Of a stretch of 46,395 nt of DNA, positions 1 to 46,395 are shown piece after piece (positions within the stretch are counted from its first letter, which is position 1; each line of letters begins with the position of its first letter). A program made the position numbers and the translations under genes. The DNA is from Phycisphaeraceae bacterium (GTDB lineage: Bacteria; Planctomycetota; Phycisphaerae; Phycisphaerales; Phycisphaeraceae): assembly GCA_020848195.1 (NCBI GenBank), contig JADLAP010000305.1:1-46395 (forward strand), read 5' to 3'. The notes under the pieces are model-generated. The model was not told the origin of the DNA, ran no database searches, and saw nothing but the letters and a program-made list of their open reading frames with translations.

Positions 1-127
1 TCGGCTCATGGTGGCGGTCATGGAGCGACAACTTGAGGAGAAGGCGCCGCATGATAATTGACCCTCTTAAAAATATCGGCAACCTTGACGCGCGCGCCGT
101 GCGCCGCGTGTTTGAATTTCTCCGCCA
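1..127. repeat. Left copy of 127-bp exact terminal direct repeat (circular closure)
   Basis: Identical to 46269..46395, read base by base. Confidence 0.97.
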
Positions 128-848
128 GACACAAAACGAAATCATTAATGCCATTGAGGCAGCGCGAGGATTCAAGCAGGAAAATTTGCATGATCTTTTT
201 GACCGACTCGTCACGGTGATCGAAGATTTTAAAAAGCGTTATGCACAAATACTTGTAAAAGAATTTGGAGCCGCATTCGCCACGGCCACAAAATCGACCG
301 ACAAAGCATTAAAGGGCGCCGGCATAGATTTAGCAAAACCACTTCTCACAGTTGATCAAGTCGAAATAATAAATCAGTCGTTGCAAGCCCTGCCGAGCAT
401 TTCAAAAATTTACGCCAATGTCATGCCGAAGGTTGAGCGCGTCATCGGGCAAGCGGCGCTTGGCCGTTTCACGCTTACAGAAAGCATTGCTGAAATAAGG
501 GGGATTTTCAAAACCAATGCGGCTTATCGCTCTGAGCGCTTAGTCAGAACGGAAGTGAGCCGCGCGTTGAATTACGCCACCGTGAAGCGCGGGAACGATG
601 CAGACCAAGTTTCACCAGGAATTAAAAAATTTTGGTTGCATACTTATGATAAACGCACACGGCCAACGCATGTAAAAGTCGGATATGCAACCAATCCTCG
701 CCTGAATGGAAAACCGATTGCAATGTCAGACAAATTCGATGTTGGCGGATTTTCTGCTAATGCACCACAAGACCCGAGCTTGCCGGCGCAAGAGTCAATC
801 CATTGCCGTTGCCGGCTTGGTTTCGTCGTGCCTCAAGAAAAATCTTGA
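51..848 (+). CDS. Phage head morphogenesis / minor head protein (Mu gpF / SPP1 gp7-like)
   Basis: C-terminal RTEVSRALNYA...KKFWLHTYDKRTRPTH...FDVGG...DPSLPAQESIHCRCRLGF signature; ATG at 51 after GAGGAG. Confidence 0.85.
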   Translation: MIIDPLKNIGNLDARAVRRVFEFLRQTQNEIINAIEAARGFKQENLHDLFDRLVTVIEDFKKRYAQILVKEFGAAFATATKSTDKALKGAGIDLAKPLLTVDQVEIINQSLQALPSISKIYANVMPKVERVIGQAALGRFTLTESIAEIRGIFKTNAAYRSERLVRTEVSRALNYATVKRGNDADQVSPGIKKFWLHTYDKRTRPTHVKVGYATNPRLNGKPIAMSDKFDVGGFSANAPQDPSLPAQESIHCRCRLGFVVPQEKS

Positions 849-885
849 CAATGAGAAAATAAAACTTTATCTTTGTGCGAACAAC

Positions 886-1110
886 ATGAGCCGGCAAAAT
901 GGATTCTTACTCAAGCCTTATCGTTTTCAAGACTGTACCCTCGCCCAACAGAAGGCTGCAAACTATTTCATTTCGCTACTCAAAGAGCTTGAGTCCCTTT
1001 CATGTAACGGTCAAATCATTACCCATCTCGAAAAAGGATCCCCCGGTAAAATTGAATGGCGCCCGATTATCGACCTAAAAGAGTTGCCACTATTTCCCGA
1101 CAGTTCTTAG
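886..1110 (+). CDS. Small hypothetical protein
   Basis: 74-aa ORF from internal ATG of ORF 706..1110, followed by a terminator-like hairpin. Confidence 0.45.
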   Translation: MSRQNGFLLKPYRFQDCTLAQQKAANYFISLLKELESLSCNGQIITHLEKGSPGKIEWRPIIDLKELPLFPDSS

Positions 1111-1139
1111 CATAAAAAGCCGGCTTCCTGACAATCAGA

Positions 1140-1179
1140 GGCCAAACTTGACGCAAGTTGAGTTTGGCCTTTTTTATTT
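1140..1179 (+). terminator. Rho-independent terminator
   Basis: GGCCAAAC...GTTTGGCC stem followed by TTTTTTATTT. Confidence 0.75.
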
Positions 1180-1206
1180 AACCAACCAGTAACGGAGAAA
1201 ACGCAG

Positions 1207-1776
1207 ATGAAAAAGAAATTGGCCTTCCTGGCGCTGGCACTAATGGCCTTGCTGTGCTTCCATCAGATTTATCTTTGGGCCGCTTCGCCAACGGTAACTT
1301 GCACCGTAAAAAATTACGACTATGCAAAGACCTACTCATTTTCGTATGGCACGACAATTAGTGTAGTTGACACGGCCTTCATTTATTACAACAGTGCGCC
1401 TTTCAACATTCAATCTACTGGTATCGTCGGCGCCGACTCAATGGCAACACTGGAATTATGGACAAGCGAGGCCACCGCCGACAGTGTGCGTCATTGCATT
1501 TTTATTCAGGGATCAAGCAAGACCCCGGCCAGCGTGACGGAGCGAAGCATCACCGGATCGGCGCAGAACTGGCATACTATCCAAGTTGATTCGGCGAGCT
1601 TAAACAATTCTGGCAATTCGACAACGCCAAAATTTGTCAAAGTCCCAATTAGCCGGGCATTTGGTCGCTTGCCCTATTTGCGGATTGTCATTGCGGAAAT
1701 TGGCGCAACGGCAAAAGATGCCAACCAAACGGTTTACGGACGCTTAACCATTCCGCAATATCGCCGGCCGTATTGA
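1207..1776 (+). CDS. Exported hypothetical protein in head gene cluster
   Basis: N-terminal signal peptide MKKKLAFLALALMALLCFHQIYLWA; position between head morphogenesis and portal genes. Confidence 0.65.
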   Translation: MKKKLAFLALALMALLCFHQIYLWAASPTVTCTVKNYDYAKTYSFSYGTTISVVDTAFIYYNSAPFNIQSTGIVGADSMATLELWTSEATADSVRHCIFIQGSSKTPASVTERSITGSAQNWHTIQVDSASLNNSGNSTTPKFVKVPISRAFGRLPYLRIVIAEIGATAKDANQTVYGRLTIPQYRRPY

Positions 1777-2090
1777 TGGAGCCACGTCCCAGCGCCACGC
1801 TTGACCGCGTTTCGCCAAGCTGGAAAATCTTTCTCACGGATGCCGCCGAAAAAGCGTACATCTTGGAATTGCAAATCCGCGACCGGCTCATGAAAATCTA
1901 TGCCAAGCACGATAATGAATGGTCTAAGCATTATGCGGGAGCGGCGTTGCAAATGCCGTTTGGACATTTGCGCGAGCTAAAATTGACTGTTATAAAATGC
2001 TTGGTTAATGCGCGGGATTGGGCCACGAGTGAAGGCCGGCAGATTCGCTATGAGTTACGCCAATTGATTCAGAAAATCGAATTACGATGA
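1773..2090 (+). CDS. Hypothetical protein
   Basis: 105-aa ORF, overlaps both neighbours by 4 nt. Confidence 0.65.
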   Translation: MMEPRPSATLDRVSPSWKIFLTDAAEKAYILELQIRDRLMKIYAKHDNEWSKHYAGAALQMPFGHLRELKLTVIKCLVNARDWATSEGRQIRYELRQLIQKIELR

Positions 2091-3541
2091 GCACACAAAT
2101 AGCGCCACAATTTACGCAAGCTTTATCAGTCATTGGCGAGAATGACCTTGCCTTGACTTCTTCGGGAAGCTTTAATATTGCGGCGCGCCGGCATCCGGTC
2201 TATTTGAACAATGTTGGCGAGTGGCGTTTTCTCTATGATGCTTATCGGGGCGGCAAAGATTATATCAGTAATCCAAATAACCTCAAGCGGCATTCCTACG
2301 AGACCGACGCGCTTTTCCGGCAACGATTGGCGCGGGCGTATTATTACAACTATTGCGGCCCAATCATTGACGGAATGGTTAACCATCTTTTTAAAGGGGG
2401 CGTCATTCGTGAAAATTCTAAGATGCTGGCTGATTTTTACGAAGAGGTGAACGACAATGGAAAAGACATAAATTTTTTCATGCGTGACGTTGCCACACAA
2501 GCGGGAATTTATGGCAAGGTTTCTGTTTTGGTGGACATGCCAAAGGCCACCCCCGAGGAAATTGCCGCGCGTGAACGTGGCGAAGCCACGAGGCTTTTCG
2601 ATCAGGGAAAAACACCACGGCTTTTTGTTTATGCCCCGATAAATGTCTTGGATTGGTCAACCAGTGCCGATGGCTTAAATTGGGTACTCTTGCAACATGA
2701 AGAGCGCGAGGACCTCAATCCATTTATACCCGCCAAAAATAAACAGGTTTACGAGTTGTGGGATCGGACTTCATGGACTTCTTACGATAAGGACGGGCGA
2801 CGCATTGATGGCGGTGATCATTTGCTTGGCATTGTGCCATTTGTGACAATCAGCAATATCGGACTTGATCAAAGCAGCACCGGGGAGTCTACGATCAAAG
2901 ACATTGCGCACATCAACAACAACATTTATCAGTTGTGTTCTTTGCTCGATGAAATTTTTCACCGCCAAGCTTTCTCCCAGCTTACGGCTGAGGGCAATCC
3001 AAAAGAGTACGACGCCCAGGCGATGAGCACGGCTGGTGCCTTCTGTTATCCGATAGGAAGAAAACAGCCCGATTTTATAAGCCCGGACGCGTCGCAAGCT
3101 GAATTGCACATGAAGCAAATCGACTCAATGATTGGCGAGATTTACCGAATTGCCAATATCAAGATCAATGCGAATGAGAATCGGCTTTACAAAACCATTG
3201 TCCAGTCGCAGTATGATTTCGAGGCGTTCAACAGCGTTTTGAAAAACAAAGCGCGCGCCCTTGAAAAGTTTGAAACCGATGTGAATTACATTTTATCGTT
3301 GTGGTTACAACAGCCTGACATCGCATCAATTAACGTGCAATATCCGGCTGAGTTTGATACGACGCTTTTGGCCGATGACGTGGCCGAAGCCTCGCAGCTT
3401 AACGATCTCGGCATGGGCGATGTTTTTATGCAAATGTATAAACGCAACATTGCAAAGAAACGTTTCCCCGATGCCGATGAGGAAACGATTGACAAAATTG
3501 CCGCCGCGTTTACCGAAGCGACGGCAACGGTCAGGTTTTAA
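2087..3541 (+). CDS. Portal protein
   Basis: 484 aa; portal-like organisation (IIDGMVNHLFKGGV, DINFFMRDVATQAGIYGKVSVLVD, QIDSMIGEIYRIANIK) in canonical position before scaffold and capsid. Confidence 0.75.
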   Translation: MSTQIAPQFTQALSVIGENDLALTSSGSFNIAARRHPVYLNNVGEWRFLYDAYRGGKDYISNPNNLKRHSYETDALFRQRLARAYYYNYCGPIIDGMVNHLFKGGVIRENSKMLADFYEEVNDNGKDINFFMRDVATQAGIYGKVSVLVDMPKATPEEIAARERGEATRLFDQGKTPRLFVYAPINVLDWSTSADGLNWVLLQHEEREDLNPFIPAKNKQVYELWDRTSWTSYDKDGRRIDGGDHLLGIVPFVTISNIGLDQSSTGESTIKDIAHINNNIYQLCSLLDEIFHRQAFSQLTAEGNPKEYDAQAMSTAGAFCYPIGRKQPDFISPDASQAELHMKQIDSMIGEIYRIANIKINANENRLYKTIVQSQYDFEAFNSVLKNKARALEKFETDVNYILSLWLQQPDIASINVQYPAEFDTTLLADDVAEASQLNDLGMGDVFMQMYKRNIAKKRFPDADEETIDKIAAAFTEATATVRF

Positions 3542-3626
3542 ATTCGTGTTCGCTGGCCGCGCCGATGTTAGCCAGCGCCTTGCAGTTCATCCGCGCCCCA
3601 TCAGCGCGAAACTTGGAGTTTAAAAG

Positions 3627-4376
3627 ATGGCAAGTCAATTACCCGAAGCTTTGCAAAAGTTTCAAGCTGAAAATCCTACGGTATTTCAGGAAATTGCCAA
3701 TCACTTTGTCGGGGTTGGCAAGGCTGAAATTACGCAGAAATTTTCCGCCGAGAAACAAGCGCTTTTAAAACAACTTGAGGATTCCGCCGCTAAATTAACT
3801 GATGGCGACGCGGAGAAGTCGCGCCTTGAAACGCAAATCCGTGAACTTGAAGGCCAAGTTCTGAGCAAAGAGGAAGTTTTGAAAAAGACTCTTGAGCGTG
3901 CTCAACTTGAGCACAAGAAAACGAACGAACTCAGCGCCAAGCAGTTGCAGGAATCACAAGCCCAGGCTTCTTTATACAAGCAGCGTTATGAAAACCATTT
4001 GATTGACAATGCAATCACCGCCGCTTGCATGAACCCTGAGACAAAAGCGTTTTACGCTCCGCAGGTTATTTCTAACTTGAAGCCGTTCGCCCGTGTCGAG
4101 CCGTTGAAGGATGAAAACGACAAAGAAACTGGCGAATATAAAATTATGCTGGCGATGAAAGACCCGAAGGCCGGCAAGGTTAGAGATTTTGAATTTTCGG
4201 AAGGATTTAAACTTTTCTATGAGCAGAAAGAAAACGCAAATCTTTTTGAAAGCAAAATCGGCAGCGGCTCGGCCAATGGCGCGAGACGGTTGCCAGCGAG
4301 TGGCGGCACGGCGGCGGATTTGCAAAACTTCGCAACTTATGTACAAAACAGAGAAGCAATTCTCCAATCATCATAG
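3627..4376 (+). CDS. Scaffold protein
   Basis: Charged coiled-coil rich 249-aa ORF immediately upstream of capsid gene. Confidence 0.6.
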   Translation: MASQLPEALQKFQAENPTVFQEIANHFVGVGKAEITQKFSAEKQALLKQLEDSAAKLTDGDAEKSRLETQIRELEGQVLSKEEVLKKTLERAQLEHKKTNELSAKQLQESQAQASLYKQRYENHLIDNAITAACMNPETKAFYAPQVISNLKPFARVEPLKDENDKETGEYKIMLAMKDPKAGKVRDFEFSEGFKLFYEQKENANLFESKIGSGSANGARRLPASGGTAADLQNFATYVQNREAILQSS

Positions 4377-4385
4377 GAAATCAAA

Positions 4386-5276
4386 ATGGCGAACGATCTT
4401 TCCGCTTATAATGCCCAGGTTTGGGTAAACGAATCGCTTTATGTTGTGCAAGCGAATATGGTGGCCGCTTCAAAAGTTCACCGTAACTTTGAGGCCGCCC
4501 TTGCGCAATTTGGGGACACGGTGAATACCCGCAAACCGGCAACTTTCACCGCGCAAAACAAAGGCGCAACTTCTGATGTGACCGTACAAAACGCCTCGGC
4601 AACCAACGTGCAAGTTGTTATGAATAAACACAAGGAGGTGACCTTCCAAGTGTTTGACATTGAACAGACCAAAGGTATCAAAAACTTGATTGCCGAATAT
4701 TTCCGCCCTGCCGCGATTGCGATTGCCGCCGCCGCCGATGCGGACGTATTGGGGCTTTACACGGACATTTCAACAAACACCTTGACGCCAACAACGCTTT
4801 CATACGACTACATCGTTGACGCTGAAACCAAGCTGAATGATAGCAAAGTGTTGTATGGCGACCGCCACGTCATTATCAGTAGCCCGCAAAAAGGCGCGCT
4901 TTCCAAAGATCAATATTTTATTGATGCCGCCAAAACTGGCAACGGCGGCCAAACTTTGCGCACGGGTGTGTTGTTGCCCGTGGCCGGTTTTGATTCGATT
5001 TCAATGGACCAAAATGTCGTTAGCGCCGCCGGTAAACATCACAACTTGGCCTTTCACCGGAATGCTTTCGCGTTTGTGACTCGTTTGATGCAAACCGCCG
5101 ATCCAAATACACCGGGCGCCGTGGTTGCTACGCAAAGCTTTGACGGGCTTGGAATGCGCGTTGTATATAGTTACAATCCGGACAAACTTGCAAGTCAAGT
5201 CACGGTGGATATTTTCTACGGCGTGAAAACGCTGGACGAGACGTTCGCCGTGGACATTACAACTGATGTCCCCTAA
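4386..5276 (+). CDS. Major capsid protein (P22 coat-like)
   Basis: MANDLSAYNAQVWVNESLYVVQANMVAA...FGDTVNTRKP...FQVFDIEQTKGI...ADADVLGLY pattern of P22 gp5-type coat proteins. Confidence 0.8.
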   Translation: MANDLSAYNAQVWVNESLYVVQANMVAASKVHRNFEAALAQFGDTVNTRKPATFTAQNKGATSDVTVQNASATNVQVVMNKHKEVTFQVFDIEQTKGIKNLIAEYFRPAAIAIAAAADADVLGLYTDISTNTLTPTTLSYDYIVDAETKLNDSKVLYGDRHVIISSPQKGALSKDQYFIDAAKTGNGGQTLRTGVLLPVAGFDSISMDQNVVSAAGKHHNLAFHRNAFAFVTRLMQTADPNTPGAVVATQSFDGLGMRVVYSYNPDKLASQVTVDIFYGVKTLDETFAVDITTDVP

Positions 5277-5306
5277 TTGATGTTGTGCAACGAACGAGGT
5301 TTTTAA

Positions 5307-5672
5307 ATGGCATTATCTGAAATTTGGTTGAAAAAGCGAATTGTCGTTAATGGCGAGTTTAAAGGTTGGAACATTAAGGCCGTCCCCGGTGAGTGGGCTA
5401 TTCCTGACAATCCAACCACACCGTCAAAGCTGCAACTTGACTTTTTAGACCATCGGGCCGGTTGGGAAAAAGCCACGCCCGAAGAAATTGCGCAGGAACA
5501 AATTCGCCTGGCGCAATTAGACGCTGCGACTCGTGAAAAGCAGATGGAAAAACGAGTCACTGAAGTAGTGGCGCAACAAGCTGCCGTTGAAACGGTCATG
5601 GCAAAGGTCGAAGAGAAAAAGAAGTTGGCGGAGAAACCCGCGCCGGCCTCCAAACGGGAAAAAATCCAATGA
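5307..5672 (+). CDS. Hypothetical protein
   Basis: 121-aa ORF, 4-nt overlap with next gene. Confidence 0.6.
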   Translation: MALSEIWLKKRIVVNGEFKGWNIKAVPGEWAIPDNPTTPSKLQLDFLDHRAGWEKATPEEIAQEQIRLAQLDAATREKQMEKRVTEVVAQQAAVETVMAKVEEKKKLAEKPAPASKREKIQ

Positions 5673-6106
5673 CTCTCGATGCAACCATCGGCGGCAATGC
5701 CAGCAATGTCTACTCGACGCTTGCGGAAACCGACGCCTATTTTGCGAACCATTTGAAATTTGCGCTCTGGAACGATTTTACTCAGGCGCAAAAACAGCGG
5801 GCGAAAATTATGGCGACGCTTATGATTGACCGCGAGAAGTTTAAGCAGGACAAGGCCAGCATTGCCCCGATTGGAAGCGATGATTTTCAGCGTTTGGAAT
5901 TTCCCCGGATTTACTGTTATGACAATGATGGCGAGCTTTACATTCCCGAAGAAATAAAAATGGCGGAGGCCGAGCAGGCGCTTTATCTGCTTGATGATAT
6001 GGCCGAACCCAAAGACGGCGATGAAGAGCCGCCCCATCTTTGCCAAGCTGCCCGTGATTTCTTGGCGCCGCATCTCAACCGCATGGCGATAATTGGACGC
6101 ATGTAA
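5669..6106 (+). CDS. DnaT-like / gp6-type head-tail connector
   Basis: TLAETDAYFANHLKFALWNDFTQAQKQRAKIMATLMIDRE...FPR...IPEEIKMAEAEQALYLLD pattern of connector adaptors. Confidence 0.65.
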   Translation: MTLDATIGGNASNVYSTLAETDAYFANHLKFALWNDFTQAQKQRAKIMATLMIDREKFKQDKASIAPIGSDDFQRLEFPRIYCYDNDGELYIPEEIKMAEAEQALYLLDDMAEPKDGDEEPPHLCQAARDFLAPHLNRMAIIGRM

Positions 6107-6960
6107 TGAAGCCCGTAAGGTCCGAAATACTTTTACGCATTCAGCGCGACCGTCTCAAGTTGAGCGATACGTCTGAATTGATGTTGCCCGGCGAGATTGA
6201 AAGTCATTTCGACCGGGCTTTATTGCGGCATGCCGATTTTAGCTTCAACGTCAAGACGGCGCATTTTGACGGCGGGTTTATCAAGTATCACTTGCCTTCC
6301 GATTGGGTGATTGGTTCATCGAAGATCACCGAATTACGTTTTTTTTCCGGTGGCCGTTATACCGGAGAAAAAATAAAATCAGCGGTTGACATTTACGATC
6401 AAGTGGATACGACAGGCTATAACGTCGCCACGGTCTCGGCGGGTGCAACAACGGTGACTTTATCCACGGTTGGATATGCCGCACGTTTTAAAGCCGACGA
6501 TCCGGTTGTTTTGGTTAATGCCGGCGTCGAAGTCGAAGACAACAGAGTCTCGACTGACGGCAACGGAATAAGCGGAGCAATTGGAATTTTAACACCGGCG
6601 GGAAATACGTACAGCTCCTCGCCGCAAATTAAATTTCACAATTATTTCCGCTTACGGCAAGATGCCCCGGATGCAACCGACCTGTTTACATTAAGTTATT
6701 CCATACCCCATGTGTACACGGAAGACGCTAACGAAATCACAGTCCCTGAAAGCGAATGTGATGCCGTGGCTGATTTAACGGCCGCTTATGCAGCGCGGGC
6801 ATTGGCTGCATTGTTTTCGACCGGCGCGATTTCTTCAATCGAAGCCGACACTTTTGATTCGGGCACTAATGCAGATAGATGGACGGCACTGGCTGATAAA
6901 TATGAGGGCCAATATAAAGAACGCATGGGAATTAAAACCGACGAAAATCTAACGAGGTGA
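6106..6960 (+). CDS. Hypothetical structural protein
   Basis: 284-aa ORF in connector region. Confidence 0.55.
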   Translation: MKPVRSEILLRIQRDRLKLSDTSELMLPGEIESHFDRALLRHADFSFNVKTAHFDGGFIKYHLPSDWVIGSSKITELRFFSGGRYTGEKIKSAVDIYDQVDTTGYNVATVSAGATTVTLSTVGYAARFKADDPVVLVNAGVEVEDNRVSTDGNGISGAIGILTPAGNTYSSSPQIKFHNYFRLRQDAPDATDLFTLSYSIPHVYTEDANEITVPESECDAVADLTAAYAARALAALFSTGAISSIEADTFDSGTNADRWTALADKYEGQYKERMGIKTDENLTR

Positions 6961-6962
6961 GT

Positions 6963-7361
6963 ATGTTCAGTAAGTATCTCACGACCAAAAATAAAACTTT
7001 GGCTTTTGAGTTTGGGCTGATTGGAATTGTTGCAGCGATTGCGCTGTACTTGGCCGGTGTAGTGCAAGAAGAAACCATGTGGACGATATTGGCTTTCTTC
7101 GGCAGCGGATCCATTACGGCCTTGCGTTCGCTTTTTCTCAGCGAAGGCAATAAGACCAATCTCATTTTTGTGATTGGATCGCTTGTACAAGCCGCCTTTC
7201 TGTATGGAAATCTGAGCGGCTTCTCCTGGGCCGATCCGGAGAAAATGACATTCCTCAATCAGATCATTTTGGGCGTGCAAGGCTTGAATGCCGGCCACGG
7301 CATTGCAAAGGCCAATGGATTTTCAGCCGTGGGCAATGGAGTTTCAGCCGCAAGCAAATGA
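6963..7361 (+). CDS. Small multi-pass membrane protein (holin candidate)
   Basis: Hydrophobic segments GLIGIVAAIALYLAGVV, TILAFFGSGSITAL, LIFVIGSLVQAAFLYG; ATG at 6963 (GTG at 6957 also possible). Confidence 0.5.
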   Translation: MFSKYLTTKNKTLAFEFGLIGIVAAIALYLAGVVQEETMWTILAFFGSGSITALRSLFLSEGNKTNLIFVIGSLVQAAFLYGNLSGFSWADPEKMTFLNQIILGVQGLNAGHGIAKANGFSAVGNGVSAASK

Positions 7362-7897
7362 TAAGCATTCGCATTGACTCGAGCACAAATCCGAAGCCGC
7401 AAGAAATTGAGCGCGTTATTCGTGAAGAATTTCGGCGCATGATGAAAGCCGCGGCGGTGACCGGCGAGACGGCGATTGCGCGCCGAACCCCAGTTGGCGT
7501 GAGCGGCCACCTGCGGCAAGGGATCGTTGGCATACCTGAAGACTTTGCTGTTGAATTTGGTGTCCAGGGGCCCGGCGGAGTTTACGGCAAGTTTGTTGAG
7601 CCTGGCCGCAAACGCGGGAAGTTTCCACCGTTTCAAGATGGCAGTGCGCTTTTTCTTTGGGTACGCCGGACCGACAAGGGAAAGCGGCTCGTGGCGTGGG
7701 TAAAGCGCAAATACAAAGTGAAAGATAATGCGCTCGCATTGCGGCAAGCCGTGTTCTTGAAAGCCCGCGCAATCGCGCGCCGGGGAACGCGGCCGGCACT
7801 GATGTTTAAAAAGTCGATACCGGAAATTCAGAAATTTTTTGAGCGGGCATTCCCGCAAACGATAGCCAAAATCGAAAAACGTTTAGGCGATGGCTGA
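7358..7897 (+). CDS. HK97 gp10-like neck / tail-completion protein
   Basis: IARRTPVGVSGHLRQGI...YGKFVEPGRKRGKFPPF...RPALMFKKSI pattern. Confidence 0.65.
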   Translation: MISIRIDSSTNPKPQEIERVIREEFRRMMKAAAVTGETAIARRTPVGVSGHLRQGIVGIPEDFAVEFGVQGPGGVYGKFVEPGRKRGKFPPFQDGSALFLWVRRTDKGKRLVAWVKRKYKVKDNALALRQAVFLKARAIARRGTRPALMFKKSIPEIQKFFERAFPQTIAKIEKRLGDG

Positions 7898-8345
7898 TTG
7901 GACAAACGAAATACTTCCCGCAATTGTTGCCTTGCTTGAAAGCGTGGAAGGGTTGGCGAGCGATGGCGCAAAAGTTTACAGCTATCCACAGCGGACAATT
8001 GACGTTCAGGGTTTGATTGAGAAATTTAAAACGTCCGGCGGGGTTTTCCATGTTTGGTGGCCTAAACGAATTGCGTGGAATGCTGAGGGCGGACTCGGCG
8101 GGCAAATTTTGCGGCAACAAATCATTCGCCTGTACGGTTATCGCGGCTTCAAAGATTCCGGCAGTGAGTTGGAGTTTCAAACCATTCTTGACAATATCGC
8201 CGCGGTATTTGACGCACGCGAAAATTTGTCGCTCGACGGCACAGTTGCCGAACACTTGCCCTTAACGTTGATGGAAAGCACTGACGAAATGTTCGCCGGT
8301 GTGCTTTGCCACAAAGCGGTTTTTGAATTTGCAGCCTACACCTGA
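7890..8345 (+). CDS. Tail terminator-like protein
   Basis: Position between gp10-like and tail tube genes; 151 aa. Confidence 0.5.
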   Translation: MADWTNEILPAIVALLESVEGLASDGAKVYSYPQRTIDVQGLIEKFKTSGGVFHVWWPKRIAWNAEGGLGGQILRQQIIRLYGYRGFKDSGSELEFQTILDNIAAVFDARENLSLDGTVAEHLPLTLMESTDEMFAGVLCHKAVFEFAAYT

Positions 8346-8357
8346 TAGAGGAATAAT

Positions 8358-9398
8358 ATGGCACGAAAAACAAGCGGTCAGTGGATCGTCGCTCTGAAAA
8401 AAGGCTCGACGTGGGGGACAGCGGTGGCGTTAAGCTCTGCCGGGCGGATGATAAAAGTTTTGGAGACCGGCCCACTCTACAAGCAGCGTGAGTATATCAT
8501 TGATGACTCGATTGGGATTTCATTCCGGCAAAATTCCGTTGTGGGTAAGGGATTCGTCGATGTGACGCTTTCCGGCATTCTGCATTTTGCTTCACCAATT
8601 TGGGAAATCATAGCGCAGATAATGGGCGATGATACTGTGGGTGCTGCCGGGTCAGATTACAGTCATGTGATGAAATTTCAAGATACCTCGGCGGGCTTGT
8701 TTAGCACACTGTGTGCCTATGATGGGAACGTGGTCAGAGAAATTCCTTCCGTGAAATGGACTTCATTTACGATCAAGGGCGCTGGGGCAAGCTTGATGGA
8801 ATGGACTGCAAAAGGCATAGGTAACGCATCTTTAACGACCGGGCAGACTAATACCGCATTGGGTAGCGTTACGCATGTGGGCGACAATTATGTTCCGTTC
8901 AATGTCACCATGCACATAAACGATCAGAGCGGTGACACTCTCGGAGCGAGTGCTTTAGTTTATGCCAGCGAATTTGAATTTAGCGTTGATCGGAAATTTG
9001 AGGCAGAATATCTCACAAGCGGCACACTTTACGAAACCGGCGAGCCGCCGGCGAAGGGATTCACTGAATCAATTCTCAATGTAACCTTCCCTTATGAACA
9101 AGACAACTACACGTTTGCCAATTCCCATGCCGACCATATTGCCGGCACCGGCAAAAAGCTCGATATTATCGTCACTGGCGATGCGACCGGAAACGGAAAT
9201 AATTTCACGTTAACAATTCAGATTCCGCGCGCCAAAGTCGAAGAAACCAACAGCACGCCGGCGCGTGGAAATGTGGATGTCCCGCACATACTCAAGCTTG
9301 CCGCTGAGCAAGCATCGGCGGCGCCGACTGGCATGACCGGCATAACGCGCCCAACGATCACTCTACTTAATACCATGGCGACGGCCTACGATACCTAA
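8358..9398 (+). CDS. Major tail tube protein
   Basis: 346-aa beta-rich ORF directly upstream of frameshifted tail chaperone genes. Confidence 0.65.
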   Translation: MARKTSGQWIVALKKGSTWGTAVALSSAGRMIKVLETGPLYKQREYIIDDSIGISFRQNSVVGKGFVDVTLSGILHFASPIWEIIAQIMGDDTVGAAGSDYSHVMKFQDTSAGLFSTLCAYDGNVVREIPSVKWTSFTIKGAGASLMEWTAKGIGNASLTTGQTNTALGSVTHVGDNYVPFNVTMHINDQSGDTLGASALVYASEFEFSVDRKFEAEYLTSGTLYETGEPPAKGFTESILNVTFPYEQDNYTFANSHADHIAGTGKKLDIIVTGDATGNGNNFTLTIQIPRAKVEETNSTPARGNVDVPHILKLAAEQASAAPTGMTGITRPTITLLNTMATAYDT

Positions 9399-9408
9399 GA
9401 AAGGATTT

Positions 9409-9792
9409 ATGTTCAAGCTTAACCGAACGGACAAGCAACCGCCTGAAAAATGGTTTGCCTATCCGGAATCACCCGATGAAGAATATTTGTTGCGCTTTCT
9501 GAATCTTGAAAGTTTAAGCTCGATAGCTGATGCAAAATTGATCGACCGCGTGTTGGTGGACTGGAAGGGTGTGCTCGGGGAAAATGGCGATCAAGTCGCG
9601 TGCACTCCTGAGGCGCGAGCGGAATTTTTACGCGATGAGTCGGGCGAGGCCGCTAAACGTATTTTTTGGATGTCGGCCACAGCTTGCCGCATAGACAATT
9701 TCGTTGACCTGGAGAATTTATTAAAAAACTCCGCGAGGCTGTTAGATGGCAAGCAACCTATCACAAAGCAACCTTCCACGGCTGCCAACTAA
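9409..9792 (+). CDS. Tail assembly chaperone, short (G-like) form
   Basis: 127-aa ORF between tail tube and tape measure, contains slippery heptamer. Confidence 0.65.
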   Translation: MFKLNRTDKQPPEKWFAYPESPDEEYLLRFLNLESLSSIADAKLIDRVLVDWKGVLGENGDQVACTPEARAEFLRDESGEAAKRIFWMSATACRIDNFVDLENLLKNSARLLDGKQPITKQPSTAAN

Positions 9793-10070
9793 AAGACGTT
9801 CAATGCGGCGTTGCCGGAAGGTCTTGTCAGAGTTGCCCATTTATCAGCGCGCCAAAACTTGGCAAACAAGAGAATGAGATTTTTCAAATATGGAAAACGG
9901 TTAATTTGCCGGTCGTACAAGCTGTAGGCTTGCAAAATATTTTAAGCGCGTGTGAAATTCAAAGAGAAGAATGGAACCAATCAGAACTCGAAGCCGCCTT
10001 CAGTGGGCTTCAAAGCATTTATGAGGCTTTATGCGAAATTGCCGAATCGAAGTCAGCGCCGCAATCTTAA
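9409..10070 (+). CDS. Tail assembly chaperone, -1 frameshift (GT-like) fusion of about 220 aa
   Basis: A AAA AAC heptamer at 9723..9729; the -1 frame is open from there to TAA at 10068..10070 (LREAVRWQATYHKATFHGCQLKDVQCG...SAPQS). Confidence 0.75.
9723..9729 (+). other. -1 programmed ribosomal frameshift slippery site A_AAA_AAC
   Basis: Zero-frame codons TTA AAA AAC; canonical X_XXY_YYZ. Confidence 0.75.
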
Positions 10071-10432
10071 TCTTGAGTGCGGCGTTTCTGTTTGCGCAAG
10101 ACAAAAAGAGTTTTAAGCAGGAATACACGGCCACCGAGGTTCAAAAGATTTACGACTATTTCAGCGCCGGGAAGATTTCAACTCTTGCCGATTCTGCAAC
10201 AGTTGCAACGAACGCCGGATTGCGTGACAAATTTCAAGCTCTGTTCCGCGTCCCCGTTGCCAAGCGGGACTCTGTGATCAAGCGCTTTACCCTTACTGCC
10301 AATGAGAAGCTTTTGGTACAAACATTCATGCAGGATGACGCGCGCGCAGCGACGGTAATATTGACGCTGTGGCAAAAACTGGCGCCGGTGGTTGCTGTAC
10401 GCGATACAACAAAAACACTGGCGAAAAAATAA
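10031..10432 (+). CDS. Exported hypothetical protein
   Basis: Signal peptide MRNCRIEVSAAILILSAAFLFA|QDKK; lies between chaperone and tape measure. Confidence 0.6.
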   Translation: MRNCRIEVSAAILILSAAFLFAQDKKSFKQEYTATEVQKIYDYFSAGKISTLADSATVATNAGLRDKFQALFRVPVAKRDSVIKRFTLTANEKLLVQTFMQDDARAATVILTLWQKLAPVVAVRDTTKTLAKK

Positions 10433-11845
10433 ATGGCTTACATTTTAAAATTTCAGGTTGTGGGGGATCAAGAGGCAATCGCCAAAACGAAACGAGTTTA
10501 CTCCGAGGGTGAAAAGAGCGCCACTTCATCGGCGGGTAAAATCAAAGATCGTTTCCGGGATGTCTTCGAGAATGTAACACAAAACGCCACCGGCGCTTTC
10601 GGAAGTGTCGCGGGTGGCTTGTTTAAACTCCCTGGGCCGGCGGGAGTAGCAGCGGCAGCGATTCTTGCCGTGGGCGGCGCCGCCGTGGCAGCGGCGAGCA
10701 AATATGCAGCATCGAATGCTGCGAATGATAAGAATGCGGCCGCGTTTTTGGTTACACTGGAAAAATTGAAAGGAACATTTTCCGGACTGGTTGACACCGT
10801 TGGCAAGGCGGCGGTGGGCGCCTTCGTTGCCCTGGCAGATGCTTTTGGGCAAGCCGCAACTCAGCAAGAAATTTTGCTACGCCAACAACGGGCGTATGAT
10901 GATTTGATTTTGAAAATGGTGGGTGATACTGATGACTTCGTCAAAAAGCTCAACCAAATTATCGACGCCGATGCCAAGCTTGATGAAACAACACTTCTCC
11001 GCGATTACTTCGCCGCATTCGCAGCGGGTAACGTTCAACTTGCGCAGGCTTATGCAAAACAATTGCAACAATTACGCTTAATGCAGACGGCGAGAAAAAA
11101 CCTTGCCGATCTTGAGCGTCGTCAAAGTGTCGGCGCGCAAACAATTGCGAATAAAACAAAAGAAGTAGAACTTGAAAAACAAATCGACGTGAGCCAAGCC
11201 GGACGCAAGGCATTTCTCGAAGGTCGGGCACTGGCAGAAAAAGCTTATGCGGATAATCAAAAACGAAACTTAGACAGGCAAAGCCGAGAAGAAGAATTTC
11301 AAGAATCGCGCCGGAAAGCCGCCGATGAACGAGCGCGGGCAGCATTGCAAGCACAGGAAGCCGCCGCGCGCGCACTGGGCAACACTATGCGCTCGTTTGT
11401 TTTAAGCAGCCTTGAACAGATTGTTTTTGAGGGTGGAAAATTTCATGACATTCTTAAAGAAATCACACGTTCCGCCTTGCGCCTGGGCTTTAGGCTAATC
11501 ACACAAGGAATCTTTGGTGGAGGATTCGAGAATGGCGGCGTATTGGGGCGCATTCCCCAGGCGGCTAATGGAATGCACGTCACCCGGGATTCGCTTATCC
11601 GTGTGGGTGAGAGAAATTTGCCGGAAGTGATTATCCCTCTGGCGCCGGAGAAACGAGCGCGTGCGAACGAACTGCTTGCGCAAAGTGGACTGACCGCAGG
11701 CAATCAAACAATCAATTTCGCGCCGGTGATCTATGCGAACAATGCCGACCGCAATCTTGTGCGTGAGCTGATGGTGCAGTTTAACCGCGAAACCAAGCGC
11801 GGCGCGCGGCTGTTCGCTACAAATCAAAAAAGTAATCGCCGATGA
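10433..11845 (+). CDS. Tape measure protein
   Basis: Hydrophobic segment plus coiled coil; C-terminal FENGGVLG...VGERNLPEVIIPLAPEKRARANELLAQSG motif typical of tape measure proteins. Confidence 0.75.
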   Translation: MAYILKFQVVGDQEAIAKTKRVYSEGEKSATSSAGKIKDRFRDVFENVTQNATGAFGSVAGGLFKLPGPAGVAAAAILAVGGAAVAAASKYAASNAANDKNAAAFLVTLEKLKGTFSGLVDTVGKAAVGAFVALADAFGQAATQQEILLRQQRAYDDLILKMVGDTDDFVKKLNQIIDADAKLDETTLLRDYFAAFAAGNVQLAQAYAKQLQQLRLMQTARKNLADLERRQSVGAQTIANKTKEVELEKQIDVSQAGRKAFLEGRALAEKAYADNQKRNLDRQSREEEFQESRRKAADERARAALQAQEAAARALGNTMRSFVLSSLEQIVFEGGKFHDILKEITRSALRLGFRLITQGIFGGGFENGGVLGRIPQAANGMHVTRDSLIRVGERNLPEVIIPLAPEKRARANELLAQSGLTAGNQTINFAPVIYANNADRNLVRELMVQFNRETKRGARLFATNQKSNRR

Positions 11846-13845
11846 AAACGACTTCGACAAATTACAACACCTACAACCTGGCGAACAGTAAGCCAGTATG
11901 GATTGCAATTTTTACGGATCTGCCGGCGAGTAGTGGCAAACATTGCAGCGCCAGTTTTCTAAGCATGGATGCCAATTTTCAGCGCACTATCATTGGTTTG
12001 AATTATCATTCGATTTCAATTGACCGACTTGAACCAAGCACGGACTTGAACAATGAGTATGAAATAATTTTCCAAGACCAGGACTTGGCCTTCACGCAAG
12101 CGATGACAGACGATAATATTTTTGGGCGGAGTGTCACGATCAAGCTTGGATTCGCCGAGATTGCGGAGACGGATTTTCTCACGCTCCCAACTTTAACCGT
12201 GACCGATGTTGAACTTTTGTCGGATATGCTTTCTTGGCGTGTGCGGGCGCAGGGAGCGCTTTTCAATCTCAATCAAAAAATATTTCGCGGGCTTCCACAG
12301 ACGTTACTCAATGGTGACATTGTGACCGGCGCAGCGACAATCAATGTTGATTCAACAACAGGTTTTCGTGACCCTACTTCGCCGGCATTGCCGACGTACA
12401 TAAAAGCTTGTGTGTTGATAGATGGTGAATTGAAAAGCTACACGGGTTTAACGGGAACATCATTCACCGGATGCGCGACGATTGGGGACACTGGCGATGT
12501 TGATCATTTTGACAATGCCGTTGTCAAGCAAGCCTTCGCCTTTTGCTGTGATTCATTGACGGCAGCGCTTCATGTGCTCATGACCACTGACGCCGGCGCG
12601 AACGGTTTTTATGATTTGCAGATTGCCGGGTTTGGTTTTGGAATTAGTGCGAACTCTGTCAACTATCCAAGCATTGAAAAGCTTGGCTATAAAATTTTCA
12701 ACATCGAAGAGTTTTCGGATTTATCGGCCACCGGCACGGCGTACCTTTTCGCGTTTCAAGAAGAAGATGGTCTGCAATGGCTCGAAGAGAATTGCCTGGG
12801 GCCAGGGATTTGTTACCTGTTCGTGAATAGTTCGGGATTGCTTGATGTTGATGCTGTTGACCAATTTTGGGATTTAGAAAATTGGAGCGCAATCAAAACA
12901 CTCAGCAACGACGAAATTTTTTCAGCGAGCTTTAATTTTGATTCCGTGGTCAATTGGATCGAAACGCATTATAAGCGCAGCCCGATCAATAGCTCATACG
13001 CCAAGCGCCTACAACTTGAGCTTGACGACAGCGTTTCAGAATACGGCCGGACAGCGACGCCGTTCGTTTATCGTTTGGCCGGCAATCCTTTTGCGGATAC
13101 GCTTTTGAATGCAGGAACGCCACGTCATTTCTATTGGGCAAGGCGAATCTTTAACAGCTACGGCGACATTACTGGCCGCATAAAATTTGAAACGAGCTAC
13201 AAAAATTTAGTGCTCGACGTAAACGACCGCATCGAAATCACTTTTGACAATTTGCCGGAATTAACCGCTGGTACGCGCGGCTGGACAAGTAAAAAGGCAA
13301 TCGTCACGGGAATTTCGATTGACTTTGCGGGCCTGGTTACGATTGAGGCCGACACGCATGAACTTTTCACGCGGCTTGATCAATTGAGCGGCAGCAATTG
13401 GTCTGTGAGTGAAGTGCTGCAAGCCAACATCGACGATACGGCTGTTGCCTACAGCACAGATAAAACGATCACCATCGAGGCCGCCGATGCCTATTTCGAT
13501 AATACGGCGGATTCATTCGACGCCGACTTGGTTGTTTTCTTTGTTGAGGTGGCTGAACAAGCGACGGGAGCGGTTACCGATGCTTTGTTAGGTTTGCGGG
13601 CGCAAGTTTTTTATTCGGGCAACATCATCACCCAGGATGATAAAAATTATGTGCACTTCAATCCACAGGGCAGCGCGACATTGAGCATTCCTATTTACTT
13701 GTGGGTGACCAATGCGCCCACGAGTATTATCACTGCTAAACTCGATTGGTTTTACCGCAGCGAATCAGCGCCGGACGATCAACCAGTGATCACTTTAAAG
13801 AAATTGTGGTTTGTGACCTTTAACCGTGATATGAGCATAAGCTAA
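11842..13845 (+). CDS. Distal tail / baseplate-like protein
   Basis: 667-aa ORF after tape measure. Confidence 0.55.
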   Translation: MKTTSTNYNTYNLANSKPVWIAIFTDLPASSGKHCSASFLSMDANFQRTIIGLNYHSISIDRLEPSTDLNNEYEIIFQDQDLAFTQAMTDDNIFGRSVTIKLGFAEIAETDFLTLPTLTVTDVELLSDMLSWRVRAQGALFNLNQKIFRGLPQTLLNGDIVTGAATINVDSTTGFRDPTSPALPTYIKACVLIDGELKSYTGLTGTSFTGCATIGDTGDVDHFDNAVVKQAFAFCCDSLTAALHVLMTTDAGANGFYDLQIAGFGFGISANSVNYPSIEKLGYKIFNIEEFSDLSATGTAYLFAFQEEDGLQWLEENCLGPGICYLFVNSSGLLDVDAVDQFWDLENWSAIKTLSNDEIFSASFNFDSVVNWIETHYKRSPINSSYAKRLQLELDDSVSEYGRTATPFVYRLAGNPFADTLLNAGTPRHFYWARRIFNSYGDITGRIKFETSYKNLVLDVNDRIEITFDNLPELTAGTRGWTSKKAIVTGISIDFAGLVTIEADTHELFTRLDQLSGSNWSVSEVLQANIDDTAVAYSTDKTITIEAADAYFDNTADSFDADLVVFFVEVAEQATGAVTDALLGLRAQVFYSGNIITQDDKNYVHFNPQGSATLSIPIYLWVTNAPTSIITAKLDWFYRSESAPDDQPVITLKKLWFVTFNRDMSIS

Positions 13846-13846
13846 A

Positions 13847-14851
13847 ATGGCAGCACCAAGAATTTTATACAACACTGATATTACGATCAATTTCGACCGT
13901 GGCTTGAGCGTGTACGACTTAACCCAACGCCAAGTCAGCTCGATCAATGACAACCCTTTCACCGGCGCGCGGCAACGGTTGATTTTTTTTTCGCAGTATG
14001 ATCTTGGCATACGTTGCGGCTATGCGAGCGCTGATTTACGCAATCAGCTTCTTGCGCTGTGGAATTATATCAAGACGGGCAATACGCTTTCTTTTTGGCA
14101 TGACCCCGACCTTAAAGGGGTGTGGACGTATGAAGGGAAAAGCCTGAATGATAACGAAGGCAACGCGCCAACTACGGCAACAGGTACAATGTCGTACCAG
14201 ACTGGGAAGTATGGTCTCGGCCTGAGCATCACCAACCAAACGGTCTACTATGCGGCCAGCACATATTTTGCGACCGCGCCGACAAAAGGAACGATTGCCT
14301 TTTGGTTCGCGCCGGCGTTCGTGGTGAGCAGCAATTCCTCGAATCATACTCTTTTCCAACTCGACGGCGCGAGCGGGCTTGGGGTCATGGCTGCCTATTG
14401 GACTTCGATCAATACCATTGTTTGGGGAGTAAACAACAGCGCCGGCGGAACGCCGTTTACAATCGGCGGCAGCGTTTCGACACTTTTGCAAAATGAGTTT
14501 CATCACTATGCTTTCACGTGGGACAGCACAATTGCCAACGGTGGGAAATATTATCTCGACGGGGTCTTGGTGCAGACTTCAAGCAATTCATCTTTCACGA
14601 TCCGCAACATTGCAACAAACTTTCGAGTCGGTTATGATGCGACCGATTACGCCAATGGCACTTTCGATGATTTGTTGATTCGGAGTGATGTTCTTTCAGA
14701 TTTTGAAATCACTCAACTGGCACGCACTTCTCTTTGGAACCGGCGGAATTATTTTGCAAGCCTTATGACCGATGACATGCAATTCAATGCTTCACCAATC
14801 GCCGGAACGCCAAATTTCGACATTGAAATGAATTTCAAAGAGGTGGTATAG
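13847..14851 (+). CDS. Tail protein with LamG / concanavalin A-like lectin domain
   Basis: GTIAFWFAPAF...HTLFQLDG...EFHHYAFTWDS...GGKYYLDGVLVQTS...FRVGYDATDYANGTFDDLLIRSDVLSDFEI. Confidence 0.7.
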   Translation: MAAPRILYNTDITINFDRGLSVYDLTQRQVSSINDNPFTGARQRLIFFSQYDLGIRCGYASADLRNQLLALWNYIKTGNTLSFWHDPDLKGVWTYEGKSLNDNEGNAPTTATGTMSYQTGKYGLGLSITNQTVYYAASTYFATAPTKGTIAFWFAPAFVVSSNSSNHTLFQLDGASGLGVMAAYWTSINTIVWGVNNSAGGTPFTIGGSVSTLLQNEFHHYAFTWDSTIANGGKYYLDGVLVQTSSNSSFTIRNIATNFRVGYDATDYANGTFDDLLIRSDVLSDFEITQLARTSLWNRRNYFASLMTDDMQFNASPIAGTPNFDIEMNFKEVV

Positions 14852-17800
14852 TGAAAAATCTAATTAGGCTCCTCGCTGTAACCTTAACCCTGTGGGCGCC
14901 TGGTTTACTCCTTTCCCAGTCGCCCACAGATTTTTCGTCGTTGGTGGGTGTCTTTAAAAAACCGAATGGGCAACCGCAACCCGGCTTACGTGTGACATTT
15001 TCTCGCAATACTCTCAACGGGGTGCTCATTAACTTGGGGCCGGTGAGCTATCATACGAATAACGACGGAAAGCTTTTTACTGCCGATGGTGATACGATAA
15101 AATTTTATCGCTTGAGCACGGTTTACGTGGAGTGCAATGTTGCGGGGTACAATGTTCCTGGTGGCGTGCAAATACAAATTCCGGATGATTCGACTTTTGA
15201 TTTAGCCGCGCTGCAGCCGCCGACGCCTTTTACTGGTTCGCATTTCAATATTTTTTCCAAGATCAAAACCATTACCGGCACTTATCCAATCGCCGACGCA
15301 CAGAATGATTCTCTCGCTTTGGTTTCGACTGATAATAGCATCGGCATTGCGGGCACGGCATCGACGGACCGCATAGATTTCACCATTCCGGCGCTTTCGA
15401 TCACCGATGCCAAGATTGCAAATGCAGCCGGCATTGCGCTGTCAAAGTTGGCAACCGGCAGCACAGGACAAATTCTCGTGGGCGATGGGACGGGGGTTTT
15501 GACATACAGAACGCTGGCCGGCGATGCGACGATCACATCTCTTGGCGTGTTAAGCGTGGTAGACGATTCGCATAACCACACAACCAGCACGATTTCAGGC
15601 CTGGACGCATCGAATGATTTCACGAGCGGTTTTTTGCCGGTGGCCCGCGGCGGCCTCGGGCAATCCATTTCGAGCCTGAACAATGGGCGCTTGATTGTTT
15701 CGAGCGGTGGTGTTATCGGTGAGCGCAGCGCCCTGGCCAGCAATGCCCTTGTGGTTGGCGACGCGACATCAGCCGTTACCGTACTGCCCCTGGGCACGGC
15801 CAATTACATCGTAGGCATGAATAGCGGCGGCAGTGCGAACGAATACAAGCAATTTCTCGGAACATCAAATCAGATAACCTTAACGCCGGGGGCCAGCTCG
15901 TTGACGTTCAGCTTGCCGCAGTCGATTGCAACAAGTTCACTCGTGCAATTCAAGCGGGCGTTGCTGGACACTTTGCGATTTTCTGACAATGGGGGCATCA
16001 TTGCAAACGACGATACGCTCTATTTTTATGATAACTCCGGCGTGTTCCAATTCAAGCTTGCCCTGGACAATCCACCCACGGCAGGTTTTGTTTTAAAGGC
16101 GGGCGCCGGGCGTGTAGTGACATTTCAGGCAGACGCAACCGGCGGCGGCGGGGGAGGCGGAACATCTTTCCGCGTGCGTGATGACGGGAGCTTGATTTCT
16201 TCGGCATTGCAGTCAATCGATTTTCGCGGTGGCTTGCAGGCCGTGGCGGCCGCGGCCGATTCACTCAATATTTTCGTCATTGGCTCTGACGGAATTAAAG
16301 CCGACACTGACACCTTACGGATCATCATGGCTTCCAACAGCGGCCTTTACGCGAAGGCGGGCAGCGGGGCGCTTGATTCATTGATGATTTATTTGAATGG
16401 CAGTACGTTGGAAAAAACCGCGACCGGCTTGCGGATTGCCGCCGGCGGCGTCTCCTCAAATGAGTTGGCGTCGATCACCTCGGCGCAACTCGCGGGCAAG
16501 ATCACTAATGAAACCGGCAGCGGCCTGGCCGTGTTCGGAACTTCCCCCACTATCACCACGCCGACGATTTCAGGCGCGATAGCGTTTCCTTCCGGGGTGC
16601 GCCAAACGTTCGCGCCCGATGCTACGCTTGCTGGCCTAAATTGGGGTTCACTCGCGGCAGACCCGTCAAGTCCGGCCAATGGCGATGTTTGGTATAGGAC
16701 AGATACCGGAAAATTTCGTGGCCGGCAGAATGGGAGCAACGTTGATTTCATTGGAGCGGCAACGGCCGCTTGGTCAAGCTTGACCGCGCCAACCAGCGCC
16801 GTTTCGCTGGTGTCCAATGCCGACGCTGAGACGGTTACTTTCTCCATGCAATCAAGTTTTTCGTCCGGATCGATGGTTACAATTGAGCAAGCCACCGGCA
16901 ACCCCACGGGCGGTATTCTCTTTGACATCAACACGAATGATGCAGACGTTATCCCATTGCGCTTCACCGCGGGCGGCACGACGAACGGCGTGCAGATGAG
17001 TAGCGTGGGCGTGCTCTCCCCTATTGGATTTGGCGGCATTGACGCCAACACTTACAAAGGCAACGAAGAAATTGCGGACGTTGACATCATTGATGACCTC
17101 AAATTGCAAATGATCACCGTTGCTGATAGCGCGGCGGCGAACGGGTTTTTCTCAGCGAACGTCATTCAGTTTTGGGTAAACGACGCCGATACCTCGATAA
17201 GGGCGAAGGCTAAAACATCAAGTGGAAATTATGTCAATGTCGAGCTTGGCGGCGGGAGCGGCGGAGGAGGAAGTTTCGATCAAGCCGGAAATTATACTTT
17301 AACGGGACAATGGAATTTCATCAGCGCTGAAATTCTCGGCGCGAATGCCTTACGGCTCGAGGGCACGACCGACAACAACATTTACAACATCATCGCCACC
17401 GATGACCCCACGAGCGCGAGCGCAACATTTAAGCTTCCCAATCTCGCCGGATCATCTACGGTTTACTTTGTAACCGATGCCACAAAGATAACTGACCTTG
17501 ATGGCCTCGGACTTTCAATCAGCGGCACGGCATTGACCTTTGACCCGACCGAACTTTCGAGCGGAGCGATAGCCGGAACAAAAATCGCGTTTAGTGATCC
17601 GGACGGCAATTTCACGGCGACCGACATTGACGCGGCAGTTGCTGAATTTGATGACGTGATAAACGGAGGTTTGCCAAACGCCACTACGGGAAAAGTAGAT
17701 TGGTCGCAATTGGTCAATGTTCCGGCAGGCTTTGCCGATGGCGCTGATGATACGGGTGGCGGCGGAGGAAGCGGCGATTTTAGAGTACGGGATGACGGCA

Positions 17801-20697
17801 ATGCCGTTTCAGTGTCGCCGGCCAGTATTGACTTTCGTGGCGGCTTGCAAGTCACCGAACCGGCAGCCGATTCGCTCGAAGTGAAAATTTTGTCAGGCAA
17901 TGGATTGGTTGCGCTCACAGATTCAATAAAAGTTTTGCGTAAGGCCAATCGTTCGGGCTTGGCCTTCGTTTCAGATTCCATGTTTGTTGCGGCTTTGGAT
18001 TCATCGCATATTTCCGGGATTGTTTCATCTGATATTATTGACGGTTCAATTTTGACGGCTGATTTAGCCAATTCGGTAGCCGACTCTAACAAAATTAAAA
18101 CTGCACACATTACGTCTCTGGGCATTAAAGACGGGAATGTTAATACGGCCGATCTTGCCGCGAGCGCTGTAACCGGGGCGAAGATTGCCAGCAACACAAT
18201 TGACGGAACCAAGATAGCACTCGGCAGCGATGCTCAGGGCGATGTGATGTATTATAACGGGACTGATTGGGTAAGGCTTGCGGCAGGAACGTCCGGACAA
18301 TTTTTTAAAACCAATGGCGCTGGCGCCAATCCGGCCTGGGCGACAGTGAGCGGCGGCGGGGGTTCGGCTGATTTTGATTTTGGTTTTTTTATGCTGGATG
18401 CCGTTCAAAGCACAGATATTAGTAACGGTGACCATGTAAAATGGCAGGCGGTTGCGGGTTTATCGGGAACTACGATTGTGATGGATACATCAACAACGTA
18501 TTCAGCAACAAACAATGCGGCCAGTATGGGACGGTTTACCGTAACTGAAAATGCCAATTACACCATCCGGGCAGTTTTACGAGTTAACTTTTCGGTTACT
18601 CCATCGTCGCCGTTTGAATTTCAAATTTATGACGCTACCAACGGCGCGGCCAAAACAAACAGCACCACGGGGACATTGCTTTCGAGTGAGGGTGCAAATA
18701 GCGACTACACGTCTGTTTATGAAGCAGTGTACTACGGCCCGCTGGTGACAAGCGTAAAATATGAGATCCGCTTAACGGCAACGACAAATTTAAGCGGGAT
18801 TCGGATTCCTAACACATTTCTATATATCACGAAAATGTCAGCCAGTAGTTCAAGCTCGGGCGACATTACTTCTGTGGTTGCTGGCGATGGATTGAAGGGC
18901 GGTGCAACTTCAGGCGATGCAACTCTTGACGTTAATCCCAAATTGTCGGGCGTGGGACGATTGGCTATTACCAGCGATTCGCTTTTTGTTAATGTAAACT
19001 CGATTGACTCGACACGAACAATTGACGGCGCTCTGATAAATTCAGATATTCGCGTTGCAACCCTTGATTCAACGCGATACAAACAACTTGCGATTTCAGC
19101 GGGTGATATTAACGATGGGGCAATTTTAAATTCTAAATATGCGGCCAGTTCAATTACCGCGGCAAAAATGGCGAATGGTGATCATGGCGATTTCACCTAT
19201 ACCAGCAACGTTGCAGCAATTGATGCCGATGCGGTTTTGTGGAATGAAATTGGAGACGCGGGCAGCGATGCAACGATTGCAATGGGCGCCCATGAAACTG
19301 ATTTAACTTCAACGATAGATGCCAGTGGGGAAGCTGTTTTAACGATCACAAACACAGACGCAGACGCAGCAAATGACAATGCTTTAATTGACTTGCGGCA
19401 TAATGATGGTGCAGATGCTAACGTGTTTTATTTGCGCATGATTGGTGATAACGATGGTACGCCAACCAATGACTTTCTCTTTTCGCAGGCCGGGTTTACC
19501 TCAACTTTGCCAGTGAATGTTCCCGCTGAGGTCTATGATGCAACGGGTTGGAATGGCGACACCGGCGCGCCACAAAAAGATGCAGTGCGCGATGAAATGG
19601 AAAATCGGCAACCGCTGGACGCCGATTTAACTGACTTGGCTGATGGTTCGTTGACCGGGACAAAGATAGGATTCGCAGACACCGATAATAATTTTACTGC
19701 TACTGATCTTCAGACGGCTATTGAAGAGCTGGACGATGTGATCAATGGCGGAGTCCCAAACTCAGCGACAGCAAAAGTAGACTGGAGTCAATTGACTAAC
19801 GTTCCGGCCGGTTTTGCGGATGGAACCGATGACGGCGCAGGTGGCGGTTATGCAACGATTCAAGAAGAAGGCAGCGGACTTACACAACGCACAACGCTTA
19901 ATTTTATCGGTTCAAGTTTTACAGCGGCGGATAATTCTGGCGCGTCGAAAACGGAGTTGACCGCAGATAGTGACTTAGATGCGCTGGCAAGCAATTCCAC
20001 AAATGGTCTATGGGCACGAACGGGTAGCGGTACTGGTGCAGCGCGGACAATCACCGGCACGACAAATCAAATAACTGTTACCAATGGCGACGGCGTTTCA
20101 GGCAACCCGACGATTGACATTGGAGCGAATGTTCTGACCAACGCTTCAACTCATACATTGACCAACAAAACGTATGACACGCAAGGGACGGGAAATGTTT
20201 TCGGTGATATTTCTGAGTTTGATCTCGGTCCAGAATTATGGGTTCGCCAGAGCTCGACGCTCGATTCGGCTTATGTGGGCACGAACGTCAAACGCTTCTC
20301 ATTTCAATTCGATGCGTCCACCGATGAAATTGTTAGATGCTCATTTCGCTTGCCGTCCTACACGGCGACTTCAACCACATTTGACCTTGTAATTTTTTGG
20401 TACTCGGCCGCGGCAACGAGCGGTTCAGCCGTATTTGGATTGGCCGAAGCCAACAGCGCGGCCGCAGCGAACTTTGACCCGGCACTTTCTGCGATTACCT
20501 ACACGCAAACAACAACGAGCGGCTCAGCGGGCAACATCAATTCAACTACAATTTCACTTTCATCGCCGGGATGGGCGGCAGGTGATTTGGTAACTCTGTA
20601 TTTGCGCCGCGATGCTGATGGCACGGGCGGAACTGATTCCATGACCGGCGACGCAATTATGATTGGTGCAACCGGTAAAATTTCGGTGACTAAATGA
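14851..20697 (+). CDS. Large tail fibre / receptor-binding protein (1948 aa), with N-terminal signal-peptide-like sequence; GTG start
   Basis: Gly-rich linkers, duplicated modules (FRVRDDG...DFRGGLQ; DDVINGG(L/V)PN...KVDWSQL.NVPAGFADG) and fibre-like repeats. Confidence 0.75.
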   Translation: MKNLIRLLAVTLTLWAPGLLLSQSPTDFSSLVGVFKKPNGQPQPGLRVTFSRNTLNGVLINLGPVSYHTNNDGKLFTADGDTIKFYRLSTVYVECNVAGYNVPGGVQIQIPDDSTFDLAALQPPTPFTGSHFNIFSKIKTITGTYPIADAQNDSLALVSTDNSIGIAGTASTDRIDFTIPALSITDAKIANAAGIALSKLATGSTGQILVGDGTGVLTYRTLAGDATITSLGVLSVVDDSHNHTTSTISGLDASNDFTSGFLPVARGGLGQSISSLNNGRLIVSSGGVIGERSALASNALVVGDATSAVTVLPLGTANYIVGMNSGGSANEYKQFLGTSNQITLTPGASSLTFSLPQSIATSSLVQFKRALLDTLRFSDNGGIIANDDTLYFYDNSGVFQFKLALDNPPTAGFVLKAGAGRVVTFQADATGGGGGGGTSFRVRDDGSLISSALQSIDFRGGLQAVAAAADSLNIFVIGSDGIKADTDTLRIIMASNSGLYAKAGSGALDSLMIYLNGSTLEKTATGLRIAAGGVSSNELASITSAQLAGKITNETGSGLAVFGTSPTITTPTISGAIAFPSGVRQTFAPDATLAGLNWGSLAADPSSPANGDVWYRTDTGKFRGRQNGSNVDFIGAATAAWSSLTAPTSAVSLVSNADAETVTFSMQSSFSSGSMVTIEQATGNPTGGILFDINTNDADVIPLRFTAGGTTNGVQMSSVGVLSPIGFGGIDANTYKGNEEIADVDIIDDLKLQMITVADSAAANGFFSANVIQFWVNDADTSIRAKAKTSSGNYVNVELGGGSGGGGSFDQAGNYTLTGQWNFISAEILGANALRLEGTTDNNIYNIIATDDPTSASATFKLPNLAGSSTVYFVTDATKITDLDGLGLSISGTALTFDPTELSSGAIAGTKIAFSDPDGNFTATDIDAAVAEFDDVINGGLPNATTGKVDWSQLVNVPAGFADGADDTGGGGGSGDFRVRDDGNAVSVSPASIDFRGGLQVTEPAADSLEVKILSGNGLVALTDSIKVLRKANRSGLAFVSDSMFVAALDSSHISGIVSSDIIDGSILTADLANSVADSNKIKTAHITSLGIKDGNVNTADLAASAVTGAKIASNTIDGTKIALGSDAQGDVMYYNGTDWVRLAAGTSGQFFKTNGAGANPAWATVSGGGGSADFDFGFFMLDAVQSTDISNGDHVKWQAVAGLSGTTIVMDTSTTYSATNNAASMGRFTVTENANYTIRAVLRVNFSVTPSSPFEFQIYDATNGAAKTNSTTGTLLSSEGANSDYTSVYEAVYYGPLVTSVKYEIRLTATTNLSGIRIPNTFLYITKMSASSSSSGDITSVVAGDGLKGGATSGDATLDVNPKLSGVGRLAITSDSLFVNVNSIDSTRTIDGALINSDIRVATLDSTRYKQLAISAGDINDGAILNSKYAASSITAAKMANGDHGDFTYTSNVAAIDADAVLWNEIGDAGSDATIAMGAHETDLTSTIDASGEAVLTITNTDADAANDNALIDLRHNDGADANVFYLRMIGDNDGTPTNDFLFSQAGFTSTLPVNVPAEVYDATGWNGDTGAPQKDAVRDEMENRQPLDADLTDLADGSLTGTKIGFADTDNNFTATDLQTAIEELDDVINGGVPNSATAKVDWSQLTNVPAGFADGTDDGAGGGYATIQEEGSGLTQRTTLNFIGSSFTAADNSGASKTELTADSDLDALASNSTNGLWARTGSGTGAARTITGTTNQITVTNGDGVSGNPTIDIGANVLTNASTHTLTNKTYDTQGTGNVFGDISEFDLGPELWVRQSSTLDSAYVGTNVKRFSFQFDASTDEIVRCSFRLPSYTATSTTFDLVIFWYSAAATSGSAVFGLAEANSAAAANFDPALSAITYTQTTTSGSAGNINSTTISLSSPGWAAGDLVTLYLRRDADGTGGTDSMTGDAIMIGATGKISVTK

Positions 20698-21296
20698 GAA
20701 TGAAAACTTTTTTAATCATCCTTTTTGCTCCGATACTTGCTGTTGCACAGGTAACGGTTTCATATCAGGTTGATGCCAGCACTGACGATGCAGTCGAAAC
20801 TGCCGCCGGTTCTGTGAGTACGACCGGGACCGGCGCCCCAATCGCAACAAAGGCACAAGTTAATTGGGGAGGAGCAAGATTTTTAAATGTGCTTATTCCT
20901 CAAGGCGCAACGATTGTTAGCGCAACATTGACTTGTGTGGATACCGTTGCTGCCCGCGTAATAGATGCGACGATTTATTGCGAAGCAGCGGACAATGCCG
21001 CAACTTTCAGCACTGCATCTAATAATATTTCAGGCCGGACGCGAACATCGAATAGTGTCGCTTGGGATGTTGCAAGCACGAATACAAGCGGTGATGTTTC
21101 GCCGAGCCTTGCCGCATCATTGCAAGAGGTAATTAACCGTACTGGATGGGTTAGCGGAAATTCGATAGTAGTCATATTGAGTATCGATACAAATGGGACG
21201 GCGGTTTCTCGTTCATTTAATGCCAACCCTACTAAAGCCGCAATTTTGCAGATAACGTATACGACGCGGCGGTTACGGCGTTCATTTTCTTTCTAA
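20694..21296 (+). CDS. Exported DNRLRE-like beta-sandwich protein
   Basis: Signal peptide ..ILAVA|QVTV; FLNVLIPQGATIVSATL...ATIYCEAADNAATF pattern seen in phage and surface proteins. Confidence 0.6.
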   Translation: MRMKTFLIILFAPILAVAQVTVSYQVDASTDDAVETAAGSVSTTGTGAPIATKAQVNWGGARFLNVLIPQGATIVSATLTCVDTVAARVIDATIYCEAADNAATFSTASNNISGRTRTSNSVAWDVASTNTSGDVSPSLAASLQEVINRTGWVSGNSIVVILSIDTNGTAVSRSFNANPTKAAILQITYTTRRLRRSFSF

Positions 21297-21308
21297 GAAA
21301 GGAATTTT

Positions 21309-22193
21309 ATGCGTGTGCTATTGGCGATTTTACTTTTGTTGGCAGCTTGTGAAAATGATATGTCAAATCAGCGAAATTTAGTTGATAGTAATGTCATGCA
21401 ACAGCAAGCGGGGACACGTTATTTGGATTCTTTATTTAGCAGTGTCTCAATTAAATCGAATGTGAGTTATGGCAGTGCCTACAACCCATACAAAGATAAA
21501 ACTGAAAATTTGCTGCTCGATGTCTATCGTCCTGGCAGTGATAATGCAACAGGACGTTGGGTGATTGTCTTTGTTTACGGCGGCGGATTTTGGCAAGGAA
21601 ATAAAATCATACCTATCAATGTTGCTTGGTGCAAAACGATGGCAAAGACGGGCTTCGTGGTTTTCGCTATCGAATACAGAAAGTTGCCGCAAACACAAAT
21701 ATTCGCGGACACCACAAAAAGAATTGATCTGGGTACGCCGTTGGTTGGGGCAGATACGCGCGCGGCGATACGTTTCATTCGAGCGAACGCGAATAACTAT
21801 AAAATCGATCCTAATAAAATAGTTGCCATGGGAACTTCGAGCGGAGGTTTTGGGGTGATGGCTGCAACTTATGATGCGGCATTGGATTCGCTCAATTCTT
21901 CGAATCTGGGATATTACGGGACTCCTAATTTGTGCATTGAAACCAGTGGTGGTATGCCGTTAGCAACAATCGACCGCATTGAGGCCGATGAAAATTCCTG
22001 CTACCTTATCCATTGTACACAAGACCCAATTCCATTTTCTCCTTATGCGCTGGAGTGCTATAATCAAGCCGTGAGTGTTGGAATTGATGTTGAACATTGG
22101 TGGATTGACGGACTTTGTCACGGCGCTATTAAATGTTGTCGTGATGAGTTTTATACTCGCGCAACAGAATGGATTTTTGCGAGATTCAATTAA
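21309..22193 (+). CDS. Lipoprotein alpha/beta-hydrolase (esterase/lipase family)
   Basis: Lipobox LLLLAAC; VIVFVYGGGFWQG oxyanion region, GTSSGG nucleophile elbow, DGLCHG candidate catalytic His. Confidence 0.8.
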   Translation: MRVLLAILLLLAACENDMSNQRNLVDSNVMQQQAGTRYLDSLFSSVSIKSNVSYGSAYNPYKDKTENLLLDVYRPGSDNATGRWVIVFVYGGGFWQGNKIIPINVAWCKTMAKTGFVVFAIEYRKLPQTQIFADTTKRIDLGTPLVGADTRAAIRFIRANANNYKIDPNKIVAMGTSSGGFGVMAATYDAALDSLNSSNLGYYGTPNLCIETSGGMPLATIDRIEADENSCYLIHCTQDPIPFSPYALECYNQAVSVGIDVEHWWIDGLCHGAIKCCRDEFYTRATEWIFARFN

Positions 22194-22301
22194 ATCTTAA
22201 ATATCGACAGGATCAAAATTTTGCGGCAAAGGACTTTTTAATTCAGGTGGTGACGTGTGGCGGCGATGAATCCGATTACGAATTGATTTAGGAAAGAACC
22301 T

Positions 22302-22550
22302 ATGAACCAGCAACCGCACAAGGATGGATTTTGGAAAATTCTAACCAGTGTCCTCTTTACGATTCTGTTAAGCATGATTGGGTACATCGTGAATCAGAAT
22401 GACGGAAAAATAAAATCCCTGGAGGACTGGCGCGTTAAACATGAAGAGCTTGAGCGCGCTGAAATGGCCGTGCTGCATTCGCGTTTGGCGGCAATTGAAA
22501 CCAAGCTCGACTTACTTCTGAACGATAAATTGACAGGACTGAAAAAATGA
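22302..22550 (+). CDS. Small single-TM protein with coiled coil (lysis/holin-like candidate)
   Basis: TM ILTSVLFTILLSMIGYIV followed by amphipathic helix. Confidence 0.5.
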   Translation: MNQQPHKDGFWKILTSVLFTILLSMIGYIVNQNDGKIKSLEDWRVKHEELERAEMAVLHSRLAAIETKLDLLLNDKLTGLKK

Positions 22551-23227
22551 AGATAACAATTTTTATCGTCTTACTTGCCGCCGGCGCATTTGCACAGCCG
22601 CACTTCAGTGATAACGCGCCGGTGGTTTTTCAATGGAACGCAAACACCGAGCCGGATTTGGCCGGCTACAAGCTTTATTGGGACACTAATTCAAGCGCGC
22701 CGTATGCTAATTCGTTAAGCGTGGGCAATGTGCTGACGAAAAGCTTGACGCTTGCCGCCGGCACTTACTACGCCGCACTCACGGCGATTGACAATAGCGG
22801 GAACGAAAGTGGCTATTCGTCGGAATTGAATTTTATCATTGACGCGGGCGGCAGCACGCCAACAACAACGGACTCGATAACCGTGAAATGGAACCGGCCT
22901 ACGCGCTACGACAACGGCGAAATTCTGCCGCCGGAAAATATTTCAAGCTATGACGTAGTGGCGCGGCTTTACACCGACCCCGATTGGAGTGGAGCCACTA
23001 CCATTAAAAGCGGAGTAGCGCCGACATCTACCAATCCAGTCACGGCAGAAATTGGAATTTCCCTGGCCGATGGCACGTATTACATTGGCGTTTACTGCTA
23101 CACCGATGAGGGCACACTTGTGCGCGGCGTCATTTCTGATTATGCTCTTGTGACTGTGCCGGTGACCGTGACCTCCAGAAAATCCTTAGGGGCGAAAAAT
23201 GTTATTGTGATCCCGAGGGAACAATGA
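22547..23227 (+). CDS. Exported fibronectin type III-like protein
   Basis: Signal peptide GAFA|QPHF; NTEPDLAGYKLYWDT...GTYYAALTAIDNSGNESGYS FnIII pattern. Confidence 0.7.
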   Translation: MKITIFIVLLAAGAFAQPHFSDNAPVVFQWNANTEPDLAGYKLYWDTNSSAPYANSLSVGNVLTKSLTLAAGTYYAALTAIDNSGNESGYSSELNFIIDAGGSTPTTTDSITVKWNRPTRYDNGEILPPENISSYDVVARLYTDPDWSGATTIKSGVAPTSTNPVTAEIGISLADGTYYIGVYCYTDEGTLVRGVISDYALVTVPVTVTSRKSLGAKNVIVIPREQ

Positions 23228-25005
23228 GACGAATTTTTATTTTGCTCTTGCTGGTTAGAGTTGCATCGGCACAAACAATCACTGATACTGAAAAAGCTTC
23301 ATGGCTGGCGCGCAAGGGGTGTCTCCATGACAAATGGAACGGCTCGACTTGCAGTGACAACATGACCAGCAACCGGGCCATGGCGTTAATGCTGAACGGC
23401 GAATACAGCGCCAATCAAAGCGCCATCGACGCCTACTATAATTCATTGCCCGCGTCAACGCCGTGGTTTGACGGCGCGCGCGAAAGCGGTATGGAGGCCC
23501 TGCAGGGATATTATTGGTTCGGCAACACGCTTGCCAGTGGGGTAAAAACGACGCTGTTCAATGCTCTTAGCGCGATGCCCGGGGATGATTACTATTGGGC
23601 GCAAGCCTGGAACAACGGGCAAATAAATTGTGTGACCGTGCGTTACATTATGGCCTACAAAACAAACTATAATGGCACGTGTCAATATGGCCCGGGCGAC
23701 ATGGGGCTTGATGCGCCGGCAACCTTTACATGGGAGGGCACGACATACACGGCCGGCGGCACTTACAACACGAAAGAACTTTGCCGCGATTGGCTTTACG
23801 CATGGATGTCTCGTTTCATCAATGGCGATTATCTGCATGGAGAAATGAGAAGTGAAACTTATTCTTATCACTTCATCAATTGCTTGATCACATTGGCCGA
23901 TGATAGAATGGTGAGCGATCCCACCATGCGCGCGCGGGCGGCATTGACGGCCGATTTATTTCTGCTTGAACATGGCATGGCGTCAAATAATCATCATTTG
24001 AGCGGGCCACTTGGGCGTACCTACATGACCTCACACATTAACGGAACTTACTGGTTCTTCCCCTTCGATGCTTATTTCGGTGGCCCCTATCAAGTGCATT
24101 ACGGAAACAAGGGCGGATTTTTCGTTTCTCAGTATCGTATGCCTCCCGTGGATGAAGATGCCGGCCGCTATCAAGATGAACCGGCCGGCTATGCACATAT
24201 CGTCAAGACATCCATGCAGCGGGCATACATGTACGTGAACAAGCTTTTCACGTTGGGCTGTGACCCCGACGGCGGCGACTGGTGCCTGGAACTCAACAGC
24301 AACAACAGCGGGCCGTTTCCCGTGGCGCGGCCGGGATTCAACTTTCGATTATGGGTGAATGATAATCCTGACGATCTAAATGAATCGTCATGCTCTGGCG
24401 AATGCTACAGCGACATGGGGAAGAACGGCCATCAATATCTTGACGCCATTTATATTTCCGGCGCCGGTCTCATTCTTCACCAAGCACTTTCAACCAATTC
24501 ATGGGATTTTCAGGAGGGCAATACCGGAACATGGGCTTTTAAACGGGAAGGCAATACGGCGGTGGCGATCGCACTCCAAGACGGGCAGGGTGTGATTGAA
24601 GTCTCGCGGCTCGGAATTGATGAAACGGATTATGCCACGTTTAAAGCGAAGTTCGGGAGCAATCCTTACACGGGAACGGGTGCGCGGTTCATTGATGAAA
24701 ATACTTACCGCACGCGGCGCGGGACTTTTATCACCGATAGCAGCGGATCGACGTATTACAAAGATGGGCCGGGCGCCTTCGTGAAAATGTATAGCAACTG
24801 GCCGCGCTTCACGGTGACAGAAGTAACCAACTTAAACTCGCCGGTTGCGATTATCACCAATCCATCAAACCAAAATTTCACCGTCACTCGACACGGGCAA
24901 ACGATCAATTACGATTTCGCTAATTGGGCGTCAAGCGGCGACACTGAGCCTCCCGTTGATACCACGCCGCCGGCGACTCCGACTAATTTTAGAATAAGTC
25001 AATGA
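23224..25005 (+). CDS. Exported putative polysaccharide-active enzyme ((alpha/alpha)-toroid-like)
   Basis: Signal peptide VASA|QTIT; aromatic- and His-rich helical core (SETYSYHFINCL; SNNHHLSGPLGRTY) and C-terminal beta-sandwich-like tail. Confidence 0.45.
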   Translation: MRRIFILLLLVRVASAQTITDTEKASWLARKGCLHDKWNGSTCSDNMTSNRAMALMLNGEYSANQSAIDAYYNSLPASTPWFDGARESGMEALQGYYWFGNTLASGVKTTLFNALSAMPGDDYYWAQAWNNGQINCVTVRYIMAYKTNYNGTCQYGPGDMGLDAPATFTWEGTTYTAGGTYNTKELCRDWLYAWMSRFINGDYLHGEMRSETYSYHFINCLITLADDRMVSDPTMRARAALTADLFLLEHGMASNNHHLSGPLGRTYMTSHINGTYWFFPFDAYFGGPYQVHYGNKGGFFVSQYRMPPVDEDAGRYQDEPAGYAHIVKTSMQRAYMYVNKLFTLGCDPDGGDWCLELNSNNSGPFPVARPGFNFRLWVNDNPDDLNESSCSGECYSDMGKNGHQYLDAIYISGAGLILHQALSTNSWDFQEGNTGTWAFKREGNTAVAIALQDGQGVIEVSRLGIDETDYATFKAKFGSNPYTGTGARFIDENTYRTRRGTFITDSSGSTYYKDGPGAFVKMYSNWPRFTVTEVTNLNSPVAIITNPSNQNFTVTRHGQTINYDFANWASSGDTEPPVDTTPPATPTNFRISQ

Positions 25006-26846
25006 AAAAAATTTTACTCATTCTTGTGCTGTGCAGCACGTCAGCACTCGCGCAAATTGCTAACCATCATTACCCGCGTATCGGCGCTTTTCAGTTTGGC
25101 AGTGGGACACCATGGTGGCACGCGCGCTTCGATCTCATAAATACCGGACAAACTTCAACAGGTTTTGCGGCGGCGGTGAAAGCGCTCAATCCTGATTGCA
25201 TCATTTTACCGACGCGCGATTGGAACGCCGGGCCGTTCAGTTATGGCTATGACATACCGAACGAGTGGAAAACAAAACACGCGGACGGGAGTTTTATTTC
25301 GCTTTATACTGAATCAGATTTCTACATGGATTTGACGGACTATTGTCCGCTTGGTACTACAACGAGTTTTGCAGGTCTACGATACAATGAAGCTCTGGCC
25401 GCTTGGCATGTGGGCTTGGTGAATATGAGCTACTACGATGGGCTTGCTACTGATGGCCTTTGGAATAGTCCCAACAGCGCAAACAATGACATCGACCTTG
25501 ATCGTAATGGGCTGAACGATTACAATGAAGGCGGCAAGGGGGGCAGCTGGGTTGACGATCAAATTGAAAGTGGCCTGAATGAAATCCTTGCGCGCGCACG
25601 CGCATTGATTGGCAGCAACAAAGTGATTTTAGTAAATAGCGGGGGCATGCACACTTATGGCTGGACAAACACGAATGGGATGTTGAAAGAACATTCGGTT
25701 TTTTTCTACTCACTCGGCGACGTGACCTATAACGTGGACACGTATCTTGATTTCATAGCAACCGCGCCGACACCTCATGTCATGCTCATTGACGGCGAAG
25801 ATAACGTAAACATGCCTAACCATGTTGAAGGGCGACCGGAAAAAAATTACGCGCAGATGCGTTTCTGGCTTGGATTCACTTTAATGGGCGACGGCTATTT
25901 TTCTTTCAGCCCAGATGAGCAGCACATGTACACGCTTTGGTATGACGAATTTAATCTTGATCTAGGCTATCCCAAAAACGCCGCGAATAAATTCCGCACT
26001 GGCGCCGGTGGCGAAGGCGGGTTGTATGCCCGGTTTTTCGACCGCGGCGTTGTAATTTTTAACGGCACGGGCACAAATCAAACCGTCAGCGATGCGAACT
26101 TACAGGCGCTGTCCGGCTATGCCGGGCCGTACTATCATTTTCGCGGCGGGCAAGACCCGACTGTGAACAACGGCCAGCAATTTTCCAGCGAATCGGTTGC
26201 CGGTGCAACTGCAACCATCGCGGGAAATGTTGGGTCGGTGTATGGTACAAGCTTAATCCTACTTACGGAACCTGATACGGTGATTGCAGACGTGATTGTT
26301 GACAATTGGAGGCATGGCACAAGTCCAGGCAGCGACTCGGCGAGGTTTTACGGCACATGGACGGGCTTGCCACGCGATGGCGATGAGTCGGGGGGTGATT
26401 ACTACTCGTTGCGAGATCGATTCTTCGAGGACCCGGGCGATCCTGCCACGCTTTACGGCTATGCCTACACTGCCGCCGGCAGCGGTGCGGACAGCGTTGT
26501 ATTTCGCCCGACATTTGGGCTTTCCGGATATTATCGCGTTTACGAGTGGCATGGCTGGCTTGGTGCTTCGGAAAGCGCAGTGACCGAAGGCACGAACGTA
26601 CCATACAAGATCTACTACAATGGCGGCACGGAAACCGTGACCGTCAACCAGTCTACCAATTTCGGCGCGTGGAATTATCTTGGCCGCTATGCCTTCGCGG
26701 CCGGGAGCAGCAACAACATTCGCGTGAGTGACGCAGCCAACGGTTCGGTCATGGCCGACGCCGTGCGTTTCGTTTACGATGGCGCGAGTAGTACGCCGGA
26801 CGTGACGCCGCCGGCCGCGCCGCAAGGTTTTAGAGTGACCCAATGA
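25002..26846 (+). CDS. Exported putative glycoside hydrolase with C-terminal golvesin/Xly CBD-like domain
   Basis: SP ALA|QIAN; YYDGLATDGLW barrel-like motif; GYYRVYEWHGW...YKIYYNGGTETVTVNQS..FGAWNYLGRYAFAAGSSNNIRVSDAANGSVMADAVRFVYDG golvesin-type domain. Confidence 0.6.
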   Translation: MKKILLILVLCSTSALAQIANHHYPRIGAFQFGSGTPWWHARFDLINTGQTSTGFAAAVKALNPDCIILPTRDWNAGPFSYGYDIPNEWKTKHADGSFISLYTESDFYMDLTDYCPLGTTTSFAGLRYNEALAAWHVGLVNMSYYDGLATDGLWNSPNSANNDIDLDRNGLNDYNEGGKGGSWVDDQIESGLNEILARARALIGSNKVILVNSGGMHTYGWTNTNGMLKEHSVFFYSLGDVTYNVDTYLDFIATAPTPHVMLIDGEDNVNMPNHVEGRPEKNYAQMRFWLGFTLMGDGYFSFSPDEQHMYTLWYDEFNLDLGYPKNAANKFRTGAGGEGGLYARFFDRGVVIFNGTGTNQTVSDANLQALSGYAGPYYHFRGGQDPTVNNGQQFSSESVAGATATIAGNVGSVYGTSLILLTEPDTVIADVIVDNWRHGTSPGSDSARFYGTWTGLPRDGDESGGDYYSLRDRFFEDPGDPATLYGYAYTAAGSGADSVVFRPTFGLSGYYRVYEWHGWLGASESAVTEGTNVPYKIYYNGGTETVTVNQSTNFGAWNYLGRYAFAAGSSNNIRVSDAANGSVMADAVRFVYDGASSTPDVTPPAAPQGFRVTQ

Positions 26847-27124
26847 ATCAACTTGAACTTTTAATCATTGCCGTAGTTATTCGAGTGGTAGGCGATTTCC
26901 ACGACGGCATAAGCGCACGCGGTCCGGGGGTGAGTTGGTGGTATTGGCATGGCGTGAACTGGCTGCGGCGAGACCTAATAATTGCTTGGATAGTTTTTCA
27001 ATTCCTGGGCTGGCCGTGGCAATCATTCGACCGCCTGGCCGATTGGGTTTTGGTGGCAGCTTTAAATATTATCATTCACCGTGTGCTGTATCTGTTGGGA
27101 ACAATGACTCATAAAGAAAGGTGA
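26843..27124 (+). CDS. Small membrane protein
   Basis: 93 aa, two hydrophobic segments; ATGA overlap with upstream gene. Confidence 0.55.
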   Translation: MNQLELLIIAVVIRVVGDFHDGISARGPGVSWWYWHGVNWLRRDLIIAWIVFQFLGWPWQSFDRLADWVLVAALNIIIHRVLYLLGTMTHKER

Positions 27125-27870
27125 TGACCATGAAAAGAGTTTTTTTGCTGTGGCTGATTCCGGTCGCGCTACTTGCGCCGGCCGTAAATGCGCAAATCAA
27201 ATTGGAAATTACCAGTCCGCGCTATTCTGAATTTGCACAAGGCGGGGTGTCGGGGCTATACATGCTTCAGAATAATTTCGGCGATTTCTCAGTTGAGTGG
27301 GGACTGGCCCGGCTTGACGCCGGCGCGGTGCAGTCAACGAGTTTTTCCAATCCACGTTTATCAGTTGCGCTTGAGATTGAAAAAACCAAGCTTGAATATT
27401 TCGTGTATGTCCCGATTACCCGCTACTCAAACCAGGCGCGTTTCTTCGGGATGCTCGGCGACCCCGAAGATTTTCAAGCCTTCGCCAGCGATGCCGTGAG
27501 TTTGGGCGGCGGGATATCGCGTCAATTCGATATTGAAAACGAAATCATATTAGGGTATGACATAAAGCTCATGCCAATGATTGCGCTGAAAAGAACAACA
27601 TTGGCAGACAGACTGGAAATAGTTATCCCCTACAATTTTTCGGTGATAGATGTTTACGGGGCTTTTTCTATGGGAGCGGCGCTTGGTGGAAACTATTTTT
27701 TAACGGAAACTCGCCAGAGCTTCAACGATAACATCTTGGCGCAATTCAAAGCGCTGGCCGGGTACACATTCGGCCGGGTTGCTGTTCAGTGTTTTGTCAA
27801 GTTGCCGGTCGATAAAACCACAGATCGCATTTTAAGAAACACTCTCGGCTTATCCATCGCCTATAAGTGA
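27121..27870 (+). CDS. Exported beta-rich protein, putative outer-membrane beta-barrel
   Basis: SP PAVNA|QIKL; alternating hydrophobic strands and terminal LGLSIAYK; GTG at 27121 or ATG at 27130. Confidence 0.5.
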   Translation: MMTMKRVFLLWLIPVALLAPAVNAQIKLEITSPRYSEFAQGGVSGLYMLQNNFGDFSVEWGLARLDAGAVQSTSFSNPRLSVALEIEKTKLEYFVYVPITRYSNQARFFGMLGDPEDFQAFASDAVSLGGGISRQFDIENEIILGYDIKLMPMIALKRTTLADRLEIVIPYNFSVIDVYGAFSMGAALGGNYFLTETRQSFNDNILAQFKALAGYTFGRVAVQCFVKLPVDKTTDRILRNTLGLSIAYK

Positions 27871-27897
27871 TCTTCTTCCTTCCCCTACCCCACAGCA

Positions 27898-27935
27898 AAG
27901 CCCGGCGTTTCTCACGCGCTGGGCTTTTTATTTTG
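27898..27935. terminator. Terminator between convergent operons
   Basis: AAGCCC GGCG...CGCG CTGGGCTTTTTATTTT. Confidence 0.75.
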
Positions 27936-28055
27936 GCTCGGCTTTTTAAAAAATGGCTTTAGGATAACTTTTAATCCGGTTATTTCGCGGCAGGCGTGAC
28001 GCTGACAGTTTTATCGTAGGTTAGGACTCCAAAAATTATCGTCGCTCTACGGGCG

Positions 28056-29540
28056 TTATAGGGCGTTTTTCGGTTTTACCATGCAAATAACGTCCTCCCA
28101 GTCAATTCGCGGGCTTCCCTTCTGTTCAGCCAGACGCCGGAAAAAAGATTTGCGTTCTTTGATCCTTTGCGTTTCTTTGCCGTCAATGGCCATTTGGATC
28201 GCGCCGGATTGAGTAAGCATCGCATGATGCCAGCACACGACTTTAAATCCAACCGACTCGCATAGTTTCGCCCACTGTTGGCTAAACTCGACAATCTTGC
28301 CATTGCGGACGAAACGCTTTGTTACCCAAATGGCATGGCCGCCTGGCTTGAGCGCAAGGAAACATTGCTCCACGATTTCGCGCGCGGCGCTCCAAAAGGT
28401 GGAGCCGGATTTGGCGCCGATTTGTCCGTTACTTGACCCATATTTAAATTCAAAATCTTTTGCCGGTGACTTTAACGAATTTCTTGGATTACCATCAGCA
28501 CGGTTTAAATTTGCTTTATTCCAATCAATGCCAGAAATTCCATTGTTTACACTGTCCTCATACGGCGGGCTGCTCACCGTAATATCGAAACGGCCTTCCG
28601 GCATCGCGCCGAGTTGCGCGGGGGAGTTTCCGTAAGCTTCATTGCTTGTGGCCTTCATGCTTTTGGATATCCGTTCTGCATCGGTATTGTTTTTCAATTC
28701 CCCGCAGCCGCCTTTTGTAAAAAGAAACGGCGGGCTGCTCACCACCGCGTCGAATTGGCCTTCCGGCATCTCGGCAAGCTGCGCGGGGGAGTTGCCGTAG
28801 CCTTGAGAAAATGCCTGCGAGTTCTTTCCGGCCTTGTTACCCGTCAATTTATCGGGATCAATGCCATTGCCGGAACGAATTGAATTTGCATACGGCGGCG
28901 AAGAAATTACGGCATCGAAATTTCCGGCGGGAAGGTTGCCAAGTTGGCCGGCGGTTGAACCATAATCAACATTTATATTTCCAGTTGTATCATGCGGCAT
29001 TTTAAATTTTCTATCTTGTTGCGCGGTTTGATCTTGAAACGGCGGACTCGACACCACGCACTCAACTCGCCCGCGCAAATTTTCCAGCAACCGACGCGAA
29101 TCGCCTTGCAAGATCACCGCGCCGGATAACCCGAATTTGCGCTGCCAAAATTCAAGATTGCCTTCGAAGTGGTGATTGCCTGTTACCTCATCAAACAGAT
29201 TGCCATTTTTTGAGGCGGTTTGCTCAGAGCGCGCCTTGCAAGTTGGGCACAATTTTTCTGGCGTGCAGTCCATGCCATTTGCCAATTCCACGAAATGCGG
29301 CTCTAACTCCTGCCCGACAAATTTTAAGCCCGCCGCCATTGCACCGAACGCCACGCCGCCAATGCCAGCAAACGGATCAAGGCAGGTGTCGCCTTTGTTA
29401 ATCCAGCCATTTTTCAGCGCATGGGTAAAAATTTTTCTCACCAACGCCAAAGAAATTTTTGCCGGATGCGCGAACGCCGGCGGGATCAAAATCCCCGCCC
29501 ATTGCTCGGAATAGCAGTTTTGCCAATTCGATTTTTTCAT
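28056..29540 (-). CDS. DNA methyltransferase with repeated SPPY/SPPF modules
   Basis: DPFAGIGG (motif I-like) plus four SSPP[FY] motifs; start taken at MKKSNWQN. Confidence 0.85.
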   Translation of the reverse strand: MKKSNWQNCYSEQWAGILIPPAFAHPAKISLALVRKIFTHALKNGWINKGDTCLDPFAGIGGVAFGAMAAGLKFVGQELEPHFVELANGMDCTPEKLCPTCKARSEQTASKNGNLFDEVTGNHHFEGNLEFWQRKFGLSGAVILQGDSRRLLENLRGRVECVVSSPPFQDQTAQQDRKFKMPHDTTGNINVDYGSTAGQLGNLPAGNFDAVISSPPYANSIRSGNGIDPDKLTGNKAGKNSQAFSQGYGNSPAQLAEMPEGQFDAVVSSPPFLFTKGGCGELKNNTDAERISKSMKATSNEAYGNSPAQLGAMPEGRFDITVSSPPYEDSVNNGISGIDWNKANLNRADGNPRNSLKSPAKDFEFKYGSSNGQIGAKSGSTFWSAAREIVEQCFLALKPGGHAIWVTKRFVRNGKIVEFSQQWAKLCESVGFKVVCWHHAMLTQSGAIQMAIDGKETQRIKERKSFFRRLAEQKGSPRIDWEDVICMVKPKNAL

Positions 29541-29598
29541 TGTTCGGATGGTTAAGCCCCAGGCCGTCACAAGCCCGGGGCTGGAGGTGTAAGGAGGG

Positions 29599-29781
29599 TT
29601 ATTGATTCTCGATGAACTTGCGGCCTTTGGCGGTAATAGCAAGAAACCGGCCTTTTTTCTTGGCCAGACCGCGCGTGATCAATGCGCGACCCTCGCGCAT
29701 TATACCATCTTGCACCTGCGTCCCCCCGCCATTAACGAGAAAACGTAAAACATCTTTAGATTTTTCAGATACTTTTTTCAT
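29599..29781 (-). CDS. Small hypothetical protein (possible winged helix)
   Basis: MKKVSEKSKDVLRFLVNGGGTQVQDG..., AGGAGC upstream of ATG. Confidence 0.6.
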   Translation of the reverse strand: MKKVSEKSKDVLRFLVNGGGTQVQDGIMREGRALITRGLAKKKGRFLAITAKGRKFIENQ

Positions 29782-29818
29782 AATGCTCCTGTTGGTTTGG
29801 TTACTGTGATTTCCCAGG

Positions 29819-30412
29819 TTATTTTTGGCAATAGTCACAATCACAATCAGGGATTTCCATAGCGTTAAGTGCATTGATAATTTTGAGAGCTTTTTCATTC
29901 ATGCGTTGACCAATTATGTCGGCGCGCTTAAATGAGCGCACTGCAAATTCCATTGTTTCACGACAAACGTAGATGATCATAGCTTCTTTAAAGCCGCCAT
30001 TGTACATGTAGGTTTGTGTTTGAAGAAAGTTCCTTGTTGGGACTTTTATATCGCTCAAGAGTTTTTGAAATTTGATTTCATTGAGGCTTTTTATCTCAAT
30101 CAATTTCATTTGTTCGGTGTGGCCGTCGATGTGACCTTTAAACTTCCCCTCAAATGCTGAGATTTCTTTACCCCTTGATGTGGGGAGTAAAATCTTTTCT
30201 TCAATGAGCCATTGGGCAATGATGTCCTCAAAGTGGTAGCCGAGCCAGCATCTGCCCCTTGTTTGATAATCTGGTTTTGTACCATTGATCATCTCAAGAG
30301 CAAGCTTTCGTGAGCATTCAGCAATTTTTGACATGCTGAGGTAGTTTCGTTTTGTCTCGTAGCGGCACGAAGCTTCAACTCTTTCTTGGAGAATTTGTTT
30401 GATTTCTTTCAT
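29819..30412 (-). CDS. PD-(D/E)XK nuclease, Cas4/RecB-like with putative Fe-S cysteines
   Basis: GHIDG...LIEIKS...QTQTYMY core; upstream Cys and C-terminal CDCDYC. Confidence 0.7.
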   Translation of the reverse strand: MKEIKQILQERVEASCRYETKRNYLSMSKIAECSRKLALEMINGTKPDYQTRGRCWLGYHFEDIIAQWLIEEKILLPTSRGKEISAFEGKFKGHIDGHTEQMKLIEIKSLNEIKFQKLLSDIKVPTRNFLQTQTYMYNGGFKEAMIIYVCRETMEFAVRSFKRADIIGQRMNEKALKIINALNAMEIPDCDCDYCQK

Positions 30413-30846
30413 GGGTGCGTTATAATTATTTCATGGTTTTCACGGAACGCCTTGTAAGCATCCGTGGCTTCTTTCCGGTGCTTCTGTGATGAAAGCAATC
30501 CCATCCAGGGGGCGCCGTATTTGCACATGTGCAAAATCGACCCGGCGAAATCACCGTGCTTGAAGTCAGCGGTAATGACGCGCTCACCGGAAAACATGGG
30601 TGAGCGTTCAAAAAAAAGCGCATAGTCCAACCGCAATGGCTTTTCTGCCGCCGCGATGAGACTTTCTGCCTCGCGCCAAACTTCAGTTGCATCGGACTTC
30701 ACAATCATCACCATCTCGCGCAAAAGTTCGTGATAGCGGTTTGGATTCTCCGCAACCCTGGCGTTTCGCATGGTGATCACAAATTTGTGATTTGGCCACG
30801 TGAGCATGATGGCAACGACTTGGTGTTTGGTGATTTCGTTTTTCAT
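30409..30846 (-). CDS. Hypothetical protein
   Basis: 145-aa ORF, 4-nt overlap with next gene. Confidence 0.6.
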   Translation of the reverse strand: MKNEITKHQVVAIMLTWPNHKFVITMRNARVAENPNRYHELLREMVMIVKSDATEVWREAESLIAAAEKPLRLDYALFFERSPMFSGERVITADFKHGDFAGSILHMCKYGAPWMGLLSSQKHRKEATDAYKAFRENHEIIITHP

Positions 30847-30849
30847 TCT

Positions 30850-31185
30850 TCAAAAAGTTTCGTACTCCCATCCCGTTTTATTTTTTTTTACCGCAGTAAA
30901 GCGAAATGGGTACATCTCGGCCGCAATCTTAATCTTCACTCGTGCATCATCTTGCCAATGTCCTTTAACTTCATGTAATTCGATTTCACCATTGGCGAGC
31001 ATGACAGAAAAATCCGGCGTATAAAAAGTATTATCGGCAAGACGAAATTTTAGTCCTTCAAATCTGAACCAAGCCAGCTCTCCGGCGCGCTTACGAATTT
31101 CCAAGTGGTCACTATAGGCTTGTTCGGTACGATTCATCTCACCGATCTTTAAGCGACCAAGCGCTTGTATCTGTTTGAGCATCAT
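30850..31185 (-). CDS. DUF1064-like / PD-(D/E)XK endonuclease-like phage protein
   Basis: FRFEGLKFRLADNTFYTPDFSVMLANGEIELHEVKGHWQDDARVKIKIAAEMYPF. Confidence 0.7.
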   Translation of the reverse strand: MMLKQIQALGRLKIGEMNRTEQAYSDHLEIRKRAGELAWFRFEGLKFRLADNTFYTPDFSVMLANGEIELHEVKGHWQDDARVKIKIAAEMYPFRFTAVKKNKTGWEYETF

Positions 31186-31520
31186 TCTTCCAGCATATCC
31201 TTTTGCATTTCATCGGCGCGGAGCGTACGGTTTTCAATTTCTTCGCCGGTGTCCAGTCGCGTTACGACGATGCGGTTTTTATTCCAATCAGTTTTTGACG
31301 AAACATCAACGTTGCGCATTTCCTTGCCGGCATTCGCTTTGTCGGCCAGCAAGTTTGTCTCTGCATCGAGAAGCGCAATCTCGCCCTTCATCTGCTTATT
31401 GAGACTCGCAAGGGCATCTTTCTTGCGAGAAATCTCTGTGAGATTAACAGAAATTTTCCGTCGCATTTCGATAATTTCATCAGTCGTAAATTCGACTTCG
31501 AGGTAACGGGTTTGGTTCAT
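31182..31520 (-). CDS. Hypothetical coiled-coil protein
   Basis: 112 aa from MNQTRYLEVEF. Confidence 0.55.
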   Translation of the reverse strand: MNQTRYLEVEFTTDEIIEMRRKISVNLTEISRKKDALASLNKQMKGEIALLDAETNLLADKANAGKEMRNVDVSSKTDWNKNRIVVTRLDTGEEIENRTLRADEMQKDMLEE

Positions 31521-31622
31521 AACTCTCCTTTTGTGGTAAAGATGTTCATTTAAAAATTTCCGCGTGACCAGGTTCGCCGCCAGGCGGTGGGGATATTGCG
31601 CCGGCTGCACACGCGGAAAGAA

Positions 31623-31838
31623 TTATCCTTCGACATTCAAAACAAATTCCGTCTTGTAACATACTGGACTTGGCACCCTTGAAAATTTGTCGAGCTTTTT
31701 CTCAAGGGTAATAGCTTTGCGTTCGGCCTCGGCGGCTGATTTCGCAAAAACATGATATTCGTGCTTTGTAGTATCATCAGATTTCCCAGAACCGATTATA
31801 CTACGCCAAACTTCCATCGGAAATTTTGATTTTCTCAT
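31623..31838 (-). CDS. Small hypothetical protein
   Basis: 71 aa from MRKSKFPMEVW. Confidence 0.5.
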   Translation of the reverse strand: MRKSKFPMEVWRSIIGSGKSDDTTKHEYHVFAKSAAEAERKAITLEKKLDKFSRVPSPVCYKTEFVLNVEG

Positions 31839-31842
31839 TTTT

Positions 31843-32439
31843 TTAATTCTCCAATTTCGGCAACATCTCCCGAAGTGACTGCCAATCCTCAGGCCGTATC
31901 GTTTCAACCGATGCGGCAATCAATTTTTTCCCCGTGTTCAATTCCTTCGCGCGCGCCGGCGCCTCAAGCAGAAATGTTTTCATTTCCGTTTGCATACTTG
32001 ACTCATACGACTTCTTGAATTGGGCCCGGACGGCTGACGGGTTTTCGCGGTTGTAAATCTCAGTTCCGAATTTGTTGAAATAGCGCACAAGTCCGGGCTG
32101 ATTCCGTTCTCGCAATTTTTCGCAGATTATCTTGCATGATGTCTCGCCAAGACCCGGCATGTAGAAATTTTCAATCAGTTCCCCGATCAAATTGAAAGCC
32201 CCGTCCGCGTCCAAGAACCCCATCGCCTTTGCTGCCGCCTGCTCTATGGCTGACAAGAATGCCCACGGCGTTTCATGACTGTGGGCCACCGCTTGACACG
32301 CCTTGATAAAAGTTTGATCGTCCAAGTAATTCAATTCCATTTTCAAGGCCGCTTGACCAATATCGCCTGGAAGTTTCAAGCTTGGATGCGCCGCCGCAAT
32401 CAGCGCCATTCCCCGCGAAAAAATTTTATCACTGGGCAT
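31843..32439 (-). CDS. Putative helicase loader (G39P / lambda P-like)
   Basis: Helical N-terminal pattern MALIAAAHPSLKLP...TFIKACQAVAHSHETPWAFLSAIEQAA; directly downstream of iteron-bearing initiator. Confidence 0.45.
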   Translation of the reverse strand: MPSDKIFSRGMALIAAAHPSLKLPGDIGQAALKMELNYLDDQTFIKACQAVAHSHETPWAFLSAIEQAAAKAMGFLDADGAFNLIGELIENFYMPGLGETSCKIICEKLRERNQPGLVRYFNKFGTEIYNRENPSAVRAQFKKSYESSMQTEMKTFLLEAPARAKELNTGKKLIAASVETIRPEDWQSLREMLPKLEN

Positions 32440-33382
32440 TTGCTTCCCTCATCATTTCGTCGGCGAGCTTTGCGCCTCGCATGGCACTCATGTACACGTC
32501 AAGAGTCCGGTCACCTGTGCTTTCCTCATTTCTGCCGTTGCCCTTTGTCTCTGCCTGCCGCGCCAAAATCCTACTGTTGAATGACGCATAGTTTTTTACG
32601 AATACTGAAAAGCTGTACCCATTTTTTGCATACCATGCGTTATTTGTCCTGATATATTGCTCATAGCGATCGGTGATCTCTTCGAGTCTTTTTCCGTCAC
32701 TTCGCAACCTGGCAAATTCTTTTGCATCGGCGAGAGTCCACAACGGCGGTTCGTCAAATTCAATCTGGAATATCCTGTTTCCTTGCTCCACCTTCCAGTG
32801 CTCAAACTCCTGCTGATAGCGTGGGGGGATGGCGCTTTTCTCCCTCGTGTTATCTTGCAGGGTTCTATTTGCAGAGTTCTTTGCAGTGTTCGAAGGAACT
32901 GGGGTTCCTGGGTGGGCGGAACTGTGGTTCCTGTGTACCCCGGAACTGGGGTTCCTGGGTGGGCGGAACTGTGGTTCCTGGGTAGGGGCGGAACTGGGGT
33001 TCCTGGGTGGTTTTGCTGATTCTTCAATAAGTGACAACTGATCTTCAGATTTTTGAACACGTTTTTTTCCACGTCCATTTTCACGATCAAGAAAAACGTG
33101 CATCGCTTTCATGATACCGTGATAGCGATATTGATTTGATGACCCGGCAACTCTTTTAACTGTGATCAAGTCTTTTCTTTTTTCGAGCCGTAATATGATG
33201 TCTCTGACATACCGTTCACTGATGTGCATTCGTTTCGCAATTGTAGCCTCCGAAGGGTATGAGTAGCCTTTTCCATTGTGATCGTGGTCGAGCAAATGCC
33301 AAATACACTCCTTCTCAACGGATGACAGGTTCAATTCAGCGCCGTACCTCATTACGAGGTTTCGAAGTATGTGAATATCCAT
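32429..33382 (-). CDS. Replication initiator, winged-helix (lambda O-like organisation)
   Basis: SVEKECIWHLLDHDHNGKGYSYPSEATIAKRMHISERYVRDIILRLEKRKDLI wHTH; DNA iterons inside the gene. Confidence 0.7.
   Translation of the reverse strand: MDIHILRNLVMRYGAELNLSSVEKECIWHLLDHDHNGKGYSYPSEATIAKRMHISERYVRDIILRLEKRKDLITVKRVAGSSNQYRYHGIMKAMHVFLDRENGRGKKRVQKSEDQLSLIEESAKPPRNPSSAPTQEPQFRPPRNPSSGVHRNHSSAHPGTPVPSNTAKNSANRTLQDNTREKSAIPPRYQQEFEHWKVEQGNRIFQIEFDEPPLWTLADAKEFARLRSDGKRLEEITDRYEQYIRTNNAWYAKNGYSFSVFVKNYASFNSRILARQAETKGNGRNEESTGDRTLDVYMSAMRGAKLADEMMREANAQ
32895..33003. repeat. Five iterons GGAACTG(G/T)GGTTCC: putative replication origin
   Basis: Copies at 32895, 32918, 32942, 32965, 32990; spacing 23/24/23/25 bp; central base alternates G,T,G,T,G. 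Confidence 0.75.
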
Positions 33383-33389
33383 TGATGCA

Positions 33390-33560
33390 TCCTTAAATAC
33401 AAAGCCCCGATCCGAGCCGGGGCACCTCCACAGCCGCGCTAAGGAACGACTGTGAAGACGGCTCGAATCGAGGCTCTTAGGTGAGACGCGATTCGATACC
33501 TTAGACTTGAGCGCGTGCCCGGCGCCGAACCATCGGCGTTTCGCCGCAGTTCTGTGCAGT
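33390..33560 (-). ncRNA. Structured leader / attenuator-like element upstream of initiator gene
   Basis: GGCG-AAA-CGCC versus CGCCGA-TGGT-TCGGCG mutually exclusive hairpins, CGAATCG/CGATTCG, CTAAGG/CCTTAG, terminal GCCCCG...CGGGGCTTTGTATTT. Confidence 0.45.
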
Positions 33561-33603
33561 CATTTTTGACCGCGCCAAAACTTACTAAATATTTTTTTAA
33601 AAG

Positions 33604-34173
33604 TCAAGCGGTTTCCTGTTGATCTGGAACCCAACTTTCTAAAATTCTACGTTCGCATTTTGACCATCCTGGACGCTTGAGAAGTTCTTTAATTTTAGGG
33701 CCGATTTGAATAGCAATCTCGTCATAACATCCTATAAGCATTAAGCCCAGTTTCTCCTCCCAGAAAGATTTTGATCGCGGAGGGGGAAGAATTCTCCCCA
33801 CCGTTTCAAATGGAGGCTCATAAATAAATCCCCATATCGGTGAGACAGCTTTGCACGCTTCCGCGAACGAGCACCTTTCCGCGAACGAGCACGCTTCCGC
33901 GAACGAGCAACCTTTCGCGAACGAGCACCATTCTGCGAACGAGCACCTTTCCGCGAACGAGCACCCTTCCGCGAAAGAGCACCCTTCCGCGAAAGAGCAA
34001 CCATCCCCGAAAGAGCAACCTTTCGCGAATGAACAACCTTCCGTGAATGAACACCCTTCCGCGAAAGAGCACCCTTTCGCGAATGAACCAAAAGAATAAT
34101 ACCCAGATGGGCATTGCGTAATTCCATTGACGATCTCAAAATTTTTAAAATCGTCGATTGAATATTTTGGCAT
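33604..34173 (-). CDS. Cys/Phe hexapeptide-repeat protein (putative left-handed beta-helix)
   Basis: About 12 tandem CSF(A/G/T)(E/K/D)(G/R/W/A) units. Confidence 0.75.
   Translation of the reverse strand: MPKYSIDDFKNFEIVNGITQCPSGYYSFGSFAKGCSFAEGCSFTEGCSFAKGCSFGDGCSFAEGCSFAEGCSFAERCSFAEWCSFAKGCSFAEACSFAERCSFAEACKAVSPIWGFIYEPPFETVGRILPPPRSKSFWEEKLGLMLIGCYDEIAIQIGPKIKELLKRPGWSKCERRILESWVPDQQETA
33851..34091. repeat. 18-bp tandem repeats (gagcacctttccgcgaac-like)
   Basis: About 13 imperfect copies, in frame with hexapeptide units. Confidence 0.85.
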
Positions 34174-34366
34174 AGATTTTTCCTTTTAAATCCGAGCGGC
34201 ATATCCATGCCGCTGACAGCGGCTTTCCGACGTTTACGGGGCTTAGAGCTTTGATGTTATCGCTGCCGGGCCCGTTCGCGGTGGCCTTTGCCGCCCGGGA
34301 TTATTTTCGATGCCCCGGCGCGCGAAACCGGGGCAGTGAAGGATGAGCGTCTTGCGACGCGGGTAG

Positions 34367-34651
34367 CTATTTTTTTGCCGAGCGTTTCGCCATGCTCAAT
34401 TGCAATTGGGCGCTTTGCTCGGCGTATTTAATTTGATCGCGAACACAATCATAATCTGCTGTTCTTTTCTCCATACATGACTTGGAAAAATCAAGCAGAT
34501 AAATCGCCAGCTCATGGCTTGCCCCAATCTTCAGCGCAGCGATAGTTCCGAGCAACACGGAAGACACAGCGCAATCAACCTCGAGCCATTCGAGTGCAAG
34601 TTTCCAAAGCTCGATTTGTAGCTGAGATTTTTTTTCGTCGTTTGAGTTCAT
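34367..34651 (-). CDS. Hypothetical helical protein
   Basis: 94 aa from MNSNDEKK. Confidence 0.55.
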   Translation of the reverse strand: MNSNDEKKSQLQIELWKLALEWLEVDCAVSSVLLGTIAALKIGASHELAIYLLDFSKSCMEKRTADYDCVRDQIKYAEQSAQLQLSMAKRSAKK

Positions 34652-34742
34652 ATCATGGTGGTTTAATGAATTTTTTAGATTTCTCAACGCGCGGCGCGCG
34701 GCCGGTGAAGGCGAATTCCACGCGGATTGAGAACATGCTTTG

Positions 34743-34832
34743 TGCGGCGCAGCCGGATTCGAACCGACAATCTCAAACCCTTTCGGGAGTGCTTTTACCT
34801 CAAAAGCTTTACGCCATGATTTTGTACGCCGC
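34743..34832 (-). tRNA. Class II tRNA-like, degenerate D-arm, anticodon uncertain
   Basis: Acceptor GCGGCGTA/TGCGCCGC, long variable arm CTCCCGAAAGGGTTTGAG, T-arm GTCGG-TTCGAAT-CCGGC. Confidence 0.45.
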
Positions 34833-34928
34833 TATTAGACTCATTCGCTGTCACGTACAAAATTTGCCAGAATCCTTACATTTTTTTTGGAGAGAGCATC
34901 GAAGGACTCACAAGCGTTGCTCTCTTTG

Positions 34929-35012
34929 TGCGAATCCAGGGATTTGAACCCTGACGGCCTTTCGGCCACCGGCTCCTAAGGCCGGCGCGTCTGCCAGTTC
35001 CGCCAGACTCGC
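34929..35012 (-). tRNA. tRNA-Leu (TAG anticodon)
   Basis: GCGAGTC...GATTCGC acceptor, CCGGC-CTTAGGA-GCCGG anticodon arm, variable arm GGCCGAAAGGCC, T-arm CAGGG-TTCAAAT-CCCTG. Confidence 0.9.
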
Positions 35013-35016
35013 AAGT

Positions 35017-35123
35017 GATGAAGTTCGGCTACACCACAACAGCTTTGGCTGGGCACCATACCCACTCGCCTTCACAGATTCGAACTGTGCCACCTAACTT
35101 CATCTTGTAGGACTCGAACCTAC
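35017..35123 (-). other. Orphan tRNA T-arm-like modules enclosed by inverted repeat
   Basis: CACAG-TTCGAAT-CTGTG (35073..35089) and GTAGG-TTCGAGT-CCTAC (35107..35123); GATGAAGTT/AACTTCATC arms at 35017..35025 and 35096..35104. Confidence 0.5.
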
Positions 35124-35128
35124 CATAG

Positions 35129-35200
35129 TAGCGCCGGCGCGACTCGAACGCGCGACCTCTTGGTTATGAGCCAAGCGAGCTTCCGCTGCTCTACGGCGCG
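35129..35200 (-). tRNA. tRNA-Met or Ile2 (CAT anticodon)
   Basis: D-arm GAGC..GCTC, anticodon arm CTTGG-CTCATAA-CCAAG, T-arm GCGCG-TTCGAGT-CGCGC; 1-72 C/T mismatch. Confidence 0.85.
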
Positions 35201-35206
35201 ATGGGA

Positions 35207-35501
35207 GCCTTCCGCGAAGCGTTTTGCCTGATCAGTAAGCGTACTCGCACAAAACTTGGAAGGCATATAATCTCGGCGCGGCCTTTCAGACCGCTTTCAG
35301 CGCCGTGGTACACGGTGCGCCGAGAGCATTTTATCGCTTTCGCTGCGGATTGACCTCGTATTTTGCCTGCCGTCTGCGTCAATCAGTAGCCCGACGGCCT
35401 GTTTCTGTGGCTTTCAACCATCCGGCATCGCCACCCGCTTTCATCCCTGGCCGGTGGCGCAATGCTAACGCTTAGCAGCCGCTTCGGGGAGGTGGCGAAG
35501 C
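35207..35501 (-). ncRNA. Candidate multi-hairpin structured RNA
   Basis: Serial inverted repeats GCCTTCC/GGAAGGC, TCTCGGCGC/GCGCCGAGA, GCCGTC/GACGGC, CGCCACC/GGTGGCG, GCTTCG/CGAAGC. Confidence 0.5.
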
Positions 35502-35509
35502 CAGACGGG

Positions 35510-36589
35510 TTATACTTTTTCCGATGGGATCCAACTCTCAACGAGCATTCTCATCTTGCCGAGCACGGCCGCTTGTGCTGGCTTGGCAAGGTCGTCAATC
35601 TTTTTGACGCGACGATCTGCGAGTTCTTGTTTGCAAGCCGCGTCAAACTTGTCTACCTTTCCGAGTTCCCTTGCTTTTTCTCTCCACTCGGTCATTGAGA
35701 CGCGCGTTTCGTTAATCTCGTCTGCCGGCGCCGGCGAAGCTGGAGCTTGCTGGCCTGGAGTCTCGGGCTCGTTTTTCTCTCCGGCTTCGCGCGGCTCTTC
35801 CGGCATATCATCGACGCGGCGAACCTGTTTCGTTTGGAACGATGCACCGTGTTGCGGTCGATCATTTACGATGCTACTTTTTTTTTCATCAGGTTCATCA
35901 GGAATTTCAGTAAAAGCAGTATCGATATGATGATTGTTTTCATGGACGTCATCTTCAATATCTTGAGTAAAAAGATCACTACCACCCGTTGCAGTAATGA
36001 CAGCATCCACGAACGCGCGTTTTTTCGCCATTTTCAAGCAAGTATTGTAGAAGTCAGCTGGGTTGTCATGTTCCACACGATCATTGCTGAATTTTATCAC
36101 ATTCCATTTCGCTCCGATTTTCTTCACACCGAATCCCTTGCCGCCGATAAGGTCGGCTTTTTTAGCCGCGTCTTTTTCCTTCCAATAGTTCTGTGGCACC
36201 GGCCCGACGACTTCGGGGTCTGCTTTGCGCCAACGGTATTTACTTTCCATCGTGGAGCAACTTCCAACACCTTCGGCAAGAAAGTTTCCACTGGTGATGT
36301 GTGAAAGAGTGCAGACACAACTATATTCTCGATGATCACCGTTATTGAGTTGTGTCGTTGTTACCAAAAATCGCGGTGCAAAACGAAAAGTCATTGCCAG
36401 CTTTTCTGCACCGGACTTGTACAGCGTGGCTTTTTGTGTGCCGGGGATCGTGCCGTAATGTTCGTCCTTGACCATCACAGAGTTTTTGATCTGCGCAATT
36501 TTTTGAACTTGCGAAATGACATCATTAACTGCCAGTTCATCGCGTTGCGCTAACGCGGTCTCTTTGAATTTTACAACTGCTTTGCTCAT
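35510..36589 (-). CDS. Putative recombination / ssDNA-binding phage protein
   Basis: HYGTIPGTQKATLYKSGAEKLAMTF...FYNTCLKMAKKRAFVDAVITATGGSDLFTQDIED pattern of widespread phage early protein; ATGA-coupled. Confidence 0.5.
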   Translation of the reverse strand: MSKAVVKFKETALAQRDELAVNDVISQVQKIAQIKNSVMVKDEHYGTIPGTQKATLYKSGAEKLAMTFRFAPRFLVTTTQLNNGDHREYSCVCTLSHITSGNFLAEGVGSCSTMESKYRWRKADPEVVGPVPQNYWKEKDAAKKADLIGGKGFGVKKIGAKWNVIKFSNDRVEHDNPADFYNTCLKMAKKRAFVDAVITATGGSDLFTQDIEDDVHENNHHIDTAFTEIPDEPDEKKSSIVNDRPQHGASFQTKQVRRVDDMPEEPREAGEKNEPETPGQQAPASPAPADEINETRVSMTEWREKARELGKVDKFDAACKQELADRRVKKIDDLAKPAQAAVLGKMRMLVESWIPSEKV

Positions 36590-37260
36590 GACGCCCTCGC
36601 ACTGAGAATTTCTTCTTCGTAAAACTCCATGCCGGGGCATTCTCTCCAACCCTGGCGTACCATCCCGACGCAATCCACAGAAACGAATTGCGCAAGGTTT
36701 TGATTGGCGGCCGCCGCCTGGATGAATGCCGACATATTGGTGATTTTGGCTTTCAAAACCTTCTTGGCACTGATGCCGGCAGCCTTTGGCACTGTGCTCG
36801 CCACGGCGACGATGGGCGCTGAAACATTCGCGGCAGCTTCGCGGTACATTTCGGCGTTGAGTTCGTTGCCGCGCTTTGCGTTGTCTTTGGCGTTTCGTTC
36901 AAGCCGCTTGCGCTCGGCTGCGGCCTTAGCATCCGCTTCAGCTTGCAGTCGCGCTTGCTGCTCGCGTCGCTGGCGCTCTTGTTCCGATTGAAACTCAATC
37001 ATCTTGCGTTTCAAAAGTGATTCGAAAAAGTCAATCTTATCGGTGAAACTTTTTTCACGCGCAACGATAGTCTTCCACGCCGTATGTGCCGCCGACTTCA
37101 TCTCTGCGAAATGAGCGACGATGGCGTTGCGATGACGTTTCAAAGCAATCAGTTCGTTGCTGGCAAGCAAATACTGATTGCTATTTTCTACGAGAAAGCT
37201 TTCAACGCGCGCTTTAATGCTATCGAAATCAATCTCAGGTTTTTGCAATTGAAGTTCCAT
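36586..37260 (-). CDS. Hypothetical coiled-coil protein
   Basis: 224 aa, coupled to 35510..36589. Confidence 0.65.
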   Translation of the reverse strand: MELQLQKPEIDFDSIKARVESFLVENSNQYLLASNELIALKRHRNAIVAHFAEMKSAAHTAWKTIVAREKSFTDKIDFFESLLKRKMIEFQSEQERQRREQQARLQAEADAKAAAERKRLERNAKDNAKRGNELNAEMYREAAANVSAPIVAVASTVPKAAGISAKKVLKAKITNMSAFIQAAAANQNLAQFVSVDCVGMVRQGWRECPGMEFYEEEILSARAS

Positions 37261-37261
37261 A

Positions 37262-37330
37262 AACCAATCTCTTAAATAAAGCCCACCGGCGCCCGTTTTG
37301 GGCTTGGGGTTTTATGCGGGCGCCGGCAAG
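37262..37330 (-). promoter_or_regulatory. Attenuator-like leader with two mutually exclusive stems
   Basis: CCGGCGCCCG...CGGGCGCCGG (10 bp) overlaps AAGCCCA...TGGGCTT+TATTT terminator. Confidence 0.45.
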
Positions 37331-37436
37331 CGTCGAGTCAATTTTTTCCATCAGAATTACCTCGGGCGAGGGCGAATCTCGCTAACTTCACGAGCATGCG
37401 CATTCGTATCGCCTGAGGCGTTCACTTCGTGTGAAC

Positions 37437-37622
37437 CTACTCTTCGGCTTCATCACAATTTTCATTCCCCCACTCGCCCCACCAATCGGCAATTTCATCA
37501 TGGCCCAGGTACGGGCCGGACTTCACCAGCGCCTCGTGGGCACAGTCCGGGAATTTTTGTGTCTTCTCGTTCAGCGCTTCGGTGTGCTCAAAAAGCGCGG
37601 CGAGTTTTTCTAAGAGTTCCAT
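37437..37622 (-). CDS. Small acidic hypothetical protein
   Basis: 61 aa MELLEKLAALFEHTEALNEK... Confidence 0.5.
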   Translation of the reverse strand: MELLEKLAALFEHTEALNEKTQKFPDCAHEALVKSGPYLGHDEIADWWGEWGNENCDEAEE

Positions 37623-37639
37623 AATTTTTCGACTGTTTT

Positions 37640-37688
37640 CAAAATTCAGTTAATTTGCCGCAGCCGCCCGACTCGCGCCGGGCTTTCC
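37640..37688 (-). repeat. Left 49-bp arm of long inverted repeat
   Basis: Reverse complement of 38765..38813 with 2 mismatches. Confidence 0.95.
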
Positions 37689-37690
37689 AA

Positions 37691-37960
37691 CTACAGTTCG
37701 CCTTCGATCTGATACGTGATTTCGTCGAGATCGGCATTGTCCGGTAGATCAGACATTTTTGCCGTTTCCCATTTCGCTGGCGTGGCAACGCCAGTGCTAT
37801 CACCGACAGATCCGTCCTCGCTGATAAACGCGAATTGCGCTCCAAATCCTTCGCCGAACATGACGGCGAATTTATTTTCGTCATTTCCAGACCATTCTGT
37901 TACCTTTACGAGCTTTGGCTTCTCCATTTTCTCAATCTCCTTTTTCGTGAGTCGCTTCAT
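37691..37960 (-). CDS. Hypothetical early protein
   Basis: 89 aa from MKRLTKKEIEKMEKPKLVKVTEW. Confidence 0.6.
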   Translation of the reverse strand: MKRLTKKEIEKMEKPKLVKVTEWSGNDENKFAVMFGEGFGAQFAFISEDGSVGDSTGVATPAKWETAKMSDLPDNADLDEITYQIEGEL

Positions 37961-38017
37961 TGCAATCACTATTTTTCTTTCTGCGACAATACATCATTCA
38001 ACTTCCGTGCCGCAAAT

Positions 38018-38033
38018 TGTTTCACGTGAAACA
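38018..38033. promoter_or_regulatory. parS centromere-like site (ParB/Spo0J binding consensus)
   Basis: Perfect TGTTTCACGTGAAACA, read directly. Confidence 0.9.
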
Positions 38034-38071
38034 AAGACTTACGCGACCGTCATATTCATAGGTGGTAAATA

Positions 38072-38122
38072 ATTGGCCATGTGCATGGCGAAAATTGGCC
38101 AGATGTGGGCGAAAATTAGCCA
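38072..38122. promoter_or_regulatory. Three operator-like repeats ATT(G/A)GCCA
   Basis: 38072..38079, 38094..38101, 38115..38122, spacing 22 and 21 bp. Confidence 0.55.
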
Positions 38123-38126
38123 GTGC

Positions 38127-38155
38127 TTGGAAACATTTTGCTGTAAGTGTATAAT
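38127..38155 (+). promoter_or_regulatory. Sigma70-like promoter TTGGAA-N17-TATAAT
   Basis: Sequence match upstream of rightward early operon. Confidence 0.6.
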
Positions 38156-38209
38156 AATAAGTAGCGCTTTTTATGCACAACGATTGCAATAAATAATAGC
38201 GTGAGCGCA

Positions 38210-38263
38210 ATGAAGCGACTCACAAAAGCGGCGACCGTGTTAGAGTCGCAAGGTCAAAAATGA
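38210..38263 (+). CDS. 17-aa leader peptide MKRLTKAATVLESQGQK
   Basis: ATG..TGA overlaps start of 38260..38694 (ATGA); N-terminus matches divergent gene 37691..37960. Confidence 0.4.
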   Translation: MKRLTKAATVLESQGQK

Positions 38264-38694
38264 ACCTCCAACAGTCCCTTCAGTTTTTAAACCAATCGAG
38301 CGAAAAACTCGAAAAATCGCGCGCCCGCCTGGATAAGGCATGTCGCATTATCGCCGATAAAATAAGTCTGTCCGAAGCAGCCCGAGACGGCGATAACGTT
38401 ACAGTCGATGGCCGCGTTTACCAGGTGACACGAATGGAATCACGATCACTTGGCTCAGAATGGTTTCTTGCCAGCATGGAAGATTCTGAATATCGGCGAG
38501 GTTTTATTTGCGTCGAAAAAGGCCACTATCTTCATGGCGATTTCAATTGTTGGTTGGAGCCGGCACCGCGCAACGACAAGGTTAATTTTGCTACCCACGC
38601 TGCCGAGATCGTTAATGCGTTTGCGGCTTTGTGGGAAGAGCGTGCGAATACCGCCGATAATGCAGCGAAAAGTGCAGAGTCGGTGAAAAATTAG
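38260..38694 (+). CDS. Hypothetical early protein
   Basis: 144-aa ORF downstream of promoter. Confidence 0.65.
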   Translation: MNLQQSLQFLNQSSEKLEKSRARLDKACRIIADKISLSEAARDGDNVTVDGRVYQVTRMESRSLGSEWFLASMEDSEYRRGFICVEKGHYLHGDFNCWLEPAPRNDKVNFATHAAEIVNAFAALWEERANTADNAAKSAESVKN

Positions 38695-38764
38695 AGCACT
38701 GCCGCAGCCCAGTTTTGCCCCGCGTCCAGAGCGATTGCGCGGAGACGGATTCCGCTCCGTAGTG

Positions 38765-38813
38765 GGAAAGCCCGGCGCGAGTCGGGCGGCTGCGGCAAAT
38801 CAACTGAATCTTG
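38765..38813 (+). repeat. Right 49-bp arm of long inverted repeat
   Basis: See 37640..37688. Confidence 0.95.
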
Positions 38814-38857
38814 AAACAAGTCATCGCATTCACCGCGATGGCGCAAAGGGAGAAGAA

Positions 38858-39208
38858 ATGAAAGTGGCGGTAACAAAAGAGCATTGTGAGATCGGGGAAT
38901 GGGGAAAAGGGAAGGATAATCCAGTCGATCTCGCGTTGCGTGACGCTGGATTGCAAATAAAGTCCTTCGCCCAAAGATTCGAGAAGAACTATAACGTTCT
39001 TTTCGAGTCAGAAAATTTGGGGCCATATGAACGCATTGCAATTTCTGAGTTTTCTATCGCCGATAAACTCGGTGAGCAAATGTGGGAAGAAAATGTCAAA
39101 CCAATCGACTTTGAAATTCAAGTTTATGCTTCCAATAGCCAACAACAGCCGGAAAACCCGCGCTTGATTTCGCAGGGCATACCGGCAATGCCAATTCGCA
39201 TACTGTAG
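38858..39208 (+). CDS. Hypothetical protein
   Basis: 116 aa from MKVAVTKEHCEIGEW; GGGAGAAG upstream. Confidence 0.6.
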   Translation: MKVAVTKEHCEIGEWGKGKDNPVDLALRDAGLQIKSFAQRFEKNYNVLFESENLGPYERIAISEFSIADKLGEQMWEENVKPIDFEIQVYASNSQQQPENPRLISQGIPAMPIRIL

Positions 39209-39253
39209 AAATTTTGATTTATATTTCCTACTGTGCTGCGCCCGATCATCGTG

Positions 39254-39286
39254 AAAAAAGCCCCGTCAGCAATGCGGGGCTTTTTT
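39254..39286. terminator. Bidirectional terminator
   Basis: AAAAAAGCCCCG..CGGGGCTTTTTT between convergent genes. Confidence 0.85.
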
Positions 39287-39962
39287 ATTTTGCATACGCC
39301 AGGTTATGCTTTTCAATTTCCGGCAAGATCATCTTTTTTATTTTGCCGAAACCGGGGCGCTTCATGAATGTTTCAAGATTTGAATCATACCAGGCTTTTT
39401 CTGTGAGCCATGTCGTTGCGATATCCAATTTGCCGGAGTCCATCGAGTAGCCCGGCAAGTTGAGCCGGCGCGGCGGAGTGGGCTGATACCACCAAAACGG
39501 CAAAGCGTAAATTTTCAGCCCGCTGGCGATTAAGGCCTGGAGCATCGCCCGCCAATCTTCTTTAATCGTTTGTCCCAGGCGCGCCGCGGTGAACGCGCCA
39601 TGAAGTTCGATCCCACCCCCTTTGAACTCAAACCCGTTGTGATACGCACACAAGTAGCACATAGTGCGCACGTCGTCACGCCCCCCCTGCCAGACCGGGA
39701 TGCCGTGATCGAGCTGGCCGGGCCGTCGATTTACCCCACGCTCCAGGCAAAAATTTTTTCCATCCACACCAATGACAAGCGGCGTGCAGCAATACGCGCA
39801 CACGCCGCGCTGTCTAATCAAAACCACAAGCTTTGTCGCAATGGGCAAGTCGTCGCGATCCTTGCCGAGGCCTTTTACCGGCCGATAATCCAAATCCTTG
39901 ACTTCGAGATCAAGAACCATACGATTATCGCGCGCTGGCAAGATATTTTTCAACAGCTTCAT
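39285..39962 (-). CDS. HNH endonuclease
   Basis: CAYC...LDHGIPVWQGGRDDVRTMCYLCAYHN. Confidence 0.8.
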   Translation of the reverse strand: MKLLKNILPARDNRMVLDLEVKDLDYRPVKGLGKDRDDLPIATKLVVLIRQRGVCAYCCTPLVIGVDGKNFCLERGVNRRPGQLDHGIPVWQGGRDDVRTMCYLCAYHNGFEFKGGGIELHGAFTAARLGQTIKEDWRAMLQALIASGLKIYALPFWWYQPTPPRRLNLPGYSMDSGKLDIATTWLTEKAWYDSNLETFMKRPGFGKIKKMILPEIEKHNLAYAK

Positions 39963-41532
39963 GGATTTTCTCAAGTTCTTCGTCGTGTTGTACGCGGTGC
40001 AATTGCGTGTTGAACCAATCGCCGAGCTTCAGGCAATTTTCCGAAGCTCGCGATGCGGTGGCCTGCAAAACTTTCTCAAGCGAATCATCCGCGCCGGAAA
40101 GTGGAACATGTGGGGCCATAGCGATGCCGAGGCCGTCGTAAGGTGCGTCCAGCTCATACTTGAACGAGCCAACTTCATTCCAGCCGGCAATGTCTTCCTC
40201 GAAAATCATCGCACCGGCGCGCGCGCGAAAATTTCCGACGCCGATCCAACGCATTTGGTCACGTGCACCTCTGAATGTCTCGAAGTCCGGCCGCGTGGTG
40301 ATTGGCACGGTGGAGATTCCGTATTTCCTTCCCCGCTTGGTGAATGACGCATACAACGTGATGCCGCGCTGATAATCTTTTCGATGCTTGTAAAGCTCGT
40401 GCGTTGCATCAAACTCATCGAAGTAAATGTAAATGCGGGGAACCTTGATTGGATTTTTCCAGCGCGTGGCATCTTCCAAGTCAAGCACGTCTGTTACGCC
40501 GGAGTGATCAGTGCTTTTTTGCAAACACCAGCGCAAACGTTTTTTGCGTTCGTCTTCAATCAGCGTCATGACCCGCTCGAAAACTTCAATGTCTGAAACG
40601 TGGATAACGTTTCGCGGCGGCCGTCTCATTTGCCAATCTACGCCCTCGATGTCGACGAAAATATTGACCACGTCGGGATCCGCTAAGTTCGTCTGCGCGC
40701 AAAGTGTGCGTGCAATGTTAGACTTTCCATCGCCGGTATTTCCAGCGATGCCGGTGTGACGTTTCTTCCGCCAGTTCCACCAAACTGGAATCGGTGAAAG
40801 TCCAATGCACGGCTCAAGGCGCGACAGGGCACCGGGCAAGTTTCCAAGACGCAAATTATTTTTTGGCAACCCCTTTTTACTGGCGATAATCATAATGCCA
40901 GAAGGCGGCGCATTGCCAACGCCAATCAACATGACCCCGGCGGCGCGTTGAATCGCATCGAGTTGATCGAAAACTTTTTTGATATGCACGGGCGCCCGCG
41001 TCTTCAGTAAATAAGTATGCGGCGCCGGGGCTTCAATCTTCGCTTGGCCGGAGTCGAAAAATTTGTTCGCCGCGAAGCCGTCGAGTATTTCACGCCGGCA
41101 ATCCTCCCAGCTCATGAAAAGCTTAGTGTAAAAATTCAGTGCGGTGATTACGACCACGGCGCGCATTATCCACAGCGCGGCATTGTGATAGCCGTGATCA
41201 CAGAAAACGAAATAGGTTTGCAGTCCGAGCCATGAAATTTCATAGCCATGCCAGCCATGACTCGCCCACAGCCCGGCCAGCTTGTACGTCACCCAAAGAC
41301 TACAGATCGACGCGAGCACGGCAACGAGGCCCAACAAATTCCAGTGCCGCGCTTTCTTTGCGGTATGCTTGAGAAATTTAAAAGCCTCGGGGATGAAGTA
41401 AGGCCATACCATCCGTAGCGGCCAGAAACGCATATTGAAAACGATCCGCGCCACGCGGCCGGCGAGCCACAGAATAAAAAAGGCGGCCGCGCCGCCGAAG
41501 ATGATTAAGCCGATTGTTTTAATCTCTGACAT
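39925..41532 (-). CDS. Membrane-anchored FtsK/SpoIIIE/HerA-like ATPase
   Basis: Three N-terminal TM segments; Walker A GNTGDGKSN, Walker B RIYIYFDEFD. Confidence 0.75.
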   Translation of the reverse strand: MSEIKTIGLIIFGGAAAFFILWLAGRVARIVFNMRFWPLRMVWPYFIPEAFKFLKHTAKKARHWNLLGLVAVLASICSLWVTYKLAGLWASHGWHGYEISWLGLQTYFVFCDHGYHNAALWIMRAVVVITALNFYTKLFMSWEDCRREILDGFAANKFFDSGQAKIEAPAPHTYLLKTRAPVHIKKVFDQLDAIQRAAGVMLIGVGNAPPSGIMIIASKKGLPKNNLRLGNLPGALSRLEPCIGLSPIPVWWNWRKKRHTGIAGNTGDGKSNIARTLCAQTNLADPDVVNIFVDIEGVDWQMRRPPRNVIHVSDIEVFERVMTLIEDERKKRLRWCLQKSTDHSGVTDVLDLEDATRWKNPIKVPRIYIYFDEFDATHELYKHRKDYQRGITLYASFTKRGRKYGISTVPITTRPDFETFRGARDQMRWIGVGNFRARAGAMIFEEDIAGWNEVGSFKYELDAPYDGLGIAMAPHVPLSGADDSLEKVLQATASRASENCLKLGDWFNTQLHRVQHDEELEKIHEAVEKYLASAR

Positions 41533-41684
41533 GATAACTTCTTATTTTTGGCTGCAGGCTTTTTTCCCCCCGCTCCCCCCGTATGGGGCCCGAACAACTC
41601 ACCTTGCACATTCTTCGCCGGTTTCTTTGTTTGTCTCGCCACCCAGCGCAAGCCCTGCATATCTCTCAATTTCATCAAGCCCAT
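41505..41684 (-). CDS. Small basic hypothetical protein
   Basis: 59 aa from MGLMKLRDMQGLRWVARQTKK, overlaps neighbours slightly. Confidence 0.45.
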   Translation of the reverse strand: MGLMKLRDMQGLRWVARQTKKPAKNVQGELFGPHTGGAGGKKPAAKNKKLSCQRLKQSA

Positions 41685-42256
41685 CAAAACCCCCGATCTT
41701 CCAACGCAAAATGACACTGCGCACACAGGTCGATGTCATACAAAGCATTGTGTAACTTCGTCTCATCGACTTCAATTTTCAACTCCCGCGCCAAATCTTT
41801 CAGCTTCGGCCACTTTCCATTGGGGCCATAAATCATCAAGCTTCCCCGCTTCATGGTATCGCTCAGCGCCGGCACTACGGGCAAAATAAAACTCTCGCCT
41901 GCCAGCGTCCGCAATAACCAATTCGTGAGAATCACCCAATCGAATGCAACTAAGTTGTGGCCGACTACAACATCGGGCGATTCAAACCGAAAAATATCTT
42001 TCCATCGGTGCGCCGCTTCCACATGCTCGACGCCCCGCTCTTCCAAGAATTGGCGCGAAATTCCGGTGATAGTTGCAATCGCCGGCCGCAAGTCCGGCGT
42101 CTTCAGAAAAATTTCACCCTCGCGCACAAACCTTCGGTTGCGATAAATTCCAAAGGCGATCTGAATCGGATCGTCTTTGAAAAAATCAAACTTCGGCCGT
42201 CCATCCGACCACGAATCATTGTTCATCTTAATATTACAGACTAAAACGGTTTTCAT
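41684..42256 (-). CDS. DnaQ/DEDDh-like exonuclease fold, degenerate motif I
   Basis: GHNLVAFDWVIL (Exo II), HNALYDIDLCAQ (Exo III); N-terminal VCNIKMNN in place of DxE. Confidence 0.7.
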   Translation of the reverse strand: MKTVLVCNIKMNNDSWSDGRPKFDFFKDDPIQIAFGIYRNRRFVREGEIFLKTPDLRPAIATITGISRQFLEERGVEHVEAAHRWKDIFRFESPDVVVGHNLVAFDWVILTNWLLRTLAGESFILPVVPALSDTMKRGSLMIYGPNGKWPKLKDLARELKIEVDETKLHNALYDIDLCAQCHFALEDRGF

Positions 42257-42264
42257 CTAAAAAA

Positions 42265-42453
42265 CTACCATCCTACGGTTATAAACCAAATTGCTGCAAC
42301 GACCAGCAATGCAAAAAAAACCAAATGTCCATTCCCTGAAGTCTCGACTTCTTTAACCTCATCTTGCTTCTGTTCAGGAAGCATTACACCCAACGGGATA
42401 AATCTTGAGCCAATCACAGGCTCATCTTTCTTAACAACACCATTGTCACTCAT
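42265..42453 (-). CDS. Small tail-anchored membrane protein
   Basis: 62 aa, C-terminal TM GHLVFFALLVVAAIWFITVGW. Confidence 0.6.
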   Translation of the reverse strand: MSDNGVVKKDEPVIGSRFIPLGVMLPEQKQDEVKEVETSGNGHLVFFALLVVAAIWFITVGW

Positions 42454-42488
42454 AAAACTCCTTTGCGAAGCAATCCCGGCGCAAGGAT

Positions 42489-43667
42489 TTAGGCCGGTGT
42501 CGCTGTGGTTAAAGGTTTGCCATTGGAAAAATAAGTTTTTCCAAGCTTTCCATGAACGAGCTTGGAGAAGGTGCCGCATTTGATATTGAGTCTGCCGGCG
42601 AGATAAGTCGCGTTGACAAACTCGGCGAACTCACCACGGCTGTACATCTGCGCGACACGGAGAGCGTATTGCTGTTTGCTTTCATCGGTGTGCCGCGCGG
42701 GCATAATAAAGTCCGGCTCGGGCGCTGTCTTTGTCCCACTGTTTGGTGCGGGCTCCTGAGCGCCCGAGGCCGGAACAAAAGCAATCGGGTTATATTCTGA
42801 TTTTCCGGTGCTTGCCGCGCGCATCATCAGCATAACAAGCATAACAGCCAGCACTCCGAATTGAGTCATGGTGGCCACGCCGCGCTTGAGTGAAATTCCC
42901 ATGTCAGCTTCAATAACATCTTCCGCAGACTTCCCGCCGAAGCGCCCGGCGAGTGAGTCAAACACGGCCCTGTAATTGTCCTGGGCGGCGAGCAATTGAG
43001 TGGCAGTTCGCCAACGATCTTTCTGCATTGCGCCGAGGGCCGTTGCGACATTCAGGTTGACCTTGTTCGCGCGACCGGCGTAAAATGCCAGATCGTTCTT
43101 TTGGCGTTTCGACATTCCGGTGTCACGGACTGCCGCGGTGAATGCCCCGGAAAAACTGGCCGCTTGCAACGATGCGTTCGCGGTTGCGCGTGAAATACTC
43201 AAGATAGTCGAATCCGTAGCGCTGAGTGTAGCTTTTAAATCGTTCACGCTTTGCCTTGCTGCCACGAGCGCCGGGTTGCCGCTGAAATCATAGGGGTTGA
43301 GTATCCGGCGTTGTTTCGATCCAAGCGCGTCGATATGATTCACCACGAGTACGGCGGAATAAAGTCCAATCGCGCCGAGGATGATTGCCATTGCCGCGTA
43401 AAATGCAAATGTTGCCGATGCGATTTTTCCCCACGCGAAAAGCTGCTTGGCAGCGAAGATAATGCCGAAATAAATCAGGTCAATGGCGCCGACGATACCG
43501 AACGCGATAAAATAGGCAATGCCGTGCGGATAGCCCGTGAGCAAACTTTCCGCAACGGTCATTGCATCGCTGTAAAGCAGCACGCCAATGATAACTCCGC
43601 CGGTGACATAGACAATTCGCGGGTCGAAATCCTTTTGGGCGGCGAGTTGAATTTGGTTTGTGTTCAT
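42489..43667 (-). CDS. Multi-pass membrane protein with large soluble helical domain
   Basis: N-terminal hydrophobic segments, later TM GVLAVMLVMLMM, cytoplasmic-like C-terminus. Confidence 0.7.
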   Translation of the reverse strand: MNTNQIQLAAQKDFDPRIVYVTGGVIIGVLLYSDAMTVAESLLTGYPHGIAYFIAFGIVGAIDLIYFGIIFAAKQLFAWGKIASATFAFYAAMAIILGAIGLYSAVLVVNHIDALGSKQRRILNPYDFSGNPALVAARQSVNDLKATLSATDSTILSISRATANASLQAASFSGAFTAAVRDTGMSKRQKNDLAFYAGRANKVNLNVATALGAMQKDRWRTATQLLAAQDNYRAVFDSLAGRFGGKSAEDVIEADMGISLKRGVATMTQFGVLAVMLVMLMMRAASTGKSEYNPIAFVPASGAQEPAPNSGTKTAPEPDFIMPARHTDESKQQYALRVAQMYSRGEFAEFVNATYLAGRLNIKCGTFSKLVHGKLGKTYFSNGKPLTTATPA

Positions 43668-43674
43668 ATTGGAG

Positions 43675-43857
43675 TCATTTAGAGTTCAAAAAGTGATAAG
43701 CAATCGTAGCCCATGCGCAAATTGCGCAGAAGAATAGTACCATAATTGCCATTGTTCTGATGCCAAAAAATTTGTATGCGTCGATGAGTAGCATCGTAAC
43801 AAGTACCCCGACAGGTAGAATTAGCATTACCATGCCAATTGTTTTGTTATATTTCAT
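43675..43857 (-). CDS. Small two-TM protein
   Basis: 60 aa; MVMLILPVGVLVTMLLI and MAIMVLFFCAICAWATIAY. Confidence 0.55.
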   Translation of the reverse strand: MKYNKTIGMVMLILPVGVLVTMLLIDAYKFFGIRTMAIMVLFFCAICAWATIAYHFLNSK

Positions 43858-43900
43858 GTCTAAAAACAGTTACGCCCTGCACAGGCCAGCCGCCGCTCGT

Positions 43901-43963
43901 GATACCGGTCAGGAAATCTTTCGCAGCAGCCAGCCCGTGAAGGGCGCGTGAGTGACCGGTATC
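43901..43963 (-). promoter_or_regulatory. Structured 5' leader of membrane operon
   Basis: Perfect 11-bp inverted repeat GATACCGGTCA...TGACCGGTATC with inner GCCC-TTCAC-GGGC. Confidence 0.45.
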
Positions 43964-44051
43964 TTGTGGAGCGAATATAATAAATTTTTGTTGTGAATGT
44001 CAAGAATTTTTTTTAGAGTATTGAAATAACATCTTGAGCAGCGTAAATTCT

Positions 44052-44159
44052 ATGACAAAAAGCAAGGTTGACAACGTTGTCGCAAGGTTGCCGGAAAACG
44101 GCGTCTTGAAATTGGAAAAAATTTCTGATTTAACCGGCCTGAAGCCCAAACGCCTATGA
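44052..44159 (+). CDS. 35-aa small ORF upstream of terminase
   Basis: MTKSKVDNVVARLPENGVLKLEKISDLTGLKPKRL; ATGA overlap with next start. Confidence 0.5.
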   Translation: MTKSKVDNVVARLPENGVLKLEKISDLTGLKPKRL

Positions 44160-44623
44160 GTGCAGAACAAGCTAACGATCAAGGTAAACCGCGCAAATCT
44201 CAGCGCGGCGTGATAGGCGATAAGGCGCGGGCGGCGCAATGGCCGAAAGGAAAAAGTGGCAACGAGGCAGGCCGGCCAAAGGGTAAAAGCTTTAAGACAT
44301 TGATTGAAGAAGTTGGCCGCGAAGGTTTGCCGGCCGAATTGTCAAAATCGACTGGCGCAAAAACTTGGAAAGAATTGCTTGTTCGCGCGGCCTTTAAACA
44401 GGCACTCAAACAAGCGCCATACTTCAAGGCGCTGCTTGATACCGAAAAAGAATCCAATGAACTCCTAACCGAATTTCTTGACATTGTCCACCGCTACGGA
44501 ATCACCCCGGAACAAATTAAAGCCGATCCAGTCTTACGCGAAGCTGCTATCCGATGCGGCTATCTTTCAGATAGCACGGGCGAAGATGGAACGAATGGCC
44601 GCTCAGATGGCGCAAAGAACTGA
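44156..44623 (+). CDS. DUF5681-like / terminase small subunit candidate
   Basis: WPKGKSGNEAGRPKGKSFKTL motif; directly upstream of terminase large subunit. Confidence 0.6.
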   Translation: MSAEQANDQGKPRKSQRGVIGDKARAAQWPKGKSGNEAGRPKGKSFKTLIEEVGREGLPAELSKSTGAKTWKELLVRAAFKQALKQAPYFKALLDTEKESNELLTEFLDIVHRYGITPEQIKADPVLREAAIRCGYLSDSTGEDGTNGRSDGAKN

Positions 44624-46028
44624 TAATGAAATATTATCAGATGCCGACAAAAATTTCGTTTCTTTCGCTTGCTCAATTGGAAATTATGATGCAGAGCCGG
44701 CGCACAAGTTAATCGCAGACCATCTTGACGCAGTGGTTAGGGGAGACATAACACGGTTAATGATTTTTGCGCCGCCACAACATGGCAAGAGTGAACTTAC
44801 AAGCATTCGTTTTCCGGCCTACTGGTTTGGCCGACGTCCAAACGATCCCGTTATTTTGTCGAGCTACGGCGCGAGCTTGGCAAAAAGAAATAGTAGTGCA
44901 GCCCGCGATATCCTTGAAAGCGACCGCTTCAAAACGATCTTCCCAAAAGTGAAAACAGACAATCGCAGTCGGTCAGTTGAGTTTTGGAAGTTGGCGCATC
45001 CCCATCGCGGCGCGGTGAAGGCTTCCGGTATTGGCGGGCCACTGACCGGCTTCGGTGGAATGTTGGGTATCATTGACGATCCCATCAAAGATTGGAAAAG
45101 CGCGCAATCGGTAACGCTTCGTGAAAATTTTAAGTCTTGGTACAAGAGCACTTTTCGCACCCGTATTTGGCAGATGGGTGCGATTATACTTTTGATGACG
45201 CGCTGGCATCCGGACGATGCCGCCGGTTGGCTTCTAAAGCAAGGGTTAGAAGATTGGACGATTTTACGTTTGCCTGCCATTGCTGAGACGCAAGAGGAGC
45301 GCGACGAAAATAATAAACAAATTGGCCTGCCGGCTGGAAAAGATGATCCGCTGCAACGTCAGCCCGGCGAAGCTCTATGTCCTAACCGATTCAATGTCGT
45401 GACGCTTGGACAAATAAAAAATGATGTCGGTTCTATCATTTGGCCGGGAGCTTATCAAGGTGTGCCTCGTAAAACTGAGGGCAATCGTTTTAAAAGAGAA
45501 TGGTTGCAAATTGTTAAAACTGGCGCGCCTAAAGATGCAACACGAGTGCGTTATTGGGATAATGCGGCTACAGATGAGGGGGGAAAATATACGGCTGGTG
45601 TGTTGCTTGCAGAATATCAGAATATAATTTATGTTGAGGATGTTGCGCGCGGCCAATGGTCAACGGGTATTCGTAACAACAACATGAAACAAGTTGCGAC
45701 GATGGATTTGCAACGCGGCAATGTTGAAATATGGTTTGAGCAAGAACCGGGAAGCGCGGGTAAAGATGCAGTTGATTACATTGTTAAAATGATGGCGGGT
45801 TTTAACATTCGGGCGAATAAGGAAACCGGTGATAAGGATGTAAGGCTTGAGCCATTTGCAGCACAAGCCGAGGGTGGAAACGTTAGGTTGGTTGAAGGCC
45901 GTTGGAATTATGACTATATAGAAGAAATGCTTGCGGTGCCCAATAGTCCTTATCGTGACCAAGCTGATGCAAGCGCCGGGGCCTATAATAAAATTAGTAA
46001 ATCTGGTATTTACCAAAAGCTATGGTGA
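44586..46028 (+). CDS. terL: Terminase large subunit
   Basis: Walker A APPQHGKSE, ILLMTRWHPDDAAG, WDNAATDEGG nuclease-like segment; ORF extends to TTG at 44478, internal ATG preferred. Confidence 0.85.
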   Translation: MERMAAQMAQRTDNEILSDADKNFVSFACSIGNYDAEPAHKLIADHLDAVVRGDITRLMIFAPPQHGKSELTSIRFPAYWFGRRPNDPVILSSYGASLAKRNSSAARDILESDRFKTIFPKVKTDNRSRSVEFWKLAHPHRGAVKASGIGGPLTGFGGMLGIIDDPIKDWKSAQSVTLRENFKSWYKSTFRTRIWQMGAIILLMTRWHPDDAAGWLLKQGLEDWTILRLPAIAETQEERDENNKQIGLPAGKDDPLQRQPGEALCPNRFNVVTLGQIKNDVGSIIWPGAYQGVPRKTEGNRFKREWLQIVKTGAPKDATRVRYWDNAATDEGGKYTAGVLLAEYQNIIYVEDVARGQWSTGIRNNNMKQVATMDLQRGNVEIWFEQEPGSAGKDAVDYIVKMMAGFNIRANKETGDKDVRLEPFAAQAEGGNVRLVEGRWNYDYIEEMLAVPNSPYRDQADASAGAYNKISKSGIYQKLW

Positions 46029-46032
46029 AAAG

Positions 46033-46143
46033 ATGTTTGAGCTCTATTTTTTTGTGAAATTTGTGGTTTCTTTTGTAATGGTTATTTTAATTACTGGGGC
46101 ATTGTTATGGTTATTTAAAAAGAAACGCGAAGGCCAATGGTAA
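46033..46143 (+). CDS. 36-aa single-TM protein
   Basis: MFELYFFVKFVVSFVMVILITGALLWLFKKKREGQW. Confidence 0.45.
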   Translation: MFELYFFVKFVVSFVMVILITGALLWLFKKKREGQW

Positions 46144-46191
46144 AAAATGTTTAATCCGCATTTGTCGTAGTACCAAAAACTTTTTTTAACC

Positions 46192-46329
46192 ATGCGAACT
46201 ATTTTTATTATCACCGACATTTTGTTAATTGCCAATCTGCTTTTGTGGTTGGTATACCCGTTTTATTTTCGGCTCATGGTGGCGGTCATGGAGCGACAAC
46301 TTGAGGAGAAGGCGCCGCATGATAATTGA
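46192..46329 (+). CDS. 45-aa single-TM protein spanning the circular junction
   Basis: MRTIFIITDILLIANLLLWLVYPFYFRLMVAVMERQLEEKAPHDN; stop overlaps start of head morphogenesis gene. Confidence 0.5.
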   Translation: MRTIFIITDILLIANLLLWLVYPFYFRLMVAVMERQLEEKAPHDN

Positions 46330-46395
46330 CCCTCTTAAAAATATCGGCAACCTTGACGCGCGCGCCGTGCGCCGCGTGTTTGAATTTCTCCGCCA
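46269..46395. repeat. Right copy of 127-bp exact terminal direct repeat
   Basis: Identical to 1..127; length matches a common assembler k-mer overlap (k=127). Confidence 0.97.

Follow-up and report, generated by a model that had tools for sequence, protein, structure and literature searches.

The closest described systems to the locus considered here are the nut sites of phage lambda and the put sites of phage HK022. In lambda, nutL and nutR are carried as hairpin-bearing RNA, in the sense orientation, in both divergent early transcripts; nutR lies just after the first gene, cro, and the operator pair OL/OR is nested inside the nut pair. In HK022, the put RNA alone makes RNA polymerase resistant to terminators, through the zinc-binding domain of the beta' subunit. 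To our knowledge, phage antitermination by RNA only is known from HK022 and its close relatives. The put RNAs are approximately 70 nt long and form a pair, putL and putR, downstream of PL and PR, with putR about 270 nt from its own start site (PMC9378689).

A duplicated element in a comparable place is found in an orphan, unclassified phage. The window, which is the whole stretch of 46,395 nucleotides that was analysed, is a complete phage genome, circular and about 46.27 kb long, since its first and last 127 bases are identical. The contig was binned in a 3.77-Mb metagenome-assembled genome (MAG).

Phage genome and transcription units

The rightward genes of the phage encode portal, head, tail and terminase proteins. 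The leftward genes encode an exonuclease-like protein, an O-like replication protein, a Holliday-junction resolvase, a Cas4-like exonuclease and a methylase. From the gene order together with promoter-like and terminator-like sites, we infer four transcription units. The leftward early unit (L1) would run from 37.98 to 27.9 kb on the minus strand, and the rightward early unit (R1) from 38.16 to 39.25 kb on the plus strand. A further leftward unit (L2) would extend from 43.97 to 39.3 kb on the minus strand, and the rightward late unit (R2) from 44.0 kb round to 27.9 kb on the plus strand. Strong terminator-like hairpins lie at both points of convergence, 39254-39286 and 27897-27927.

The genome has several other features. 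A second divergent promoter region (43950-44100) separates the L2 operon from the late one, with TTGACA-18-TATATT on the minus strand and several promoters on the plus strand. A tRNA cluster at 34928-35200, inside the leftward operon, comprises two to three genes: Leu, Met and a Ser call that overlaps. The protein encoded at 33604-34173 contains many six-residue repeats of the CSFAEG/CSFAKG type, which come from an 18-bp tandem array. The large terminase (44478-46028) shows up to 53-58% identity with the terminases of IMG/VR phages and Anaerolineae MAG contigs; because nearly all other genes of the phage are unrelated to those phages and contigs, this points to mosaic exchange of the terminase.

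The two operon heads

Both early operon heads have the same order: an inner element, a first gene, an outer element and a second gene, with unrelated genes in the two operons. Leftward gene 1 (37691-37969, minus strand) encodes an acidic protein of 92 amino acids, or 78 from a better-placed ATG. Rightward gene 1 (38260-38694, plus strand) encodes 144 amino acids. Neither product matches a family, and structure prediction without alignments gives both low confidence (mean pLDDT 57.6 and 40.9). Leftward gene 2 (37437-37622, minus strand) encodes an acidic protein of 61 amino acids and starts 9 nt past the outer element. Rightward gene 2 (38858-39208, plus strand) encodes 116 amino acids, starts 36 nt past the outer element and matches phrog_19191, a family of unknown function, at E 7e-4.

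An ancient inverted duplication of an operon head was one of three explanations in the original prediction, which was made from the letters of the sequence. Comparison of the first genes with each other (92 against 144 amino acids, shuffle p 0.25) and of the second genes with each other (61 against 116, shuffle p 0.13) shows no similarity, and the DNA of the two heads beyond the two elements gives no convincing match. Since the genes between the repeats are unrelated, the arrangement is not simply a duplicated operon head. An old duplication would have to lose all gene similarity yet keep 92% identity in the outer element, which implies that the element is constrained or homogenised.

The outer element

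The outer arms lie exactly where they had been reported, at 37640-37688 on the minus strand and 38765-38813 on the plus strand, with 2 mismatches in 49 nt. The repeat is longer than first stated: it covers 64 nt at 92% identity (5 mismatches), with copy A at 37631-37694 on the minus strand and copy B at 38759-38822 on the plus strand, in the same sense relative to their own transcripts. This similarity is far beyond chance (E 2e-19 by BLAST against the phage's own genome, 5.6e-21 by local comparison). At up to three mismatches, the phage and the whole 3.77-Mb assembly hold just these two copies. The order given in the original prediction, with the element in sense in both divergent transcripts, after gene 1 and before gene 2, is confirmed. 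The gap of 68 nt that separates leftward genes 1 and 2 (37623-37690) is almost entirely taken up by copy A. The reading frame across the element is open in copy B and has a stop in copy A (AAT-TAA), so the element is not a conserved peptide.

The arms had also been described as lying around parS. Their centres do not coincide: that of the outer pair is at about 38226.5, that of the inner pair at 38085 and that of parS at 38025.5. Because the repeats are concentric neither with each other nor with parS, an inverted duplication around parS is a poor description; they are elements that the two divergent operons have in common, not a single palindrome. A third, weak inverted pair (GCGCTTTTT..GCACA.CGA, 85% over 20 nt) is seen at 37579-37598 on the minus strand, within the 61-residue gene, and at 38164-38183 on the plus strand, near the predicted rightward start site. 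With an E of 0.048 it may be due to chance.

Such a pair could be the remnant of recent inverted copying, by gene conversion or by a small hairpin-bearing mobile repeat, that has no present function. The 92% identity, the sharp ends and the GC-rich hairpin would fit this origin. It is nevertheless quite improbable in view of the restriction to two copies, their shared relative position and sense, and the presence of a second, more diverged shared element in the same order.

Alternatively, the pair may work as DNA, either as a protein-binding site or as a recombination site, possibly inverting 37695-38758 and so swapping the first genes of the two operons. Homologous exchange is conceivable over 64 bp at 92% identity, both operons would be formally intact after inversion, and the phage encodes a Cas4/RecE-like exonuclease as well as the Holliday-junction resolvase. 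Against this, one orientation alone was assembled, and a DNA site needs neither sense placement between genes nor a tight fit in the gap of copy A. The original prediction had proposed a search for a site-specific invertase; the phage proteins that were scanned, not all of the late ones among them, gave no match to an invertase, resolvase-invertase or integrase family. Action at the DNA level is very doubtful.

The 3' part of the element also resembles the end of a CRISPR repeat (...TTGAAAC), which would suggest an RNA-based anti-CRISPR or a solitary CRISPR-repeat mimic. The likeness is superficial and confined to the last 7 nt of copy B, copy A ends in TTGAAAA, and the MAG contains no such repeat; hardly any weight can be given to this idea.

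Predicted fold

The two copies are predicted to fold alike, through the same local core of 46 nt (37653-37698 on the minus strand in copy A, 38755-38800 on the plus strand in copy B). The predicted lower stem, CUGUAGU(U)/(G)GCUGCGG, has 7-8 pairs, many of them G-U. Above it are a purine-rich bulge of 5-6 nt on the 5' side (GGAAA) and an upper stem of 7 bp, GCCCGGC-GCGA-GUCGGGC, whose GCGA loop is of the GNRA type. The tail CAAAUUAACUGAAUUUUGAAA, 3' of the hairpin, is predicted to be single-stranded. The core folds of copies A and B have energies of -21.8 and -21.6 kcal/mol on an identical plan, modestly better than those of shuffled sequences (z -2.7 and -1.7). None of the five differences between the 64-nt copies falls within the 14 base pairs that both folds share, and since there are just two copies, nearly identical, they provide no covariation evidence for the fold.

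Copy B alone has an extended structure, a predicted three-way junction at 38700-38797 on the plus strand. A 10-nt complement about 80-90 nt upstream, UGCCGCAGCC (38700-38709), pairs perfectly with GGCUGCGGCA of copy B and encloses a second long hairpin. This 101-nt fold (-55.2 kcal/mol, z -3.97) would compete with the local lower stem. No such complement is found upstream of copy A.

The inner element and the operator array

The inner pair, which had been given as 21-bp arms, is present at both sites, with a 17-nt core free of mismatches (GCAATGAAGCGACTCAC, at 37947-37963 on the minus strand and 38207-38223 on the plus strand). The chance expectation for this core is 0.07 in the window, and the phage has no other copy. 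Like the outer pair, this one far exceeds what chance would give. Weaker similarity extends over 49 nt at 73% (37936-37984 and 38186-38234). Both copies are predicted to form a hairpin with one bulged base: GUGAUUGC-AAUGAA-GCGACUCAC in copy A (37947-37969, minus strand, z -2.35) and GUGAGCGC-AAUGAA-GCGACUCAC in copy B (38201-38223, plus strand, z -3.88). In each, the ATG would lie within the six-base AAUGAA loop; the 5' strands differ between the copies, and pairing is kept by shifting the single-base bulge. As DNA, the element reads GTGA-N15-TCAC.

Both operons had been said to begin with an ATG that codes for MKRLTK. The peptide is formally encoded in both. In copy A its codons extend the gene in frame, upstream of an ATG that has a better Shine-Dalgarno sequence. 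In copy B it opens a 17-codon reading frame (MKRLTKAATVLESQGQK, ending in TGA) whose stop codon overlaps the ATG of the 144-residue gene. The shared start is likelier to reflect conservation of nucleotides than of protein. This leader frame (38210-38260) overlaps the start of the 144-residue gene as ATGA, and translational coupling to that gene is possible.

Shared control of both operon heads is the probable role of the inner pair, whose copies would serve either as operators on the DNA or as hairpins at translation starts. Three tandem AWAATTRGCCA sites at 38069-38122 on the plus strand, spaced by 22 and 21 bp, make a more convincing operator array. They lie just upstream of a candidate rightward sigma70-like promoter, TTGGAA-17-TATAAT (38127-38155, plus strand), which was recognised by its 10/12 match to the consensus. 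The 8-mer ATTRGCCA occurs just three times in the 46 kb, both strands counted, always within 38069-38122, and the triplet is probably an operator or other regulator-binding array.

Nearby, at 38018-38033, lies the perfect parS-type palindrome TGTTTCACGTGAAACA, the sole site of this type in the MAG at up to one mismatch. Genomes related to the MAG carry TGTTYCACGTGRAACA parS sites, mostly TGTTCCACGTGGAACA. No ParB_N protein was found in the MAG or the phage, and the phage may use the ParB of its host.

The inner hairpins bear on another explanation of the outer element, in which it is a post-transcriptional site: the mRNA would form a structure between genes 1 and 2 that one protein binds or an RNase processes, and that co-ordinates the translation or stability of the neighbouring genes. 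An inner hairpin whose loop carries a start codon, as predicted for both operons, would agree with control at this level. So would copy A, which fills its gap and ends 9 nt ahead of the start codon of gene 2, the common sense and predicted fold of the two copies, and the alternative long-range fold of copy B. The distance to the next start is not kept, however (9 against 36 nt), the downstream genes are unrelated, the Shine-Dalgarno sequence of gene 2 in copy B lies outside the element, and no candidate RNA-binding protein was found. On balance a post-transcriptional role seems somewhat unlikely.

Comparison with lambda and HK022

The same blind scan for inverted pairs was run on the window, on lambda and, with its settings relaxed slightly, on the immunity region of HK022. 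In lambda it returns exactly two pairs, which the annotation identifies as nutL/nutR (36 nt, 83%) and OL/OR (33 nt, 79%). In the HK022 region the top pair (41 nt, 78%) corresponds to putL/putR, judging by its position beside a cro-like gene and the description in PMC9378689. In the window it returns the outer and the inner pair, nested in the same way as those of lambda. A survey of 64 further phage loci (1.19 Mb in total) gave only one place with an inverted pair at E <= 1e-5, and that place is of a different kind, away from any divergent operon head.

Like lambda nut, the outer element would be a hairpin-bearing RNA in sense in both divergent early transcripts, with a possible operator pair nested inside, and like nutR it comes just after the first gene. 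It differs in length (64 nt against about 17-36 nt), in its predicted GNRA tetraloop on a bulged stem, and in its rightward operon, which is short and followed by convergent genes. The lambda boxB hairpin GCCCTGAARAAGGGC has no match at the outer elements and chance-level matches elsewhere. For boxA (YGCTCTTTA), 18 matches with one mismatch are found where 18.7 are expected, none of them within the 64-nt elements. The early proteins nearby are acidic and gave no family hit of the N kind, and the search revealed no small, basic, arginine-rich protein resembling N, although a diverged N could escape it.

The inner pair resembles OL/OR in being the inverted pair closest to the divergent promoters. 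It differs from OL/OR in that each side carries a single copy, which lies downstream of the promoters and overlaps an ATG.

With HK022 put, the outer element shares a length of about 70 nt, a pair in both divergent early operons, a compact structured RNA (here by prediction) and the lack of any recognised dedicated protein beside either element. Locally, it is one bulged hairpin with a tail, in contrast to the two stem-loops of put, and HK022 is unrelated to this phage. A model of putL/putR recovers its own copies at about 1e-27, whereas its best match in the window has an E of 0.39 and does not lie at the outer elements. Above the Rfam gathering score, the window gives tRNAs only. By sequence, then, the outer element does not belong with the lambda nut sites, nor by profile with the put RNAs. 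Its resemblance to both is one of place, duplication and sense, from which a like function may be suggested.

Search for relatives

No relative carrying the outer element was found in any of the collections searched, some of which may omit records near the window's own. Searches with the DNA of the early region found no relatives, and searches with the early proteins found none that is close, the best being about 30-42% identical over part of one protein. Portal searches return portals of about 32% identity that have nothing else in common with the phage. A terminase search yielded 70 viral and 6 genome loci, whose early regions share almost nothing with the phage and contain no comparable inverted pair.

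Several candidates were rejected. Exact patterns of the element gave one match, which lies in a late coding region and is put down to chance. A 40-nt inverted repeat in locus L008 lies within a repeat cluster among rightward genes, not at a divergent operon head. A covariance model of the element, run against 395 genomes of the phylum, gave six weak matches at E <= 0.05, no more than chance, and the best of these is inside an ordinary coding frame.

Terminators and antitermination

If the element is like nut or put, each operon should have terminators in front of some of its own genes. In the leftward operon, a terminator-like hairpin followed by UUUAUUU (37281-37331, minus strand, dG -29.2) lies between genes 2 and 3, approximately 300-350 nt downstream of copy A. 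It is the best-scoring hairpin of its kind on both strands of the 16.6-kb early region (27700-44300), and is intergenic; the 91 nt around it fold with a z of -2.24. No promoter-like site was found between it and leftward gene 3. A second, weaker intergenic hairpin (33404-33423, minus strand) lies just before the O-like replication gene.

The rightward operon is different. The sole terminator past copy B is the strong, predicted bidirectional intrinsic terminator at 39254-39286 that ends this short operon, and beyond it lie opposite-strand genes up to 43.9 kb. Because these genes are convergent, RNA from readthrough would be antisense to them, unless its purpose is to express the late genes at 44 kb. 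Terminators ahead of genes of the same operon are therefore predicted for the leftward operon and not for the rightward one.

Among the three options of the original prediction, a shared RNA regulator is the best supported: the placement and the duplication support it, and the mechanism is a matter of analogy. We tentatively favour the view that the outer element acts in cis as an RNA signal, in the manner of lambda nutL/nutR or HK022 putL/putR, while rating it at somewhat less than an even chance. In each of the divergent early operons, the element would be made early, once the first gene has been transcribed. The hairpin, with its bulge and GNRA cap, would then load onto the moving RNA polymerase together with the single-stranded tail, either unaided or with the help of a factor from host or phage, and the loaded polymerase would read through terminators further along. 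For the leftward operon, the candidates are the hairpins at 37281 and 33404, which precede the recombination and replication genes.

This view is favoured because of the position, the duplication and the terminator, because the same blind scan recovers the nut and put pairs in the same layout, and because inverted pairs are rare in other phage loci while both copies here fold alike in prediction. On these grounds we infer that the outer element is an RNA signal acting on RNA polymerase and that the two leftward hairpins terminate transcription. The main weakness of an antitermination role is copy B, which is followed by a terminator and then by convergent genes. The missing boxB, boxA and put matches, the lack of an N-like protein and of any homologue, and the modest z of the fold also speak against it.

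A more specific proposal is that the element is a put-like antiterminator RNA that acts without a phage protein. It would be unrelated to HK022 put by sequence, lie outside the lambdoid phages and thus represent an independent origin, with copy B possibly a two-fold switch. In this full form the proposal is unlikely.

Significance

If the antitermination reading is true, a sequence-unrelated element in the same position of an orphan environmental phage would suggest that the nut/put layout has evolved repeatedly. Blind searches for inverted pairs in sense in divergent early operons, which here recover the sites of lambda and HK022, could then find such sites without homology.
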